A DNA stretch of 64,000 nt from NCBI RefSeq assembly GCF_030323025.1, contig NZ_CP097329.1:1-64000 (forward strand), given 5' to 3'. Position numbers and translations under genes: made by a program. The notes beneath the pieces are model-generated. The model had not been told where the DNA came from. It saw nothing but the letters and a program-made list of their open reading frames with translations, and did no database searches. Shown here one piece after another: positions 1 to 64,000 of this stretch; positions within the stretch are counted from its first letter, which is position 1; every line of letters starts with the position of its first letter. Source of the DNA: Pseudanabaena mucicola str. Chao 1806. GTDB taxonomy: Bacteria > Cyanobacteriota > Cyanobacteriia > Pseudanabaenales > Pseudanabaenaceae.

Positions 1-278
1 CTTTCTGTACCTGTGAGATCCTTTTTCTCTTCAGGAACCGCAGGAAAAAGTGCGATCGCCTTAATTCCTAATGCATAGTTCTCTTCAACTTCCTTGACCA
101 ATAGATCGAGCGTAAAGCGATAGGCTTCAGGCATTGAAGGAACTTCAACACGATTATTCTCTCCTTCCATTACAAACATGGGATAGATAAAATCATCTAC
201 AGATAAATGATTCTCTTTAACAAGACCACGAATAGAAGGACTGCGGCGGAGGCGGCGAGGGCGATGTGTGAGTTGCAT
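1..278 (-). CDS. hemB: Porphobilinogen synthase (delta-aminolevulinic acid dehydratase), 5' part only
   Basis: The first 92 codons read MQLTHRPRRLRRSPSIRGL, then a stretch with DDFIYPMFVMEG and KAIALFPAVPEE. This is the conserved N-terminus of HemB, which condenses two 5-aminolevulinate molecules to porphobilinogen in the cytoplasm, on the path to heme and chlorophyll. The ATG is at 278. The rest of the gene, including the catalytic lysines and metal-binding cysteines, lies beyond the left edge, so integrity cannot be judged. It is transcribed away from the SDR gene at 448. Confidence 0.9.
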   Translation of the reverse strand, partial: MQLTHRPRRLRRSPSIRGLVKENHLSVDDFIYPMFVMEGENNRVEVPSMPEAYRFTLDLLVKEVEENYALGIKAIALFPAVPEEKKDLTGTE

Positions 279-447
279 TGATGTTTCTTAACGTTTCTTA
301 ATGAATTTGTTTGAAAAACATATATTTTTATTCGTGGATTATATCAGAGTAGTTCACCTGAAATGATCGGACTGAATTAGGATAGGTAGGACTTTGCGCC
401 GCTTATACTGGGATAGATAGTTATGGTGATTAGTTAGCAATTCAAGT

Positions 448-1104
448 ATGAAAGCATTTGTAGCTGGAGCCACAGGACAAACAGGACGACATATTGTCTC
501 CGAATTAATCAAGCGTAATATTTCTGTTAGAGCTTTGGTTCGTAATTTGGAACTAGCGAAGCAGGTTTTGCCAACTGGAGTAGAGTTAGTCCAAGGAAAT
601 GTCCTTTTCGCGGATACTTTGCCAGAGGCGATCGCAGATTGTGATGTTTTGATATGCGCGACAGGGGCAAAGCCAAGCCTCAACGTCCTTGAGCCATATC
701 TCGTCGATTTCATTGGTACAAAGAACTTAGTCAAGGCTGCTAAGGCAAAAAATATCCAACATTTTGTGATCGTCTCATCCCTTTGTGTATCGAAATTTTT
801 GCATCCCCTCAATTTATTTTGGCTAGTGCTGTTTTGGAAAAAGCAGGCTGAAAGATATCTGCAAGATAGCGGTTTAACCTATACCATCGTCCGTCCAGGG
901 GGGCTACTCAATCGTGAAAAAGAAGGTGGTTTAGTCCTAGTTGGTGCTGACACTCTCTTTGAAGGCAGTATTCCCCGTACTAAGGTTTCCCAAGTAACGG
1001 TAGAGGCTCTATTTGAAGATAATGCCAAGAATAAACTTGTTGAGATTGTGGTTAACGCCGATACACCTGATCGCCCAATTGCTGAATTATTTGCAACTGT
1101 ATAA
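448..1104 (+). CDS. Atypical short-chain dehydrogenase / NAD(P)-binding protein
   Basis: 218 aa. The N-terminal beta-alpha-beta carries the Rossmann motif GATGQTG (residues 7-13), followed by an Arg-containing second strand (ALVRN) that suggests NADP(H). The pattern IVSSL and later TIVRPGGLL is typical of NmrA-like or Ycf39-like atypical SDRs in cyanobacteria and plastids. No clear YxxxK catalytic pair is seen, so it may bind a nucleotide without being a classical dehydrogenase. Substrate unknown. The start ATG at 448 is immediately followed by the dinucleotide fold, so no upstream start is needed. A MITE-like element follows the stop codon. Confidence 0.8.
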   Translation: MKAFVAGATGQTGRHIVSELIKRNISVRALVRNLELAKQVLPTGVELVQGNVLFADTLPEAIADCDVLICATGAKPSLNVLEPYLVDFIGTKNLVKAAKAKNIQHFVIVSSLCVSKFLHPLNLFWLVLFWKKQAERYLQDSGLTYTIVRPGGLLNREKEGGLVLVGADTLFEGSIPRTKVSQVTVEALFEDNAKNKLVEIVVNADTPDRPIAELFATV

Positions 1105-1113
1105 ATAACTACT

Positions 1114-1262
1114 TAATGTGAGTTCGGGATAATTTGAAACAGTCTTTGAGAGAGGGTTTGCTACGCAAACCCTCTCTCAAAGACCAAAAGTAAAAGCCTT
1201 GCTTAGCAAGGCTTTTACTTTTGGGCTTTTAAAACTTGCCAACTTAACCCGAACTCACGTTA
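1114..1262. mobile_element. MITE-like nested palindrome
   Basis: Outer imperfect inverted repeats (TAATGTGAGTTCGGGATAA at the left; its near complement ending CCGAACTCACGTTA at the right) enclose two separate perfect hairpins, about 1142-1184 and 1183-1224. The ends are flanked by TA, as expected for IS630/Tc1-type MITEs. There is no coding capacity. It probably also terminates the upstream gene. Confidence 0.6.
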
Positions 1263-1265
1263 CTT

Positions 1266-1288
1266 AAGATGTCACTCAGTGACATCTT
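1266..1288. terminator. Perfect hairpin
   Basis: AAGATGTCAC, loop TCA, GTGACATCTT: a 10-bp perfect stem followed by A/T-rich sequence, between the convergent SDR and LCP genes. Plausible bidirectional terminator. Confidence 0.5.
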
Positions 1289-1316
1289 AAAAATTTGGAA
1301 AATATGACTAAAACTG

Positions 1317-1364
1317 GGTAGTCATGCAACACAATTACTAAAAAAATTACTTGGCAGCACTACC
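1317..1364. repeat. Short dispersed repeat with GGTAGT/ACTACC ends
   Basis: 48 bp bounded by GGTAGT and ACTACC. The central sequence, including TTAGTAATTGTGTTGC on the minus strand, recurs in the other orientation at 11586-11666. Likely a small MITE family. Confidence 0.55.
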
Positions 1365-1379
1365 AATCTTGTAACTGCT

Positions 1380-2873
1380 TTAGCGTTGTTTGCTTGGTAT
1401 AGATTTCACTGGTTTGAGAGGAATGTTATTGGCTTGGAGCCAGTCTTTACCTACACGCACCGTGATGTCTGACTCGATATCACCCGTAGACTCAACTAAG
1501 ACCTCACCAATACCCAGTGCATCGCGTAATTTTTCGGCACTAGCGCGATCGCCATTTTGAGCAATGATCTGCGTCTTTGCAATTGGCTTTGTCCAACGAT
1601 CACTAGCAGCAAATACTTGAGCGTATCCCGACCTAGAAAGTACTGTGGTCGCTTTTTTTGTGCCTTCAGGCTGAGACATACTATCTTGAATTGCTACCCT
1701 CAAGGACTGGGAGTTATTATCAGTGCTTGGATCAGCAGACTTCATTAATCCAAAATTTTGAGACATTAACTTGGCAAGCAGTCGGTTATCCAAAATCCAA
1801 TAGCTGAGATTATCAAATTCTCCAGGGTTGCTAAAGCGTCCAGGAGCCATATGCATCTGAATACTCTTGCGATCAACTTTTGAGGTGTAGCTAGCAAGGG
1901 CAAGAACTTCTTCGACAGAGAGGTTTGTGTCGATATTGTCCTTAACGATGGCGAGGATCTCTGGAAACTTAGTAATGAACTCAGGATTGAGTTTTTGATC
2001 GATAAAAGCACGGAAAAAAGCCTGCTGACGTTGCACCCGACCAATATCACCAAGATCATCATGGCGGTAGCGCATGTATTGCACTGCCTTACTACCATTT
2101 AGCTTTTGTTGTCCTGCATTGAGATTGATGTACAAATGCTGGCTATCATCTTGATACTTCAGCTTTTTTGGTACATAAATATCAATACCGCCAAGGGCAT
2201 CGACTAACTTACCAAATCCGTTCACGTTGAAGCGAATATAGCGATCAATAGGGATATCGCCTAAAACTTGGCTTACGGTTTGGGCTGATAAAGATGCACC
2301 ACCTGCGTAGTTGGCAAAGTTAATCTTGGTGGTTCCTACCCCCTGAATATTGACACGACTGTCTCTAGGAATTGAGAGGACAGCAACTTTTTGAGTAGTA
2401 GGATCAAACCGAATGAGCAACATAGCGTCACTCATGCCATTGAGGTTGTTATCAACCTCAGCCAGATATTTGCCCTTTGGCTTTGACTGAGCATCAGGCA
2501 AATCAGATGTGAGCATGATTGTCCCCAAGACCAAAATATTCACAGGTCGAGTTAGTGTCGGGACACCAGCGATCGCAGAAGTCATGCTATCTGAATTACG
2601 GTTAAACACAGCAGCTTCATCTACTGATAGTTGTCGCTGCTGAAAAGGACGACTACTTAATACAAATGCTAATCCTGCACCTAGTCCCCCAGAGATCAGC
2701 GCTACAAACAACACTAGAAATAGTGTCCATTTGTGACTTAAGAAATTCTTCTTGGATTTGGGCTTACGTGCCAAACCAGTCTTTTGTCTTAGATTGATGG
2801 GATTTGTTGCCACGGGTAGGAAATACTCCTCACGACTGAATATTTGCTTCAGCGATCGCCCAGCCATGAGCAA
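1380..2873 (-). CDS. LytR-CpsA-Psr (LCP) family protein with LytR_C domain
   Basis: 497 aa. A cytoplasmic, basic N-terminus (about 1-48) is followed by one membrane segment (about 50-72). The LCP catalytic domain (about 110-300) contains DAMLLIRFDP, SIPRDSRV and MRYRHDDLGDIGRVQRQQ, the Arg/Asp-rich polyprenyl-phosphate binding elements. A LytR_C-type domain follows near the C-terminus (about 415-485). LCP enzymes transfer glycopolymers from lipid carriers to peptidoglycan or other envelope acceptors outside the membrane. Family length and architecture look intact. The start could be M1 or M3. Confidence 0.88.
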   Translation of the reverse strand: MLMAGRSLKQIFSREEYFLPVATNPINLRQKTGLARKPKSKKNFLSHKWTLFLVLFVALISGGLGAGLAFVLSSRPFQQRQLSVDEAAVFNRNSDSMTSAIAGVPTLTRPVNILVLGTIMLTSDLPDAQSKPKGKYLAEVDNNLNGMSDAMLLIRFDPTTQKVAVLSIPRDSRVNIQGVGTTKINFANYAGGASLSAQTVSQVLGDIPIDRYIRFNVNGFGKLVDALGGIDIYVPKKLKYQDDSQHLYINLNAGQQKLNGSKAVQYMRYRHDDLGDIGRVQRQQAFFRAFIDQKLNPEFITKFPEILAIVKDNIDTNLSVEEVLALASYTSKVDRKSIQMHMAPGRFSNPGEFDNLSYWILDNRLLAKLMSQNFGLMKSADPSTDNNSQSLRVAIQDSMSQPEGTKKATTVLSRSGYAQVFAASDRWTKPIAKTQIIAQNGDRASAEKLRDALGIGEVLVESTGDIESDITVRVGKDWLQANNIPLKPVKSIPSKQR

Positions 2874-3161
2874 GGATGGGACTCAACACACTTAACACAC
2901 TTTGTCAATTATGATCTTTAACGATCATTTACGATATGTCTCAGGAATTTTACACAGGGTTCTTGAGACTTTTAGACTAATTTGAATCTAACTTTAGCAC
3001 TGTATCGTAATTTATCGTTACAAATAACTAAAAAGCTTATATCGCAAAATCTTTAAAATCAAATTATTCCGACGGATGATACTATACTTTGGCAAATATA
3101 GAGCAATTCGTAATTGGCTTTAAGATAGAGTCAGGAGTCCTTAACCATAGAGGTAACACCA

Positions 3162-4052
3162 TTGAAAGGTCAACCATCTTCCAATAGATCTCTAAAGGTC
3201 TTGAGTATGCTGACAGCGATCGCCCTAGCAAGTTGTGCGTCCTCGTTATCAAATAAAGCCTCTGCTCCAGCCAATCTCGCCGACTTGCCTGAACAAGCTC
3301 CCAATGCTGACTCCGCAACACCTGCCAAAGCTGCTATCCCTCGTCCGCAACTGATTAAATCGGCTGACATCTCGATACAGGTAAAATCCATCGAAGACAC
3401 GACTAAAGCCATATCAGATTTGGTCAAACAGCAACAGGGCGACATTTTAGAACTACAGGACTTTCGCACTGGCAGCTATGGCATTGCTCAGTCAGTGTCT
3501 CTCAAACTCAGAATTCCCCAAGAACGTCTTGATTCGGTATTAGAGACGATCGCACAGTTAGGTATTGTCAAGGGGCGATCGCTTAAGGCTGAGGATGTCT
3601 CCAATCAATTAGTTGATTTGCAAGCCCGCCTCAAAAATTTGCGTCAAACTGAGTTGCAGTTACAGGAAATACTCAAGCAAACTGGCTCCGTCGGTGATGT
3701 CCTCAAGGTGACGCAGGAACTCAGCCGTGTGCGGGAAATGATCGAGCAAATTGATGCTCAGTTAACCAATTTAAAAAATTAGGTTGCCTATTCCACAATT
3801 CAAGTCACTCTTTCCTCTGCGATCGCCACGATTCCGCCTCAATCCGATCTTGGTACGCAAATTCAAAACACTTGGAATAGTGCAACTAGTTCCTTAGTAG
3901 GTGTCAGTATTGGTTTATTAAAACTAGCGATCTGGTTATTAGTCTATTGCCCTTATTGGTTAATTCCCCTAGCTATTTACCTATTCCTACGCCGTCGCCG
4001 CCGTCAACTCCCCCAAGTCCAAAAGCCTGACTCTGAAGCAAATTCAGATTAA
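3162..4052 (+). pseudogene. DUF4349 lipoprotein gene with an in-frame amber stop
   Basis: A single frame runs 3162-4052 (297 codons) but is interrupted by TAG at 3780-3782. Before it lie a lipoprotein-like signal (SMLTAIALASC) and the coiled-coil DUF4349 core ending in AQLTNLKN. After it the same frame continues VAYSTIQVTLSS, then a membrane segment (LKLAIWLLVYCPYWLIPLAI) and a basic tail RRRRRQ. The continuation is the normal C-terminal half of the family, so this is a nonsense mutation (probably CAG to TAG), not a natural end. The 206-aa truncated product would lose its C-terminal membrane anchor. A sequencing error or suppression cannot be excluded. Confidence 0.8.
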
Positions 4053-4093
4053 GTAAGTGATAGGATAATAAAAATTGTGGGGAACAAAGAAAA

Positions 4094-4411
4094 ATGGCGA
4101 TAAATATTAAGCATATTGATCAAGAAAATGATGTTATTGAAATATTTCCTGACGGAAGTAACACTCTTTTTTTGGGAAACAAGTATATTCGCCCACCTAA
4201 AGATCTGCTAGCTCTTATCTATCAATGTGTAGCTAAAGGTGGGGTTGGCGCGCTATTTAGTACAGGTTTACCTGCCCGTTTAATGAAAGTTGATCAACCA
4301 AAATGGCAAAAAGGAAGGGTGGAAATCACAATCGAGTTTATTCCAGATGAAACAATTGAAGACGAAATGACTCAAGACGAATTGAGTAGTCTTAGAAATC
4401 AAATTGACTGA
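4094..4411 (+). CDS. KGK domain protein
   Basis: 105 aa. The C-terminal half contains WQKGRVEITIEFIPDE, the pattern of the cyanobacterial KGK domain (Pfam family of unknown function). The N-terminal half is a mixed beta region with no other motif, signal or membrane segment. It sits upstream of a DUF433/DUF5615 pair in the same direction. ATG at 4094 is preceded by AAAGAAAA rather than a strong ribosome site. Confidence 0.65.
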   Translation: MAINIKHIDQENDVIEIFPDGSNTLFLGNKYIRPPKDLLALIYQCVAKGGVGALFSTGLPARLMKVDQPKWQKGRVEITIEFIPDETIEDEMTQDELSSLRNQID

Positions 4412-4485
4412 TCGATAGACAAATTTTGAAAGACTTTGAGCAGGATAATGTAGTCAGAATTAACCAACAGCTTCTCAAAACAATT

Positions 4486-4740
4486 ATGTATACAAAAAAT
4501 TCCACTGAAAATTTACTATCACGAATTACTTTTAGTAAAGAAATTCTTTGTGGCAAGCCGACAATTCGTGGTTTGAGAATATCAGTAGCAATGATCTTAG
4601 AATTACTAGCAAAAGAAGCTTCTATCTCAGAAATTCTGGAAGACTATCCAGAATTAGAGATAGCTGATATTCATGCAGCACTCCTATACGCTTATCGACT
4701 TGTTGCTAACGAAGAAATTGTGGAACGAGTCGCATCTTAA
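4486..4740 (+). CDS. DUF433 antitoxin-like protein
   Basis: The ATG at 4486 gives 84 aa; a TTG 60 nt upstream is possible. SKEILCGKPTIRGLRISV and the following DYPELEIADIHAALLYA are diagnostic of DUF433, a winged-helix-like family usually encoded just before a PIN-like toxin. It lies 3 bp upstream of the DUF5615 gene, the standard two-gene arrangement. It probably neutralises the neighbour and may repress the operon. Confidence 0.8.
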   Translation: MYTKNSTENLLSRITFSKEILCGKPTIRGLRISVAMILELLAKEASISEILEDYPELEIADIHAALLYAYRLVANEEIVERVAS

Positions 4741-4743
4741 AGT

Positions 4744-5112
4744 ATGAAATTTCTTGTAGATGTTAATGCTAGTGGTGTTTTGTCAACACTTCTTGTGGAG
4801 CTTGGTCATGAAGTTGCTTGCGTAAAAGATGTCAACCCAAGAATGGGTGATGACGAGATTATTGCTTGGGCTGTTAGAGAAGAACGTGTAATTGTTACAA
4901 CCGATAATGATTTTGAGCAAATGATTTGGCTACAACAAAAAAATCATTGTGGTGTTCTACGCCTAGAAAATCTACCGAGAGCAGAACGAAAACAGTTACT
5001 GCAAGAGGTTTTGATTAATCATAGTCAAGACTTAGAATTAGGGGCAGTGGTGATTGCTACTAAGCAAAAAATCAGAATTCGTCGCAAACTATCTGATGAT
5101 CAAGTTCAATAA
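4744..5112 (+). CDS. DUF5615 PIN-like toxin
   Basis: 122 aa. MKFLVDVNAS supplies the first acidic residue of the PIN fold; DDEIIAWAVREERVIVTTDNDFEQM supplies the central acidic TTDxDF motif. These match DUF5615/Mut7-C-type PIN-like proteins, presumed ribonucleases. Paired with the DUF433 gene immediately upstream as a toxin-antitoxin module. Confidence 0.8.
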   Translation: MKFLVDVNASGVLSTLLVELGHEVACVKDVNPRMGDDEIIAWAVREERVIVTTDNDFEQMIWLQQKNHCGVLRLENLPRAERKQLLQEVLINHSQDLELGAVVIATKQKIRIRRKLSDDQVQ

Positions 5113-5196
5113 TATGTGAGTGTAGCGATCGCCTAAACTGAAGACTGACATATTTTTATTTTTTATCGAGATTTTTGAAAGATCTGCAAGTTGGTT

Positions 5197-5646
5197 ATGG
5201 AAGTTAGATTTCGAGAATGTGATTGGTTTGACCTATGGATCTGGATAAAATTTAATGAAGCTCCCTCACAGCAAGAAAAACAATTGCTAGACGAAGTATT
5301 TAATTCTTGGTTTTTACTTGGTAAATTGGGCGGCTTCAATGCTTGCAATATGCAGGTTTTAGAATCTGGTGTCGATGTAAGCTACTTTGACTATGACAAC
5401 CAATCCGCCGATGACGAGATGATGTCAGTGATGCATAACATGACTGATCTAGAGTATGAAAACGACTGGGCAAGGTGCTGGGTTGACTTAGGAACTGCCG
5501 ATGCGATCGCGATCGATACACTAGTTAATGCTTTGCGCCAGTTTGATAAGGAATATGTGGCAATCGAAGAGGTCATTATCGGCGGACAAAACTCTGACTG
5601 GTTGGTTGAACCCAAGAGTCTCGATGATGAGGATTATGATCAATAA
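5197..5646 (+). CDS. DUF3531 family protein
   Basis: 149 aa from ATG 5197 (an in-frame TTG lies 6 nt upstream). MEVRFRECDWFDLWIW, the GGFNACNMQV segment and the acidic NDWARCWVDLGTAD region are typical of DUF3531, conserved in cyanobacteria and plastids and of unknown function. No signal peptide or membrane segment. Highly acidic C-terminus. Followed by a strong hairpin. Confidence 0.75.
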   Translation: MEVRFRECDWFDLWIWIKFNEAPSQQEKQLLDEVFNSWFLLGKLGGFNACNMQVLESGVDVSYFDYDNQSADDEMMSVMHNMTDLEYENDWARCWVDLGTADAIAIDTLVNALRQFDKEYVAIEEVIIGGQNSDWLVEPKSLDDEDYDQ

Positions 5647-5649
5647 ATA

Positions 5650-5692
5650 GTTTACAGAAGCGTATCCTCTGAGGGGGTAAGCTTCTGTAAAC
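5650..5692 (+). terminator. Terminator hairpin after the DUF3531 gene
   Basis: GTTTACAGAAGC and its perfect complement GCTTCTGTAAAC form a 12-bp stem with a 19-nt loop, directly after the stop codon. Confidence 0.55.
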
Positions 5693-5725
5693 TTCTTTGA
5701 AATACAAAACTTAGAGGAAATTCAA

Positions 5726-6109
5726 ATGCGCGTCTTACATACAATGGTTCGGGTTGGTAACTTAGAGCGATCGCTAGATTTTTATACTAATGTCCTTGGC
5801 ATGAAGGAATTGCGTCGCAAAGATTACCCAGATGGACGCTTTACCCTTGCCTTTGTGGGCTATGGCGATGAATCAAGCAATGCCGTTATCGAGTTAACCC
5901 ATAACTGGGATACTGAGACCTATGAAATTGGTACTGGCTATGGTCATATTGCACTAGGCATGGAAAATATCTATACAGCCTGTGACGCAATTCGTGAAAA
6001 AGGTGGCAAAATCACCCGCGAACCTGGTCCGATGAAACATGGTACGACTGAGATTGCCTTCGTCGAAGATCCTGATGGTTACAAAATTGAATTAATTCAA
6101 CTTAAGTAA
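5726..6109 (+). CDS. gloA: Lactoylglutathione lyase (glyoxalase I)
   Basis: 127 aa, the usual length of the short bacterial enzyme. Metal ligands are visible at His5, Glu56, His74 and Glu122, and the family signature [18 protein letters not shown] is present. It converts the methylglyoxal-glutathione hemithioacetal to S-lactoylglutathione in the cytoplasm. Preceded by AGAGGA 9 nt upstream of the ATG and followed by a strong terminator, so it is monocistronic. Confidence 0.93.
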
Positions 6110-6110
6110 A

Positions 6111-6145
6111 ATAAGAGGGGGCGCTTTGTGCCCCCTCTTATTTTT
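6111..6145 (+). terminator. Rho-independent terminator of gloA
   Basis: TAAGAGGGGGC, short loop, GCCCCCTCTTA, then TTTTT. Confidence 0.85.
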
Positions 6146-6192
6146 GGTAGAAATTGTTATAAGCTAAAAAGCTGCACATCAGTAGCCCCGTT

Positions 6193-7653
6193 ATGCGTAG
6201 TAGACCCCGATATAATCCCTCTTGGCATACCAAGCGCAAATCATCTTGGTTGCGAAATACTTTACTCCTCATTTTTATTGGTTTGCCATTGATATTAATT
6301 TTGGCGGAACTAATTGCTCGAGGAGCGATTCTGGCAACAGGTAGTACCAATCAAATTGCCCCGAACAAGATAGTGGCGATCGCTCAGTCCTACGCTTTCA
6401 AATTACAGGATGCTAATGGCAATAGTTATCCTGGGTTACCAGATTCAGGTCGTCTCCAAGTGCGTCGTAGCCCTCTATTAGGATATGAATTAATTCCTAG
6501 CCAAAGTAGTGATTATTGGCAGATTAATGATCAAGGATTCCGTCAAGATTCTGCTGTACCGATTGAGAAACCTGCGGGTGAGATTCGCATATTTTTAGTT
6601 GGTGGGTCTACTGCTTTTAGTAATATGGCAGATAAAAATCAAAAGGCTCTGGCATTTAAAGTCGAGAAATTGCTCAACGATCGCGTCCGTGCTCAAAATA
6701 GCAGTCCTGAAAAATTTAAGCCTAAAGAAACACCTTATTTTGCCGATCAGATTGAAGCAATGCGTGCCTTACCCCCACGCATTCGTGATGGTAGCTATCG
6801 AGTCATTGCGGCGGCAGTCCCTGGATATACCTCTGGTAATGAGCTTGCTTTATTTGCACATAAGGTGAGTGCCTATAGTCCCAATGCGCTAATTATTTTG
6901 GATGGTTATGAAGATCTGCGATCGCCCAGCAGTCAACCAGCCCATGAGATTGGTAATGTTGATCAATTGTTGCGCGATCCAATCGCTCAATATCGTCAGC
7001 ATCAAAGCCAACAATTTAAGAACTGGTTAAATTCGCTGTATCTAGCGAAAGCTTGGCAAAAATGGATTGCTCCTGTTGATATTCCGACATTTAGTTCCGA
7101 CTATCAAATTTTTAGTGCTGAACAATTTAGCAAAGATCCAAAAGAGCTACAAAAGAGAATTGATCGCTATGTTTACAATACGCAACAAATACTTAAGTTA
7201 GCAGGTGATATCCCTACTCTAATCGTGCTTCAGCCAGAGATTACGGGTAAACAAAATGCTCTGACTAAAGAAGAAGAGGGCATTCTCAAATCCTTGGGTA
7301 ATGACTATAGTGATCGCGTGACCAATGCCTATAATGTTGCGGAAAAAACTCTCAGTAGTAAATTACCTAATACCAAATTCGTTAGTTTCTATCAGCTATT
7401 TCAATTGAATAACCAACAAGCTTTTAGTGACCCCATTCATCTTACTGAGGCAGCTAATGATAAAGTGTCGCAAAAGTTGTACGACAGTATCGAGCAGCTA
7501 TTTTCAGTCCAGACTGTCCCAAATTCGCTAAATAGTGACATTACCCCTCAATCTTTTCCTACACCTCAACCAACTTCCACTCCTGAGCCACCTAAACCAA
7601 CATCTACGCCTAATAGTCTATCGGAAACACTTCAGCAAGTTCAGAGACAGTAA
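6193..7653 (+). CDS. Membrane-anchored SGNH-hydrolase-like protein
   Basis: 486 aa. A basic N-terminus precedes one membrane segment (LLLIFIGLPLILILAELIA, about residues 24-43). The rest is predicted outside the membrane. SGNH-like blocks are seen in order: FLVGGSTAFS (nucleophile Ser region), AAVPGYTSGNE, NALIILDGYEDL and near the end DPIHLTEAAND (the Asp-x-x-His block). The last 40 residues are Pro/Thr-rich. Such proteins deacylate or acylate envelope polysaccharides; the substrate here is not evident. Confidence 0.7.
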   Translation: MRSRPRYNPSWHTKRKSSWLRNTLLLIFIGLPLILILAELIARGAILATGSTNQIAPNKIVAIAQSYAFKLQDANGNSYPGLPDSGRLQVRRSPLLGYELIPSQSSDYWQINDQGFRQDSAVPIEKPAGEIRIFLVGGSTAFSNMADKNQKALAFKVEKLLNDRVRAQNSSPEKFKPKETPYFADQIEAMRALPPRIRDGSYRVIAAAVPGYTSGNELALFAHKVSAYSPNALIILDGYEDLRSPSSQPAHEIGNVDQLLRDPIAQYRQHQSQQFKNWLNSLYLAKAWQKWIAPVDIPTFSSDYQIFSAEQFSKDPKELQKRIDRYVYNTQQILKLAGDIPTLIVLQPEITGKQNALTKEEEGILKSLGNDYSDRVTNAYNVAEKTLSSKLPNTKFVSFYQLFQLNNQQAFSDPIHLTEAANDKVSQKLYDSIEQLFSVQTVPNSLNSDITPQSFPTPQPTSTPEPPKPTSTPNSLSETLQQVQRQ

Positions 7654-7687
7654 AAAATAGAGGACATACCCCTGGATAAGCCAGTTA

Positions 7688-7801
7688 CTTTTTATAGCGT
7701 TTACCAGTCTGGTGAAGTACAGTTTGTTTCCCCGCCTTTGGCGGGGAAACAAACCTATGTCCCTCGATTGCTTGAAAAACACTATAAAAGGTTTTCAGAA
7801 T
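7688..7801. repeat. MITE-like hairpin element upstream of petG
   Basis: Imperfect terminal inverted repeats (TTTTTATAGCGTTT; complement AAACACTATAAAAG) surround a perfect 15-bp hairpin (7722-7736 with 7740-7754, GTTTGTTTCCCCGCC). It can terminate transcription from the SGNH gene before petG. Confidence 0.5.
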
Positions 7802-7850
7802 GAGAGTTACTGAAGTAAACTATTGAAGTTAATGATTTTAATAAATCTTT

Positions 7851-7949
7851 ATGGTAGAACCAATTTTGTCGGGCATTTGCCTCGGTCTTATTTTCATTAC
7901 CCTCGGCGGACTGTTCTTTGCAGCTTACCAGCAATACCGTAGAGTCTAG
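7851..7949 (+). CDS. petG: Cytochrome b6-f complex subunit 5
   Basis: A 32-aa [23 protein letters not shown] and then [10 protein letters not shown] match PetG, a single-helix subunit of the thylakoid cytochrome b6-f complex. The family is normally 37-38 aa; this copy stops a few residues earlier, after QYRRV. The ATG is preceded by AAATCTTT rather than a clear ribosome site. Expected to be essential for b6-f assembly. Confidence 0.9.
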
Positions 7950-7955
7950 CAACAT

Positions 7956-7990
7956 AAAGCAAAAGAGGCGCAACGCGCCTCTTTTGCTTT
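7956..7990. terminator. Bidirectional terminator between petG and the 110-aa ORF
   Basis: AAAGCAAAAGAGGCG, loop CAAC, GCGCCTCTTTTGCTTT; A-run on one side and T-run on the other serve both convergent genes. Confidence 0.85.
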
Positions 7991-8321
7991 ATGCATCTGT
8001 TTTTTCGGTCTGCTCTAAATAGCGGCAAATTTCATTAATTTTCATGCGGTAAATATGCGGCCAGCCACCGTTAGTCTCAATGTCGCGTAAGAGATTAAAC
8101 AACTCATGACGACTGATTGGTAAGGCAGGTTGAAATAAATCATCCCGAATCCGTTTATGAAGAGTTTCTAAGATCCGCAAAATTTGTAAAAGGCTCTCTG
8201 CGTCACCTTGATAAGCTTGAGAAATTTGCAAAATGCGATCGCTGAGCGACTCTAGCTCAGACAAATTAGCAGTCTGCCCCTGTTGTGATTGGTTCTGTGA
8301 TTGGATTTCTGTTTGTGCCAA
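7989..8321 (-). CDS. Conserved cyanobacterial protein of unknown function
   Basis: 110 aa. A Gln-rich N-terminus (about 1-20) is followed by an all-helical region (LSDRILQISQAYQGD, LLQILRILETLHKRI) ending with GGWPHIYRMKINEICRYLEQ. No catalytic motif, signal peptide or membrane segment. It lies between petG and psbO but points leftward, so co-regulation is unclear. Real by its codon use and conserved-looking core. Confidence 0.6.
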   Translation of the reverse strand: MAQTEIQSQNQSQQGQTANLSELESLSDRILQISQAYQGDAESLLQILRILETLHKRIRDDLFQPALPISRHELFNLLRDIETNGGWPHIYRMKINEICRYLEQTEKTDA

Positions 8322-8544
8322 GCTAAGTACCCTCGTGCGCGATAATATGGTGATTGGAATTTTACAAATTAAGTCTTTAGTTAGCTAACCTCTATGGCTA
8401 GTCTAAAGCAACGCCAACTCCTTAACGATCTCAATTTAAAATCCCAAACTTAGATCGTTTTTTAACAGATTTGAGAATATGCGGTACAAAGCGCTGCGTA
8501 TTCGAGGTCTAAATGTTACCCGTTAAATTAAGAAGAGGTTATTT

Positions 8545-9387
8545 ATGAAATTTCGTAGTTTTACGAAAGCCATTTTTACATTGTGTATTAGTTTATGTAT
8601 GTTAGTAGCCAGTGGTGTATTTGCTAATACTACTTTTGCGGCTGTCCCCCCAGGTTTGACCTATGACCAAATTGTAAACACTGGCTTAGCCAACAAATGT
8701 GGCGATATTCTGGGAACTTCTCGTGGTGGACGCAACTTTATTCCTATTGGTGTGGGTCAGTCTGTCGAAATTACTGACCTTTGCTTAGAGCCAACATCCT
8801 TCTACGTAAAAGAAGAATCTAACAATAAGCGCAAAAAGCCTGAGTTTGTAGCTAGCAAGTTAATGACTCGTTCTACTTCTAGTCTTGATTTCGTAAAGGC
8901 AACTGTTACTGGTAATAGCGATGGTAGCTTGAGCTTAGTAGAAACTGATGGGCTTGATTATCAACCAATCACTGTCAAAATGCCTGGTGGTGAATTGGTA
9001 GCGATTTTGTTTACCATCAAGGGGTATAAGGCAACTACTAACCCTGGGGTCAATGGTCTAACCACATCCGTTGACTTTGTTGGTACAACTGATGTCCCTA
9101 CTTATCGTGGTTCTGGCTTTATCGATCCTAAGGGTCGTGGTCTAGCGATCGGTTATGATGCTGCTGAAGCTTTACCTGCAAAGCGTAATGCTTTCGATAA
9201 CCGCAGCGTTAAGGATGACTCGACCTCTAAAGGTACTCTATCCTTGCAAATTGCGAAGTTGAATGCGGATACTGGCGAAATTGCTGGTACTTTTGAGACC
9301 GAACAAACATCTGACAATGACCTTGGTGGGGTTGAACCTAAGGAAGTAATCATTCGCGGTGTATTTTACGGTAAAGTTAACGCTTAA
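8545..9387 (+). CDS. psbO: Photosystem II manganese-stabilizing polypeptide
   Basis: 280 aa. Signal peptide about 1-32, with cleavage likely after FANTTFA. The mature start LTYDQIVNTGLANKC, the second cysteine in TDLCLEP, and KGGRGMAIGYD-like FIDPKGRGLAIGYD match PsbO. It is a lumenal beta-barrel that shields and stabilises the Mn4CaO5 oxygen-evolving cluster. AGAAGAGG precedes the ATG. Monocistronic, closed by a strong terminator. Confidence 0.95.
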   Translation: MKFRSFTKAIFTLCISLCMLVASGVFANTTFAAVPPGLTYDQIVNTGLANKCGDILGTSRGGRNFIPIGVGQSVEITDLCLEPTSFYVKEESNNKRKKPEFVASKLMTRSTSSLDFVKATVTGNSDGSLSLVETDGLDYQPITVKMPGGELVAILFTIKGYKATTNPGVNGLTTSVDFVGTTDVPTYRGSGFIDPKGRGLAIGYDAAEALPAKRNAFDNRSVKDDSTSKGTLSLQIAKLNADTGEIAGTFETEQTSDNDLGGVEPKEVIIRGVFYGKVNA

Positions 9388-9397
9388 TTTTATCCCC

Positions 9398-9432
9398 AAA
9401 AAAGAGGATTCCCGTCGGGAATCCTCTTTTTT
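9398..9432. terminator. Bidirectional terminator after psbO
   Basis: AAAAAAGAGGATTCCCG, loop TC, GGGAATCCTCTTTTTT; serves psbO and the convergent peptidase gene. Confidence 0.9.
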
Positions 9433-9434
9433 AG

Positions 9435-11411
9435 TTACTGCAAATGCTTTTTGAAAAAGTCCAGAGTATAGCCAATTTCTAGGACTTGGTTACTGCGTTT
9501 GCTGGAGCCGTGACCTTCATCGGGAAAAATGACGAGCCGTGAGGGAATTTTTTTCTGTTCGAGGATTTTCTGAATTTGGATTGCTTCACCGACGGGAACA
9601 CGCGGATCGTTTGCACCTTGGATGATGAGTAATGGGGCTTTAATGCGATCGCTATAGGTCACTGGTGATAGCTCAATTAAAGCATCCCGATCCTTAACGG
9701 GATCGCCATATTCACTAATTCGTAAAATGCGGCGATAGGGAGCAGTGTTATTTAAAAAAGTGAGTAAATTGCTAATACCGACGATGGATACACCAGCATC
9801 ATAACTACCCGCAAATTTAGACATGCCGATTAGTGCTGAATAGCCGCCATAGCTACCGCCGACGATGCCTATTTTGGGAGTGATGCCGTTGACTTGCCAG
9901 TTTTTGCGGATATAGATTGATGCATCTTCGATGTCGGTGATTACCTTGAGGCGATCACGTCCATTATCCGCATTGAGCCAAGTTTTGCCATAGCCATCAC
10001 TACCGCGCACATTTGGATCGGCAAATACAAAGCCTGCATTCACAAATAATTGGGCATAGCGATTGAACCCTGCGGTACTTTGTCCTTCTGGGCCTCCGTG
10101 AAAATGCACAATTACAGGGCAAGGCTTTTCCAGAGGATTTTGGGGAATATCTTCACATTGGGGTGATCGATAGACAAACATCGGAATTTTTGTCCCATCT
10201 CGCGTGGTGTAGGTTTCTAGCTTAGCGGCTGTAAATTTACTGGTATCAACTTCAGGAGTGCTTGGCAAGACCCATTGCGTCAGTTTTTTCGTCTGCCAAT
10301 CATATACATAGCTAAGTCTTGGAGCTTTGGCAGTTTCTACGCCAATAGTGGTGAAGCGACCATTTCGAGTCGTGTTACCAGTATAAATATGATCTGCATT
10401 CGCAAATTCAGGCAGAGCGATCGCCTCATAGTTATTGGCAGCGATCGCCTTAACCCTTGTGTAACCTCCGTCATTAATTGAGTAGAGAATACGTTGACGT
10501 TGATCATCGATATCAAAGCTCGCCACATCCGCTTTTAGCTCTGGGGTAATGGGTGCAAATTGCTTATTTTTATAACTGTAAAGCCGACGAAACTCACTAA
10601 ATTTGGGAGTTAATACTAAATATTCGTCAGCATTTACGCCATACTGAATGCCATATTCTTCCTTTTCGTTTTGACCAATGAGAGGGGTAGTGGCTCTTGT
10701 TTTAACATCGTATTCGTAATATTCCTGTGATTGGCTACCCGTTGCTTTGGCAAAGAGAAATTTCTCGCGATCACCTGTTTGCGGATTCACATACACATCG
10801 GCAATCCACCAAATCCCGTCGCCGCCAGAAATTGCTACTTTCTTTTTAGTTTGCAAATCGTAGCGATAAATTACATTGGAGTCAGGCTTAACGTCATTGG
10901 CACTGAAATAAATTGTGCGGGAGTCATTGCCAATATATTGGAGTGAGGTACGTACACCTGCGAGGTGCTGGATGACTTCTAACTCCCCGCCATTAGTCGA
11001 TTGCAAATATAGTCCGGGGTTTTCTTCACCTTGGCGATCGCGAGATAGGATCAGATACTTACCATCAGGAGTCATCCCTGCGATCGTTGTGGCATCCTGT
11101 CCTCCCGTCACTTGCACAGGAAATTTTTGTGCCCCATTGAGCCGCCATACCTGCACTGTCCCTGTAATCCCCCAAGTAAAAAACATCCGCTTGCCATCTG
11201 GTGTGACCATCCCTAACCCCGGCGATCGCACATCAAGAATGGACTCAATCGGACGAGTAACGCTAGGAGGCAGTGCTGTTGGTGCATAGCGTTTCAGAAT
11301 TGCAGGATCGAGGCTATCTTTACCTAATCCTGAATATTGCGCCTGAGTAGGTAATACCGCAACTACTAAATTCGTGATAAAGATAAAGATGAGTACAAAT
11401 CTCTTTTTCAT
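9435..11411 (-). CDS. S9 family (prolyl-oligopeptidase-like) serine peptidase, exported
   Basis: 658 aa from the ATG at 11411, which begins a signal peptide (MKKRFVLIFIFITNLVVAV, then LPTQAQ). An upstream in-frame ATG at 11477 would hide that signal. The N-terminal half is a WD/beta-propeller region with repeats such as TPDGKRMFF and TPDGKYLIL. The C-terminal alpha/beta-hydrolase domain has the nucleophile elbow GGSYGG, the Asp in GANDPRVPVGE and the His in DEGHGSSKR. It probably cleaves oligopeptides in the periplasm. Confidence 0.85.
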   Translation of the reverse strand: MKKRFVLIFIFITNLVVAVLPTQAQYSGLGKDSLDPAILKRYAPTALPPSVTRPIESILDVRSPGLGMVTPDGKRMFFTWGITGTVQVWRLNGAQKFPVQVTGGQDATTIAGMTPDGKYLILSRDRQGEENPGLYLQSTNGGELEVIQHLAGVRTSLQYIGNDSRTIYFSANDVKPDSNVIYRYDLQTKKKVAISGGDGIWWIADVYVNPQTGDREKFLFAKATGSQSQEYYEYDVKTRATTPLIGQNEKEEYGIQYGVNADEYLVLTPKFSEFRRLYSYKNKQFAPITPELKADVASFDIDDQRQRILYSINDGGYTRVKAIAANNYEAIALPEFANADHIYTGNTTRNGRFTTIGVETAKAPRLSYVYDWQTKKLTQWVLPSTPEVDTSKFTAAKLETYTTRDGTKIPMFVYRSPQCEDIPQNPLEKPCPVIVHFHGGPEGQSTAGFNRYAQLFVNAGFVFADPNVRGSDGYGKTWLNADNGRDRLKVITDIEDASIYIRKNWQVNGITPKIGIVGGSYGGYSALIGMSKFAGSYDAGVSIVGISNLLTFLNNTAPYRRILRISEYGDPVKDRDALIELSPVTYSDRIKAPLLIIQGANDPRVPVGEAIQIQKILEQKKIPSRLVIFPDEGHGSSKRSNQVLEIGYTLDFFKKHLQ

Positions 11412-12079
11412 ACTTAGATGCATTAACTCAGTTACAGGCTCTACTTTTTTTGGTCGCATCGCAGTTATTGAGGTCATACTAGGCTCTGCTGATGGTTTGA
11501 AAATTTAGCCTAGCTAGTAGAGTAGCTTCTGTGTGCAGCATATATCAATCTAAAGTCGAATTCTTCTAAAACTTGTTATCTGATGGGTAGTGCTGCAAAG
11601 TAATTTTTTTAGTAATTGTGTTGCGGGCATAAAGCGTCCGCAACACAATTACATTTCATGACTACCATCTGATGGTGCATAGAAATTATCGAAGAAATAG
11701 AGCTTACTGCCGCAAAACTAATTCTTCAAGCCGTAATAAAAATGCTTAGTACTGGTGCAGAATTCTTACTTTAAACAAGCACATAGCTATTTTTTTGAGA
11801 TTTAAAGTAGAAATACTCATTCAAATCTGCCATCAAAAAAATTATATATTTTCTTAATGATTAATTTTTGCGATTTTTATTACCAAAACCTTCAAGAAGA
11901 TTGTCATAGAAGCATTACAGGAATCAGTTAAGACATTGTTAAATTAATATTTTATTCGGGATCGCTATAACTCTTTCTCAGCAAGATGTATAAGCTAATT
12001 TACTTCAAAAAGCTACCATTGATAATTGAAGCAATTAATAAATTGCATTTAGTAATTTTGGCAAAGCCAAATAAGATAT
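11412..12079. other. Intergenic region
   Basis: AT-rich DNA between the S9 peptidase and the 94-aa ORF. It contains the dispersed repeat at 11586-11666 and no other ORF or RNA that I can support. Confidence 0.5.
11586..11666. repeat. Second copy of the GGTAGT/ACTACC dispersed repeat
   Basis: 81 bp from GGTAGT to ACTACC. It contains the same core as 1317-1364 in opposite orientation, plus an added arm that makes a long stem (AGTAATTGTGTTGC with GCAACACAATTAC). Confidence 0.6.
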
Positions 12080-12364
12080 ATGGACTCTTCAGGTAATTCC
12101 ATTACAGCTTGTAAATTGTGTCAGCATTACAATCCTGAAGGAAGAAGGGGTGGTTTTTGTGGAAGATTAGCTGTTCCTGTTAGCGCTACGTGGGATGCAT
12201 GTAGTTTAGCAGCTCATCCTTTTGAGCCATCTTGGCAACCTACCGATGAATTTAGCTCATATTTACATGATGCTCTCTATGAAAATCTGACAATTAGCCA
12301 TCACGCAGAAATGTCAGAAATGCAGGAGACTTCTGGGCGATCACTTAGTTTTTTGGAATGTTAA
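12080..12364 (+). CDS. Small cysteine-containing protein, unknown function
   Basis: 94 aa. Four cysteines are arranged as CKLCQHYN, GGFCGRL and WDACSLA, which could bind a metal. The C-terminal part is acidic and Met/Ser-rich. No signal peptide. Proteins of this pattern occur in cyanobacteria without known function. It lies upstream of comM in the same direction but is separated by a hairpin. Confidence 0.55.
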   Translation: MDSSGNSITACKLCQHYNPEGRRGGFCGRLAVPVSATWDACSLAAHPFEPSWQPTDEFSSYLHDALYENLTISHHAEMSEMQETSGRSLSFLEC

Positions 12365-12779
12365 CTGAGCAAATATTATTATTTATAAGCTGTTGCTGAT
12401 TAGTTTGGATTAAGTATTAGTACGTATTACTAGTACTTAGTCTCAGGCATATTTGAAAATATTTACCTAAAATACTGAATAAAGTTGAATAAATCATGGT
12501 TGTTGCCAATTTATTCAACTTTATTTACTAGTTTAAATGACTATGCTGGTATTACAAACTGTTAAAGTTTGAAAAATTTTTTGAAGATTTTGCTTTGCCA
12601 TACTTTTAAAAACTTTCTGGTTTTAACTTAAATCAGCGCTCTGTAATAGGCACTAAGCTGGCTACCTCAATTAGTAAAGTGAATAAATTAGGAATGATTG
12701 CGGGGTAACTAGCCTTACAAAGCTCTGTATGTTACGCTAAATCAATAATATTTTATAAAAGTTAGTTTTATAGGACAAC
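12365..12779. other. Intergenic region upstream of comM
   Basis: 415 bp, AT-rich. The only clear structure is the hairpin at 12478-12525. The comM promoter is presumably within 12550-12779, but no box is convincing. Confidence 0.4.
12478..12525 (+). terminator. Long AT-rich hairpin
   Basis: AATAAAGTTGAATAAAT pairs with its near-perfect complement 14 nt downstream. Likely ends transcription of the 94-aa gene. Confidence 0.5.
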
Positions 12780-13687
12780 GTGCTAGCTAGGGTTTGGAGT
12801 GCCACAATTTTAGGCATCGATGCAGTTCAGGTAGGCGTAGAAGTAGATGTATCGGGTGGATTACCTGGCATCACCCTAGTAGGGTTGCCTGATACAGCCG
12901 TACAAGAAAGTCGTGAACGGGTAAAAGCTGCTATCAAAAATGCAGGATACGCTTTCCCGATGCGAAAAATTGTGATTAATCTCACTCCAGCCGATCTCCG
13001 CAAAGAGGGACCCATCTTCGACTTACCAATTAGTATTGGTATTTTGGCTGCTTCCGAACAAGTTGATCCTCAATTATTAGGTGATCACTTATTTTTAGGT
13101 GAAGTCTCTCTCGATGGTTCCCTGCGACCTGTATCAGGCGTACTACCGATTGCGGCGGCGGCGAAGCAATTAGGCATGATTGGGATCGTTGTGCCTAAAG
13201 AAAATGCTCAAGAAGCGGCATTGGTCAAAGATTTAGCAGTGTATGGATTACAAAGTATTAGCGAGGTTGGTGATTTTCTAGCGCATCCCGAAAAATATCA
13301 ACCCGTAGTCGCCATCCCTGAAATGAAATGGCTTGATAGCGACTTTAAGTTGGATTTAAAAGATGTCAAAGGTCAGCAACATGCTCGCCGCGCCCTAGAA
13401 ATCGCCGCTGCTGGTGGACATAATTTAATTTTTGTTGGTCCCCCAGGTTCTGGCAAAACTCTATTAGCAAGACGCTTACCCAGTATTTTGCCAAATATGA
13501 GTTTTGACGAAGCACTAGAAGTCACTAGAATTCATTCGGTAGCAGGGCTATTAAAAGGTAAAGGGTTAATTAGTGATCGTCCCTTTCGTAGTCCTCATCA
13601 TTCTGCATCAGGTCCATCACTCGTAGGCGGTGGCAGTTTCCCCCGTCCAGGAGAGATAACTTTAGCGACAAACGGGGTGCTTTTTTT
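12780..13687 (+). pseudogene. comM: comM/yifB Mg-chelatase-like ATPase, 5' half, interrupted by the element
   Basis: The GTG start at 12780 gives MLARVWSATILGIDAVQVGV, the normal ComM N-terminus. Present are the N-terminal S5-like fold and the Walker A GPPGSGKT (about 220-227). The reading frame reaches GVLFL and is then broken at the Walker B aspartate. The element contributes NK and a stop at 13695-13697. The missing half begins at 59067. ComM is a hexameric AAA+ branch-migration helicase that promotes integration of transforming DNA. As integrated, the protein lacks Walker B and the sensor regions and should be inactive. Confidence 0.92.
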
Positions 13688-13711
13688 AAACAAGTAGACA
13701 ATACAGAGTTT
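13683..13711. other. attL: left boundary of the integrated element
   Basis: The comM T-tract (TTTTT at 13683-13687, shared with 59062-59066) is followed by AAAC and then the 20-bp terminal repeat AAGTAGACAATACAGAGTTT (13692-13711). The perfect reverse complement is at 59041-59060. The recombinase gene starts 29 bp further in. Confidence 0.85.
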
Positions 13712-13740
13712 AATATAACACTAGGGTTTTACTTAGTTTT

Positions 13741-15186
13741 ATGAAAATTGGATACGCAAGAGTTAGCACAAGAGAGCAATCGGAAAACAGCCATGCCCTT
13801 GAACAGCAGATAGCAAGATTAAAGGCGGCTGGGGCAACTGAAATATATAGTGATGTCGAATCTGGCTCTAAAAACTCGCGCCCGAAGTTTAAGCAATTAA
13901 TTGCCGATTGTAAGCTAGGCAGAATTTCTGAGGTAATTGTAACGCGCTTAGATCGACTTACGAGATCGTTGGTTACTCTCCGCAAAACAATCGATCAACT
14001 CAAAGATGCAGGTGTAAGTTTAGTGGCTCTTGATGACAGCATAGATACTTCGACAGCAGTAGGAAAATTTCATTTGAATATGCTAGGTAGTCTTGCGGAG
14101 ATGGAGGTCGATCGCCTATCAGAAAGAGTTCGGCATGGCTGGAAGCATCTAAGGGATCGCAAAGTTGCCATGAATCCACCTTTTGGCTATTGCAAAATCA
14201 ATGATAAACACACACTCGATCATCAAAAATTCTTATGTTTACTTAGCGATCGTACTGAATTATCAAAAGCCGAAATTGCTCAAGATATTATCAATGCCTT
14301 TTTCCAAGAGCGATCGCTACGTGGCTGCCTCAGAGTAATCAATCCTAAGTATGGAATTTTTACGAGTGCCAATAATAATCATGGCGAAAATATTGGCGGT
14401 GTAACTGCAAGGGGACTTTTTAGATTTTCGATAACTGGCTTGAAAGATTGGCTGATTAATCCCGTTTTACAAGGGCATCTTTGCTATTTGAAAAAAAGAA
14501 ATGGACAAAGACTGGACCGATCGCAGTGGCAGATCTTTAGGAATACCCATGAAGCTTTGATTACTGAACAACAATCAAGGGAAATTGATGAGATTCTTGC
14601 ACACAATAGGCAAGTTCGCGGCTATGGCACACAAGCGCAAAGATTCCCTTTATCAGGGTTGGTATTTTGTGCCGAATGCCGAGCCGCTTGCTACTCCTGT
14701 GCAAGCAGGATTGGGACAAGCAAAACCGAATTTCACTATTATTTCCAATGCAAAAATGCCCAAACAAGATCCTGCAATAATCGCAAGTTAGTCCGACAAG
14801 AAAAATGCGAAGCGGCGGCGATCGCATCTCTAACCCAACGTGCTAGCCAAATTGCCGATATTGCCGAACTTCCACTAGAACGAGTTGAGCCTGTGGAGTT
14901 GCGAGAATTGCGTGGTCAATTGGCTGTCTTGGAAAATCTCGGATACAATCCTGCGATCGCCACAGCAAAGGAACAACTTAGGGCGCAAATTAGCAACTTA
15001 GAGTATGGGCTGACTGTGGGCGCAAACATTGACACCAAGCTAAGGGATGCTCTGATCGATACCTTTGGTAACCCAGTATATTTTTCCTCACTTCCCCTAG
15101 ATGAAAAAAAAGCGATCTATCGGGCTTTGATAGATCGCATAGTGGTTAAGGATGGTGGGGTGGTGAGTGTGGAATTAAAGATTTAG
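13741..15186 (+). CDS. Large serine recombinase (integrase/excisionase), XisF-like
   Basis: 481 aa. The N-terminal resolvase domain begins MKIGYARVSTREQ with the nucleophile Ser9, and contains RLDRLTRS and GSLAEMEVDRLSERVR. A recombinase domain follows (about 155-260), then a zinc ribbon with paired cysteines (FCAEC, YSC, FQCKN, RSCNN, about 310-350) and a C-terminal coiled region. Such enzymes join attP and attB through a 2-bp-overlap double-strand break; XisF of Nostoc is the cyanobacterial precedent. Its position 29 bp inside attL makes it the enzyme that moves this element. No separate directionality factor is recognised. Confidence 0.9.
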   Translation: MKIGYARVSTREQSENSHALEQQIARLKAAGATEIYSDVESGSKNSRPKFKQLIADCKLGRISEVIVTRLDRLTRSLVTLRKTIDQLKDAGVSLVALDDSIDTSTAVGKFHLNMLGSLAEMEVDRLSERVRHGWKHLRDRKVAMNPPFGYCKINDKHTLDHQKFLCLLSDRTELSKAEIAQDIINAFFQERSLRGCLRVINPKYGIFTSANNNHGENIGGVTARGLFRFSITGLKDWLINPVLQGHLCYLKKRNGQRLDRSQWQIFRNTHEALITEQQSREIDEILAHNRQVRGYGTQAQRFPLSGLVFCAECRAACYSCASRIGTSKTEFHYYFQCKNAQTRSCNNRKLVRQEKCEAAAIASLTQRASQIADIAELPLERVEPVELRELRGQLAVLENLGYNPAIATAKEQLRAQISNLEYGLTVGANIDTKLRDALIDTFGNPVYFSSLPLDEKKAIYRALIDRIVVKDGGVVSVELKI

Positions 15187-15407
15187 TCATCATCGCGCTG
15201 ATCGTAATAACTCTCTGGCAATCCGTTATCAGATACATATTTATTTAGGGCTTCAATAAATTCGGGACTGGGCTTTATACGAAGATCATTCCACTTGATC
15301 AATACTCCCTTGAATGGCAGACCGTGGGTGTTCTCGAAAAACTCTACCAATTCCTGCCAGTTGTTAAAGCCGTCATCTTTTGCAAAGCTATTTAATTTCC
15401 ACATCAT
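15183..15407 (-). CDS. Small hypothetical protein
   Basis: 74 aa, MMWKLNSFAKDDGFNNWQEL onward. No recognised family; no membrane segment. The start lies inside the end of the ASCH gene (20-bp overlap), as expected in a tight operon. Its 3' end overlaps the recombinase stop by 4 bp, convergently. Confidence 0.5.
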   Translation of the reverse strand: MMWKLNSFAKDDGFNNWQELVEFFENTHGLPFKGVLIKWNDLRIKPSPEFIEALNKYVSDNGLPESYYDQRDDD

Positions 15408-15582
15408 AGGTTTTTACACAAGTAGCCTCACCCAACTTCTCACGCTGTGGCGATCGCTGTTTCCACCATAGATAAAGTGTTTCACCAACTTTAATCGGAT
15501 CTTTACGAACTGCCCTGATGGTTTGACACTTCGCGCCGCTTAGAATCTGTTCGCGAAATACCGAAAATGATATACCAGCCAT
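15388..15582 (-). CDS. ASCH-domain-like small protein
   Basis: 64 aa from the ATG at 15582, which has AGAGGA upstream. SFSVFREQILSGAKCQTIR and VGETLYLWWKQRSPQREKLG follow the ASCH fold pattern (conserved SGxKxxTIR and GdxlxLW). ASCH proteins bind or hydrolyse nucleic-acid bases and are common on phages and mobile elements. It starts 2 bp after the zinc-ribbon ORF stops. Confidence 0.6.
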   Translation of the reverse strand: MAGISFSVFREQILSGAKCQTIRAVRKDPIKVGETLYLWWKQRSPQREKLGEATCVKTYDVEIK

Positions 15583-15584
15583 GT

Positions 15585-15737
15585 CTATAAATCCTCTGTA
15601 TGATTGCAGTTTCCACATTTCCAATGCTTACCAGTGAAGTCGGACTTCAGTTCTTTGAACATCATGCGATCACACTGGGGGCATTTTTTTAAGGAGCTTG
15701 TGAGGTCAATATGTCCTCTGAATTTTGGTCTACGCAT
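15585..15737 (-). CDS. Small zinc-ribbon protein
   Basis: 50 aa, too short for most gene finders. It starts MRRPKFRGHIDLTSSL, then CPQC and, 24 residues later, CGNC: two CxxC knuckles of a zinc ribbon. The start context AAAACCTATG matches neighbouring starts. Possibly DNA- or RNA-binding. Confidence 0.6.
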   Translation of the reverse strand: MRRPKFRGHIDLTSSLKKCPQCDRMMFKELKSDFTGKHWKCGNCNHTEDL

Positions 15738-15742
15738 AGGTT

Positions 15743-15913
15743 TTAAAAAAGTGATTGTTGTTTAGATGTACTCGTAAATTCCTGAATAGCTTGATCAACC
15801 TCAAGCTCTGCGGCTTTAGATTGACGCAAAATGTCGATGCTTTTGGATTTGAAATACTGCTTTTGCAGCGATCGCATCTTGGCAACGAGTTCGATAAATT
15901 CTTGACGTGTCAT
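15743..15913 (-). CDS. Small hypothetical protein
   Basis: 56 aa from the ATG at 15913, 2 nt after the methyltransferase stop; an in-frame ATG at 15937 is also possible. Helical and charged (RQEFIELVAKMRSLQKQYF). No recognised domain. Same direction as its neighbours. Confidence 0.45.
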   Translation of the reverse strand: MTRQEFIELVAKMRSLQKQYFKSKSIDILRQSKAAELEVDQAIQEFTSTSKQQSLF

Positions 15914-15917
15914 AGGT

Positions 15918-17924
15918 TTAAAAGGGGATTTCGTCATAGGTTTCACGGGCTGGCTGTGGGAAAGTTTGATCAATCACTTGTTTGCACCTCTCAATAAGAA
16001 ATTCTTCAAGATCGGCTTCAGTTTCATAGACCGAACCATTAAACAAAACTCTTGCTCCAAACCAGTGATCAACTTGGTAAATAGCGATATTGCGCCTTCT
16101 ATATGTAACTGTGTGCAAATAAATCCAATCGTCATTCATGATTTCACCTAGTTTTTTAATTTCTCTCTCAACTTTTCGCAGTTCTTGACCTGCTCTGTGT
16201 TGGGCGATCGCTGAGATATGGTCTTTACTGCCAACCTCACCGATGTACCGTGAGTGTTTTCCACCCAGCCATTCGTGAGGCTTATCAGCCTTCCAGACAG
16301 CTTGATCGAAGTTCCGTTTAGAAGGTCGAGATTTTTCGATCCAAACTCCTTTGGGTGATGCACCTATAGCAACTAGGCGATCGCGTTCGGCTTGCAGATG
16401 CTTGAGGCGTTCTAGTGGAAAATCATTTTGTGAAGTTTCCACTAGAACCGATCGCTTAGGCTCATCCATGCGTAAACCCGCAACGGGTAACTTAGGTTCT
16501 GTGGATATCTCCTCAATGCTAGGTACGAAATTATCCAGAAATGCTTTCAACTTCCGCACTTCCGCATGAGGTTTTTTGATTTCCGCGATTACTTCCGCAG
16601 TGAGCAATTCCACCGCTTCGTTATGCTTGCCATCTCTCGCAAATACCAAAGCATGACCAAGGGCATTGACCGCAAAAATGGGTAAGTACCGTCCCGAATA
16701 CCAATCACAGATAGGCTTGAGCAGATCATAAAGTTCACGATTTTCTGCAATTTGAATAGGCGATCGCACAGCAGATTCAAATTCAATTTGCTTTGCATTA
16801 ATCGTCTCTACGATCAACGCTTCGCCACTAATCGAGATTGCAAAATTATCTTTACGGATTGGTTGGACCGCATTACCTAAATTCGCTAGAGCTTCGGCAA
16901 ATTCTAAGGGGCGATCGCCAAAGTAAAACAAGGTCTGGTCATGCTCATTGCCCGATCTTTTCTTCCCATTTTTGTACTCAATTTCTGAGTAGGGATTGTA
17001 GAAAGGTATGCGCTTGTTTGGATGTAGATAAGCCGTGCAAGCATCCATACATTTGTGGAACCATTTGGCACTCGTGGAACTATTCACAAGCAGTAAGGTT
17101 TCGCCAATGTGGATATACGAAAGAATTTTGTCAATAATTCCATCGTTTGCAAGTTTTCTATAAGGGGGATTGCACCATTTACGCTTAAAGCTAGACCAGT
17201 CCTTGCTTAAGGCGTTGTCTTCTTTAGTCCAGAACACCTCTGCTCTAACCGTCCTTTGCGCGATCGCATTTGTAAACGGATCAAGATCGAAACCTCCTAA
17301 GAAATCTCGGCATAAGTCCAATACATAGGCTGGTGTATAGCACTCGTTACCCTTTTCGCCATCTGGAATCTCGTAATCAAAAGGTAATTCGATTTGAGAT
17401 TTTAAGTACTCCTCTCTAGCCTTAGCGATCGCAGCTTCTTCTTCAGCAAGAATTTCTTCCTGTGATTTTTTAGGCTTAGGGGAATAATTAGGATCGCAGT
17501 GGTGAAGCCGTCCGATGGGGACGATCACTGTGCGATCGCCTACAGATACAAGCGCTTTGCCTCTAGAGATTTTGTTAATAACGCCTGTGTTATCTGGATT
17601 CTCTTGATAGACGCGATCGCCTACTTTGAATTGTGGTTCTAGTGGAGTTTCTGTTTTACTCTCTTCCACTAGAACAGACGCGGCTGCACGTTCGATAATC
17701 TTGCAGATACTAGGATCAAAGAATCCTTGCTTCCCATTATCAAGCTCAACCAACCACGCAACCCGATCAGCCACACCTTTAACGGGTACAGCCTTTAAAA
17801 ATCTGCCTTCGCGAACTAGGCAATTTAGCCTGTAATTCCCGAAATTGGCATCTTCCACAATGCGATCGCCCACATGGGGTTGCATGATTTCAATCGCAAT
17901 CGGTAGTTCAATTTCCGTAATCAT
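15918..17924 (-). CDS. Phage-type DNA N6-adenine methyltransferase with N-terminal extension
   Basis: 668 aa. The central part has FDLDPFTN and, about 40 residues on, WCNPPYRK, the SAM-binding and catalytic motifs of the phage/plasmid Dam-like DNA_N-6-adenine-MTase family. These normally span 150-200 aa, so this protein is much larger. The N-terminal 160 residues contain two small-barrel-like segments (VGDRVYQENPDNTGVI). A charged helical region and a C-terminal domain (DDWIYLHTVTYRRRNIAIYQV) follow. It may protect the element from restriction. Two 40-bp TTCCACTAGAAC hairpins lie inside the frame (16409-16448, 17636-17675). Confidence 0.75.
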   Translation of the reverse strand: MITEIELPIAIEIMQPHVGDRIVEDANFGNYRLNCLVREGRFLKAVPVKGVADRVAWLVELDNGKQGFFDPSICKIIERAAASVLVEESKTETPLEPQFKVGDRVYQENPDNTGVINKISRGKALVSVGDRTVIVPIGRLHHCDPNYSPKPKKSQEEILAEEEAAIAKAREEYLKSQIELPFDYEIPDGEKGNECYTPAYVLDLCRDFLGGFDLDPFTNAIAQRTVRAEVFWTKEDNALSKDWSSFKRKWCNPPYRKLANDGIIDKILSYIHIGETLLLVNSSTSAKWFHKCMDACTAYLHPNKRIPFYNPYSEIEYKNGKKRSGNEHDQTLFYFGDRPLEFAEALANLGNAVQPIRKDNFAISISGEALIVETINAKQIEFESAVRSPIQIAENRELYDLLKPICDWYSGRYLPIFAVNALGHALVFARDGKHNEAVELLTAEVIAEIKKPHAEVRKLKAFLDNFVPSIEEISTEPKLPVAGLRMDEPKRSVLVETSQNDFPLERLKHLQAERDRLVAIGASPKGVWIEKSRPSKRNFDQAVWKADKPHEWLGGKHSRYIGEVGSKDHISAIAQHRAGQELRKVEREIKKLGEIMNDDWIYLHTVTYRRRNIAIYQVDHWFGARVLFNGSVYETEADLEEFLIERCKQVIDQTFPQPARETYDEIPF
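16409..16448. repeat. Inverted pair of the element dodecamer, inside the methyltransferase gene
   Basis: GTTCTAGTGGAAA and its exact complement TTTCCACTAGAAC, 14 nt apart. Encodes VLVETSQNDFPLE in the gene's frame. Confidence 0.85.
17636..17675. repeat. Inverted pair of the element dodecamer, second copy in the methyltransferase gene
   Basis: GTTCTAGTGGA and TCCACTAGAAC, 18 nt apart; same 40-bp total. Encodes VLVEESKTETPLE. Confidence 0.85.
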
Positions 17925-18160
17925 GCGACTACCTCCAAATTACCAATTAGGTAAGGGTATTCAGTGAGCGACCCCTGGATAGAAATTTCCACGATCGCAA
18001 AGGAACAATCGCCAATGATCTCAAATCTCAGGACTTTGGCTGTGAGATCTCTGAAGTTGTGGCGCGATCGGACAATGGAACCGATGGTTAATTCGGGGTT
18101 ATGTTCTAGTGGAAAGTTCGCATTGATATTTCCACTAGAACCATTCGCTTCATGACTCAT
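17921..18160 (-). CDS. Small hypothetical protein
   Basis: 79 aa, a likely small beta-barrel (IGSIVRSRHNFRDLTAKVLRFE). The stop overlaps the methyltransferase start as ATGA, and its own start overlaps the upstream stop the same way. The N-terminal linker GSSGNINANFPLE is encoded by a dodecamer hairpin. Confidence 0.55.
   Translation of the reverse strand: MSHEANGSSGNINANFPLEHNPELTIGSIVRSRHNFRDLTAKVLRFEIIGDCSFAIVEISIQGSLTEYPYLIGNLEVVA
18103..18141. repeat. Inverted pair of the element dodecamer in the 79-aa gene
   Basis: GTTCTAGTGGAAA and TTTCCACTAGAAC, 13 nt apart (39 bp). Encodes GSSGNINANFPLE, a different frame from the copies in the methyltransferase gene. Confidence 0.85.
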
Positions 18161-19101
18161 GCTGCACCTCCTAAATACTTTTCCCGCAGCTTTTTAGCTA
18201 GATCTGGGTTAGTTGATTGCAAATAGCTGAGGCGATCGCGTACAGAATCAAAATCCCGACATTTCACCATTGAGGCGATCGCATTTTCAATTCGCCAAGG
18301 ATCTTCAGCAACTGGATCACGATAAGCAACTGGTGGTGAACTTGACGGCTTAAATCTGATTTCCCACTTTTGCCAGTCTTCAGGCTTAAATCTCGCAAAA
18401 TAGGCGGCGCGATTTTGCGGCGAAACTTGCAAGGATCTCAAAATGAAATCTTCAAGTTTGCGGCGGCAAGAATCGCCATTAATAGCAGTTACCACTTCTT
18501 CATGTGTATTTGTAAGTTCATCCTCTCGATCAAGTCTTAAATCGCAATTTTGAGGTCTAGCTAAATTTGTTAATGTTTGTTTAGCTAAACCTAAATTTTC
18601 AGCATTTGCAAAATCTTCAGATCGATCTGGATCTTCTGGATCTTCTGAATAGATCTGAGGCGTTCCAGAATCTTTGCTGAGAGCGACTTTCGAGCTTTGA
18701 TTTTCGCAGTTTTGAGAAAGTTGTCTCATTTTTGAGACTGGTTTCGCAATTTTGAGAGTGGTTCCGCAAAATTGAGACTCTGAAATTGGGCTAGTTTGTC
18801 TCATTTTTGAGACTGATTTCGCAGAATTGCGACTATGAATACCATGTAAATTTCGGATATTGAAGCCGTTGTCTTGAAAATCAAAGATTTTTGCTTCTTG
18901 AAATTTGGCGATCGCTCGGTAAAAAGTCGCTTTGCTAACTCCGCAAGCAGACATAACTGCTAATGTTTCTACTTTCTCGTAGCGATCGCCCCAAGGATCA
19001 ATTTCGATTAAATAGCTCCAAATTTTCCACTCGGAAGCGGTTAGATTAGCTTTTCTCAATGCTTGGGCGATCTCTGGTGTGATTTGGTAAAATTCGCTCA
19101 T
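18157..19101 (-). CDS. Winged-helix DNA-binding protein, possible replication or operon regulator
   Basis: 314 aa from the ATG at 19101, preceded by GGAGGTG. Residues about 18-85 form a helix-turn-helix (KIWSYLIEIDPWG, SACGVSKATFYRAIAKF) like plasmid initiator or phage O-type N-domains. The middle is low complexity with a duplicated segment (VSKMRQTS, VSKMRQLS). The C-terminal 100 residues are helical, with FARFKPEDWQKWEIRFKP. A role in replication is only suggested by the fold and context; no origin iterons are seen next to it. Confidence 0.5.
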   Translation of the reverse strand: MSEFYQITPEIAQALRKANLTASEWKIWSYLIEIDPWGDRYEKVETLAVMSACGVSKATFYRAIAKFQEAKIFDFQDNGFNIRNLHGIHSRNSAKSVSKMRQTSPISESQFCGTTLKIAKPVSKMRQLSQNCENQSSKVALSKDSGTPQIYSEDPEDPDRSEDFANAENLGLAKQTLTNLARPQNCDLRLDREDELTNTHEEVVTAINGDSCRRKLEDFILRSLQVSPQNRAAYFARFKPEDWQKWEIRFKPSSSPPVAYRDPVAEDPWRIENAIASMVKCRDFDSVRDRLSYLQSTNPDLAKKLREKYLGGAA

Positions 19102-19105
19102 CACA

Positions 19106-19303
19106 TCACCTCCAGCACTGATCAGCTAAGGTGCAGATAATTTCGCCATCGCAATCAAGCCAAACCGTATCGCCTTTGATTTTGATGATTTTCCCAGTCA
19201 CAAAGCGCACACCCGAAATATTGTGCCAACCGCTTGCGCTGACAGTTTCGGCATAGGTTTCAGTCGAAACTGTATCCCCTACCTTCAAATCTAGTTCTTG
19301 CAT
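19106..19303 (-). CDS. Small hypothetical protein (SH3-barrel-like)
   Basis: 65 aa, all-beta pattern (LKVGDTVSTETYAE, GKIIKIKGDTVWLDC). Its stop is in the ribosome site of the winged-helix gene. Overlaps the upstream ORF by 13 bp. No known function. Confidence 0.45.
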   Translation of the reverse strand: MQELDLKVGDTVSTETYAETVSASGWHNISGVRFVTGKIIKIKGDTVWLDCDGEIICTLADQCWR

Positions 19304-19473
19304 CGCTTTGCCCTCCCAATTCTAGGTTCAGACAAGGGCTTGCGATTTTTGTAGTTTTCAGAGGTGACAACTATTGCGTAGCTATAAGCTACTTGAATAC
19401 CATACTCTCTGAGTAATCTCACATACTCAAAGTAATTCTCTGTAGGCAGAGAAAACTCGATTATTTGTTGCAT
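19291..19473 (-). CDS. Small hypothetical protein
   Basis: 60 aa, MQQIIEFSLPTENYFEYVRL onward. No recognised family. Operon position supports it as real. Confidence 0.4.
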   Translation of the reverse strand: MQQIIEFSLPTENYFEYVRLLREYGIQVAYSYAIVVTSENYKNRKPLSEPRIGRAKRCKN

Positions 19474-19524
19474 AGTAGAAATTGAATAAAATTTTGTGTC
19501 CCCACTTTTTTTGTGGGGCTTTTT

Positions 19525-19734
19525 TTAGGCGCTGATTTTTTGCTGATGCAATGCAATGTGTGCAACTTCCATTTGCAGCAAAATTTTGGCTTTGATTAAA
19601 CGATCAAATTCTTTGAAATTAACTGGACAGCAGACTCCGCTAGCAGCAACTTCTTGCTCCCACTCCTTACACACTATGTTGGCGGAGCGATTAAAGCGAT
19701 CGGCTGTGTCACGAAGCAATTTTGAAATTTGCAT
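19525..19734 (-). CDS. Small hypothetical helical protein
   Basis: 69 aa, helical, with two cysteines (VCKEWEQ, GVCCPVNFKEF). Overlaps the end of the upstream ORF by 26 bp. Function unknown. Confidence 0.4.
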   Translation of the reverse strand: MQISKLLRDTADRFNRSANIVCKEWEQEVAASGVCCPVNFKEFDRLIKAKILLQMEVAHIALHQQKISA

Positions 19735-19909
19735 CTAATCCTCGCCGAATTGCCTCATTTAAAACATCGCAAAAATCACAGCGTTTTTTGGCTGCCATCA
19801 CTAGAAGAATTTCTTTTAGATCAGGATCTAGTGCTGTAGTAGTTTTTTCTCGTTTCTGAATTTCTTTTAGATCAGGATCTAGTGTTGCAAGGTCTTTCTC
19901 TTTGTTCAT
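19709..19909 (-). CDS. Small protein with internal duplication
   Basis: 66 aa. The segment ALDPDLKEI appears twice because a DNA segment (about 19802-19830 and 19857-19880) is tandemly duplicated. The C-terminus has CDFCDVLNEAIRRGLD, which resembles a ribbon-helix-helix tail. First gene of the leftward operon, divergent from the XRE gene. Confidence 0.45.
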   Translation of the reverse strand: MNKEKDLATLDPDLKEIQKREKTTTALDPDLKEILLVMAAKKRCDFCDVLNEAIRRGLDANFKIAS

Positions 19910-19916
19910 GTTTAAT

Positions 19917-19949
19917 TGATTGATCGATAAATTATTTATTGATCAATCA
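19917..19949. promoter_or_regulatory. Candidate operator between divergent genes
   Basis: TGATTGATC and GATCAATCA form an inverted repeat around an AT-rich centre, in the intergenic space (19910-20046) between the leftward operon and the XRE regulator. Suits a repressor dimer or tetramer. Confidence 0.5.
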
Positions 19950-20046
19950 TACACGTTTACACGTAAGAACGTAATGACGTTTATGCAAGAATCAAGTATC
20001 TTTAATATTTTTAATAACTCTTTACTAATGAAGGTTAGGCGAATCT

Positions 20047-20376
20047 ATGGATCAAGCATTTAAAGATCGCTTATCCCAAAAGGTTAGGCTTCTAAGAGGA
20101 AAATTAACTCAAGCTAAATTCGCTAATATCTTGAAAGTCAGTCAGTCAACGATTGCATCTTGGGAAAGAGGAGATAATATTCCAGATCTGGAAAATATCG
20201 AAAAGCTTGCAGAATTGGCTAAGCAAAAACCTGAAGAATTTTTGGCAAATCTTTACGGGAGGGAATTTACTTCTAAGGAATCTTTGCCGATCAGCTTTGC
20301 AATTACATCTATGGATAATGACGGTCTGAGTGAAGTACTGATTTTGATTGCGCGAAAAATCAAAAATCAAGAGTGA
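20047..20376 (+). CDS. XRE-family (Cro/CI-like) transcriptional regulator
   Basis: 109 aa. The N-terminal helix-turn-helix is KLTQAKFANILKVSQSTIAS plus WERGDNIPDLENI (about 19-50). The C-terminal 40 residues probably dimerise. Divergently placed from the leftward accessory operon, with an inverted-repeat operator between, so it most likely represses that operon and itself. Confidence 0.8.
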   Translation: MDQAFKDRLSQKVRLLRGKLTQAKFANILKVSQSTIASWERGDNIPDLENIEKLAELAKQKPEEFLANLYGREFTSKESLPISFAITSMDNDGLSEVLILIARKIKNQE

Positions 20377-20404
20377 ATAACTCTTCTGTAGCAATTGAGC
20401 AAAT

Positions 20405-20439
20405 AAAAAAGCCCATAGAACTGTTCTATGGGCTTTTTT
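20405..20439. terminator. Bidirectional terminator
   Basis: AAAAAAGCCCATAGAA, loop CTG, TTCTATGGGCTTTTTT, between convergent XRE and HAD genes. Confidence 0.9.
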
Positions 20440-20450
20440 ATGTAAATCTT

Positions 20451-20972
20451 TTAGGCAATCAAATAGATAGATCGCCATTCGTGCGCCCATATAAAGGGGA
20501 TATTTGCAGCTTTAGCAGATTCTTCGTCTTCGGGTCGATCGCCTATAAACAAAATTTCGGAGGGGGTATAAATATCAATGGCATGGAGCAGCATCCCCGC
20601 ATTTGGTTTGCGGTACTGCCCGATCCATCGGTCATCTTGTTGGTGAAGTTCGATATATTCACGCTCAACATTGATCACTTGATAGCATTGCAATCCGTCA
20701 AAATCTGGGCAAAATAGCACCGATTCAAGTCCAGCGAGATCAAGAGTTCGGGCTTGCTCTACGATGCAATCCTGCAAAGATTTATGCCCTGCGGCTACCC
20801 CTGCCTGATTGCTGATGCCTACTAGCTCCCATCCTTCGGCAATATACTTATCAATGGCGTGTTTTGCTCCTGCGATAATCTCTTGATCGAAAGGATGGGA
20901 GATAAAACCGTTAGGGTTAGCGATCGGCTGTCGGATTGTGCCGTCAAGATCGAGAAATAAAGCTTTTTTCAT
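20451..20972 (-). CDS. HAD-IIIA family phosphatase
   Basis: 173 aa. HAD motif I DLDGT (8-12), motif II in GISNQAGV, motif III region with YRKPNAGML, and motif IV IGDRPEDEESAKAA. This pattern fits the histidinol-phosphatase / polynucleotide 3'-phosphatase (PNKP-like) branch. On a mobile element a role in nucleic-acid end repair is plausible, but substrate cannot be read from sequence. Confidence 0.75.
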   Translation of the reverse strand: MKKALFLDLDGTIRQPIANPNGFISHPFDQEIIAGAKHAIDKYIAEGWELVGISNQAGVAAGHKSLQDCIVEQARTLDLAGLESVLFCPDFDGLQCYQVINVEREYIELHQQDDRWIGQYRKPNAGMLLHAIDIYTPSEILFIGDRPEDEESAKAANIPFIWAHEWRSIYLIA

Positions 20973-20974
20973 GG

Positions 20975-21358
20975 CTACAATTTGCTGTATATGGAATAGG
21001 TAAGGAAGCTGTAAATACCTGTTTCCATCGGTACAGGTACAGCCACAAATGCAAGTGGCGCTTCACGGGAATAGGTGTATACCCCTTTTTCTATCCGCCT
21101 CTCTAGATCACATGGGATAGCATCAGGATCGGGCGCAACTAGCTTAATTACTAGCCTGTACGGGAATGGGCTGATATCGCTTTTTTGCCTTTGATGTTGC
21201 AATGCGATTCCCCAATTTTTATCAAAGGGATTAGAGATAGGTGATTTAATCCTGATCGCCTTTGATTGCTTGTCTTCAAAGAGAAAATAATCTTTGTCGG
21301 GATCGACTGGTAAGCGCTTATAGTGCTTGGATTCTGGTAGTTGTGCGGAGAATTTCAT
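20975..21358 (-). CDS. Hypothetical protein
   Basis: 127 aa, directly upstream of the HAD gene (2-bp gap), so probably cotranscribed. Contains PDPDAIPCDLERRIEKGVYTYS and no recognised motif, signal or membrane segment. Confidence 0.45.
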   Translation of the reverse strand: MKFSAQLPESKHYKRLPVDPDKDYFLFEDKQSKAIRIKSPISNPFDKNWGIALQHQRQKSDISPFPYRLVIKLVAPDPDAIPCDLERRIEKGVYTYSREAPLAFVAVPVPMETGIYSFLTYSIYSKL

Positions 21359-21390
21359 ATAGTAATTTGGTGCTGTAGTGTGTTAAATTC

Positions 21391-21530
21391 ATTTCAATCC
21401 TTTTTAGGGATTGAAACGAATATGTCTGAGCTTATTGCTGCAAGCTTTGTTAACCCTTTTCAGGGATTGAAACAAATAGGTCTGAACTTAACAGCGAAAG
21501 CTTTAAACAACCCCTTTCAGGGATCAATTT
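21391..21530. repeat. Degenerate ~55-bp tandem repeat with CRISPR-like core
   Basis: Three cores of the type CAATCCTTTTTAGGGATTG, the last two diverged, end at about 21417, 21473 and 21526. The DNA between cores is also similar (TATGTCTGAGCTTA and TAGGTCTGAACTTA), so the whole 55-bp unit is repeated. A related half core is at 21656-21676. No gene in 21359-21754. Confidence 0.55.
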
Positions 21531-21754
21531 TTACCAAGCGATCAAGGTATTTTGTTTTCCTGCTTTGTAAGCAGTTTTCAGTACTTGGTAAATGTAGTTA
21601 CGATCCATGTTTTTTCAATCTCCTATAAGAGTTTTTTGATTAATTATTGGCTTAGAGCCAATCCCTAAAAGGGATTTATCACCCAATTCAACGAACTGGT
21701 AGCCCACGCATCGGCTAAAAACAAGAGATAAAAAAAGCGATATGTCCTTTTTAT

Positions 21755-22051
21755 CTACAGAATTTTCTCAGTTTTCGGACATTCAATCGACATCTTGCAG
21801 CCGATCGCCAAAAGTAGCCCGTTGAAACTTTCTAAAGTTGGTGCGTTGCCATCTGGCTCAAACCATCGCCTCACCATAGTTGATCTTGTTCTGGGCTTAG
21901 AATTGGTAGCTTTTTCATACTCAATTACTAATTGAGATAGCCACTTTTTTTCGCCCCATATAGCGATCGCACGGCTTTTAACCGCTTCTAGCTGGGATTT
22001 GGTCAGTTCTGAGCTATCCACTTTTTCTAATAATGCAATCATAATCGGCAT
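21755..22051 (-). CDS. Small protein with probable helix-turn-helix
   Basis: 98 aa. The C-terminal half (RSTMVRRWFEPDGNAPTLES) resembles a Cro-like recognition helix region; the N-terminal half is helical. Possibly a regulator. Start at the first of two near ATGs (22051 or 22042). Confidence 0.45.
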   Translation of the reverse strand: MPIMIALLEKVDSSELTKSQLEAVKSRAIAIWGEKKWLSQLVIEYEKATNSKPRTRSTMVRRWFEPDGNAPTLESFNGLLLAIGCKMSIECPKTEKIL

Positions 22052-22110
22052 TAATTGTAATCTAAAAAGAATAAATTTGTGGGGACTACCTAAGCAATCC
22101 CCAACCGTTT

Positions 22111-22449
22111 TTAATATTCGCTACTCAACATAATCGTCATGACCCGTCTAGTTAACCTCGGATCGGCGGGGTCAAGACTGCGACACTCAAAATTACGGTC
22201 GTAGTAGTCGATTTTCCACATATAGCGATCGCCATTGAGTTCGACAATGCCTAAATCATGCTCACCATAGGGATCGTTATCCTCGGTAAACTCATCAAAT
22301 GCGGCGATCGCTTGGGTTAATTGCCGAAGTTGATCGGGTGGCAATTGGGCAACGCTTGCCGTGGCGCTATATTCGCCAAGGGTGCGATCGCCATGACGAA
22401 ACTGGTCATTAAGTGCGGCGATCATCTTGGCAGTAGTAGATTGAGACAT
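22111..22449 (-). CDS. DUF3768 family protein
   Basis: 112 aa. ALNDQFRHG, FDEFTEDNDPYGEHDLG, WKIDYYD and DPADPRLTRRVMTIML with terminal EY are the conserved blocks of DUF3768, a family found mostly on plasmids, phages and integrative elements. Function unknown. Confidence 0.85.
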   Translation of the reverse strand: MSQSTTAKMIAALNDQFRHGDRTLGEYSATASVAQLPPDQLRQLTQAIAAFDEFTEDNDPYGEHDLGIVELNGDRYMWKIDYYDRNFECRSLDPADPRLTRRVMTIMLSSEY

Positions 22450-22528
22450 AATTGATTTACCTGATTAATTTTGTAAGCGTTGGTTAGGTTGCCTCTGTAG
22501 TTGTTAGCCGCAAATACAGAGGCTCTAA

Positions 22529-22795
22529 TTACTTGATGCCTTTCAAGCAATTTCTAAAGGCTTTTTTGGCTTCTTTAGAAGCATTCCAGAAAGGTGATGA
22601 CAGTTTCTTGCGACATTCTTTAACTGTTGGTACAAGCTTTAGATCAAGATCGGCTTCAATCTTGCGAATACATTGAAAATATTTAGTTGATTCTTCTCTG
22701 GTTACTTGCACTGAGAGAAAGCGATCGCAACGAGTAATCCGATCAACTTGAGCAGGGGTAAGAGTGATATTGGCAATAGCAATAATTTCAAACAT
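22529..22795 (-). CDS. Small hypothetical protein
   Basis: 88 aa, basic C-terminus (FWNASKEAKKAFRNCLKG). No recognised domain. A dodecamer copy (22820-22832) lies 25 bp upstream of the start. Confidence 0.4.
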   Translation of the reverse strand: MFEIIAIANITLTPAQVDRITRCDRFLSVQVTREESTKYFQCIRKIEADLDLKLVPTVKECRKKLSSPFWNASKEAKKAFRNCLKGIK

Positions 22796-22819
22796 GGTTA
22801 AATGTGAAAAATAAAGTTT

Positions 22820-22832
22820 GTTCTAGTGGAAA
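22820..22832. repeat. Element dodecamer, single copy
   Basis: GTTCTAGTGGAAA; upstream of the 88-aa gene start. Confidence 0.7.
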
Positions 22833-22867
22833 ACTGGGGGCGCTACTCCCCAAATCAGCGCAAAGGT

Positions 22868-23338
22868 TTATTTTTTGTAAAGGTACAAACCCAATCCAAA
22901 CTTGGCACAGGCTCGACGAAATGCCATAGATTCAGCATTGCTAGACGGATCACCATAGGCAATCTCACGCTCGATCATTTCACCCGTGAGTTTGTCAGAC
23001 TTGATCTCCTTAAGCATCTCCGTACCAGTTGCCTCGCGCCATACTAGACCGTCAGCCGTCGGGATTGTTAACCTTCCTACAAGAAAGATGCGATCGCTGG
23101 TCGTTTGCAAGTGAGTAATTTCCCATGACCATCCCCTAGCGTACTTGTCGAGAATTGGTGGGATATACTTCCACGATAAGAAAGTAATTTTTTGTCCCTT
23201 CAGAGTTTTTGTCTCAAGAAGTGAATCAGGCAATTTACGAGAGAGCATTTTAATAATCTCAGACTCTTCAAGCCGTCTGATCGGCACTGGTGGGATTGTC
23301 AAAGCATCATCAGGGTTTGCAGATTTAAGATTGTCCAT
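22868..23338 (-). CDS. Rad52-like single-strand annealing protein
   Basis: 156 aa. YARGWSWEITHL, LTIPTADGLVWREATGTE and the C-terminal YGDPSSNAESMAFRRACAKF followed by GLGLYLY form the Rad52/22-type annealing core seen in phage recombinases. Such proteins anneal complementary single strands during replication-associated recombination. The ATG at 23338 is 1 bp after a TTCCACTAGAAC-type motif. A partner exonuclease is not obvious nearby. Confidence 0.75.
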   Translation of the reverse strand: MDNLKSANPDDALTIPPVPIRRLEESEIIKMLSRKLPDSLLETKTLKGQKITFLSWKYIPPILDKYARGWSWEITHLQTTSDRIFLVGRLTIPTADGLVWREATGTEMLKEIKSDKLTGEMIEREIAYGDPSSNAESMAFRRACAKFGLGLYLYKK

Positions 23339-23339
23339 T

Positions 23340-23378
23340 GTTCTAGTGGATTGAATAGAGTTTGTGTTCTAGTGGAAA
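23340..23378. repeat. Two direct copies of the element dodecamer
   Basis: GTTCTAGTGGA at 23340 and GTTCTAGTGGAAA at 23366, 26 bp apart, immediately upstream of the Rad52-like start. Confidence 0.75.
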
Positions 23379-23397
23379 GTGATCGCCTATAGTTGCC

Positions 23398-23487
23398 GAG
23401 ATTTTTGAAGATTATTTACTGTCTGGTCATAGGATTTAAAGCCAAAATTAGCGCTTCAATACCCGACAGATAATCTCCAAAAATCTC
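23398..23487. repeat. Long imperfect inverted repeat
   Basis: GAGATTTTTGAAGATTAT at the left end pairs with ATAATCTCCAAAAATCTC at the right end across about 55 bp. Possibly a MITE or terminator between small genes. Confidence 0.5.
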
Positions 23488-23492
23488 TAGGT

Positions 23493-23681
23493 TTATAAAT
23501 CAAGATCAGCTTCCATCGCCTTGATGATTTCTAGCAGTTCCTCGGCATCTGTGCGACTAAGCTTTTGCCTTTCGCGCAAAGGTACATCAGTAAAAATCGC
23601 GATCATTTTGCGCTGGCGTTGCCTTGCCTTTTCGATTTCAGGATCGATTTTGGGAATTGTCAAATTAAGTTTTAGTTGCAT
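23493..23681 (-). CDS. Small hypothetical protein
   Basis: 62 aa, charged and helical (EKARQRQRKMIAIFTDVPLR). First of five genes carrying the common 20-bp leader directly upstream (23684-23703). Confidence 0.4.
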   Translation of the reverse strand: MQLKLNLTIPKIDPEIEKARQRQRKMIAIFTDVPLRERQKLSRTDAEELLEIIKAMEADLDL

Positions 23682-23683
23682 GG

Positions 23684-23703
23684 TAGTAATAAATTTGAGT
23701 GGA
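23684..23703 (-). promoter_or_regulatory. Common leader motif, copy 1
   Basis: On the minus strand TCCACTCAAATTTATTACTA, 2 nt before the ATG at 23681. Confidence 0.7.
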
Positions 23704-23745
23704 AATGAGAAGCGATCGCTACCCTGTGGCGATCGCCTTGACTAG

Positions 23746-24243
23746 CTAGCGATAGAACACATGACCATTGCTAAAGTAGAAACTGTCAATAAACCAATCA
23801 GTTGCAATCTTTTTGTAGTCGATGTAGTTGGCAAGGTGATCGGGAATTTCCCAAGTTTCAGAAACTCGCTCTTCTACAAAATCTTCCTCACTGTCATACT
23901 TCCCACAATAGAGATCGCGAAAATCGGCAAGGTTTGCGAACTCAGAACCAACGTGACCTATATAGGCTTCATAAGCATCACCATGCTCGGCGATCGCCTT
24001 GGCAATGTCTGAAATTTCTTGCAATGAAACGTATTCGCCTAAACTTGGCATATCGTCATAATCATGAATTGCCCATTCTTCGCAACATTCCCAAGCCTTG
24101 ACGGGTGAAGTTGCCAAAATACGGTTAACTTCTTCTTGCAATTCTTCAGGTTCTTGATCGGCATCAATCCAATCGCCATGTAAATGACCGTTATTGTAAG
24201 CAGCTAAGCAAGCTACATAGATTTGAGGGTGTTTTTTGTTCAT
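23746..24243 (-). CDS. ardA: Anti-restriction protein ArdA
   Basis: 165 aa, strongly acidic. PQIYVACLAAYNNGHLHGDW and the domain order ending in CEEWAIHDYDDMPSLGEY and SEFANLADFRDLYCGKYDS match ArdA, a curved DNA mimic that blocks type I restriction enzymes when a conjugative element enters a new host. It is normal in length. Carries the common leader (24249-24268). Its presence argues for transfer between cells. Confidence 0.9.
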   Translation of the reverse strand: MNKKHPQIYVACLAAYNNGHLHGDWIDADQEPEELQEEVNRILATSPVKAWECCEEWAIHDYDDMPSLGEYVSLQEISDIAKAIAEHGDAYEAYIGHVGSEFANLADFRDLYCGKYDSEEDFVEERVSETWEIPDHLANYIDYKKIATDWFIDSFYFSNGHVFYR

Positions 24244-24248
24244 CGTCT

Positions 24249-24268
24249 TAGTAATAAATTTGAGTGGA
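24249..24268 (-). promoter_or_regulatory. Common leader motif, copy 2 (ardA)
   Basis: Identical 20-mer to copy 1, 5 nt before the ardA ATG, and followed upstream by the same CATTT and a HIP1 site. Confidence 0.75.
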
Positions 24269-24308
24269 AATGCAAAGCGATCGCCACTAAGTAGCGGCGA
24301 TCTTTGAG

Positions 24309-24539
24309 TTAGCCTCTAAAAAGTGCTACATCTGCAAGAGATTTTTTGATACTTCCTGCATAGACAAACTCAGAATCAATTGCATCCGCTTTTAAACAGT
24401 TGCCATTTAACGTGTAGAAATAGACTGAGTTAAAAGGGTTAGGGATTAAGCCGCTTGCTTCTTCAGTTGTGAGCCAATCCCATTCTTTAATATGCGGATG
24501 GCAAATCAAGATTAGTTCTCTATTAGAAATTTTCTGCAT
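24309..24539 (-). CDS. Small hypothetical protein
   Basis: 76 aa, MQKISNRELILICHPHIKEW onward. No recognised family. Common leader at 24545-24563. Confidence 0.4.
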   Translation of the reverse strand: MQKISNRELILICHPHIKEWDWLTTEEASGLIPNPFNSVYFYTLNGNCLKADAIDSEFVYAGSIKKSLADVALFRG

Positions 24540-24544
24540 GGTCT

Positions 24545-24563
24545 TAGTAATAAATTTGAGTGA
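24545..24563 (-). promoter_or_regulatory. Common leader motif, copy 3
   Basis: CACTCAAATTTATTACTA on the minus strand, 5 nt before the ATG at 24539. Confidence 0.7.
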
Positions 24564-24603
24564 ACTTGAGAGGCGATCGCCACAGGGTAGCGATCGCTAG
24601 AAA

Positions 24604-24741
24604 TTAGAAAAGCTTTAATTGTTTGGGGCTTGTGTAATAAAGCTCTAAAGCTCTTGGTTTAGATTTGGGTTCAGGCTCAGGTCTGACCCAATTTAGCGAA
24701 GCCATAGCCGTAATGATGCGATTTTCTTCTTTAGAAATCAT
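24604..24741 (-). CDS. Small hypothetical protein
   Basis: 45 aa from the ATG at 24741, which overlaps the end of the preceding 50-aa gene by 11 bp. Sequence MISKEENRIITAMASLNW and a Pro/Glu/Lys-rich middle. Longer in-frame extensions run antisense to codon structure of the neighbour and are unlikely. Confidence 0.4.
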   Translation of the reverse strand: MISKEENRIITAMASLNWVRPEPEPKSKPRALELYYTSPKQLKLF

Positions 24742-24883
24742 CGTCATAATCCTCACAGTCGATGATGTCGCTAGGCTCTGGATAGCATTGTTCTTGACTA
24801 TCCAGCCATGCTTCAAACTCAGCACAAGCATTTCGATCAAGCCATTCATCAGCCTGATCTAGTAAGGCGTTATAGTTTTCCAT
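24731..24883 (-). CDS. Small acidic protein
   Basis: 50 aa, below usual gene-finding length. MENYNALLDQADEWLDRNAC and a tail of Asp residues (CEDYDDDF). The acidic composition resembles DNA-mimic or anti-restriction peptides, but that is only composition. Common leader upstream (24899-24918). Confidence 0.5.
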   Translation of the reverse strand: MENYNALLDQADEWLDRNACAEFEAWLDSQEQCYPEPSDIIDCEDYDDDF

Positions 24884-24898
24884 CTGATACAATCCGAT

Positions 24899-24918
24899 TA
24901 GTAATAAATTTGAGTGGA
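24899..24918 (-). promoter_or_regulatory. Common leader motif, copy 4
   Basis: TCCACTCAAATTTATTACTA on the minus strand, 15 nt before the ATG at 24883. Confidence 0.7.
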
Positions 24919-24958
24919 TCTGGGTGAGCAGTTTTTGGACTTACTCAGGTCACTTTTT

Positions 24959-25423
24959 TTATAGGCGTTTAACCTTCGCTCTCATTGCTTCATGATCGAC
25001 TTGTGGAAGATCGATCACTTTTTTGCTATTGAGTTCTTGATCGATACACTGTGTAAAGAATGAAAATAGAGAATCTTTGATGTCAGGAAGGTTACGGATC
25101 TTGACCTCAAAGGGAGACTTCAATCTTTTTGATAAACGAGATTCACAGCTAGTACCGTAGTCTGCAAGTCTGGGGAACTTGTACCGTGCAAAGTCTGCAA
25201 ACTTGTCAGCCTGTGCAGAATTTGGGAAGCCGAAATAGAAAGATTTAATCAATTGCTTAGAACCGATTTGAGTTCCTTCTTTATCAAAGGTTTTCACCGT
25301 CTGCATGACATAGCCGATACGATCGCTTTGCTTGCATTCATGCACTGTAAAAACCTTGTGATGTGTGCGAGTTTTTAGCTCTTCGATTTCACTTTGTGAA
25401 GAGATAATTTTGAAAGAAATCAT
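24959..25423 (-). CDS. Hypothetical protein
   Basis: 154 aa, basic C-terminus. Mixed alpha/beta with FYFGFPNSAQADKFADFARY. No recognised motif. Common leader at 25437-25456, with GGAG between the leader and the ATG. Confidence 0.5.
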   Translation of the reverse strand: MISFKIISSQSEIEELKTRTHHKVFTVHECKQSDRIGYVMQTVKTFDKEGTQIGSKQLIKSFYFGFPNSAQADKFADFARYKFPRLADYGTSCESRLSKRLKSPFEVKIRNLPDIKDSLFSFFTQCIDQELNSKKVIDLPQVDHEAMRAKVKRL

Positions 25424-25436
25424 CTGAATAGCTCCT

Positions 25437-25456
25437 TAGTAATAAATTTGAGTGGA
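25437..25456 (-). promoter_or_regulatory. Common leader motif, copy 5
   Basis: TCCACTCAAATTTATTACTA on the minus strand, upstream of the 154-aa gene. Confidence 0.7.
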
Positions 25457-25599
25457 TTTGAAGAATGCTTAAACCTTCTCTTTTCGCTGTAGGTTACGGC
25501 GGGAAATGGTGTCGATACATAGCCTCGGCTGGGGCAATTGACACCTATGTGTCCTCTGGGGAACTCTGAGGCGTTCCAAACCTCTATTGGATTAATCTA

Positions 25600-25738
25600 A
25601 TTGTAATCTATTTAGAACTCAATTGCAATCTATTTAGACTACAAAATAGAATTTATTTACATAACTTAATATGTCTGAAAGCAAGATTTAAAGCCAAAAA
25701 ACTCTACAGATAAACCCTAAAATGTAATCTAAATAGAA
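25600..25738. repeat. Iteron-like AATCTATTTAGA repeats
   Basis: ATTGTAATCTATTTAGA (25600-25616) and ATTGCAATCTATTTAGA (25622-25638) are 22 bp apart, two helical turns. A related TGTAATCTAAATAGA lies at 25723-25737. They sit upstream of the SLOG gene in a 350-bp non-coding gap and could be operator or initiator-binding sites. Confidence 0.5.
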
Positions 25739-25776
25739 TGCAAATTTGCTATAATAAAAAGAAAAGGGTAGAAAAA

Positions 25777-26202
25777 ATGGCAGTAATCGGAGTGACGGGC
25801 GCGAGAAAGCTAACCACTGAGCAAGTGGAACAACTCAAATATGAACTCTGGGAACTAGACAGAATAGGAACTGAATGGCACATCGGCGACGCGGCGGGAG
25901 TGGATGAAGTCGCGAGAAACTGGGTAGTAAATGGAAATGTAACCACCTACGAAGTAACTGGAACTGAAAAATGGAACTACGCGGAGAGAAGCACTCGCAT
26001 GGTAAAGGCGATCGCCGCCGCAGGTGGCACACTGCACGCATGGGCAAACAAACCAGCACCCAAGGGGCTAAAACCTGCAAAAAACTGGAAAGGCGCGAAC
26101 GGTAGCGGCACATGGGGGACTGTGGCGCTAGCCTGTGGGCTAGGGGTAAAGGTAGAACTACACTGGCTAGAGGACGGGCTAGAAGCACCAGACTGGCTAT
26201 AA
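25777..26202 (+). CDS. SLOG-like (DprA/YspA-type) nucleotide-binding protein
   Basis: 141 aa from the ATG at 25777. IGVTGARKLTTEQVEQL, WHIGDAAGVDEVARNW and the later WNYAERSTRMVKAI with GGTLHAWANKPAPKG follow the SLOG Rossmann-like pattern (GxR..., GGAxGxD). SLOG proteins sense or process nucleotide-derived ligands and occur in conflict systems. Codon use has a high share of AAC/GCG compared with neighbours. Rightward, alone in this part. Confidence 0.6.
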   Translation: MAVIGVTGARKLTTEQVEQLKYELWELDRIGTEWHIGDAAGVDEVARNWVVNGNVTTYEVTGTEKWNYAERSTRMVKAIAAAGGTLHAWANKPAPKGLKPAKNWKGANGSGTWGTVALACGLGVKVELHWLEDGLEAPDWL

Positions 26203-26675
26203 GGTTGGCGGCGAAAACTGGGGGCAAAAAACACGGGGGACTAGCCAAAACGACCGCACCCCGCACACACTCACACTAGGCTAGGGGGTTTGGGGGAGCG
26301 CCAATGAGCGTCCCCCAATCAATTCAAACAAATCGCGTTAGCGTCCGAGCGCACTGACACACAATAAATTTAAAAGCACTAAGCTCAAGTCACAGAATAA
26401 AATGCGAAGCTCAATAGCTCCAATGACTTGAACTTAAGTGCTATACTCGCCCCCATCCCGTCAGTGCGCCCGAGGGGTTTGGGGACACTTCCCCATTCAT
26501 TCAAAAACTGGCGAAGCAACAATAGGCGATCGAGGGGTTTGGGGACACTTCCCCATTGAATTACTGGCATTTTGCCCGATCGCATAAAAGTTTAGTCCGT
26601 TGTTTCTGGAGCATTTGCCAAGCAAAAAATTATGCTTAGCCCTTCAAGATTTTTTGCTTGGCAATTGCGGTCTTT

Positions 26676-26761
26676 GTGCCTTTGTCATGGTGCGATTTTA
26701 GAGGGCGATCGCTCAGCCCTTATAGCGCCCGAAAAAAACGCACTATGACAGCACAGTTCGG
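26676..26761 (+). repeat. Structured repeat unit A
   Basis: Begins GTGCCTTTGTCATGGTGCG and ends CGCACTATGACAGCAC plus AGTTCGG. The arms pair: GTGC/GCAC, GTCAT/ATGAC, GTGCG/CGCAC. Preceded by the 15-bp hairpin at 26615-26664. Confidence 0.75.
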
Positions 26762-27028
26762 ATCGGGCTTTGCCCGTCAATATAGATGTTAGTTACTCGA
26801 GGTGGTGGGCCAGGTGCAATAACTCTAAATTTCTCAGACAGCGATCGCTATTTAGCACCTAGCCCAACGCCGACAACGCAGCCACAAATTAAACTATTCG
26901 GGCGATCGCTCTAAGCTTTTGCAACTTTCCCCTAGAACGAGAATCAACAAACTTTCAACTTACGGACACGGTGCGATCGCCGATCTTGGGTGCAGCAGGA
27001 AGATCGGCGAATAGCACTGTGTATCTTC

Positions 27029-27114
27029 GTGCCTTTGTCATGGCGAAATTTTCAAAATTCCTGCTTAGTCCTTCGAGAATTTTGCAAATTTCGCGATGAC
27101 AGCACAGGTTCGGA
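27029..27114 (+). repeat. Structured repeat unit B
   Basis: Same ends as unit A (GTGCCTTTGTCATGG; GATGACAGCACAGGTTCGGA), but the inner stem is changed on both sides: GCGAAATT pairs with AATTTCGC. Preceded by the hairpin at 26978-27009. Confidence 0.75.
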
Positions 27115-27705
27115 TTACGCAGTATCAATAGGCGATCGAGGGTTTGGGACACTTCCCAATTAAACAAATGGCATTTTGCCCGATCGCATAAACGCGAAGC
27201 AACAATTGTTTCTAAAGGCGGGGCGATCGCAAGTTTTGGGCTTTGTCAGGAAAACTTGCGATTAGCCCTGCCGATCTTATTGGTAGCGAAGATGGGCGTA
27301 GGTACTCCGTAGCCTATCGTAGCGGCACACCAGAGATAAGTCTCAACCGAGGATTCGATAACCTAGACGAGAGAGTGCAGTGGAGAGAGCGTAGTGCAGT
27401 GTAGTGAAGCTGTGAGCCATAAACCCTGTAGCGATCGCAAGTAACCTTTGATATCAGGACTGGCGAACGGCGCAACGAAACAAACGCAGCGATCGCAACG
27501 GAACGAACGGTCGGCAACATTAACGATTGGTTGGTAGCGTAGGTGGGCGTATGAGTGTAAGGAGCGTAGGAACGGAGCGACTGAAACGAATAGCTGACCG
27601 TAGCGGCACATCACAAACAGCGATCGCATGAACTCTTGAGGCGTTGCAAATTTAAAAATTATGCTCAGCCCTTCAAGATTTTTTAATTTGCAATGCCGAT
27701 CTTTC

Positions 27706-27786
27706 GTGCCTTTGTCATGGTGCGATCGGTAATCTTGGGCGATCGCAGGAAGATTGCCGAATAGCACGATGACAGCACAGTTCGGA
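27706..27786 (+). repeat. Structured repeat unit C
   Basis: GTGCCTTTGTCATGGTGC ... GCACGATGACAGCACAG then TTCGGA. Contains a GGG...CAGG-loop hairpin (27727-27759) inside. Preceded by the hairpin at 27644-27693. Confidence 0.75.
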
Positions 27787-28010
27787 CACGCAGTATCAAT
27801 GTTTCTGGGTAGTTGGCAAAGTGGGCCATAAAAATCTGCCTAGCTTTGATTCCTAATAAGAGCGATCGCTATTGGTAAAGATTTTTTGGCTCACGGAAAC
27901 GCAGCGGCAATCTTGTACTGGAAATAACTGATAACTTGGGACTGCTAGCACGTCGCGATCGTAGATCTTGGGTGCAACAGGAAGATCTGCGGTTAGCGAT
28001 GTGCTTTTTC

Positions 28011-28093
28011 GTGCCTTTGTTGCGGTGCGATCGCCATTATTAGACCATTTCAAAAACTCAAGAGCGATCGCACGGCAACAGCACAGGTTCGGA
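28011..28093 (+). repeat. Structured repeat unit D
   Basis: GTGCCTTTG and CAGCACAGGTTCGGA are kept, while the stem has changed to TTGCGGTGCGATCGC pairing with GCGATCGCACGGCAA. Preceded by the hairpin at 27960-27991. Confidence 0.75.
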
Positions 28094-28162
28094 CGCGAAG
28101 CAACAATACATTTGGGATATTTGGCTTTAAATCGAAACTTTATACAATGCGATCGCCTTATG

Positions 28163-28213
28163 GTTCTAGTGGAAATTTTGCAACAAATGCGATCGCTAAT
28201 TGTTCTAGTGGAA
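28163..28213. repeat. Two direct copies of the element dodecamer
   Basis: GTTCTAGTGGAAA at 28163 and GTTCTAGTGGAA at 28202, between the hairpin tract and the zinc-ribbon gene. Confidence 0.75.
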
Positions 28214-28215
28214 GA

Positions 28216-28497
28216 TTAACCTTCCCATCCGCACATCGGACAATTCCAACTGGACCGATCGCTATCAGAATACTCATGCCGACATTGCGGACACATACCC
28301 GTAAACATGGGATGCGTCATTAAAATCTGGTACTGCTGCGCTCTGGTCAACCTCTGCACATGGTCAGTTTCATAGGTCACTGGCAACTTGAGATCGGGGC
28401 ATACTTCACCATCAATGCCTACAGGATGGATCTCACAGACTAAATCATGGCTATGGGCATAGTGGCGACAGCGATCGCAGTCGGGTATTTTGGGCAT
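28216..28497 (-). CDS. Zinc-ribbon protein
   Basis: 93 aa with several cysteine pairs: CDRCRHY, LVCEIHP, EVCPDL, then CPQCRHEY and CPMCGWEG at the C-terminus. The last two CxxC form a zinc ribbon. Function unknown; small two-ribbon proteins are common on cyanobacterial plasmids. A dodecamer copy (28528-28539) lies upstream of the start. Confidence 0.6.
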   Translation of the reverse strand: MPKIPDCDRCRHYAHSHDLVCEIHPVGIDGEVCPDLKLPVTYETDHVQRLTRAQQYQILMTHPMFTGMCPQCRHEYSDSDRSSWNCPMCGWEG

Positions 28498-28527
28498 TTG
28501 CTTTTTATAGATAGGCGATCGCTTAAT

Positions 28528-28539
28528 GTTCTAGTGGAA
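28528..28539. repeat. Element dodecamer, single copy
   Basis: GTTCTAGTGGAA, upstream of the zinc-ribbon gene. Confidence 0.7.
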
Positions 28540-28579
28540 TTTTGACAAGATTGGCTGAGATGTTAGCTTTTAAAATTTG

Positions 28580-29110
28580 TTAATAGTCAGGGTATAGATT
28601 ACTAAAAATCCAGTCCAGCAAATAACCATGATGAAAAGCACAGCCTAGTTCTTGTTTGCCAACTGTGGGTAAATGTCCTTTTGGAGCATCAAGTGCATAG
28701 GATGTCTCGCGGTCAAAACGCCATTCGTAAACACCTGCACTTAGCCATCCAAGAACAATAGCTAGTGCAGTCATTGGAACCCACTTTCCTACTATCGGAT
28801 ATTTTTCTTTAACTACTGCCTTCCCTAACTCTTTTGTCTCAGCAAGAATATCTTGGTAGATTTGCCATTGGACGCTAAAGCCAAAATGACCATTGCTATG
28901 CTCGACCCAAAGACGATCAATTTCTTTTAGTTCTTCTGTTGAGAAAGCTTTAATTTTTGGAATAAGTGCTTTCCTGACAGTTGTACCAGAATCGATATTT
29001 AAGTCTTCTGGGTTAATTTGAAAAGTCAATCTTTTTGTTTCTAAATCTGCTTCCCGCCAGTTTTGGGCAACGAGAAGATCTTGCAAAGTTTGATGGTGAG
29101 CGTAAAGCAT
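28580..29110 (-). CDS. GUN4-domain protein with membrane segment
   Basis: 176 aa. LQDLLVAQNWREADLETKRL, EIDRLWVEHSNGHFGFSVQWQI and the distal GHLPTVGKQELGCAFHHGYLL match the porphyrin-binding GUN4 fold. Unusually, the domain is interrupted by a short hydrophobic segment (VPMTALAIVLGWLSAGVYEW). Cyanobacterial GUN4 relatives other than the chelatase cofactor are often fused to kinases or other modules and probably sense tetrapyrroles. It lies 2 bp after the 2-TM protein gene, so they are cotranscribed. Confidence 0.75.
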   Translation of the reverse strand: MLYAHHQTLQDLLVAQNWREADLETKRLTFQINPEDLNIDSGTTVRKALIPKIKAFSTEELKEIDRLWVEHSNGHFGFSVQWQIYQDILAETKELGKAVVKEKYPIVGKWVPMTALAIVLGWLSAGVYEWRFDRETSYALDAPKGHLPTVGKQELGCAFHHGYLLDWIFSNLYPDY

Positions 29111-29112
29111 AC

Positions 29113-29490
29113 TTATTTAACGAATAACCATGCACAGATAAACGAAAGAGGCAAAAGATAGCTTGGCAAAAGTCCCGTCCATGTTGAGCTAGGGAGGACA
29201 TCAAATGTATATCTTTTATCCTTTTTAAGTAGCCTCAATGAATTTGTAGCTGCAAAAACTCCAAAAAGTATGAGGATACACGTTGATATACCGATGTAGG
29301 GTAGGTTGGTTAAAAATTTATAGACTCGTGGATCGGGATTCGGAGATGATACTGCTTGCAATGCGATCGCATAAGCAGCAAAAAAAAGCGATTGAGAGTT
29401 CAAAAGCCATGTTAGTCGCTGGTTAATTAAGTTGTCTTCGTGTTCCCATTTTTGCCTTCCAGCAAGATACTCCTCATGCGGATTAGCCAT
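29113..29490 (-). CDS. Membrane protein partner of the GUN4 protein
   Basis: 125 aa from ATG 29490 (GAGG 8 nt upstream). An N-terminal amphipathic region (YLAGRQKWEHEDNLINQRLT) precedes about three membrane segments (LNSQSLFFAAYAIALQAV, YIGISTCILILFGVFAATNS and a C-terminal one). Unknown family. The Trp/Arg-rich N-terminus is reminiscent of small membrane effectors, but no assignment is made. Confidence 0.5.
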   Translation of the reverse strand: MANPHEEYLAGRQKWEHEDNLINQRLTWLLNSQSLFFAAYAIALQAVSSPNPDPRVYKFLTNLPYIGISTCILILFGVFAATNSLRLLKKDKRYTFDVLPSSTWTGLLPSYLLPLSFICAWLFVK

Positions 29491-29554
29491 ATCTAACCTC
29501 ACTTTCTAAAGTTAATTTTTCAACACCTCAACATGATGTCACGCTAACCGTTAC

Positions 29555-30116
29555 GTTTCCAATCAATCGCGTCCCCTAGCGAGTAGGGGAGGCGGTGATT
29601 TAGATGTTGATAAATTCATTATTGATAGTTTCCAATCAATCGCGTCCCCTAGCGAGTAGGGGACGTTAGTAGTAGTGATAAACTACCTAAGCACTTTATT
29701 GTTTCCAATCAATCGCGTCCCCTAGCGAGTAGGGGAAGAAAGAATATGCTTATAGCCGAGTTGCGTAATGCCTAGAGTTTCCAATCAATCGCGTCCCCTA
29801 GCGAGTAGGGGATTGATCGGGCGCGTCGTACGCTGTTCCATAATTACTTCAAGGTTTCCAATCAATCGCGTCCCCTAGCGAGTAGGGGAAGTTGTATGAG
29901 CTATCTTTCGAGATAAGTACATTAAAAGTTTCCAATCAATCGCGTCCCCTAGCGAGTAGGGGACAGGGACTTCTTTAAAATCAGGAACTATGGCATGACC
30001 GTTTCCAATCAATCGCGTCCCCTAGCGAGTAGGGGATAGATGTACTCAGACTATCGTTCCTATATCAAGTTGGTGATGTTGTTTCCAATCAATCGCGTCC
30101 CCTAGCGAGTAGGGGA
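29555..30116 (-). CRISPR. Orphan CRISPR array, block 1 (8 repeats)
   Basis: Eight copies of a 36-bp repeat, starting at 29555, 29628, 29701, 29777, 29854, 29928, 30001 and 30081; spacers are 37-44 bp. The repeat begins GTTTCCAATCAATCGCGTCC on the plus strand and contains the stem CCCCTA/TAGGGG. Read on the minus strand it ends TTGGAAAC, the usual 3' form, so transcription is probably leftward with the leader on the right. No cas genes adjoin it, and the repeat is unrelated to the larger array. Confidence 0.95.
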
Positions 30117-30468
30117 CTCAAGCTGACCAAAAGCACCAGTGGTAGAAACGTGTAGAGATTTTGGAGTGTTGTCTAGAATGTCGGTTGCCATATTTAATCC
30201 TGAGTAAACTTAATAAAATTGGGCTGGGCTGGTTTATTTTTTACCTTTGGTATTATCTCCGTTAGGTGGAGAGATAAGAGCAACGGTTAAAGCAAAAACC
30301 CAAACAGAAAAACAGAAACCTGTCCAAGGAAAAAACATTGGGTGTACCTATTTAGAGAGAGAATTATATTGGATGCGTAGTTTATTTAGTGTTGTACTTG
30401 GGCTGGGTCGCCCCCTAATGTATCGGGGGAGGTCGCGCCAGTGTTGTATTGTGAATCATGCTGCTGCT
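30117..30468. other. 352-bp insert between the two array blocks
   Basis: Non-repeat DNA where a spacer should be. On the minus strand it carries a hairpin (TTATCTCTCC with GGAGATAA, near 30256-30278), an A/T-rich stretch, CAGGAT, and an ATG at 30191 opening MATDILDNTPKSLHVSTTGA; that frame ends inside the first CRISPR repeat of block 1. A GC-rich palindrome lies near 30407-30438. Confidence 0.6.
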
Positions 30469-30658
30469 GTTTCCAATCAATCGCGTCCCCTAGCGAGTAG
30501 GGGAGAACAATCTCTGCTATCATAAATACATCTACACTTATAGTTTCCAATCAATCGCGTCCCCTAGCGAGTAGGGGAATTCTTAGCTATTTGTGAAGAT
30601 AGAAGTGACCTTGCCTTACCAAGTTTCCAATCAATCGCGTCCCCTAGCGAGTAGGGGA
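30469..30658 (-). CRISPR. Orphan CRISPR array, block 2 (3 repeats)
   Basis: Three perfect copies of the same 36-bp repeat at 30469, 30543 and 30623 with 38-44-bp spacers. Confidence 0.93.
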
Positions 30659-30917
30659 GTACCTATCTTAGCACCCTTACCCTGTCTGCTGTCCATATCC
30701 AGTTTGCGAGGGCTGTCCAAAAAACAGCAAAAAAGTTAAATATGCAATCATCTAAAAAACTCAAAATGGTTACTCAGTATATTGTCGAGGGCTATAACGA
30801 AAATAGGTTGTTTAGGGTATATTTTTACAGCCTTCGCAAAGCGCTGATACAAAATCGCTCAAACTTAGAATCGCCATTTGTTAGCGATCGCAGTTGGTAA
30901 CACTACTCGATCCAACA
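30659..30917 (-). promoter_or_regulatory. Probable leader of the orphan array
   Basis: AT-rich gap on the upstream side of the array in its likely direction of transcription. Contains an inverted repeat GCGAGGGCTGT / ACAGCCTTCGC (about 30707 and 30829) and long A/T runs. No ORF. Confidence 0.45.
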
Positions 30918-31682
30918 TTAAAACAAATTCAAAAATTCAGTTACCACAGCTTCGGCATCCTTACGACAATCACTAGCCGTAAATCTTGCAGTCGCAATGC
31001 CCTCACGCAATAGCACGCGATCGCGTACATAGTCCCGTTGGGTATTGCTTTGCTGTTGATGGTGTTTACCATCTACCTCTAGGGATATGCACTTACCTTT
31101 GTGAAATACCAAAAAGTCTACCTCTAATCTACCCGTCATCGTCATATCCGATATAGGTGAACCATTGCCACTAATTCGACCTCTGGCATTGGCAAAAAAT
31201 AATACCCCTCGTTTGTCCAACTGCTCCGCAATCTTGATTTCGACACCAGAACGAAAATACATCCCTCCCCATTCCATCGGTGGGTTAACATCGGCATTGG
31301 TACTTTGATTTTGTGTGGGTTGATCTCCTCCCACAACTAGCGATGATGATTTGGTAATCGTTTCAATTTTTTGCTTAATGCGATCGTCAAAGAATAATCG
31401 CCATAAGTGCTGACTGCCTGAGCCATTAGGTTGACCGATATAGGTTAGGTGCAGATATTCATGCAACTCGACATAGAAATTTGGCTTAGTCCGACGATAT
31501 AACCATTCATTGACCTTTCTCCTTAACTTAGAACGATCTAAATCTGGTTTTTGATACAGGTCTACAAATATGTCTAGAAGCTTACTGGTTGGAACTTCTA
31601 TGAAATTGGGGAGCTTGTCACCTATGGGAACTAGGCTAGAACTAACTCTATGTTCAACACCATCAAGGCTAAATTCTGTCAT
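30918..31682 (-). CDS. DUF559-type PD-(D/E)XK nuclease
   Basis: 254 aa from the ATG at 31682, which overlaps the upstream stop (TGATG). The C-terminal 100 residues read RLEVDFLVFHKGKCISLEVD, then GKHHQQQSN, RDYVRDRVLLREGI and TARFTASDC: the acidic EVD and downstream E-x-D of the Vsr/DUF559 endonuclease fold. The N-terminal 150 residues are helical and unrecognised. It forms a tight pair with the membrane-anchored nuclease upstream and sits beside a CRISPR array, suggesting a defence module. Confidence 0.65.
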   Translation of the reverse strand: MTEFSLDGVEHRVSSSLVPIGDKLPNFIEVPTSKLLDIFVDLYQKPDLDRSKLRRKVNEWLYRRTKPNFYVELHEYLHLTYIGQPNGSGSQHLWRLFFDDRIKQKIETITKSSSLVVGGDQPTQNQSTNADVNPPMEWGGMYFRSGVEIKIAEQLDKRGVLFFANARGRISGNGSPISDMTMTGRLEVDFLVFHKGKCISLEVDGKHHQQQSNTQRDYVRDRVLLREGIATARFTASDCRKDAEAVVTEFLNLF

Positions 31683-32626
31683 CAATCCCCAGCCAAATAA
31701 GTTTGTCGATAATTTTTCTCCGCCATCTGCGCCGCCTCTGCCTCTGTCCATTGCCGCATCGTTGGTAAGTCCTCTGTACGGCTAAACTGATTTAGCTCTA
31801 GGCTATCCCCTATCACCTCGGCAATGAGTTGGGCGATCGCCTTACAGCAACCCTTCGGATACCGTGCTACTTGCTCCTCGGCAAATCTAATCACTAACCA
31901 ATTCTTCGCAAGAAAGTGGTTGTTGCGGCGAGCATCCTTGGTTGCACCATCAAAATGTGTGGGTTCACCAGTCTTGTGAACGTAAGGCTCATCAACCTCA
32001 ATGTCGATATATAGACTAAGTGAGCGATCGATATAGGTAAAGTCAAGACTATAGGGATACTCATAGTTGGGAATACGAGATGTCAGCCCACGATGTACTT
32101 TACCCTTGAAATAATTGTTGAGATAAGCATAAAACTTGGCTTCCGAAAAACCCTCTTGAGCTTTGCTATTTTCCCCATCGTGGGGTTCGGTCTGCCTGAG
32201 CGAGAGTAATAACTGCTCCTGCTGATATTTGGCAACATTTTCAGGACGATAAAGCCGTAACATTTCCTCTGTATGTCGATCCCTTGCCCTCATATGCTCC
32301 TGCATTAGCCTTGGGTATTTCCGCACATAGTCATCATGTTCCCGCTTGCGTTGGGGAAAACTTTGCCTCATTGTCCATGCAGCATAGGCGATCGCAGCAA
32401 TACTCGCTAAACCACTGACAGCCCCTAGAACTGGGTTAATAAAGACAAATATCACTGACACCGCAAAACCAATCGTGGCATAAGTTATCAGTGCCATGGT
32501 GTCATAGGGCTGCGGTGGTGGCGATGGCGGACTCGGTGAGATATCGGCAAAGGGTGGGACTGTTGGCTTTGCACTTTTGGCATTGCGAATGCGATCGGGA
32601 ATTAGGACAATTGGGAAGGTAGTCAT
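31682..32626 (-). CDS. Membrane-anchored DUF559-like nuclease
   Basis: 314 aa. A Pro-rich N-terminus is followed by two membrane segments (about 44-85, YATIGFAVSVIFVFINPVLG and AVSGLASIAAIAYAAW), a charged helical stalk (KREHDDYVRKYPRLMQEHMR), and a C-terminal nuclease-like domain with LDFTYIDRSLSLYIDIEVDE, DARRNNHF and WLVIRFAEEQV. The acidic DF...EVDEPY residues and the R-F strand fit PD-(D/E)XK. Translationally coupled to the next gene. Confidence 0.65.
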   Translation of the reverse strand: MTTFPIVLIPDRIRNAKSAKPTVPPFADISPSPPSPPPQPYDTMALITYATIGFAVSVIFVFINPVLGAVSGLASIAAIAYAAWTMRQSFPQRKREHDDYVRKYPRLMQEHMRARDRHTEEMLRLYRPENVAKYQQEQLLLSLRQTEPHDGENSKAQEGFSEAKFYAYLNNYFKGKVHRGLTSRIPNYEYPYSLDFTYIDRSLSLYIDIEVDEPYVHKTGEPTHFDGATKDARRNNHFLAKNWLVIRFAEEQVARYPKGCCKAIAQLIAEVIGDSLELNQFSRTEDLPTMRQWTEAEAAQMAEKNYRQTYLAGD

Positions 32627-32629
32627 GAA

Positions 32630-32764
32630 TTATTTTTTCTTTTGCCTAGCGCGATCAAATTGGCGGCGTTTCCATCGGTAAGTATTGCTTCTGAGTGAAA
32701 TTAGTTGATAGAAGCCATCTATCAGGAAGTTTAGAAATTGTCGAAGGCGCGATCGCTTTTTCAT
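32630..32764 (-). CDS. Very basic 44-aa protein
   Basis: MKKRSRLRQFLNFLIDGFYQ then a tail rich in Arg/Lys. Its ATG overlaps the TGA of the upstream gene (ATGA), with AGGAG just before, so translational coupling is likely. No family known. May be cytoplasmic-face membrane binding. Confidence 0.4.
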   Translation of the reverse strand: MKKRSRLRQFLNFLIDGFYQLISLRSNTYRWKRRQFDRARQKKK

Positions 32765-33489
32765 CTCCTGACCCTTTTAAAAATGCACTCATAGGATGCT
32801 CGATCAGTAATTGAATCAACAGCCCGTCTCGCAGTGACTAACTCCCATCCGCTTTTTCCATATAAATTCATCGTCTCTGTAAAAGTTGAATCGGGGACTG
32901 CTTCAATGGTGTATTCCCATTCAACAGCCTGAGGCTTTTGTCCTGCAAGAAGATTAATTAGCAGGATTATGAAAATACCAACTAACGCACCTGTACTAAT
33001 GATGTCTTTAAAAGTTGTGAGCAGTTCACCAAATTTGAAATTGTTTATCAAGCCCAAAGCAGAACTTGAACTATTGCTTGGTGTTTGGACAGATTGGTAT
33101 CTACTGCTAGTAGTTAGTGTCGGCGTTCTTTCTTGGATTGGGGTTGGTAGAGCAGTGACGGGGGGACTCTGTAAATCAGCTTCAGCAATAGGCTCTATTT
33201 TTTTCTGAGGCAAACCGTTCAACTTTTGTAATTTCTGCCATTCTTGCTTAGGCTGCCCTTTGATACGTCCAAAGAACTTGATAGCATCAATACTTGTAAG
33301 GTCTTCAGGCGATAGCTTATCAAGCAAAGCTTCTAAAATTTTGCGTACAAGTTCTTCATAATCAACTTCTAGATTATTGGGACGATTGAAAACAATACTT
33401 AACTGTTGAGCCGTTTGATTAACTTGCAAACTTAATTCAGGCTGTTGCAATGTCTCCGAGATTAGACTTTTAATATCTTCAATGTTCAT
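32761..33489 (-). CDS. Membrane protein with C-terminal DUF4177-like domain
   Basis: 242 aa. N-terminal region (1-85) resembles a small alpha/beta domain (LSIVFNRPNNLEVDYEELVR). A Pro/Ser/Thr-rich linker follows, then one membrane segment (TGALVGIFIILLINLLAG, about 165-182) and a C-terminal domain VEWEYTIEAVPD, YGKSGWELVTARRA, YECIFKR, typical of DUF4177. Function unknown. Located between the nuclease pair and the par genes. Confidence 0.55.
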   Translation of the reverse strand: MNIEDIKSLISETLQQPELSLQVNQTAQQLSIVFNRPNNLEVDYEELVRKILEALLDKLSPEDLTSIDAIKFFGRIKGQPKQEWQKLQKLNGLPQKKIEPIAEADLQSPPVTALPTPIQERTPTLTTSSRYQSVQTPSNSSSSALGLINNFKFGELLTTFKDIISTGALVGIFIILLINLLAGQKPQAVEWEYTIEAVPDSTFTETMNLYGKSGWELVTARRAVDSITDRASYECIFKRVRR

Positions 33490-33564
33490 TATTATTTTTC
33501 CAGTAGAGCAGCTTAGGATCTGCGATCGCAGTCTTCAGGTGACGCGATCGCTAAAACAACTTTT

Positions 33565-34251
33565 CTAACTCAGTAAATCAATCAATTCAGCCTTAGTTTT
33601 TTTGCTATAACCTTTGAGCTTTTTCTCTTTAGCCATAGCTTTAAGTTCGGTGAGGCTCAAAGAATCAAGAGACTTAGTTGGCTTAGGTTCATTGACATCA
33701 ACAGTTGCTTTTACACTCTTGACATTGAGAGTAAATACTTCTTTGAGCGCATCCAACTTTTTGCCCTTGGTAATGCCACATTTAAGCTTAGTCAACTCAT
33801 CAAGACTTTTCCAATTGTGTCGTGGTGCTTCGGCAATACGGTTGACGGCAACTAATAACTTAAAGCCTTTTAAAGCACTATTCGGCTTCTCAGAGATATA
33901 CTCTAAAGCTCCTTGGATCTGCTCATAGGAAGCAGTAGCAAGGTCTAGTTTGGGAACAATCTCTCTAGCTAATACTTTAGTCAGATATTCTGCACTTTCA
34001 TCATTGTCAACAATGACACACCAAACTTTTTCTAGCTCTGCATTTTCTGCTGCTGCATAGATAAAGGAGTTGGCTACAACCACATACTCTCCATTACTGA
34101 CTTCCTTCACGATTACAGGAATCCAGTTTTTACCACCAGACTTTTTGAGGGTTTCAGAAACAACATCGACTAGGAATTGAGGGGCATCGGTGGGTTCTGG
34201 AACAGAAATCTCATGTAGCCACAAATACATTAATTGGATTGAGTTAGTCAT
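33565..34251 (-). CDS. ParB-like partition/DNA-binding protein with SAP-like C-terminus
   Basis: 228 aa. The N-terminal part (FLVDVVSETLKKSGGKNWIP, VIVKEVSNGEYVVVANSFIY) resembles a ParB N-terminal nuclease-fold domain. The last 35 residues (SLTELKAMAKEKKLKGYSKK) are a SAP/Rho-N type helix-extended-loop-helix that binds DNA. The start overlaps the ParA stop as TAATG. It probably recognises a centromere on the element. Confidence 0.6.
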   Translation of the reverse strand: MTNSIQLMYLWLHEISVPEPTDAPQFLVDVVSETLKKSGGKNWIPVIVKEVSNGEYVVVANSFIYAAAENAELEKVWCVIVDNDESAEYLTKVLAREIVPKLDLATASYEQIQGALEYISEKPNSALKGFKLLVAVNRIAEAPRHNWKSLDELTKLKCGITKGKKLDALKEVFTLNVKSVKATVDVNEPKPTKSLDSLSLTELKAMAKEKKLKGYSKKTKAELIDLLS

Positions 34252-35600
34252 TAGATGAAGTACTCCTTAGCTAAAGCTTGATAATATTCTCTGGCGGTTT
34301 TATTGGCATAGACAGCAGGAATATTGGAAAATCCTGCACTAGCGATCGCTGCAAAGCTCGGCATCGTAAATATATGCTTATCCTTTTTGGCTGGATGCCA
34401 ATAGTAACGGGGATAGAAGTAGTGAGTTAAGTCAAACTTTTCTTCTTTTTTAGTCTTTTCAATTAACTTGTCAATCAACTGTATAGCAGCTTCCCGTTGG
34501 GGGTCAGTCATCCGTTCACCATTGAAAAAGACAGGTAGCACTTTAGGACTACCATTCTTGCGTTCTCGCCTAATCTGGGGAATTAACTGGGAAATGGCTT
34601 GGGCGGCATTTTTGATAGACAGAAAGTTATTGTGCTGAATCGGGGTAAATACCACATCAGCAGCATAGACAGCACTCTGGCTAAAGTATTGCCAATTGGG
34701 AGGGGCATCGATCAGGATGTAGTCGTATTTGTCGCGAAAATACTCATCAATCAATTTACCAAGCCGTTTTTTATCTACACTTCTGTGAATACCTGAATTG
34801 CTATCAGATTTAGCTAGGTCGTCATCAGCAGGTAATACGTCAAAACCAAACACTTGTCCTTGCTTAGTTTTTAATCGAAACTCATGAACTGCTTGTCCTG
34901 GTTCGAGGCGGCGATCGTCTAAGCATTTGTATAAAGTTACTGGCTTAGCAGGACACTGCAAATATTGAGTGAGATCCCGTTGATTAGGGTCAAAGTCAAT
35001 CACTAAAACCTTTTTGCCAAGTAAATTCAGAATACTGGCTAGATTGATGGTGGTGGTGGTTTTACCAACGCCCCCTTTGTTGTTATAAACCGCTACAACC
35101 AAAGCTTTTGATGGATTTTCGATCTTGTGCCGAATCAGGCTAACTGTTTTGTCTAAATTAGTCTCATCGGTTGCTAAGCATTCTGTGACAGGAAAAACTA
35201 CCTTGCCATGTTTGCGAAATAGTTGCCAGTGCTTGCTATTCGTCATTAGTCCCCACTGTGCGCTATAGCAGTTCTGAGAAATTAGATAGCCGTGCAATTG
35301 CCTGACTGTCGAAAAGTATTGAGCAGACGGAGGCGCTAAATTTATATCTCTTCCCTTTAGTTCTAAGAGCAGATAGGGATTGGATTTAGTTTCCAGAAAA
35401 ATGTCGCCTTCAACATTGTGTCTCGCGGCAAAATCGGCAGCTTTACCAGCAGGGCTAGTCTGAAATTGCGGAACTCTCTCCCGTTGATTAAATCCCAACG
35501 CATCAAATAACTGGGCTACTACAAAATTTGTAGTAACAACAGACTCTTGCGCTTCTGTTGGTAAATCTTTCCATGATTGAAGTAACGGTGATATCGTCAT
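34251..35600 (-). CDS. parA: ParA-family ATPase with N-terminal restriction-type domain
   Basis: 449 aa. Residues about 175-449 are ParA: deviant Walker A NNKGGVGKTTTTINLA, VLVIDFDPNQRDLT (switch I) and YDYILIDAPPNW. The first 165 residues are extra: NFVVAQLFDALGF and GDIFLETKSNPYLLLELKGR resemble the N-terminal PD-(D/E)XK-like domain of type I restriction R subunits (HSDR_N). Partition genes imply that the element has an episomal stage. Only ParA with this unusual fusion is present; it is followed by the ParB-like gene. Confidence 0.8.
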   Translation of the reverse strand: MTISPLLQSWKDLPTEAQESVVTTNFVVAQLFDALGFNQRERVPQFQTSPAGKAADFAARHNVEGDIFLETKSNPYLLLELKGRDINLAPPSAQYFSTVRQLHGYLISQNCYSAQWGLMTNSKHWQLFRKHGKVVFPVTECLATDETNLDKTVSLIRHKIENPSKALVVAVYNNKGGVGKTTTTINLASILNLLGKKVLVIDFDPNQRDLTQYLQCPAKPVTLYKCLDDRRLEPGQAVHEFRLKTKQGQVFGFDVLPADDDLAKSDSNSGIHRSVDKKRLGKLIDEYFRDKYDYILIDAPPNWQYFSQSAVYAADVVFTPIQHNNFLSIKNAAQAISQLIPQIRRERKNGSPKVLPVFFNGERMTDPQREAAIQLIDKLIEKTKKEEKFDLTHYFYPRYYWHPAKKDKHIFTMPSFAAIASAGFSNIPAVYANKTAREYYQALAKEYFI

Positions 35601-35643
35601 GTTTTAGTTGTGATAGTTGAACCTTCCTGAAGCCTTAAACTGA

Positions 35644-35961
35644 TTAATCCAAATACTTGGCAACTGCCATCAACTCAGCGATCGCTCGAACTAAGCGATC
35701 GCGCAAAGCATCGTCAAGCTTGGGATTTTGCAAAGCTACCTCTCGGATAGCGGCTAACCACTTGGCGATCGGGACATGGCTAACGGCGGCGCGTAGTCCC
35801 ATATTGGTTAGGATCGCAAGGTGAAATCCTGTCATGTCTTGACCTCCATAGTTATAGAAGCCATCCCATAGCTCTAGTCTTTGGGGTGTGTAGGCTTCGT
35901 ATTGATCGAAAGTTATTGGAGTGCGATCGGGTTGGGGTTGGGGGAGTGGTGGTAGAGGCAT
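35644..35961 (-). CDS. Small hypothetical protein
   Basis: 105 aa. ITFDQYEAYTPQRLELWDGF, a short helical region and DDALRDRLVRAIAELMAVAK. The YTPQRLELWDG segment slightly resembles Uma2-like nuclease N-termini, but the catalytic part is absent. A dodecamer copy overlaps the upstream region at 35969-35980. Confidence 0.45.
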   Translation of the reverse strand: MPLPPLPQPQPDRTPITFDQYEAYTPQRLELWDGFYNYGGQDMTGFHLAILTNMGLRAAVSHVPIAKWLAAIREVALQNPKLDDALRDRLVRAIAELMAVAKYLD

Positions 35962-35968
35962 AGTAGTT

Positions 35969-35980
35969 TTCCACTAGAAC
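35969..35980. repeat. Element dodecamer, single copy
   Basis: TTCCACTAGAAC, 8 bp upstream of the 105-aa gene start. Confidence 0.7.
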
Positions 35981-36109
35981 GCGATTAAGTTAAATCTTTT
36001 TCTTTGATTTTTTATGTCTTTTTAATAAAAATTTTAAAATATATCGGTCATAAATATTTTAGAAGGACAATTATTTTCATTGAATAGCGTCATATTGAAT
36101 AGTGCAAAA

Positions 36110-39100
36110 GTGCTCAACGCCTTTCGGCATCAGAGATTCAACACTTACCCAGATTCGCAAAATAAGGATCGCGTTTTGAAGTGTGCTCAACGCCTTTCGG
36201 CATCAGAGATTCAACACTCGCCTATCTCTAATTCGTGGATTATGCGATCGGTGCTCAACGCCTTTCGGCATCAGAGATTCAACACCCTAAGTTTGCAGGT
36301 TCCGCACAGAGTCGCGTTTATGTGCTCAACGCCTTTCGGCATCAGAGATTCAACACAGAAAAACTAGATAACAAGGTAGTAGTAGAAATTTGTGCTCAAC
36401 GCCTTTCGGCATCAGAGATTCAACACACCGCTTCTTTTTGGTGCTGGTATAGACTTCTCCGTGCTCAACGCCTTTCGGCATCAGAGATTCAACACCAATC
36501 GCTTACGCGCTCTTTGGCTCCCAAAAACGGGAAAGTGCTCAACGCCTTTCGGCATCAGAGATTCAACACAAGCCAAGAAAAGCAAGTATCTATAGGGAAG
36601 GCAAAAGTGCTCAACGCCTTTCGGCATCAGAGATTCAACACTACCATTAGGATCGAGCGAACAAACGCCGCCAACAGTGCTCAACGCCTTTCGGCATCAG
36701 AGATTCAACACTTGCGGTGAAGGCTTGCCACTTATCAGGCAGCTTCACGTGCTCAACGCCTTTCGGCATCAGAGATTCAACACGCAAGTTTGAGCCATCA
36801 ATCGGCTCATAGTCCACGTGTGCTCAACGCCTTTCGGCATCAGAGATTCAACACTTCTGATACGGGCTTAGGTAAATCACCTCCAGATAGTGCTCAACGC
36901 CTTTCGGCATCAGAGATTCAACACAGCTCTATTCTCTGGGCTACTTCCAATAGCTCTAATGTGCTCAACGCCTTTCGGCATCAGAGATTCAACACGTTAT
37001 TACCACGCCACCACCTGCGGCTGGCTACTGTGCTCAACGCCTTTCGGCATCAGAGATTCAACACGGGAATTTCGCCCCCGACTCAGAACCATATCTTTGT
37101 GCTCAACGCCTTTCGGCATCAGAGATTCAACACTGCTAATACCAGGATTGAGTAAAATAATATCAACTTCAGTGCTCAACGCCTTTCGGCATCAGAGATT
37201 CAACACTGAGTCCAGCGCAAAGCAAGCGCCCGCACTTTCATGTGCTCAACGCCTTTCGGCATCAGAGATTCAACACCGACCATGCAGCCGCTATGAACTC
37301 GCTAAGTAATTAGTGCTCAACGCCTTTCGGCATCAGAGATTCAACACGAAATCTGAATGGATAAAATGCGTATGTTTATTCCTTGTGCTCAACGCCTTTC
37401 GGCATCAGAGATTCAACACGGACTTCCGCTAATCCGCCTGATTTGATTCTTTGCTGTGCTCAACGCCTTTCGGCATCAGAGATTCAACACGCAATAGGTA
37501 GATGTGCAAGAGTAAGTTACCTTAATGTGCTCAACGCCTTTCGGCATCAGAGATTCAACACAACCGTACTGTCTGTTGGGAATTTACGTTCGGAACGTGC
37601 TCAACGCCTTTCGGCATCAGAGATTCAACACTGAGTCCAGCGCAAAGCAAGCGCCCGCACTTTCATGTGCTCAACGCCTTTCGGCATCAGAGATTCAACA
37701 CCGACCATGCAGCCGCTATGAACTCGCTAAGTAATTAGTGCTCAACGCCTTTCGGCATCAGAGATTCAACACGAAATCTGAATGGATAAAATGCGTATGT
37801 TTATTCCTTGTGCTCAACGCCTTTCGGCATCAGAGATTCAACACGGACTTCCGCTAATCCGCCTGATTTGATTCTTTGCTGTGCTCAACGCCTTTCGGCA
37901 TCAGAGATTCAACACGCAATAGGTAGATGTGCAAGAGTAAGTTACCTTAATGTGCTCAACGCCTTTCGGCATCAGAGATTCAACACAACCGTACTGTCTG
38001 TTGGGAATTTACGTTCGGAACGTGCTCAACGCCTTTCGGCATCAGAGATTCAACACCAATGAAACGTCAAGTTCTAGACACGATTCGTATGTGCTCAACG
38101 CCTTTCGGCATCAGAGATTCAACACCAATTGGAACTCTATCTACATCACGCATAACGACAGTGCTCAACGCCTTTCGGCATCAGAGATTCAACACTGAGC
38201 TAGGCATTCAGAATATTGCGAGAATCAATAGTGCTCAACGCCTTTCGGCATCAGAGATTCAACACGAAGAAGAAGGGAAAACGGTATCAACTAAAACTAG
38301 ATGTGCTCAACGCCTTTCGGCATCAGAGATTCAACACTTTGCCCAATCCTCTTCCTGTTGTACGGCTGAACGATAGTGCTCAACGCCTTTCGGCATCAGA
38401 GATTCAACACTACTGTATCCAGTTGATTAGAAGTATAGGGATTAGATGGTGCTCAACGCCTTTCGGCATCAGAGATTCAACACTAGGTAGTGAAACGAGT
38501 TGAGAGAACGAACGTGTATGTGCTCAACGCCTTTCGGCATCAGAGATTCAACACATTGGGTAGTTGTGGCTGAGAGCATGAGGGAGGGGAATCGTGCTCA
38601 ACGCCTTTCGGCATCAGAGATTCAACACCAGAATAATTCTTACGGGATTAGAGAGGTGATTCAGTGCTCAACGCCTTTCGGCATCAGAGATTCAACACAT
38701 GGAATACAGAAAGAAGTAACGCGATTATCTAAGTTGTGCTCAACGCCTTTCGGCATCAGAGATTCAACACAACCTGTTAAACAATCTTTTAATCCAGATT
38801 GTTTTCGTGCTCAACGCCTTTCGGCATCAGAGATTCAACACTGCGGTAATTTACCTTCAACCTGTCCATAGCCAAAAGTGCTCAACGCCTTTCGGCATCA
38901 GAGATTCAACACACTGACGATCAAGGTATCTACGCTCAGTTCTTTTAGTGCTCAACGCCTTTCGGCATCAGAGATTCAACACGTTAAAGTATTTTCCTAC
39001 AGGTTTTCCAGATTCAATGTGCTCAACGCCTTTCGGCATCAGAGATTCAACACATCTCGCAATATCTGAGGGGGTTCGTAGCTTACCGTGCTCAACGCCT

Positions 39101-39336
39101 TTCGGCATCAGAGATTCAACACGTAGTTGAGCCACCAGTCGCAACACCGCTAGCCAATAGTGCTCAACGCCTTTCGGCATCAGAGATTCAACACATCTTT
39201 AGTCATTAGTCAAGCTAGGTAAATAAATTTGTGCTCAACGCCTTTCGGCATCAGAGATTCAACACAGTTTTTTTGGCGCGAGCCTTCGCTTTTGCTAAGT
39301 TGTGCTCAACGCCTTTCGGCATCAGAGATTCAACAC
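36110..39336 (-). CRISPR. Large CRISPR array, 46 repeats
   Basis: 46 copies of a 35-bp repeat that begins GTGCTCAACGCCTTTCGGCA and ends GATTCAACAC on the plus strand; 45 spacers of about 34-37 bp. All repeats I read are identical. On the minus strand the repeat folds into GCC-GAAA-GGC (GNRA tetraloop) leaving a short 3' tail ending TTGAGCAC, a typical Cas6 handle, so transcription is probably leftward from a leader at 39337-39581, next to cas2. A block of six spacers is exactly duplicated (37172-37596 and 37597-38021). Confidence 0.97.
37172..38021. repeat. 425-bp tandem duplication inside the CRISPR array
   Basis: Six repeat-spacer units starting at 37172 recur with the same spacers in the same order from 37597. 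Starts 37172, 37597 and 38022 are each 425 bp apart. Confidence 0.95.
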
Positions 39337-39581
39337 AGCGATCGCTCAAACCCTTATAGGGGTTATAACGGTTGTCAACCATGCAAGCACCTCATTAAAA
39401 TAGTATAGATCATCGCTCGCTCTAGCAACTTGTATCGGTCTAAATAGGTTCAAATCCTTACCTCACATAACAAAGACAAAATACATGGATCTCAACTAAC
39501 TCCAAAACGAATAGAAATAACCACACGTAAGATATTGCAGCCTTATCGACAACAATTTTTTAAAACAGACAGAGATCCATG
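39337..39581 (-). promoter_or_regulatory. Probable CRISPR leader
   Basis: 245-bp non-coding gap between the array and cas2. Contains the hairpin-like ACCCTTATAGGGGT and A/T-rich tracts. The opposite flank (36000-36109) is even more AT-rich and is the alternative leader if the array runs rightward. Confidence 0.45.
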
Positions 39582-39875
39582 CTAAAAAATTCGATGATGA
39601 TCGCAGGTCGTTGCCCAAGACTCAGAACGATTGCAAGAAATCATCCTTGACACACAGCGATCGCACATCCCCGCCAAAAGCAAACTATCCTCAGTCGTCA
39701 GGATTTTTTCTAACTCCCATCTCAATTTTTCGCGATCGCGTATATTCAACGCACAGCGAAAAATCGAAAACTGCACGCGATCGCCATAGCCTTGCAAAAG
39801 CTTATAAGCCTTACGCCATCGCTTTGGATTACGAATGTCATAGCAGATTAAATACCAGTTCTTCGTTTCAGCCAC
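39582..39875 (-). CDS. cas2: CRISPR-associated endonuclease Cas2
   Basis: 97 aa. KNWYLICYDIRNPKRWRKAY with the catalytic-type Asp after the first strand, RVQFSIFRCALN and a C-terminal CDRCVSRMI are typical of Cas2. It dimerises between two Cas1 dimers to form the spacer-integration complex. Last gene of the cas operon, 4 bp after cas4-cas1. Confidence 0.92.
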   Translation of the reverse strand: MAETKNWYLICYDIRNPKRWRKAYKLLQGYGDRVQFSIFRCALNIRDREKLRWELEKILTTEDSLLLAGMCDRCVSRMISCNRSESWATTCDHHRIF

Positions 39876-39879
39876 TGGA

Positions 39880-41562
39880 TTACCTCAACACCAATTGAGC
39901 AAATAGTCCTTCTTCTCCATTCCATTCTTTCTCTAACAGGCGTACTTCCAACTCAATCAAGCGGCGATAGGTTAGTGAATAGCCCAAAACAGGATGTTTC
40001 CAGCTCTCCTGTTTGCGCTTCTCATAGATATCGATAAACTTACGTCGCCCCGAATCACTAAGCCATACTTGACCTCCGCGCACCTCAAAATCTTCTTGAA
40101 TATGCCATTGACCACGATTAATCGAGCCAACGATGGACATATCAACCAAAGGCACACGAAAAATTTCAATTAAATCTAACGATAGAGGAGGAGCTTGTGT
40201 TCTGGGCTGATGATAAAAACCAAGGGCTGGCTCTAGACCCACTGATAGAATTGCGCTCATGACATCTTTTAATAAAAGTGCATACCCGAATCCCAACAAT
40301 GCATTAAAACGGTCTTTAGGTGGACGACGATTGCGATCGCTAAACTTCATTTCGATAGGTACATCATCACCCAAAAGTTTAGGCAAAGCCCCAAAATACA
40401 AAGCTGCTAAATTGCCTTCTAATCCTAAAAGAGAAGGAATAGAATTTACATCTGGAATTTGCTTTAGAACAATTTGCATTTGTTTAATTGCCTTTTCAAG
40501 ATCCTCTGGAATTTGCTCTAGACCACGTTGACCACGCATCAAAAATTTGCGCTGTCCTTTGCCTCGACAGGTCACAAGTTTTTTTGCCAAATCCAGACAT
40601 TTATCAGGGTTACTCAAAGCTGCATATTGGCGAATACGTCTTTGGATACTGCCATTACGAGGATCAAAACTGCCTACATAGCGCCCACCTCCAGACACGA
40701 AATGCACTCCTATATCTTGGGCAACACAAAGATGTAGAGCTTGAGTTGAAATTTGTGAGAAGCTATGTAAAACCAACTGTCCTATTTGCTTGGCAGGAAC
40801 AATTTCATCGGACCGATCGCGTTTTACGATTTTAATTTGTTCGCCTTTCTTGCCAACACTCGTACCAGCTTCAAGTACATGAATCACCTCTCGTTCGTCA
40901 TCTTTGGGGAATAGCCTCACTGGTTGCCATTCGCGATCATGTGCCAATCTAGCTTCTTCAGGCAGGCATACAGGTGAAAGAGAGCATCGCCCACAAAGCC
41001 TTTCATTATCGGTAACTGGTGGTCGGCAAGGTGAAGCCCGTAAATATTTCGATCTTGCGATCGCATCATGGACAAGTTTACGACCTTCATCATTAAGAGG
41101 CACATGAACTAAAACATTGTCTGCATGGTAACGAATCCGCCCTTCTTGAATAGAAATCCCTAAAGCCATCTCAAGTAGATAGGCATAGGCGAGAATCTGC
41201 AAGCGATCGCTTTCCCATGCTTGTGGTTGCTTGTTTTTATCTCGCGCCGCTTTACCTCTCTTATGTTCATATGGGATTGTCTGACCGTTGCGGGTACGCA
41301 GAGCATCAACCTTGCCACGCAAACCTAGTTCCGCACTTTCTAAAAAAAGTTCATCCCAATCTTCATCTTCTTGCTTCTCAAGTTCAGCATGGAGCCGTCG
41401 CCCTGCAAAGACTGCTGCATCTTGGGTATAGAGTTCTTCAACTTCTTCAAGATAAAACAGTCGTTCGCAGTAGGCTAGTGCATGGAGAGCCGAAACACGG
41501 ATCGAATCTTGTGCGGTATCTGATGGAATATTTTCTACGATGTCAATATCGGGCACGTACAT
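39880..41562 (-). CDS. cas4-cas1: Cas4-Cas1 fusion protein
   Basis: 560 aa. N-terminal Cas4 (about 1-215): RecB-type nuclease with an initial cysteine in YCERLFYLEE, FAGRRLHAELE, YEHKRGKA and the Fe-S cluster cysteines CGRCSLSPVC. C-terminal Cas1 (about 225-560): QLVLHSFSQISTQALHLC, FVSGGGRYVGSF, the acidic LEGNLAALYF and DRFNALLGFGYALL. Fusion couples PAM-selecting Cas4 trimming to Cas1 integration. Such fusions are known in MYXAN/I-G-type systems. Confidence 0.93.
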   Translation of the reverse strand: MYVPDIDIVENIPSDTAQDSIRVSALHALAYCERLFYLEEVEELYTQDAAVFAGRRLHAELEKQEDEDWDELFLESAELGLRGKVDALRTRNGQTIPYEHKRGKAARDKNKQPQAWESDRLQILAYAYLLEMALGISIQEGRIRYHADNVLVHVPLNDEGRKLVHDAIARSKYLRASPCRPPVTDNERLCGRCSLSPVCLPEEARLAHDREWQPVRLFPKDDEREVIHVLEAGTSVGKKGEQIKIVKRDRSDEIVPAKQIGQLVLHSFSQISTQALHLCVAQDIGVHFVSGGGRYVGSFDPRNGSIQRRIRQYAALSNPDKCLDLAKKLVTCRGKGQRKFLMRGQRGLEQIPEDLEKAIKQMQIVLKQIPDVNSIPSLLGLEGNLAALYFGALPKLLGDDVPIEMKFSDRNRRPPKDRFNALLGFGYALLLKDVMSAILSVGLEPALGFYHQPRTQAPPLSLDLIEIFRVPLVDMSIVGSINRGQWHIQEDFEVRGGQVWLSDSGRRKFIDIYEKRKQESWKHPVLGYSLTYRRLIELEVRLLEKEWNGEEGLFAQLVLR

Positions 41563-41628
41563 AATCTAATTACCTCAAGGATAAGAATTTAGTTAAGCGC
41601 CCAAAGGCATTAATGATGTTTTCGCAAG

Positions 41629-42330
41629 CTAGTTAGGTTTTTTTGGTGTCCAGATCCAAGCATTGCTTGGCGGTTCGACAGATGGTTCGCTCGTTGGAGC
41701 AAATAAATGACTCGTCGTTTTACTGTTATCAAGACGGTCGATACCGACTGTCAACCTTTGCGATTTCTTTCTTGGTGCTGAATCAACTGCCATCTTTTCA
41801 TACCAATGAGTTAGCGGTGGACTGTCGATGATGTCAATGCGATCGAATAGAAAGTTATTGTCACCAGCAAAAGGCATTCCATAGCGTTGAGCATTTAACT
41901 CACCTCGCAAACCTTGACGAATGCGATCGAACAGACCTTCAAATTCCTGAATACCAATAATTATGTCCAGTCCAACCAACAACTCTCTTCGCACAGGCGT
42001 AATCCAAAATTTAGCGCCTTTGGCTAAAGGCTTCAAGGTATCCTTGCCAGAATTTCCCACAGGATAACTATGAAGCTGTTGATAGAGCGTACATACCTCA
42101 CTATCTGAGCCATCCACGGCACCGATCGCTAACTGTAAATGAGGAATATCCGAACGAATCTGAGTCGTTGGTTTGTCTAACCCCGTTCTCATCTCAATTC
42201 CAGCCAGATTTAACACCAATCCTAAAGCTGCCGATGGCGGCATGATCGGCATCGTTGTTCGATACACACCAGCTTGAAAAGCACGATAGGCAGCAAAAGG
42301 CGCACGAACGCGCAACCACATACAATTCAT
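41629..42330 (-). CDS. cas5: Cascade subunit Cas5 (DevS-like)
   Basis: 233 aa. MWLRVRAPFAAYRAFQAGVY then TMPIMPPSAALGLVLNLAGI is the Cas5 N-terminal RAMP fold with the loop that caps the crRNA 5' handle. Position between cas7 and cas4-1 matches the Dev/MYXAN order. Confidence 0.87.
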   Translation of the reverse strand: MNCMWLRVRAPFAAYRAFQAGVYRTTMPIMPPSAALGLVLNLAGIEMRTGLDKPTTQIRSDIPHLQLAIGAVDGSDSEVCTLYQQLHSYPVGNSGKDTLKPLAKGAKFWITPVRRELLVGLDIIIGIQEFEGLFDRIRQGLRGELNAQRYGMPFAGDNNFLFDRIDIIDSPPLTHWYEKMAVDSAPRKKSQRLTVGIDRLDNSKTTSHLFAPTSEPSVEPPSNAWIWTPKKPN

Positions 42331-42339
42331 CGCGTTCTC

Positions 42340-43221
42340 CTATCCTAAAAATTCATTAGCAAGATCAGCTAATAACTTCTGCGGATTTTCGTACAACTTT
42401 GCACCAGCATCTTGATACCGTTTAAGATCTTCAGCTTTCATATTGCGAACAATTTCACCACCGATCCAAAATTCATTAGCAGGAAGATCGTCAGATTTCA
42501 AGCGCGACAATTCAGGAAAGCTGCCAGTTTCATCGAATCCGTAGGTGTTAAATCCTGCCACAAGGCAAGGGGTAAGCCTCGCGACAATACTTTTAGGAGC
42601 CATTTCGTAATAGCTACGAGCATGACCACCTGCAACGTCTGAAAGCTCGCTAATTGCTTTTAGTAAAGCCTTGACCCAATCAGGCTTTTCTTTACAGTCA
42701 TTGTAAGCAAGAGCAAAAGGGTATTGATAAGCTGTGTGGGAAATTTCACGAAGCAAAAGTGCCGAAGTAGATGAGTTTTTCCAAGTACTATTTCCTGCAT
42801 TTAGTGGAGACTGGTGAAAAGTCGCATCAAACTTATAGGGATTCAATGCAAGAGCCATATTCATTCTCAAAATACTATCGCGCTTGGGCGGGAGTCCTTT
42901 GTTCTTTTTGATTGCATCATTGTCTGCAACCATAAAGCCAAACAAAAAATCATCAGCAAACTTGCTTGCATTAGGAAATTCTTGAAATTCAACCGCAAGT
43001 TGATCTTGGTCGTGTAAGCGTTTACGGTTAGATGGCACACCCGCCTTAATCAACATCTCTCGCAAGGCATTACGCATAGACTCTGGGCTAATAACTGTGA
43101 ATTCCTTCTTGTCCTTAACGATTTTCTGCAACACCGTGCGGTTTTCTTCGCTTTCACCACGATAGTTAGAACTTGGGGCGGCATAGGTGAGAACGGTAGC
43201 AAATAGATTCTTGTTAGTCAT
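42340..43221 (-). CDS. cas7: Cascade backbone subunit Cas7 (DevR-like)
   Basis: 293 aa. NLFATVLTYAAPSSNYRGES, AGGHARSYYEMAPKSIVARL and the N-terminal RRM-like core match the Cst2/DevR branch of Cas7, which coats the spacer part of the crRNA. Length is normal. Preceded by AAGAGAAAAAACA before the ATG. Confidence 0.9.
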   Translation of the reverse strand: MTNKNLFATVLTYAAPSSNYRGESEENRTVLQKIVKDKKEFTVISPESMRNALREMLIKAGVPSNRKRLHDQDQLAVEFQEFPNASKFADDFLFGFMVADNDAIKKNKGLPPKRDSILRMNMALALNPYKFDATFHQSPLNAGNSTWKNSSTSALLLREISHTAYQYPFALAYNDCKEKPDWVKALLKAISELSDVAGGHARSYYEMAPKSIVARLTPCLVAGFNTYGFDETGSFPELSRLKSDDLPANEFWIGGEIVRNMKAEDLKRYQDAGAKLYENPQKLLADLANEFLG

Positions 43222-43256
43222 TGTTTTTTCTCTTGTAATTAGAATGTGATTGAAAA

Positions 43257-44903
43257 TTAGCTGTTAGCGGACAGAGCAAGCATGGTCAAGGTACGCACCT
43301 TGTCTGTATCTTCATAGAGATCACGAGTGAGTTTCTCAAAACTATCCTCATTCATGCGCTGAGATACAGAACAGATGGTTGACGCAAAGTAGTTGATAAA
43401 ATCAGAATTTTCAGTACGGCTGCGAACTTCCAGAAAAGCAGACTTGGCAATCTTGCCTTTTTTCTCGCGATATTCACTTTCTTTCGGTGTTCCCTGAACT
43501 TCTTTCCATTTGAGTTGATATTTGCCTTCAAGTTTGCTCATTACATAGGACTTGACCAATCGCAAAACTAGCTTCTCACAAGAATATTCGGCAACATCAG
43601 GATTGAGACTTTGTTCAGTTTCTTCAGACATATTTTCTACCTCACATTTAAAAGATTCGCGAACATCATGACAGAAATAATCATTTCCCATCGTCAGTTC
43701 ATAGGGGATGGTACATAGTAGCGAATCAAAGCCTATGTACCAGTTTTTGTTACTCACCAGATTAAGTAATCTTTGACGGCGAAATGTAGCGTGCCATAGG
43801 CTTTCTCGGATTTCGCGATACTTATCAATCCACTCCTGTTCAGGCGGATCGAGTCTAGTCGATCCGAGAATCCGTACATTGTTTCCTTGTTTCTCAACAT
43901 GGATAACATCTACACCCATAACTAAATCACCAATGCTAGTTTCTAATCTAGAAACACGATCACGTAATCTAGCCATCATATCTAGCGCCCCTTCTACTGC
44001 AAGATCGACCACAGCATCGCGGGGACGATAGCCAGTAACTTCCTTCCCACGTTCTTTTAATAGTCCGAGAAATTCATCACAGAATATTTTGAGGTTTGCA
44101 ACATCAGGCACGGCGATCGCATAGCCCACAAAATCGCGCTTGCCTTCGTTGTTAATTACGGCTGGCACATAGATAGACGCGGCAAACACCCAAAAATGTA
44201 AAAGAAATTGATACCTTGCCCGATCCTTAAATGGCACATTTTCAGGGTTACTAGCTTGCGCTCCAATGTAATAGGTACTAGGCAGATCTACTGTAAATTC
44301 AGCAGGTTGTAGTAGCTCTTTCCAGATTTTGTCAGCATCATCGGTATAGTTCCCACTGGCTCTTGACTCATAAGGCAATCTCGTAGCTGGGACACCCCGC
44401 AAAATGCTCCAGAGCATATCCCGCCATAGTTTAATCCACTTACCGCGATCGCCTTCAGGATCGGCATCAGCTATGTATGCACCTTTTGGGACAACCACTT
44501 GATAGATGAAGACTTTTTTCTTGATGGGTTTACCCTTTTTATCTACCTCATCTTTTTCTTCTTCACGCAAATAAGGAATTACTTCTTTAGTACGCGCATT
44601 TTTGAGAACTTGAGTCCGTTCTTGTTCTTCCCAACTAGCCTCGTAGACCTGATTAAATAAAGCTTGTAAGCCTAGTTGATTAATACGCAATGAGACTGAG
44701 CGATCGCTTAAATTATCGATTTCACAAATTGCAGCGCCATCTTGTTTCCACACATCGAAGCGATGCAACCAACGCACCATTAAAACCAGTCCTGCTAGAC
44801 CAGATCTATGCTGAGAAGAAGGCAAATCCGCCAATGTATAGTTCAGAATTATTACTCCAGTTTCTGGTAATAGAGATGTTTGTTTAGAGCTTTTCTTAGC
44901 CAA
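43257..44903 (-). CDS. cas8: Cascade large subunit Cas8 (Cmx8/DevT-like)
   Basis: 548 aa from a TTG at 44903, which has GGAGGAGG seven bases upstream; the stop of cas3 is overlapped by 8 bp. An ATG at 44975 exists but lies deep inside cas3. The start MAKKSSKQ is followed by YTLADLPSSQHRSGLAGLVL, the conserved N-terminus of the MYXAN-type Cas8. This subunit recognises the PAM and recruits Cas3. Product is weakly conserved in the middle, as usual. Confidence 0.82.
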   Translation of the reverse strand: MAKKSSKQTSLLPETGVIILNYTLADLPSSQHRSGLAGLVLMVRWLHRFDVWKQDGAAICEIDNLSDRSVSLRINQLGLQALFNQVYEASWEEQERTQVLKNARTKEVIPYLREEEKDEVDKKGKPIKKKVFIYQVVVPKGAYIADADPEGDRGKWIKLWRDMLWSILRGVPATRLPYESRASGNYTDDADKIWKELLQPAEFTVDLPSTYYIGAQASNPENVPFKDRARYQFLLHFWVFAASIYVPAVINNEGKRDFVGYAIAVPDVANLKIFCDEFLGLLKERGKEVTGYRPRDAVVDLAVEGALDMMARLRDRVSRLETSIGDLVMGVDVIHVEKQGNNVRILGSTRLDPPEQEWIDKYREIRESLWHATFRRQRLLNLVSNKNWYIGFDSLLCTIPYELTMGNDYFCHDVRESFKCEVENMSEETEQSLNPDVAEYSCEKLVLRLVKSYVMSKLEGKYQLKWKEVQGTPKESEYREKKGKIAKSAFLEVRSRTENSDFINYFASTICSVSQRMNEDSFEKLTRDLYEDTDKVRTLTMLALSANS

Positions 44904-47241
44904 GATCCACCTCCTCCAAGTTTTTTGTAGAAAATCCCGATCGCACATTATAATTACCTTCCCACTGAGCAACACCTAAGTATTTAGGCAGCCAACTCGG
45001 TTTGTTATCAGATAGGTTTGCTCCCTTTCGAGGAACATTGATAATGAAACCATCATGGGGTTTCCTAGGTCTAGATTCCATACTTTCTTTGACCTTTTCT
45101 AGATCGCGATCAAGAATACAAGGCACAGCATATTCATCGGTATCACGAAAGCTCCCTGCTATAGCAAAATACCCACTTGTAAAAAATGATGGCAGTCCAT
45201 CCGCCTTTCGCTCCTCATTAGCAAACTTTTCCAAAGCTTCCGCTAAGCGCTTTTGACTAATATCACCACTACCTAACTCATTGATAAACTTTTCGGCTGT
45301 ACCTAATTCTTGGCGATCGTAGGGTAAATCTTTCGGCGGCTTGTAAATATGCAAGGTAGCCCTAAAGTCGTCACCTCTTGCCAAATGGCGGTTTGCACGA
45401 CCGAAACGCTGAACTAGCGAAGATATTGGGGCATATTCAGTAATCAAAACATCAGCATCCAAATCGAGAGACATTTCACATACCTGTGTAGTTACAGCGA
45501 TCGCTGGTTTACGATCTCCATCCTTTTGAAAAGCAAAAGCCTTGACCGTATTTCCGTGAACTGTTTGGCGATCGCTCAACCGAAAACGACTGTGATAGGT
45601 CAAAACCTCCACATTTAGCTCATCAGCAAGCTTCTTAGAAATTGCTAAACAGCGATCAACTGTATTCACCACCCATAAGACTCTTTCACCTTGTCTGTAG
45701 GCATCAACAGCTTTTGTAAAAGCATCATCAAAACCAGTCACAGGTTGAAGTTGATAACGTGGATGGGTTTCTTTGATTTCAAGGTCTTGCAGACTTTCGC
45801 GGTCACTTTCTGTTGGATAAACCTGTAAACCTAAATCTATAAGTTGTTTGCGCCGCGATGGAGGTAATGTCGCTGTCATACACAGGACAGGGATATCAAA
45901 ATGTTTTAGAAAAGCGATCAAACTATCAAACATCTTCAAGTCAAAGCTATGAATTTCGTCAATAATCAAAACGCTGTCAGCCAAAGCTGGTAAAAGGCAT
46001 ATTCCACCATAGCTATGCTCCAAGAATCCCAAAAATTGATCGACCGTCGCGCTAAAATATCGCCGCGACCAAAAGCCAAGAGAAAATAAGCGATCGTCAG
46101 TTGTAAAGTCTTTTTCTTTCATAGAGTCGGGCGGATTATCTGCCATAGCCTCTAATTCGTATTTTGCTGTTCCCGTCACTAATGCTGCATCTGCTTCAGG
46201 TGCCCAACTGACATAATCTTTAAATCCCTCTGTAGCAGTGCCTCGTGTGGGGTATAGAAAGATCACCTTTCCAACTTTAAAATGCTTAACTTGTTCCTCC
46301 GCCCATTTCCAAGCCGCAAGAGTTTTACCTGCACCACAAGCCGCTAAAAGCAAAACCCGCGATCCTTGCTCTGCTGCTAATGTCTGAAAGTTATGTAATT
46401 TAAAAGGCTCGTTAGTTCTTGCCTCAATTTGATTGAAGCGTTTTTGGAGAATACTATTGGTGATGTCCTGACTAACGATCGCTGCGCTATGCACAACATC
46501 TTCAATCCATTCATCAATATTTTTATTCTCTCTAACCAAACCTGAAGCCGCCGCATCAGAGATGATTAGCCCTGTTTTTACAGACAAAAGTAAGCTTCTT
46601 CTTTTGTCTGTTATTCCCCGCATCAAGTTCTTGGCTGTTGTCATACCTTCCTTCCACGCTTTGCCCCAAATAACATCTTGGGAAAAAGTAGAAAACGGTA
46701 GTTCTGGGGGAGCATTAAGATCAGCTATTTCGGCAATTTCTTGCAGAATGTTTTTGACCTCATCATGGAGAAGATAGAGTTGAACTGGTTTATTACGGCT
46801 TCCTTTATTTGGGCTTCCCCATTGCCGATCTCCTTTTTCTTCAGCTTTAAGATGGTGTGATAGCACTGCTGCCGTAATAACTTCAACATCAAGAGGTTGG
46901 TGGTTTAACCAAGAGCGGACTTGAGGCAAATGCAGTATCAAAGCGCTGATATGTTCGTGTCTAAAAGTCTGATCAAATCCTCCTGATACTGCCTTATAAA
47001 ATTCTTCATTTGCCTTGCCGATGTCGTGAAACAACGCTGCAACACGCAAATTCAAAAGAAATTTTTGTTGCTCCTCCTCACTAGCAAGCTTAAAAAAACG
47101 ACACCAATTTTGTCCCCAACGCCCATCTAAACGAAAGATTTGACGAGCCGAGTTTTCTGTGTCGGATAGATGCTCTTGCAAAGTAACAATGCGATCACCT
47201 CGTTTACTTTTTGCTAATAGTTGCTCTGGTAAGTTTGCCAT
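44896..47241 (-). CDS. cas3: CRISPR-associated helicase-nuclease Cas3
   Basis: 781 aa. N-terminal HD nuclease with FHDIGKANEEFY and LSHHLKAEE. Helicase: Walker A AACGAGKTLAAWKWAEE, DEAH-box variant IIDEIHSF, motif III MTATLPP, motif VI VQRFGRANRH. It degrades the displaced strand after Cascade binding. All motifs look intact. Starts 3 bp after the cas6 stop. Confidence 0.93.
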   Translation of the reverse strand: MANLPEQLLAKSKRGDRIVTLQEHLSDTENSARQIFRLDGRWGQNWCRFFKLASEEEQQKFLLNLRVAALFHDIGKANEEFYKAVSGGFDQTFRHEHISALILHLPQVRSWLNHQPLDVEVITAAVLSHHLKAEEKGDRQWGSPNKGSRNKPVQLYLLHDEVKNILQEIAEIADLNAPPELPFSTFSQDVIWGKAWKEGMTTAKNLMRGITDKRRSLLLSVKTGLIISDAAASGLVRENKNIDEWIEDVVHSAAIVSQDITNSILQKRFNQIEARTNEPFKLHNFQTLAAEQGSRVLLLAACGAGKTLAAWKWAEEQVKHFKVGKVIFLYPTRGTATEGFKDYVSWAPEADAALVTGTAKYELEAMADNPPDSMKEKDFTTDDRLFSLGFWSRRYFSATVDQFLGFLEHSYGGICLLPALADSVLIIDEIHSFDLKMFDSLIAFLKHFDIPVLCMTATLPPSRRKQLIDLGLQVYPTESDRESLQDLEIKETHPRYQLQPVTGFDDAFTKAVDAYRQGERVLWVVNTVDRCLAISKKLADELNVEVLTYHSRFRLSDRQTVHGNTVKAFAFQKDGDRKPAIAVTTQVCEMSLDLDADVLITEYAPISSLVQRFGRANRHLARGDDFRATLHIYKPPKDLPYDRQELGTAEKFINELGSGDISQKRLAEALEKFANEERKADGLPSFFTSGYFAIAGSFRDTDEYAVPCILDRDLEKVKESMESRPRKPHDGFIINVPRKGANLSDNKPSWLPKYLGVAQWEGNYNVRSGFSTKNLEEVDLG

Positions 47242-47244
47242 CTA

Positions 47245-47892
47245 TTAAATCTCCTTCATTGGAACAAATACGCCACAACCCATACGGTGCTTACCACCCA
47301 ATCCCAAAATTTGTAACTTAACTGAGTCCTCCTCACTCAAACCCGAAACCTCAAGCCCAAAGCCCACTACAGAATAAGTCTTAATCTTGATCGTCTTACG
47401 ATCTGGGTTACCCTCAACATCCAAAGGCACGATCGCATCTCCCACAATGCCCAAGGCTTCTAACTGCAACCGAGCCGCCTCCAAAAAACTTTCAGGTTCT
47501 TGATGATTTTTGATCGTCACAATTCGGGCACGTAAACGATCCGCAGGACGCAACATATAAATCTGAGGAATCCCCAACCTTATCGAATGAGATCCGATAC
47601 TTAACTGTTTACCCGCTAGGTGATAGACCATCGGCATACATTCATAGGGCAATCGAATTCGCAAATGCGATCGCTCCGTCAAAAAGATCTTGCCTTGTCG
47701 ATCTGGAATTCCTGCGATTGTCAGAATACTCAAGCCGTCTTGCTCATGAACTTGAGGTGCTAGATGAGCGATCGCGCTATACAAACCATAACCATGATCT
47801 GCTGGTAATGATTGCCCCGTAATGCTAAAGCTAAGCTCTACATAAATCTGATTTACTAATTCATTGTCTATTTCTGTTTGAGTAGCTAGCAT
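47245..47892 (-). CDS. cas6: crRNA-processing endonuclease Cas6 (Cmx6-like)
   Basis: 215 aa. LSFSITGQSLPADHGYGLYS, RSHLRIRLP, LRARIVTIKNHQEPESF and the Gly-rich tail GLGGKHRMGCGVFVPM match Cas6 of the MYXAN subtype. The conserved DHGY histidine is the likely catalytic base. It should cut the 35-bp repeat of the large array at the base of its stem. Confidence 0.88.
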   Translation of the reverse strand: MLATQTEIDNELVNQIYVELSFSITGQSLPADHGYGLYSAIAHLAPQVHEQDGLSILTIAGIPDRQGKIFLTERSHLRIRLPYECMPMVYHLAGKQLSIGSHSIRLGIPQIYMLRPADRLRARIVTIKNHQEPESFLEAARLQLEALGIVGDAIVPLDVEGNPDRKTIKIKTYSVVGFGLEVSGLSEEDSVKLQILGLGGKHRMGCGVFVPMKEI

Positions 47893-48861
47893 CTATATTT
47901 CTCCATAATTACGGTAAAGCAAAGTAACCTCTTCTCTAAGCATTTCCACTAACTCAGGTGGAGCCAGAGCCTTAGCACCCTTGCCATAAAACAAAATCCA
48001 TCGCTTCACCTCATTTAGTCCTCTAGCAACAAAGTTCAAAATAAGAGATCCATCAGAGTTTTCGTCAAGCTGTTGTGTCGGATGCCAACGCCTCTCGCGA
48101 ATAAACGGTGCAGTAGCAGCATCAAACCAAATTGAGATTTGTGTAGGAATGCCACCCACCTCATGCTGAAAAGCCATCGCAAAATGTTCTTTTGCATCAA
48201 AAGTAGGATCGATTTCAAAAGTGAGATCGAGAACTTCAATAGACTTAATCCGATCAACCCGAAACCAACGGACTTCTTTTCGCAAATGGCAAAAACCAGT
48301 TATATAGGGATTAGAACGCGAAAAATGTAAAACATAGGGATCGAATTGGCGCTCAGAATGGGCATTGCGCCCAGCCGTGTAGTAGCTCATTTGGATACTA
48401 CGTTTTTGTTGACAAGCCGTTTCTAGCTTGTGCCAAATTTCTGGATCGAGATTTAGCTCAGCACCTTCTCGAAACATGACGCGATCGCCACCTAGTCCTT
48501 GCAGATCTACCCATGTTTGCTCAGGAATGCGACGACTCAATTGCTCGATCGCTGACTTTAGCTCGGATTCATAGGCTGAACCAGAGTAGGATTGCAGCAT
48601 CCTTGCACCTAAAGTTAAAGCAAAAAGCTCGCCTTTTGTCAGAGGGATACTATCTAATCGCCAATTAGAATCGCTGTAGTAGTAGCCTTTAACGCGATCA
48701 CTCTCAATGGGAGCATTGTAGCGATCGCGCATAAAATCAAGATCATTCCGAACAGTACGTTCGCTTACCTCTAAAGCTTCAGCAAGCGTACTTGCAGTAT
48801 GCCGTTCCGAAGAACGAATCAAACGATCTAGCTCTAACAAGCGTTCTAAGTGTCTGGACAT
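47893..48861 (-). CDS. WYL-domain transcriptional regulator of the cas operon
   Basis: 322 aa from ATG 48861 (a TTG lies 15 bp earlier). N-terminal winged helix TLAEALEVSERTVRNDLDFM (about 25-50) and a WYL domain (about 145-235: IQMSYYTAGRNAHSERQFDP, YITGFCHLRKEVRWFRVDRI). It lies 1 bp upstream of cas6 and is in the same operon. WYL regulators bind nucleic acid ligands and often repress CRISPR-Cas operons. Confidence 0.85.
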   Translation of the reverse strand: MSRHLERLLELDRLIRSSERHTASTLAEALEVSERTVRNDLDFMRDRYNAPIESDRVKGYYYSDSNWRLDSIPLTKGELFALTLGARMLQSYSGSAYESELKSAIEQLSRRIPEQTWVDLQGLGGDRVMFREGAELNLDPEIWHKLETACQQKRSIQMSYYTAGRNAHSERQFDPYVLHFSRSNPYITGFCHLRKEVRWFRVDRIKSIEVLDLTFEIDPTFDAKEHFAMAFQHEVGGIPTQISIWFDAATAPFIRERRWHPTQQLDENSDGSLILNFVARGLNEVKRWILFYGKGAKALAPPELVEMLREEVTLLYRNYGEI

Positions 48862-48948
48862 ATCATTTGATATCAACTAAAAGCAGGTTACAAGGTGTGC
48901 CCTGCAAAAAACTTGCAGTCTCGAAATTAGATTCAAAAAGATTAAAAT

Positions 48949-48979
48949 TTTCCACTAGAACCAAATTTTCCACTAGAAC
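48949..48979. repeat. Two direct copies of the element dodecamer upstream of the cas operon
   Basis: TTCCACTAGAAC twice, 18 bp apart, about 90 bp upstream of the WYL gene, in the likely cas promoter region. Confidence 0.8.
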
Positions 48980-49035
48980 CGATATCACCTGATAACCAAA
49001 TGCCCCAAAAATAAGCCCTTCACAGAGCCTAAAAT

Positions 49036-49257
49036 TTAGAAATACTGGTGTAAATCTTTCCCCCGATCGCCTAAGTCATCGACTGCTTTTTTAAGCAAAG
49101 CGATCGCCATCGGTGAGGGTGCATGATGTCCATTTTTCCATCGACTGAGCGATAAATTCGTAGTCCCTACCCGTTTAGCAAGCTGCATTTGATTGAGGTT
49201 AAGTCTGTCTTGCAGTTCCCTAATCAAGTTTGCATATTTATTTACCTGTAACTTCAT
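49036..49257 (-). CDS. Small XRE-family HTH protein
   Basis: 73 aa from ATG 49257 (six codons after the first ATG). LNLNQMQLAKRVGTTNLSLS then RWKNGHHAPSPMAIALLKKA is a full helix-turn-helix. Probably an antitoxin-like or cargo regulator. Confidence 0.7.
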   Translation of the reverse strand: MKLQVNKYANLIRELQDRLNLNQMQLAKRVGTTNLSLSRWKNGHHAPSPMAIALLKKAVDDLGDRGKDLHQYF

Positions 49258-49349
49258 GACAGCGAAATTTATCAAGTGATATAACGACTATATCAGATGC
49301 TTTTTAGTTATGCTGTTACAAAAAAGTAATGTTTACGAAATCTCTAACT

Positions 49350-49385
49350 TTCCACTAGAACAAATTAATTCTCTACTAGAACAGA
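49350..49385. repeat. Two direct copies of the element dodecamer (second variant)
   Basis: TTCCACTAGAAC at 49350 and CTCTACTAGAAC about 23 bp later; the second encodes the C-terminus of the RHH protein (SVLVEN). Confidence 0.6.
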
Positions 49386-49586
49386 AATTTTCTTTTCAAC
49401 TAAAGTCAGCCTTCGATCAAGATCTTCAATTTGTTTACTCACGGGCAAAAACTTTTTATTACCTAACTTTTCCGCGATCGCTTGCACCACAAACTCAGAG
49501 CGATCGCACTCTATCAACGCCGCCGCCCGATCTATTTCATCTAATAATTCCTGTGAAACCCTTACAGAAAGCAGTGGATTAGCCAT
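49365..49586 (-). CDS. Ribbon-helix-helix protein
   Basis: 73 aa from ATG 49586 (MANPLLSVRVSQELLDEIDR). The beta strand and helices AAALIECDRSEFVVQAIAEK match CopG/Arc-type RHH. C-terminal coiled coil. Divergent from the next gene, possibly its regulator. Confidence 0.65.
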   Translation of the reverse strand: MANPLLSVRVSQELLDEIDRAAALIECDRSEFVVQAIAEKLGNKKFLPVSKQIEDLDRRLTLVEKKISVLVEN

Positions 49587-49720
49587 TTTATATATGCGAT
49601 CGTGACCTTGATATTTTATATCATCACTGTGTTGACAGACTGCTAACAGTATGATTACACTTGTCATCAACATCATGAGATATGTCATTAGATATTTAAA
49701 AATTTCTCATCAGACACATC

Positions 49721-49960
49721 ATGAACCAACAAATCCAAATAGAGCAAAGTTTAGCTAAGTGGGCTGAAACTCTAGAAATTTCTCAATCAACACTTGGCAA
49801 ATGGACTTATGCAATGGGGCTATCTGCACCTTTCGATAATTCCAAGATGATCACGGCTCTTTCCTATGGGCTTGGCACTGCCGAACGTGCGCGGGGTGCT
49901 GCAAAAACTAATGCACAGACAAACATTGAAAAAATAGAGAGGGCTTTGCAATGGCTGTAG
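49721..49960 (+). CDS. Small HTH-like protein
   Basis: 79 aa. AKWAETLEISQSTLGKWTYA has a helix-turn-helix look. Starts a six-gene rightward operon (49721-52394) of unknown proteins, with 1-10 bp overlaps. Confidence 0.5.
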   Translation: MNQQIQIEQSLAKWAETLEISQSTLGKWTYAMGLSAPFDNSKMITALSYGLGTAERARGAAKTNAQTNIEKIERALQWL

Positions 49961-50289
49961 ATCAATCTGCTTACGAAAAGGCAAAAGGGAAAAAAACTGT
50001 TCCGAACAAGCCTCCTGAGCCTGAAACTTTGAATGCTGATTTTTCCCATGATTACAAGGCGGGTCAGGCATTGGCACATCGTAAATTACAGGCTTTTAAT
50101 CAAGGTTATCGGGATGAAATGAGCAAAATTCAAGATTTTCTACATACGCAATTTCTAACCACGACTGACACTTTTAAGATCGAAGCCACTTATGCTCGAT
50201 CGCTACCAAGCTCTGAATCAAGAGCGATCGCTAACAATTCATTTATTGCAATGCTTTATGGTACTGAGGAGATTACAGATCATGAGTAA
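49951..50289 (+). CDS. Hypothetical soluble protein
   Basis: 112 aa, charged helical, GQALAHRKLQAFNQGYRDEM. No recognised family. Overlaps both neighbours by 8-10 bp. Confidence 0.5.
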   Translation: MAVDQSAYEKAKGKKTVPNKPPEPETLNADFSHDYKAGQALAHRKLQAFNQGYRDEMSKIQDFLHTQFLTTTDTFKIEATYARSLPSSESRAIANNSFIAMLYGTEEITDHE

Positions 50290-50896
50290 ATCCGATGCGA
50301 TTGTTCTGGCAGAAGCAACAGAGATCATGGAGTCTCTACCTTCAGAAATGCGCCGCGATGAGCAGATTATGGACTCTGTAATTGAGTCCCTTCAATCTGG
50401 CATTAGCAAGATTGAGGCGCGTCAGGATGCTCTAGAAATTGCTCAGATGAAGTTACAGCAAACCGTTGAACATGGCTTTGCTCTGGTGAATGAGCAATTT
50501 GTAGGCATTAAGCACGAAGCAGAAAAGGATCGGATTCATGCTGAGTATGTCAAGAAATCTGCTGAGCAAGCTAAGGCGATCGCCGAGCAAGCTTGGCAAA
50601 AAGTTCATGATGTGGCGATCGGTGTGGCAAAGGCAGATGTAAAGGCAGAAGGGGCTAGAGATTTAGCAAAGCGTTCTAGCAGTTTTCAGTTCGACCCTAT
50701 TACTGGAATGACTGTATGCGTAATTGCGATGATTGCTGCTACTGCTCTAACTACATATATAAAGGTAGAGAAGAATCCTGCACCTGCATCATCTTCTAGA
50801 AATTTAGAATTATTAACCTGTGGTGTTGAGGTTACTTGCATTCCTAATCAGCCTCGCCGCCCTATTCCTGCAACAAACAATCAAGGTGGTGTGTAA
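50282..50896 (+). CDS. Coiled-coil protein with C-terminal membrane segment
   Basis: 204 aa from ATG 50282. A long coiled coil (about 20-125, IEARQDALEIAQMKLQQTVE) precedes one membrane segment (MTVCVIAMIAATALTTYIKV) and a short tail with two cysteines. Likely anchored with the coil in the cytoplasm. Function unknown. Confidence 0.55.
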   Translation: MSKSDAIVLAEATEIMESLPSEMRRDEQIMDSVIESLQSGISKIEARQDALEIAQMKLQQTVEHGFALVNEQFVGIKHEAEKDRIHAEYVKKSAEQAKAIAEQAWQKVHDVAIGVAKADVKAEGARDLAKRSSSFQFDPITGMTVCVIAMIAATALTTYIKVEKNPAPASSSRNLELLTCGVEVTCIPNQPRRPIPATNNQGGV

Positions 50897-51282
50897 TGGC
50901 AACAGCAGCAGAATTGAAGGAACAATTAAAAGCCAAGATGTCAGCACCTGCTAGTACTGGCGAAGCTCCACAGCAAGATCGTTTTATTAAAGGTACATTG
51001 CTAGACGATAAAGCGATCGCATTCTTGCAAAAATTAGCAACCATTATTTTTATAATCGCCGCCCTCGGTGCGCTCTGGTTATTTCTAGAAAGACAGATAG
51101 GGGTAAAAGTTCTTGCCCCTTGGCGGATCTGGACACCATCACTCTTTATGCTAGTGATGATGTTTTTGACCAAACCATTTTTAAAACTAGGCTGGTTTGG
51201 TTGGGCATTTGTTCTGGTACAAAGCATTAATTTATCGGGCTATCTATTTCAAGCAATCCAAGGAGTTACAGGAATCCGATGA
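50896..51282 (+). CDS. Small multispanning membrane protein
   Basis: 128 aa. N-terminal 40 residues are polar; then about three membrane segments (LATIIFIIAALGALWLFL, WTPSLFMLVMMFLTKPF, LGWFGWAFVLVQSINLSGYL). The stop overlaps the next start (ATGA). Confidence 0.55.
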   Translation: MATAAELKEQLKAKMSAPASTGEAPQQDRFIKGTLLDDKAIAFLQKLATIIFIIAALGALWLFLERQIGVKVLAPWRIWTPSLFMLVMMFLTKPFLKLGWFGWAFVLVQSINLSGYLFQAIQGVTGIR

Positions 51283-52184
51283 CTGATAACCCATTACACG
51301 AATTCTTAAACCTGCCTGATCCAGTTATTAAATGGTATGAAAGGCAGGTTTTTTTAGCTTGCTACGAACTTGGAAAACCCTATGATTTCCTTACTCACTG
51401 GCAATCAATGACCATTGAAGATCAAAGAAAAACAGTGGCAATGCTTGTAAGGGAATCTTTTCCAGATTCTCCATGTCCTCGCGTCACACTTACTAAACGT
51501 GCCGCGCCCCTCAAAACTCCGTCTTTAAATAATGCCAATTGTGTACCATTTGAGAAGCCATCAAAACTATTTGACCTAAATAATCTAATTTCAGAAGATA
51601 AGCGATCGCTCTACCCACACGCTGCATGGTTCTGTCCTTCGGGATGGGGCAAGGATTTCAACTCATCAAAACTCATTGGTAAAGCTGACGGTGAGATAAT
51701 TGCTTGCTTAATCAAAGAGCCTGAGATATGGCAAAAGCACTGTCCACAAGCCCGAATTATTTGCAATGGATATAACACTGATGCGATCGAGAAAGTTCTC
51801 CAAGAGGTCAACGATCGCAACGAAAGCAGGATGTTAAACCATGAGCCAAAAACCCCACTAACCGTAATCTTTTCCGACTATCCCAGTATTGTCGATGGCA
51901 TTAAGGACATTACTCAGAAGTACATTGCTAGACCGATTAGAGACGGACGATCTAACCTGATCCGATTTTGGTTTTTAATACAGGAGGGTAACGTCGAGGC
52001 TCTGGATATGCAGGGGCGGTCTGACTTGCTCCGCAGTATTACCATGATTCGCGGCGGCAAATTTGCCCTTGAGCAAGCGTTATCGCTTGCGAAAACTGGG
52101 CTATTAACTAAGCAAGATATTCAATTTCTCAATAACTGCGATCGCCCCTGCATCGTAGGCAATACACCAGCATTAATCAATTAA
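51279..52184 (+). CDS. Putative ATPase-like protein of unknown role
   Basis: 301 aa. CPSGWGKDFNSSK (about 124-136) resembles a degenerate P-loop and PLTVIFSDYPSIVDG a Walker B strand, spaced as in VirD4/FtsK-like or HerA-like ATPases, but a canonical GxxGxGK[ST] is absent. Translationally coupled to the membrane protein. Could power a secretion or transfer apparatus. Confidence 0.4.
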   Translation: MTDNPLHEFLNLPDPVIKWYERQVFLACYELGKPYDFLTHWQSMTIEDQRKTVAMLVRESFPDSPCPRVTLTKRAAPLKTPSLNNANCVPFEKPSKLFDLNNLISEDKRSLYPHAAWFCPSGWGKDFNSSKLIGKADGEIIACLIKEPEIWQKHCPQARIICNGYNTDAIEKVLQEVNDRNESRMLNHEPKTPLTVIFSDYPSIVDGIKDITQKYIARPIRDGRSNLIRFWFLIQEGNVEALDMQGRSDLLRSITMIRGGKFALEQALSLAKTGLLTKQDIQFLNNCDRPCIVGNTPALIN

Positions 52185-52185
52185 T

Positions 52186-52198
52186 TTTCCACTAGAAC
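52186..52198. repeat. Element dodecamer at a start codon
   Basis: TTTCCACTAGAAC directly followed by AATG, the start of the 64-aa membrane protein; same arrangement as the Rad52-like gene. Confidence 0.75.
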
Positions 52199-52199
52199 A

Positions 52200-52394
52200 A
52201 TGGATCTTAAATCTGCTAAACCCAAATCACGACTCAGATATTTACGCATACTATTTTTCATCCCTGCGATCGCTGCATTGGGTGTGATGGCATATTGCAT
52301 TTGGCAGATATTTCCTTGGTTCGTGGCGATGGCGATCGCAGGACCGATCGCTGGTTATTCGATTTTGCAGATAATTCCACTGTTTATAAAGTAA
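52200..52394 (+). CDS. Small two-helix membrane protein
   Basis: 64 aa, basic N-terminus, then hydrophobic segments YLRILFFIPAIAALGVMAYC and FPWFVAMAIAGPIAGYSILQ. Unknown function. Confidence 0.5.
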   Translation: MDLKSAKPKSRLRYLRILFFIPAIAALGVMAYCIWQIFPWFVAMAIAGPIAGYSILQIIPLFIK

Positions 52395-52400
52395 GTACCT

Positions 52401-52736
52401 ATGCCTAATCCTGAGCTAATCATCATCATGACCACCTTGCCCAATCTAGAGCTTGCTAATAGCATTGCCCGAATACTGGTTGAGGAAAAACTTGCCGCTT
52501 GTGTTCAGGTATTGCCCACCATGACATCTACCTACATCTGGGATAACCAACTATGCCAAGAGCCAGAGCATCTAGTTTTAATCAAAACTCTGGCAAGCAA
52601 CTATGAATTACTGGCAGCAAGACTGACTTCCCTACATCCCTATGAAGTCCCTGAAATCATCGCCTTGCCAGTGGTCGCAGTTGAGCAAAATTACTTACTA
52701 TGGGCTAAATCTTCTTTGTTAAAGCAAGGGCAATAG
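52401..52736 (+). CDS. cutA: CutA-like divalent cation tolerance protein
   Basis: 111 aa. IIIMTTLPNLELANSIARIL, EEKLAACVQVLPTMTSTYIW, LVLIKTLASNYELLAARL and HPYEVPEIIALPV are the CutA1 signatures. CutA is a PII-like trimer; its metal role is debated. It is cargo on the element and starts 6 bp after the previous gene. Confidence 0.9.
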   Translation: MPNPELIIIMTTLPNLELANSIARILVEEKLAACVQVLPTMTSTYIWDNQLCQEPEHLVLIKTLASNYELLAARLTSLHPYEVPEIIALPVVAVEQNYLLWAKSSLLKQGQ

Positions 52737-52812
52737 TATAAACAATGCAAACGATACACATACTTTTTGTACTATCTCAGACATCCTGATAGCTCAGACT
52801 CCCAAACAAAAA

Positions 52813-52842
52813 AAGCGATCGCCTTTGCGGAGAGCGATCGCT
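52813..52842 (-). terminator. Terminator with HIP1 stems
   Basis: AAGCGATCGC and GCGATCGCTT with an 10-nt loop; on the minus strand followed by a T-run. Ends the 175-aa gene. Confidence 0.7.
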
Positions 52843-52867
52843 TCAATATGATGGGGTTTTGATATTA

Positions 52868-53395
52868 CTAGCTTTGTTTACCCAGTAAAGCCTCGATATC
52901 AATATTAATATCGCTTAGATTGACAGCCTTGAGAAAGCTTTTGACCACTTGGTTATCCATGCGGCGAATCCCCTCTGGATCTGCGAGAGTTGAGCCGATC
53001 ATGTCGCCAACTCGTTCTGGCAGATCAGCATATCTGCCCCCTGATGCTGTGGTATTGGGTATTTCGTAACTAGAAACCTCATGTCCTGTTCTAGTGGAAG
53101 TTTGTTCATTGGCATAATTCAACTCAGCCCGATCGACAGCGATCGCTTCTTGAGTACGACGAGCCAATGCGCCTGCACGGTATTCCTTAGCTTTGTCTGT
53201 GGAAATCATTTGAGATAGTTTTTCCACGCCTTCTTCAGTCCAGACCGTTTCGCCATCGGGATTGTTATTGTCCCATAGTCCCGCAAGATCTTCAGCCCTA
53301 GTCGATTTCAATTTCCTGATGTATTCGGGCGTACAACCAAACATTTCGGCAATTTCTTTGTTTGTACGAAAGTTAGGCACAGTAATAGTTTCCAT
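52868..53395 (-). CDS. HTH-containing hypothetical protein
   Basis: 175 aa. The N-terminus FRTNKEIAEMFGCTPEYIRK is a helix-turn-helix like an excisionase or terminase small-subunit domain. The rest is polar and helical (SSYEIPNTTASGG, GIRRMDNQVVKSFLK). A dodecamer half (53088-53099) encodes TSTRT in a linker. It might be the missing directionality factor, but only by fold. Confidence 0.45.
   Translation of the reverse strand: METITVPNFRTNKEIAEMFGCTPEYIRKLKSTRAEDLAGLWDNNNPDGETVWTEEGVEKLSQMISTDKAKEYRAGALARRTQEAIAVDRAELNYANEQTSTRTGHEVSSYEIPNTTASGGRYADLPERVGDMIGSTLADPEGIRRMDNQVVKSFLKAVNLSDINIDIEALLGKQS
53088..53099. repeat. Element dodecamer, single copy inside a gene
   Basis: GTTCTAGTGGAA within the 175-aa HTH gene. 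Confidence 0.65.
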
Positions 53396-53498
53396 GATGG
53401 ATCGGACTCCGTTACAGAATTATCACAGCAGGATCGCATGGGCGTTTCAGGCTATGCAATAGGGTAACGATGACCGTTACGAAAAGATCGATATCTAT

Positions 53499-53514
53499 CA
53501 CGCTAACCGTTACT
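53499..53514. repeat. Copy of ACGCTAACCGTTAC
   Basis: TCACGCTAACCGTTAC, also found at 29540-29554 directly before the first CRISPR repeat; a related inverted form (GTAACGATGACCGTTAC) is at 53463-53479. Possible binding site. Confidence 0.5.
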
Positions 53515-54121
53515 TATTCTTTCTCCGATAGTCCCAAGGCTTCTCGTAATTGCCACTCCATACGCCGATCTTCTTTTCCCTAGCAAAATCTTCCGCCTTA
53601 CTTATGCGATCGCGATTGGGGCAATTTTTAGAATATTGCTTATATTCATAGGCGAGTCCAGCTTTGACCATCTCAGCATTGACAAACAAAACCTCATAAT
53701 CGCGCTGATTTACCTTGCGATCGCTCTTTACCTCGACTTCAGCAACTGTGCGACCATAGCGATCGAGTTCAATAGGACGAACATATACTTGCTTGCCTTC
53801 AACTAATTTCGACATCAAAGCCTTAGACTCTTTGCCCAATGGCTGCTTAGATTCAGGTGCATCAATCCCGCAAAATCTAAGTTTTAATTTTTCGCCATCA
53901 CAATTAACAGCGATCGTATCGCCATCACTAACCCTCGTTGTTTCGCAGATTTTATAAGCCGTGTCTGACAACTTGATCGGACGAGCGATCGCTGCATCAT
54001 TATTTCCTTCATAACTTGGACGAGCCGCTATCTCGCGTTGATGATTTTGATGAAAAAAGAATCCTGCTACTCCTAGAACAGCGATCGCATTAACAGCTGA
54101 CTCAACTATTTTATTACGCAT
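53510..54121 (-). CDS. Thermonuclease-like (SNase) protein, membrane-anchored
   Basis: 203 aa. Residues about 8-24 are hydrophobic (VNAIAVLGVAGFFFHQN). The nuclease domain has VSDGDTIAVNCDGEKLKLRF, CGIDAPESKQ, ELDRYGRTVAEV and GLAYEYKQYSKNCPNRD: the catalytic Arg-Glu-Arg set of staphylococcal-type nucleases. Acts outside the membrane; could take part in uptake or transfer of DNA. Confidence 0.85.
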   Translation of the reverse strand: MRNKIVESAVNAIAVLGVAGFFFHQNHQREIAARPSYEGNNDAAIARPIKLSDTAYKICETTRVSDGDTIAVNCDGEKLKLRFCGIDAPESKQPLGKESKALMSKLVEGKQVYVRPIELDRYGRTVAEVEVKSDRKVNQRDYEVLFVNAEMVKAGLAYEYKQYSKNCPNRDRISKAEDFAREKKIGVWSGNYEKPWDYRRKNK

Positions 54122-54332
54122 ACTTTTCTAGCTAAATCTATATAGATATTATTGAGTAAATTTATGGAGCAACATTAAGGATCTTGATCAAGAAGAAATT
54201 GAGGTAGCTTCTAGGTAATTCTTGCAAATAAAAATAGCCCTATCCCTTGCATAGATTGCTGATAGAGCTATTATTAACTTATTCAAATGTTTCTCTTCAT
54301 GTACTTATATATAAACTTGGAGAGGCTAAGCA

Positions 54333-54935
54333 ATGATTTTTCGTAAATTAATTTCGGCATTGGCATTGACTTCAGTTGTATCGGGAGCGATCGCAATGGG
54401 GGCAAATGCTCAGAGTGTATACAAAGATCCCAATGGTGCGATTTATGCAACGGGGTTAACTCCTTCAACTTCCACAGAATTCGTATTTTCTTCAATCAAT
54501 CAATCTAGATCTGTTGTTGCTAACTCCTGCGGGGCAATTTCATTGCGTGGTACATCCACATCGCCATTGCCAGCCACAATTATCGTGGCTGGTACATCGA
54601 TCAATGTTTCTAGCTTACCCGTACAATTGCTACCAACTTGTACGGCTGGATCATGGAATGTCACCCCATCTGAAAATTTCAGAACATCAACGGGGCAGGT
54701 GGTAATCATCGGACAAACGCCAAATACAGCTTTATCAGTTTCCTATTATGGCTCAGCAATTCGTCGCGCTAATGCAAATCTTTGCGGTAGTGCCAGAATT
54801 GCTCCAAGTGGATCTTTCACCCCATCGGGACCTTTTACTATTACTGGGCAATCTGGAACATTTGATGTGGCAACCCTGACACAAAAAGCAAATCCAGACA
54901 TTTGCCGAAATGGTGTCACTTATGTTGCCCAGTAA
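54333..54935 (+). CDS. Secreted hypothetical protein
   Basis: 200 aa. Signal peptide about 1-26 (MIFRKLISALALTSVVSGAI, AMGANAQ). Mature part is rich in Ser/Thr/Ala with beta-strand pattern. No known domain. Codon use ordinary. Isolated between leftward genes. Confidence 0.55.
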   Translation: MIFRKLISALALTSVVSGAIAMGANAQSVYKDPNGAIYATGLTPSTSTEFVFSSINQSRSVVANSCGAISLRGTSTSPLPATIIVAGTSINVSSLPVQLLPTCTAGSWNVTPSENFRTSTGQVVIIGQTPNTALSVSYYGSAIRRANANLCGSARIAPSGSFTPSGPFTITGQSGTFDVATLTQKANPDICRNGVTYVAQ

Positions 54936-55919
54936 TTAATTGTCAATACCCTTAACTAATCTCTGAATTCTCAGAGCTTGTGATCGCATCCTAGATTTAC
55001 TCTGGGATGCGCTAATTTTTTTACGGTCAAACTCGTTGAGTCTAGCAATCTGCTCAGTGGTACTAGACTCACCCATCCGATAACCAATTTCGATCAGTTT
55101 AGCTCGCACCTCTTCACGCCTAACGATCGTGTTTTGCAGATTAGCATCATCTTTCAATTGCTCAAAGGTAATTAGAGCATCTTGGATTTTCCCCTTAAGT
55201 GCGATCGCTATTTCAGTTTTCGTTTTTTCGAGCTGCGCTAATTTTATTTGCAGATCGGCATTTGCCTGATTATTGCGGGTCTGGTTTACATCGGAAGCTG
55301 CCCGACCACTAATAATGGCGGGTAATGCTTCAAACAATAAACGCGAGTCTAAAGGTGTCCTGATTTCACCAAAGGCTAATGGTCTGGAATTTTGCAAAAG
55401 TATGGGGGCGATCGCCGAGACATAGGGGTTAATTGCTTCAAAAAATGAGCCTTGCCCTTGGACTCTGGCAAGTTTTACAGCGTCAGAAGATTGGGCTATC
55501 TGAATATCGATCGCTTTGATTTCAGGACTATTTTGAATGGCTAACTCTTGAAGCTGTTTCACACATTCGGGCTTAGCATCGAGGCAAGGTAAGTCACCTT
55601 TCAGCAATTCTTCCTGTTCAGATTCCTCACGGGCTTCGAGTTTTTCGTCAAGAGTTTCTGTATCTTCGGTTCTAGTGGAATTTGGGTTAGTTGGTTTTCC
55701 ACTAGAACCATTATTAAGATTTCTATCATCTGGCTTGGGACGATTGATCTGTATTACTGGACTTGATAAAGGGTTCTGAGGTTTTGCCAGTGGTTTGAGA
55801 TCCTTGGCTGTTTGTGCGGATGCGCCTGTCGGTGCGATCGCTAATATACAGAAGCAGTTCAACATCAATTTGATTGTTAACCTGCTTGATAAATCTAATC
55901 CTCTTAACTTCCGAAGCAT
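54936..55919 (-). CDS. TolC-like secreted coiled-coil protein
   Basis: 327 aa. A signal peptide (IKLMLNCFCILAIAPTGASA) begins about residue 17. The middle has a long coiled coil (NQANADLQIKLAQLEKTKTE, then FEQLKDDANLQ), typical of periplasmic adaptor or TolC-like proteins. The end is basic. The N-terminus overlaps the upstream gene by 194 bp in another frame. A dodecamer hairpin (55669-55708) lies in the linker GSSGKPTNPNSTRT. Confidence 0.5.
   Translation of the reverse strand: MLRKLRGLDLSSRLTIKLMLNCFCILAIAPTGASAQTAKDLKPLAKPQNPLSSPVIQINRPKPDDRNLNNGSSGKPTNPNSTRTEDTETLDEKLEAREESEQEELLKGDLPCLDAKPECVKQLQELAIQNSPEIKAIDIQIAQSSDAVKLARVQGQGSFFEAINPYVSAIAPILLQNSRPLAFGEIRTPLDSRLLFEALPAIISGRAASDVNQTRNNQANADLQIKLAQLEKTKTEIAIALKGKIQDALITFEQLKDDANLQNTIVRREEVRAKLIEIGYRMGESSTTEQIARLNEFDRKKISASQSKSRMRSQALRIQRLVKGIDN
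55669..55708. repeat. Inverted pair of the element dodecamer in the TolC-like gene
   Basis: GTTCTAGTGGAA and TTCCACTAGAAC, 16 nt apart. Reads GSSG...STRT, yet another frame pair. Confidence 0.8.
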
Positions 55920-56871
55920 ATTGCGCCCTCACTGTCGAAATTTCCTTAAGTTTTTCGTCAACTAAACTGATTTTTGATTGCATTTCCGCAATTCTATATA
56001 CACGCTCTTGCTCGGTGCGATCGTAATCAGCAAGCGCCTTTTGATACTCTTGCAGACTACGATTTTTCTCTAAGGCATTGCGAATCTCAGTCTGTTCCGC
56101 CTCATATTGCTTAAGCGATCGCTGAGATTTCTCAGTTTCTAATTTTCCAAGTTCGACATTAAGCTTTGATTCCTCAGCCCTAAGTGTTGTCTCAAATTCA
56201 GATAGCTTCACCTGCTCATGATCTTTGGTTCCTGCTGGTAGGTCACGGGCATTTAGTCCATCAATTAAATCTAATTTTTGCTTTTGCTGATTAACCTTGT
56301 CCTGGGCTTGTTTGACTCTGATCTTTTGCAAGTCAATGTTTGACTCAATTTCGGCAAAAGATTGGTCAGGCAGCATTGGCACTTTCTTGATAATTAGTGG
56401 CTCGATTGGCTTGGTTGTCGGCAACTGCAAGCGTTTCATCGTGCTGATATATTCGGCACGTTGAGCCAACAATTTATTCCTCTCATCAGTGCGATCGCTA
56501 ATAATTGCCCCCTCTTGTAAAAAGTCACCCTGCTTTACCTTGAGGTCTTTGGGGTCACTCAAAGTTAAGTTAATGCGTAAAAGCCGAGGTGTTGTGGCTT
56601 GAGGAGCAAGTTTGTTGCTTTCCGATTGGGCGATCGCATTAGGGAAGGGTACTTTTCCGCCTAGCCAAAAGCCAAAGGAGCCGCAAATCCATGTCAGAGC
56701 GATCGCTGTGAAGATTTTGCGCCTAGCCCTGCGTTTTTGATCGCGATGCTTGGCTAAGGTAGCTAAAGCTGATTCTCTGATCCGATGCTCTGCACCATCT
56801 TGTATCAATTTCTGGGCGATCGCATCTCCTAATATTTCTGGAAGATCCTGATATCTTTGCAATTGGCTCAT
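55726..56871 (-). CDS. HlyD-like membrane fusion protein
   Basis: 381 aa. A basic cytoplasmic N-terminus, one membrane segment (IFTAIALTWICGSFGFWLGG, about 53-72), a lipoyl-like turn (LKVKQGDFLQEGAIISDRTD) and a long coiled coil (about 165-300), as in HlyD adaptor proteins. Its ends overlap both neighbours strongly (149 and 194 bp). Confidence 0.6.
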   Translation of the reverse strand: MSQLQRYQDLPEILGDAIAQKLIQDGAEHRIRESALATLAKHRDQKRRARRKIFTAIALTWICGSFGFWLGGKVPFPNAIAQSESNKLAPQATTPRLLRINLTLSDPKDLKVKQGDFLQEGAIISDRTDERNKLLAQRAEYISTMKRLQLPTTKPIEPLIIKKVPMLPDQSFAEIESNIDLQKIRVKQAQDKVNQQKQKLDLIDGLNARDLPAGTKDHEQVKLSEFETTLRAEESKLNVELGKLETEKSQRSLKQYEAEQTEIRNALEKNRSLQEYQKALADYDRTEQERVYRIAEMQSKISLVDEKLKEISTVRAQYASEVKRIRFIKQVNNQIDVELLLYISDRTDRRIRTNSQGSQTTGKTSEPFIKSSNTDQSSQAR

Positions 56872-57892
56872 CGCTTCTTACCTTAATAATAATCTTTGAA
56901 TTAAGTATAAAAGAATCTAAAATCGGCTCTAGAGTTTGTTTACGGGCGTTTAATAATTCGATAGTACCGCCCGAAACTCGGAAGGTATTAAAGTTTTTTT
57001 GTTCTAGGGGAATTTTTAACGACTCGACATTATCGACAAGCAAAGTCCCAGAAATGAAAGCATTGTCAGGAACCGATAACAACCATTCAGACACAAATTG
57101 ATCCTTTGGCTCAACCTCGATCGCCTGAATGGATATTTTTTCACCAAGCTTTGTTTCTACGCTAGTAGGTCGAATCTGTGAATTTTCACCTTTGCCAATC
57201 TGGTACAAATCCCCGCGATCGTCCTTGGCAATTACCGATGTTTCCGAAGCGGTAATTACTTTGAATTCTTTGCCATCAATTTTTTCTGAAGTAAAAATAT
57301 TGATTCCCGAAACTTTGACAAATACTTGTCTGGTTGTCCCGTCTTTTTTGAAAATGTCGGCGGCAGTCTCAATGTTGCGAAAAAATGACCTTTCAAATAG
57401 CTCGGTGACACCACCATTGCTAATAAATTGACAACTAATAATTAATAGAGCGATCGCTATGCCTAACACCCAGTATTCGCTACTCGATCCAGTGCTTAAC
57501 CTTGCCTTGGGATTCCCAGGAATTACGAGCCTTGCATTACTGGGATAAAATGCTGCCACTCCTGACTTAGTGAATACATCAGAGAACCATCCAAAAAAGT
57601 AGCCAATTGACAAACCAAGCCAAATCTGCCAACTAAACCACAACGCAATTGGGGCGGTAACTGCGGTGACGATCGCACTTGCCATAAAGCTATGGGTTGC
57701 ACATCGATGGGGATAGCGATCTTCAAACCATCGGGCTAATGGGTAAAAGATTAAGCCCGTATAGCTCTTGGTGGTATCAATATCGGGCAACTGCGAGGCG
57801 ATCGCACTGGCTACCAGAACGGCGGGATCGGCAGTGCCAATGATTAAACTGGTCGCACAGGTGGCGATCGCGGCATGGGTTATTGAGAGCAT
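56723..57892 (-). CDS. DUF457/YdjM-like membrane metal-dependent hydrolase
   Basis: 389 aa. The N-terminal 150 residues have several membrane segments plus ITHAAIATCA, ASQLPDIDTTKSY, RCATHSFMASAIV, the metal-binding His/Asp motifs of the DUF457 family. The C-terminal 200 residues are an added beta-rich periplasmic domain. C-terminus overlaps the next gene by 149 bp. Confidence 0.65.
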   Translation of the reverse strand: MLSITHAAIATCATSLIIGTADPAVLVASAIASQLPDIDTTKSYTGLIFYPLARWFEDRYPHRCATHSFMASAIVTAVTAPIALWFSWQIWLGLSIGYFFGWFSDVFTKSGVAAFYPSNARLVIPGNPKARLSTGSSSEYWVLGIAIALLIISCQFISNGGVTELFERSFFRNIETAADIFKKDGTTRQVFVKVSGINIFTSEKIDGKEFKVITASETSVIAKDDRGDLYQIGKGENSQIRPTSVETKLGEKISIQAIEVEPKDQFVSEWLLSVPDNAFISGTLLVDNVESLKIPLEQKNFNTFRVSGGTIELLNARKQTLEPILDSFILNSKIIIKVRSDEPIAKISGSSRNIRRCDRPEIDTRWCRASDQRISFSYLSQASRSKTQG

Positions 57893-58191
57893 TGTTTAGC
57901 CTCCGCAATAGTCATAATTTCGCCATCCTCAGTAGTCGGTTCTAGCAGGAAGTCCTCAAGATCGTAATCTGGCTGAGCCGCCACATATTTAACCTGAGTA
58001 GTTGAGTAATAAATTGCGCGATCGCATTGGTTTATATACACATTCACCCATTGTTCAAGGCTAAACAAGTGGGCTTCGTCGCCATAAATGCCTTTAATCA
58101 CTGAAAACTCCATCAATAGCTTTAAAGCTTGGTTCGGCAAAGATACAAATAGTCTGATATAGAAGATCGTGGCGGCTTCAGTGATGATCAT
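57880..58191 (-). CDS. Small hypothetical protein
   Basis: 103 aa, aromatic-rich (INQCDRAIYYSTTQVKYVAA), acidic C-terminus. Overlaps the AAA gene by 1 bp and the DUF457 gene by 13 bp. Unknown. Confidence 0.45.
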   Translation of the reverse strand: MIITEAATIFYIRLFVSLPNQALKLLMEFSVIKGIYGDEAHLFSLEQWVNVYINQCDRAIYYSTTQVKYVAAQPDYDLEDFLLEPTTEDGEIMTIAEAKQCSQ

Positions 58192-59021
58192 TAGCTTTCA
58201 ATCCTAGATTTATTCCGATAGTTAGCCCGCATCATTACCACCCGTAAACTAATGGCGCTAATTGTGGCAATTCCGCCAATGATATAAAGCGATTTGTCGC
58301 CTAAGCCTAAACCGATAAATCTAATGATTCCGACTAGAGAAATACCCGCAATTAAAAACGGTGTCCCATCTACATAGTCCACGCGATCGCCTTGTTCATC
58401 AGTGCCTAGATTTAACGACTGCTCCCGCACAACTCTTCTCGCTAGAAATGGATTGCCCCCACATCTCTGCTCAAGATCGGCAATGGTCGAGGCTGGAAGC
58501 TTCAACCCGATCTCTGCTGCTTCCTCCAACATAATTTCCCGAATTTCCTGTGACATCATCGGCTGTATAGATATGCGCGGCATTTTAAAAAATATTCCGC
58601 CAACAGGGGGCTTTGTCGCCAACATCAGTAACAGTGCGCGATTCCCCAAACAATCTTGTAGCCAATAGCGCAAACTAACGGGATATCGGTGGGCATTATC
58701 ACAAATGAGCAGTACGTTCGTGCGCTGTAATTCCTGTGCAATTTCATCCCGCAATTGGTCGGCAGTGTAAGGCACTGGTTTTTTGCCAGAACTGTCTTCG
58801 GTATCAAGTCCTAGTTGATCGCAGATTTCTATGAGCGTAGTTTTTGCTGAACTCGAATAATCCGCGATCGCCACATTCCAACCACGACTTTTAAATGCAG
58901 TCCGCACCGACTCGGCGATCGCACTTTTGCCCGAACCCTCCTCACCAATGATTAAGAGGCTTTGATTTGTTTCTAGGCTAGCGATCGCTTGATTAATTTC
59001 GCCAATTCTAAAATTTTCCAT
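58191..59021 (-). CDS. AAA ATPase with C-terminal membrane segments
   Basis: 276 aa from ATG 59021. Walker A IIGEEGSGKSAIAES (about 28-40), Walker B NVLLICDNAH, sensor in LLLMLATKPP. This is the ExeA/TniB-type AAA fold. The C-terminus adds two membrane segments (FLIAGISLVGIIRFIGLGLG and LYIIGGIATISAISLRVVMM), unlike TniB. Promoter-proximal gene of the leftward operon at the right end of the element; may power the envelope module encoded with it. Confidence 0.7.
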   Translation of the reverse strand: MENFRIGEINQAIASLETNQSLLIIGEEGSGKSAIAESVRTAFKSRGWNVAIADYSSSAKTTLIEICDQLGLDTEDSSGKKPVPYTADQLRDEIAQELQRTNVLLICDNAHRYPVSLRYWLQDCLGNRALLLMLATKPPVGGIFFKMPRISIQPMMSQEIREIMLEEAAEIGLKLPASTIADLEQRCGGNPFLARRVVREQSLNLGTDEQGDRVDYVDGTPFLIAGISLVGIIRFIGLGLGDKSLYIIGGIATISAISLRVVMMRANYRNKSRIES

Positions 59022-59040
59022 AAATAAGTATTCATACAAA

Positions 59041-59066
59041 AAACTCTGTATTGTCTACTTATTTTT
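59041..59066. other. attR: right boundary of the element
   Basis: AAACTCTGTATTGTCTACTT (59041-59060) is the exact reverse complement of the left terminal repeat, followed by A and the shared TTTTT, after which comM resumes (GGATGAG). Confidence 0.85.
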
Positions 59067-59682
59067 GGATGAGCTTACTGAGTTTAAGAGAGACGTATTG
59101 GAATTTTTACGTCAGCCCCTCGAAGATGGATTTGTAAGCATTTCCCGCACCCGTCAATCAGTTACCTTCCCAGCACAGTTTACGCTAGTAGCATCTACAA
59201 ACCCATGTCAATGTGGTTACTATGGCGATGCTGTCCAATCCTGTACTTGTACTCCACGTCAGCGCGAGCAATATTGGGCAAAGTTATCTGGTCCTTTAAT
59301 GGATCGCATTGACCTCCAAGTAACTGTTGCTAGATTAAAGCCCGATGAGATGACACGATCCACTGAAGGAGAAGACTCTAGCGCAGTCAAAAAAAGAGTA
59401 CAAGCATCCCGCAAAATCCAACAAACTCGTTTCCAGAATGAGGTACGGGTTAACTGTAATGCTCAGATGCAATCAAGACACTTACGTCAATGGTGCAAAC
59501 TAGATGATCCGTCACGGGATCTCTTGGAATCAGCCATTAAACGACTAGGCTTATCGGCTCGGGCTACTGATCGCATTCTGAAGGTATCACGCACGATCGC
59601 TGACTTAGCGAATACTAAAGATATTCAAGTAGTGCACTTAGCAGAGGCAGTGCAATACCGAACGTTAGACCGAGCTACTTAA
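59067..59682 (+). pseudogene. comM: comM/yifB 3' half
   Basis: Resumes in frame with DELTEFKRDVLEFLRQPLED, VTFPAQFTLVASTNPCQCGY (sensor and zinc-type Cys cluster CQCGY, CTCTPRQ), the arginine-finger region MDRIDLQV and a C-terminal helical lid. It has no start of its own. Joined with 12780-13687 at the seven-T tract it completes a 1524-nt, 507-codon gene. Confidence 0.92.
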
Positions 59683-59970
59683 ATAGAGTGAACAGAATTG
59701 TCTTATTTATAATATTTTCGGCAAATTATTTGTTATTTATGCAAGTAAATATCTCTATACATGCTATTTTATGTCTTGAATTTTAGCTCTAGATGAATTC
59801 TCTTTATCAAATAAGACTAAAATATGAACAGTTTAATGAATAATTAAACGTTAACTTAATGAATAGTAACCTATAAGTTATGGTGGTAGTTCTTTACTAC
59901 CAGACATAAGCCTGACTAATATATTGTTGAGTGAGTTGCTAGTGGAAGAATCCTATCGGGGTATTCATGT

Positions 59971-60339
59971 ATGAGTACAGTTCTGGTGGTTGAAGATAGT
60001 GTCACACAGAGAGAAATGATTGAAGACTTACTTAAGAGTATTGGTTTAATCGTCAAAACAGCAGGTGACGGCATAGAAGCAATAGAGCAAATGCAAGGCA
60101 GTTGCCCAGATATCGTAGTTATGGACATTGTCATGCCCCGCATGAATGGCTATGAACTATGTCGTCGCATCAAAACTGATCCTAAAACTGAGCGTGTTCC
60201 CGTCGTAATGTGCTCATCTAAGGGTGAAGAATTTGATCGCTACTGGGGAAGAAAGCAAGGCGCTGATGCCTATATTGCCAAACCATTCCAGCCTCAAGAG
60301 TTAGTTGGGACTGTCAAACAGTTACTTAGAAAAGCTTAA
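59971..60339 (+). CDS. pilH: Type IV pilus chemotaxis response regulator (PilH/TaxP-like)
   Basis: 122 aa, a stand-alone receiver. Acidic pocket Glu8/Asp9, phospho-acceptor Asp52 (VVMDIVMPRMNG), Lys104 in AKPFQP. Without an output domain it probably controls pilus motors or dephosphorylates CheA. First of a row with cheW, MCP and CheA genes. Confidence 0.88.
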   Translation: MSTVLVVEDSVTQREMIEDLLKSIGLIVKTAGDGIEAIEQMQGSCPDIVVMDIVMPRMNGYELCRRIKTDPKTERVPVVMCSSKGEEFDRYWGRKQGADAYIAKPFQPQELVGTVKQLLRKA

Positions 60340-60491
60340 GAATTTCCGTACAAGTACTAAAACCTTGAACAATTCTTGATTATTTGAGGATAGTTCGTTA
60401 ACATCAATACTTTAAGATTTTCTAAAGCTTAAAACTTATAAAATTCAAGACATCAAAAGTTGCAATTTTGCAAGGTAGAGCTTCCCAAATT

Positions 60492-61019
60492 ATGGTTGGA
60501 AACCAAGATTTCTTCCTCGGTATCGGACAAGATCAGGCGACTGACTTTGACCAAGGTATTGAAGCACCAGAAGGTGAGCTACATTTAAGGTTCTTTGTGT
60601 CTTCTGGGATTGAATTTGCTTTGCCTGCAATTGGAGTTAGTCAAGTTTTAGAATATGCTCCTGATCGAATTAATCCTATGCCAAATGTCTCTCCCCTGCT
60701 GCTAGGTACAGTTAATATTCGGGGTAGAGTTATTTGGGTAGGCGATCTCGGGCAGTTTTTGGGAGAAGTGCCTCCAGTCAATACAGATCGGGCTGAAATT
60801 TCTATCATTGCGATCGAGGATCAAGGCATGATGTTAGGCTTAGCAGTGGAACAAATTGGTGTCATGGCTTGGCTTGACCCTTCCCAGTTAGCCATTTCTA
60901 GAAACAGATCTGACAGTATGGCTCCATTTATTAAAGGTGAATGGATAATGGAAGGTAGTGAGCCTCTAAAGCTGCTGGATCAAGTCAATATTTTGCGATC
61001 AGCACGCTGGGCTTCATAG
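60492..61019 (+). CDS. pilI: CheW-like coupling protein (PilI)
   Basis: 175 aa from ATG 60492 (a TTG lies 24 nt upstream). FFVSSGIEFALPAIGVSQVL, VRG-type TVNIRGRVIWVGDLGQFL and the C-terminal LLDQVNIL are the CheW fold. Connects PilJ-type receptors to the histidine kinase. Confidence 0.88.
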   Translation: MVGNQDFFLGIGQDQATDFDQGIEAPEGELHLRFFVSSGIEFALPAIGVSQVLEYAPDRINPMPNVSPLLLGTVNIRGRVIWVGDLGQFLGEVPPVNTDRAEISIIAIEDQGMMLGLAVEQIGVMAWLDPSQLAISRNRSDSMAPFIKGEWIMEGSEPLKLLDQVNILRSARWAS

Positions 61020-61079
61020 ATAATTTCAAGATAGTTTCGGGCAAATGGCAGAGATTTTAGGGATTTTAGGAGAAGTCAT

Positions 61080-63431
61080 ATGGCATCAAGTACACAGCAT
61101 CAAAAAGAGTATGAAAAGGCTTCCTTAGCCTACATGCAAGGAGATTACAATCAAGCTGCAAAATTAACACAGGATCTTGTCCAAACATGCCCTAGTGAGC
61201 CTATGTATCGGTTACTTCATGCTCATATTAATCTCGCCCTAGAACGCTATCAAGACTCAATCGTTGAATATGAAACTGTTTTGCAATTAACTGATGACAA
61301 CTCAATTCTTGAATATGCTCATAGTGGCATTGCTGCTGCCAAGGAAAGATTAGATATCGATGATAGATATAGTGACAATAACTTAGCGGATTTGGTTGGC
61401 TCATCAAATGACGAGTTTGGAAATAAACAATATACTTATAACAATGACAATAGCTATAACGCTCAATCAACTTATATGCAGGGGGCTTGGTCTTCAGTTG
61501 ATAGTGATAGCCATACCACTAACGATTTTGACTTTGATGATTTTAATTCTGATATTTCAATGAATGGCTCTAGTAATTATAGCTATAGTGCCGAAACGCA
61601 AATCTCAGGCTCATCGAGCTTTGATTCTAATTATAAATCTTCTAGCAGCAACACCTCTGGAAACTTGAACTCAGATAATGATGTTGTATTCATGGATGAG
61701 TTTGATGATTTTGAAGATCTTAGTGAATCATCTTTTGCTAATTCCTTTAGTGATTCCGAAACAACTCAGATGGCTTTGGATCGCTCGATATCTGATTTTG
61801 GTAGTCAAGATTTCGCAACATCAGTAAGGTCTACAAATACTACAGCAACTGTTGACCCAGATATCTCAGCACGGCGGTTCAATCAGACTGGCAATGAAGC
61901 AGAGCTATTTGGGTTGGGATCAAGTAATGCTCGTGCAGGATCAAAACGTGGTGTGGATGTCATTACTGATACCTCTGAGCAAGGTGGGCTATTTTCTCCA
62001 TTTGACAACATGCCCTTGAAAACAAAAAACCTGATCACCGCGATCGCATCAGGGGTGGTGGCAATAGTGGCAGCTGGTTTGGTAACTAACTTTGCAATCA
62101 GCTCGATTAAAGACAATGGAACCCGTGAGCAGTTAAGGAATACGGGTTGGATGATGGCTACTGCAGCAGCGATCGCGAGTGGCTCGATGGCATGGGGATT
62201 GGGTAAACGCTCGTCGCGAATGATCGAACAAGCAACCGAAAACCTACAGTCTCAATTTGATTCGGTCATCCGTGGAGATATGACTCCAAGAGCTTCTATT
62301 TATAGTGAGGATGAGTTTGGTAGACTCGCAGCTAGTTTTAACCAAATGATTCAGTCCATCGTGTCTAACACGAATGAAGCACAGCGCAAAGCCGCCGAAC
62401 AAGAACAGGCAAAAGAAGATCTCCAACGTCAGGTAATCCGTTTACTCGATGACGTAGAGGGAGCAGCACGTGGTGACTTGACGGTACAGGCGGAGGTAAC
62501 AGCCGATGTCCTCGGTGCAGTTGCTGATTCCTTTAATCTCACCATTCAAAACCTCCGTGAAATTGTTAACCAAGTAAAAATTGCGGCGCGTCAGGTAAAC
62601 GAAAGCTCTCTCGAAAACGAGGCTTTTGCCCGCAGCTTATCTTCAGACGCATTGCGTCAAGCAGAAGAACTGAGCGTTACCTTAAATTCGGTGCAAATGA
62701 TGACGGAATCGATTCAGCGAGTGGCTGAAAGCGCTCGCGAGGCGGATCAAGTCGCAAAACTTGCATCGGAAACCGCGATCAAGGGTGGCGAAGCGGTAGA
62801 ACGCACTGTATCTGGTATTCTCGACATTCGTGAAACGGTTGCGGAAACTACTCGGAAGGTAAAACGACTAGGTGAGTCGTCTCAAGAAATTTCTAAGATA
62901 GTTGGTTTGATTTCCCAGATTGCTTCGCGTACTAACTTACTCGCATTGAACGCTAGTATTGAAGCTGCAAGAGCAGGAGATGCAGGGCGTGGTTTTGCGA
63001 TCGTTGCTGACGAAGTTCGCCAGCTAGCTGATCGCGCTGCCAAAGCGTCGAAGGAAATTGAACAAATCGTATTGCAAATTCAGAGTGAAACTAGTAATGT
63101 GCAACAAGCGATGGAAATTGGTACTCAACAGGTTATCGATGGTACTAAACGTGCAGAGCAAGCTCGTCAGTCCCTAACCGACATTATCCAAGTGTCCCAC
63201 CGAATTGAAACTCTGGTGCTATCCATTACCGAAGATACTGTCAAACAAACCGAGACTTCACGCACCGTATCACAGGTTATGCAGTCAGTTGAGTTAACCG
63301 CTCAAGAAACTTCGCAAGAATCCCAACGAGTATCCGCCTCACTACAAAACCTTGTAGGCGTTGCCCGTAGTCTCCAAGATTCTGTGGAACGATTCCGCGT
63401 TGACTCAGGTGATAAAGCGGGAGGTCGTTAG
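61080..63431 (+). CDS. pilJ: Methyl-accepting chemotaxis protein (PilJ-like)
   Basis: 783 aa. N-terminal TPR-like repeat ([20 protein letters not shown]), then a Ser/Asp/Asn-rich linker (95-260), two membrane segments (about 320-345 and 358-378), HAMP-type linkers and a signalling domain whose hairpin tip is [20 protein letters not shown]. The TPR and long acidic linker replace a periplasmic sensor, so input is probably cytoplasmic. Serves phototaxis or twitching in cyanobacteria. Confidence 0.88.
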
Positions 63432-63494
63432 TCATGTCATATTATATTGCCTTTAGCTAGCTACTCATATCCTAATCTTTGAGAGGATTCAGTC

Positions 63495-64000
63495 ATGAAC
63501 TCGGAACAACAACAGCAGCGCATCATGGGTTATTTCATTGAAGAAGCCCGTGAACATCTCCAAACAATCGAGCAAGGTGTATTAAACTTGCATAACATCT
63601 TAGACGAACCCGAATCCATTAATGAGCTTTTTCGTGCGGCTCACTCAATTAAAGGTGGCGCAGCCATGCTAGGCGTAGGGAGCATTCAGCATGTTGCTCA
63701 TCGATTAGAAGACTTTTTTAAAATTCTCAAAGAGAATCCTCAAATAAATGTTGATGAACGGTTAAAAAGTCTTTTATTAGCTGGTTTTGATCCTCTAGCT
63801 GAATTGCTTGATGAGTTACAAATTGGTTTTCGTATATCCGACGAACTAACACAAGAAATTAGTAACCGTGTCAAGCCTGTCTTTACAGAATTGGAATCCC
63901 ATATTAATCAATTAACTTCTAATTCTAATGAACAAGTAGTTTCTCCTATTCTTGTTGATCAAAAAGTTGTTCAACAAGAACAGCTTATTGTCCAACCTAA
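63495..64000 (+). CDS. pilL: CheA-type histidine kinase (PilL-like), 5' part
   Basis: At least 168 aa, cut by the window edge. Hpt domain with phospho-acceptor His50 in FRAAHSIKGGAAMLG and FKILKENP helix. Ribosome site GAGAGG before the ATG. The remaining Hpt, kinase and CheW domains lie beyond the window. Confidence 0.88.
   Translation, partial: MNSEQQQQRIMGYFIEEAREHLQTIEQGVLNLHNILDEPESINELFRAAHSIKGGAAMLGVGSIQHVAHRLEDFFKILKENPQINVDERLKSLLLAGFDPLAELLDELQIGFRISDELTQEISNRVKPVFTELESHINQLTSNSNEQVVSPILVDQKVVQQEQLIVQP

Follow-up and report, generated by a model that had tools for sequence, protein, structure and literature searches.

Closest described systems

The palindromic repeats of the REP, BIME and REPIN kind (PMC3733652; see also PMC3116915) are the nearest described relatives of the hairpins analysed here. 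According to the available part of PMC3733652, REP and BIME elements are imperfect extragenic stem-loops that have alternative complementary residues in their stems and tolerate G.T pairs. In the same text, some REP families have mismatches at fixed positions, dimers join unlike members, and some families are restricted to one genus. The attC sites of integrons are presented in the accessible part of PMC8352920 as folded sites with a conserved outer part and a variable inner part. The Frpo/ssi single-strand promoters lie near leading-region genes such as ardA in the portion of PMC11541004 at hand. We found no literature whose title or abstract opening describes the hairpin family reported below.

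Anatomy of the array

The window, i.e. the whole stretch of 64,000 nucleotides that was analysed, contains four units, A, B, C and D, which start at positions 26676, 27029, 27706 and 28011, all on one strand. A sequence-only reading had proposed four repeats with fixed ends here, and all four do have them at these places, with GTGCCTTTG at one end and CAGCACAG(G)TTCGGA at the other. When the whole 4.53 Mb genome was scanned with the pattern GTGCCTTTG-N40-70-ACAGCACAG, it gave four matches, which are A-D only; the reversed-pattern control gave none. Each unit is built of two tandem hairpins, H1 and H2, separated by a short linker (e.g. GATCTTTC) and followed by a tail. In A-D, H2 is 74-80 nt long, its feet are GTGCCTTTG on the 5' side and CAGCACA on the 3' side, and the tail ends in CAAT. 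Two conserved loops are found in the inner hairpins, GCTTAGCCCTTCAAGA with its close variants and CTTGGG-N5/6-CAGGAAG, and both kinds occur in H1 and also in H2.

All hairpins of the array are given here on the + strand, and the H2 of every unit was identified both by the pattern and by a covariance model. In unit A, H1 carries the loop GCTTAGCCCTTCAAGA (26611-26668; z -4.05), H2 has the feet just described (26676-26755; z -5.62), and the tail GTTCGGATCGGGCTTTGCCCGTCAATA (26756-26782) belongs to a class common to two units of other genomes, G012_3 and G018_1. Unit B has the loop CTTGGG-N5-CAGGAAG in H1 (26966-27022; z -6.14), the inner loop GCTTAGTCCTTCGAGA in H2 (27029-27106; z -5.68) and a tail ending in CAATA (27107-27130). 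In unit C the loop of H1 is GCTCAGCCCTTCAAGA (27640-27697; z -4.43), the inner loop of H2 is CTTGGG-N6-CAGGAAG (27706-27779; z -6.46), and the tail ends in CAAT (27780-27800). Unit D again has CTTGGG-N5-CAGGAAG in H1 (27948-28004; z -5.62), followed by an H2 with the stem TTGC/GCAA (28011-28085; z -5.29) and the tail GGTTCGGACGCGAAGCAACAATA (28086-28108).

The other structural statements of that reading largely held. It had described a stem that changes on both strands together, with the inner stem replaced in B: the stem of H2 is GTCAT/ATGAC in A-C and TTGC/GCAA in D, and the inner stem of B differs. It had placed another hairpin before each unit, which corresponds to H1 with the z values above, and a short following segment ending in CAATA in three of them (A, B and D; that of C ends in CAATG). 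The CTTT/A asymmetry that it had called constant is constant in A-D, but varies in other units of the host genus (CTTA, TTTT and others).

Two further hairpins accompany the units. A long hairpin, H0, lies upstream (26347-26470, + strand; found by RNAfold and as inverted repeat I19), with a folding energy of -45.7 kcal/mol (RNAfold, 26330-26485) in this genome, G000. At the same place G013 has a hairpin with another stem sequence and a common loop start, CAGAATAAAAT, and a folding energy of -79.9 kcal/mol. A solitary H1-like hairpin without H2 occupies 27217-27272 on the + strand and includes a copy of family D4 (27246-27268). Between the units there is also a nested palindrome, CGAGGGGTTTGGGGACACTTCCCC ... 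GGCATTTTGCC (26466-26588 and 27130-27192), which occurs at G012, G022 and G013 too. The segment 27427-27547 has a second copy, 93% identical, outside the element (C1:1994553-1994673).

Genomic setting of the array

The array lies in a stretch of about 2 kb without a recognised gene, where open reading frames reach at most 134 aa and none is recognised. It is part of an integrated element of about 45 kb (13698-59064, ends approximate), delimited by the two halves of a split comM-like gene with Mg-chelatase domains. The left half is the open reading frame 12780-13697, cut within PF01078; the right half, 59065-59682, carries PF13335, a domain expected at this end of the gene, at 59368-59661, the sole match of this domain in the genome. 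A right end near 54.2 kb had been considered and was abandoned, the end being placed by PF13335. A large serine recombinase of the XisF type (13741-15186) adjoins the left break and scores 511 bits, against a cut-off of 375 for XisF. In G013, which is of the same species, this recombinase is 99.8% identical and the left comM part 100% identical, and the genome has two units of its own.

The cargo of the element comprises ArdA, a Dam-type methylase, a ParA-like protein, a type I-B CRISPR-Cas set and the hairpin array. The genes for ArdA, for the Dam-type methylase and for an annealing protein with a weak likeness to Sak (E = 0.0012) lie to the left of the array on the - strand. The immediate left neighbour of the array (25774-26202) has a weak likeness to DprA, below the family cut-offs, and the right neighbour (28216-28497) is a small zinc-ribbon-like gene with weak Pfam matches below cut-off. 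Relatives of the latter are found in loci of G012, G022, G030, G025 and G014, the first three of which have strong units and the fourth the end of a unit. Further to the right there are two differing sets of short direct repeats that resemble CRISPR arrays (29557-30654, with a spacing of about 73 nt, and about 36191-39338). The type I-B cas set (39880-48876) is near both, and the repeat of the first set has many further copies near C1:3.61 Mb.

Signs of selection on a single-stranded fold

For none of the eight H1 and H2 hairpins of A-D did any of 200 shuffles reach the stability of the original. In each of the four units the + strand forms a more stable fold than the - strand, whether RNA or DNA parameters are used. 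In an alignment of 18 units, 93.6% of the stem cells are paired (81.5% in shuffles), and 12 of the 20 stem pairs have changed on both sides with pairing kept (7.3 in shuffles). For covariation the alignment scores 0.417 and the shuffles 0.191, none of them as high as the alignment, and the signal is lost when the partners are slid. Further pair types in this alignment do not exceed the shuffles (21 against 21.5), and two versions of the stem explain much of the stem change.

We then counted residual mismatches in the H2 of 22 units and the H1 of 16, on arms chosen by hand. Away from one fixed position, and with identical arms removed, there are 21 G.T and 5 A.C mismatches (22 and 5 before removal); the associated p of 0.0025 is rough because arms and class thresholds were hand-set and the copies are related. 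Leaving aside four standalone or decayed units (G022_3, G026_1, G011_1 and G027_1), the counts are 16 and 1 (p = 0.0003, rough on the same grounds). The fixed position, near the foot of the hairpin, has G.T or G.G in 19 of the 22 H2 (two A-T and one C.T in the others) and G.T in 14 of the 16 H1 (T.T in the other two). Since G.T outnumbers A.C among the residual mismatches, it is apparently the + strand that folds. Together with the covariation and the greater stability of the + strand, this bias suggests that selection acts on the + strand in its folded form. More frequent C-to-T change on a + strand that is often single-stranded could add to the G.T bias. Strand bias and covariation would be just as expected of a functional RNA and do not distinguish DNA from RNA.

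A family restricted to one genus so far

A search of the 26 genomes of the host genus with a covariance model of H2, made from 18 units and with rough E-values, gave 22 strong matches (E ≤ 4.2e-12) in 10 of them. The seed accounts for 18 of the 22, and the strong units outside it are G022_3, G027_1, G026_1 and G011_1. There are seven strong units in G012, four in this genome, three in G022, two in G013 and one each in G030, G018, G027, G020, G026 and G011. Most of the weaker matches come from these hairpins read on the other strand; G009, G014 and G005 have only weak ones (E from 0.0015 to 0.0055). Among 12 genomes of the same family but other genera, G005 alone has any match, a weak one. A class-wide search with the H2 model under stricter filters (194 genomes, 109 genera) found matches in six genomes, all of the host genus. 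As copies of the unit are present in other genomes, conservation is not limited to this element.

The genes next to these copies are diverse. A SOUL gene adjoins a unit in G027 and at the extra SOUL copy of G018, the only two with a unit among the 25 SOUL loci read; neither the other SOUL copy of G018 nor the SOUL gene of this genome has one. A VapBC-like gene pair, assigned by eye, lies beside units in G011, G026 and G022, and Rieske genes lie near units in G022 and G030 (G025 has only the end of a unit and G014 no strong unit). The unit is oriented differently to the gene at the SOUL and at the VapBC-like loci, by eye for the latter. That units elsewhere adjoin SOUL, VapBC-like or Rieske genes speaks against a role confined to the element, such as an origin or an oriT, although the G018 copy also lies near a gene for a MobA-type relaxase. 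Of the sequence-only proposal of a multi-copy structure, a conserved single-strand fold is supported by covariation, G.T bias and occurrence in other genomes; its reading of function, as a structure for replication or transfer, is not shown by these data.

Some loci have further features. In G018 the extra SOUL gene with its unit follows a gene for a MobA-type relaxase (PF03432; L213:4865-6388), whose end lies 0.2 kb before it. The array of G012 is split by a gene for a DDE transposase (PF13701; L169, reverse strand, 7743-9107) immediately before the unit matching D. MITEs are marked by terminal inverted repeats together with a target-site duplication; when ends were compared by eye at the SOUL and VapBC-like loci, we saw no clean empty site and no target duplication. 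A clean empty SOUL site in G017 was considered and rejected: its likeness stops at the start of the G018 and G027 unit, and the downstream DNA is unlike.

A loose pattern scan of the genome contig collection returned at least 118 stretches, with one weak match to model R1 (L049, 22.7 bits). In scans of viral contigs (39 + 35 = 74 loci), only L374 gave R1 matches, two weak ones of 19 bits, which were dismissed as ordinary GCGATCGC palindromes. Exact tail patterns had no match in the viral contigs, and the plasmid and phage collections gave no match. The idea that the loops are repeats dispersed over this genome found no support: exact copies number three for the type 1 loop, all in the array, and five for the type 2 loop, three of them in the array. 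The type 1 loops that G012, G018 and G030 have at other places (L325-L327) do not match model R1.

Module combinations and breaks of homology

With thresholds set by hand, we sorted the units into 12 upstream (H1), 9 H2 and 4 downstream classes. The classes of H1, H2 and tail combine differently among units, an observation that goes beyond the sequence-only reading. For example, H1 class a1 is joined with H2 classes b1, b3 and b8, and H2 class b3 with H1 classes a1, a8 and a11. H2 class b9 follows the upstream classes a7, a10 and a12 and precedes three downstream classes, of which that of G011 is not such a tail.

Several matches between loci end at the feet. The BLAST match of unit C with G012_6 begins at the 5' foot of H2 (27706), and unit D matches G025 from 28078 onward, at the 3' foot. 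The likeness of G011 to G026 and G022 covers the gene pair and H2 and stops after the last A of GCACA in the 3' foot. G018 and G027 have SOUL and H1 in common and differ in H2 class and tail; their match stops within the 5' arm of H2, off the foot. The match of unit A with G012_3 begins at 26739, within the 3' arm of H2, also off the foot. Some homology breaks, but not all, thus coincide with hairpin feet, and sequence common to the arms blurs the ends of the matches.

Comparison with known repeats and sites

The units resemble REP and BIME elements, in so far as the available text describes these, in their alternative complementary stems, G.T pairs, fixed mismatches, mixed dimers and restriction to a genus. 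They differ in that the H2 of A-D is 74-80 nt long, against 20-40 nt, and in having one to seven copies per genome, where REP/BIME repeats are short palindromes with many intergenic copies. REP/BIME palindromes carry a GTAG or CGTC tag at the foot. None of the 22 units has the motif GTAG/CTAC at a distance of up to 15 nt from the feet of H2 (in G027_1 the 3' foot was misplaced by the script). CGTC/GACG was found within the same distance in five of the 22, at varying positions, and the scan of flanking proteins detected no Y1/RAYT-type transposase. We do not class the units as members of REP/BIME, since they lack the GTAG tag and differ in both length and copy number.

The attC sites end in the complementary motifs R'' (RYYYAAC) and R' (GTTRRRY). 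The identity of the units as attC sites was rejected, RYYYAAC/GTTRRRY having no occurrence on either strand in 26200-28300. The strict search has limited sensitivity: it finds two sites per strand at L362 and also at L364 (shuffle means 0.4-0.7), one per strand at L363 (shuffles 0.45-0.6) and none at L365. With up to four mismatches allowed, the core CTAACGGCTTAATTGAGC of the repeats at the integron loci of this genome has 3, 7, 1 and 0 copies at L362-L365 and none in the G000, G012 and G013 arrays. An integron integrase above cut-off is encoded by 13 of the 26 host-genus genomes, i.e. six of the 10 with units and seven of the 16 without; the four integrase-negative carriers include G012, with seven units, and G022, with three. 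This genome has two integron integrases (L362, C1:4478372-4479313; L363, C1:3533942-3534883) with attC-like repeats nearby. The units are thus like attC, as the part of its description at hand gives it, in a fold with a conserved outer and a variable inner part, in the use of one strand and in cargo-like gene neighbours, and unlike it in having neither an R box nor an evident link to the integrase; the repeats at the integron loci of this genome also differ from them.

With the Frpo/ssi promoters, as far as they are described in the portion available, the array has in common stem-loops near ardA on a mobile element; it differs from them in that promoter-like sites are not in excess and that copies also lie beside unrelated genes. 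Such promoters have their -35/-10 elements within the stem and lie upstream of leading-region genes. Simple consensus scans of 26200-28300 gave three promoter-like sites (2.2 expected) and one terminator-like site (2.9 expected). One of the promoter-like sites is in H1 of unit C, on the - strand, and by eye its -35-like part is not retained in A or in G013_1. Rfam has no match in the window at the gathering score; the matches below it are to microRNA models only.

Interpretation

The units unite a two-hairpin anatomy, compensatory change, strand-biased mismatches, a kept mismatch position, presence at several loci and varied combinations of modules. Our best explanation, which we hold tentatively and at somewhat less than an even chance, is a REP/BIME-like family of palindromic repeats, so far of one genus, which would fold as a single + strand and be spread and reshuffled by recombination near its feet. 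Mostly two, sometimes one, imperfect stem-loops would stand head to tail and fold when the + strand is single-stranded, each keeping a mismatch near its foot. The folded strand, more probably DNA than RNA, may be recognised by an enzyme, and recombination at or near the conserved feet may spread copies and swap H1, H2 and tails between loci. The array of this element would then be a by-product or a substrate of such traffic in modules and not an origin of transfer or replication. A further reading, in which the units are a new class of strand-specific folded recombination sites that work independently of the integron integrase and swap hairpins, tails and neighbouring genes at their conserved feet, with modules traded between arrays on mobile elements and elsewhere in the genomes of the genus, strikes us as improbable.

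Other readings account for part of the same evidence. The conserved loops on covarying stems, the one-strand excess of G.T over A.C and the more stable + strand fold of all four units would also suit a structured non-coding RNA in several copies, transcribed from the + strand, with loops on variable stems that bind a protein or an RNA. We regard this as unlikely but worth keeping in view: 26200-28300 has no excess of promoters or terminators, no Rfam family is matched at the gathering score, the same position holds different types of loop, and the orientation to the SOUL and VapBC-like genes varies. If instead the units were passive palindromes without function, kept symmetrical by template switching during replication, neighbouring stem pairs could differ between related copies with complementarity kept, as they do, and the stems of H0 could differ between G000 and G013 at the same place. 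Such a process predicts neither the excess of G.T over A.C, nor the G.T or G.G kept in 19 of 22 H2, nor the CTTT/A asymmetry of A-D, and we give it little credence.

A recombination site that acts in folded form and mobilises gene cassettes, like attC but served by another enzyme, would explain why the genes linked to units (the extra SOUL, the VapBC-like pair and Rieske) look like cargo, why the likeness of G011 to G026 and G022 stops at the 3' foot of H2 and why modules combine variously. It seems to us a distant prospect given the absence of attC ends from 26200-28300 and of the integron core from three arrays, the four of 10 unit-bearing genomes without an integron integrase above cut-off, and the lack of recognised genes between the units in the window. 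Equally doubtful is a single-strand initiation, transfer or promoter region of the element (Frpo-like, sso or oriT). The genes for ArdA, the weak Sak-like protein and the Dam-type methylase to the left are on the - strand, so that single-stranded DNA of the + strand would be their template; the available part of PMC11541004 describes such promoters near such genes, and the MobA-type relaxase gene of G018 ends 0.2 kb before a SOUL gene with a unit. Yet no relaxase was found among the proteins of the element that were scanned, a + strand gene separates the array from the ArdA, Sak-like and Dam genes, promoter-like sites are at chance level, and copies elsewhere stand beside unrelated genes.

In this family, signs of selection for a fold on one strand go together with many combinations of modules, a pairing that known palindromic repeats display only partly. 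Were the exchange enzymatic, it would represent a recombination system guided by structure, in addition to integrons and REP/RAYT. The host genus also has integron integrases, which allows the two to be compared.
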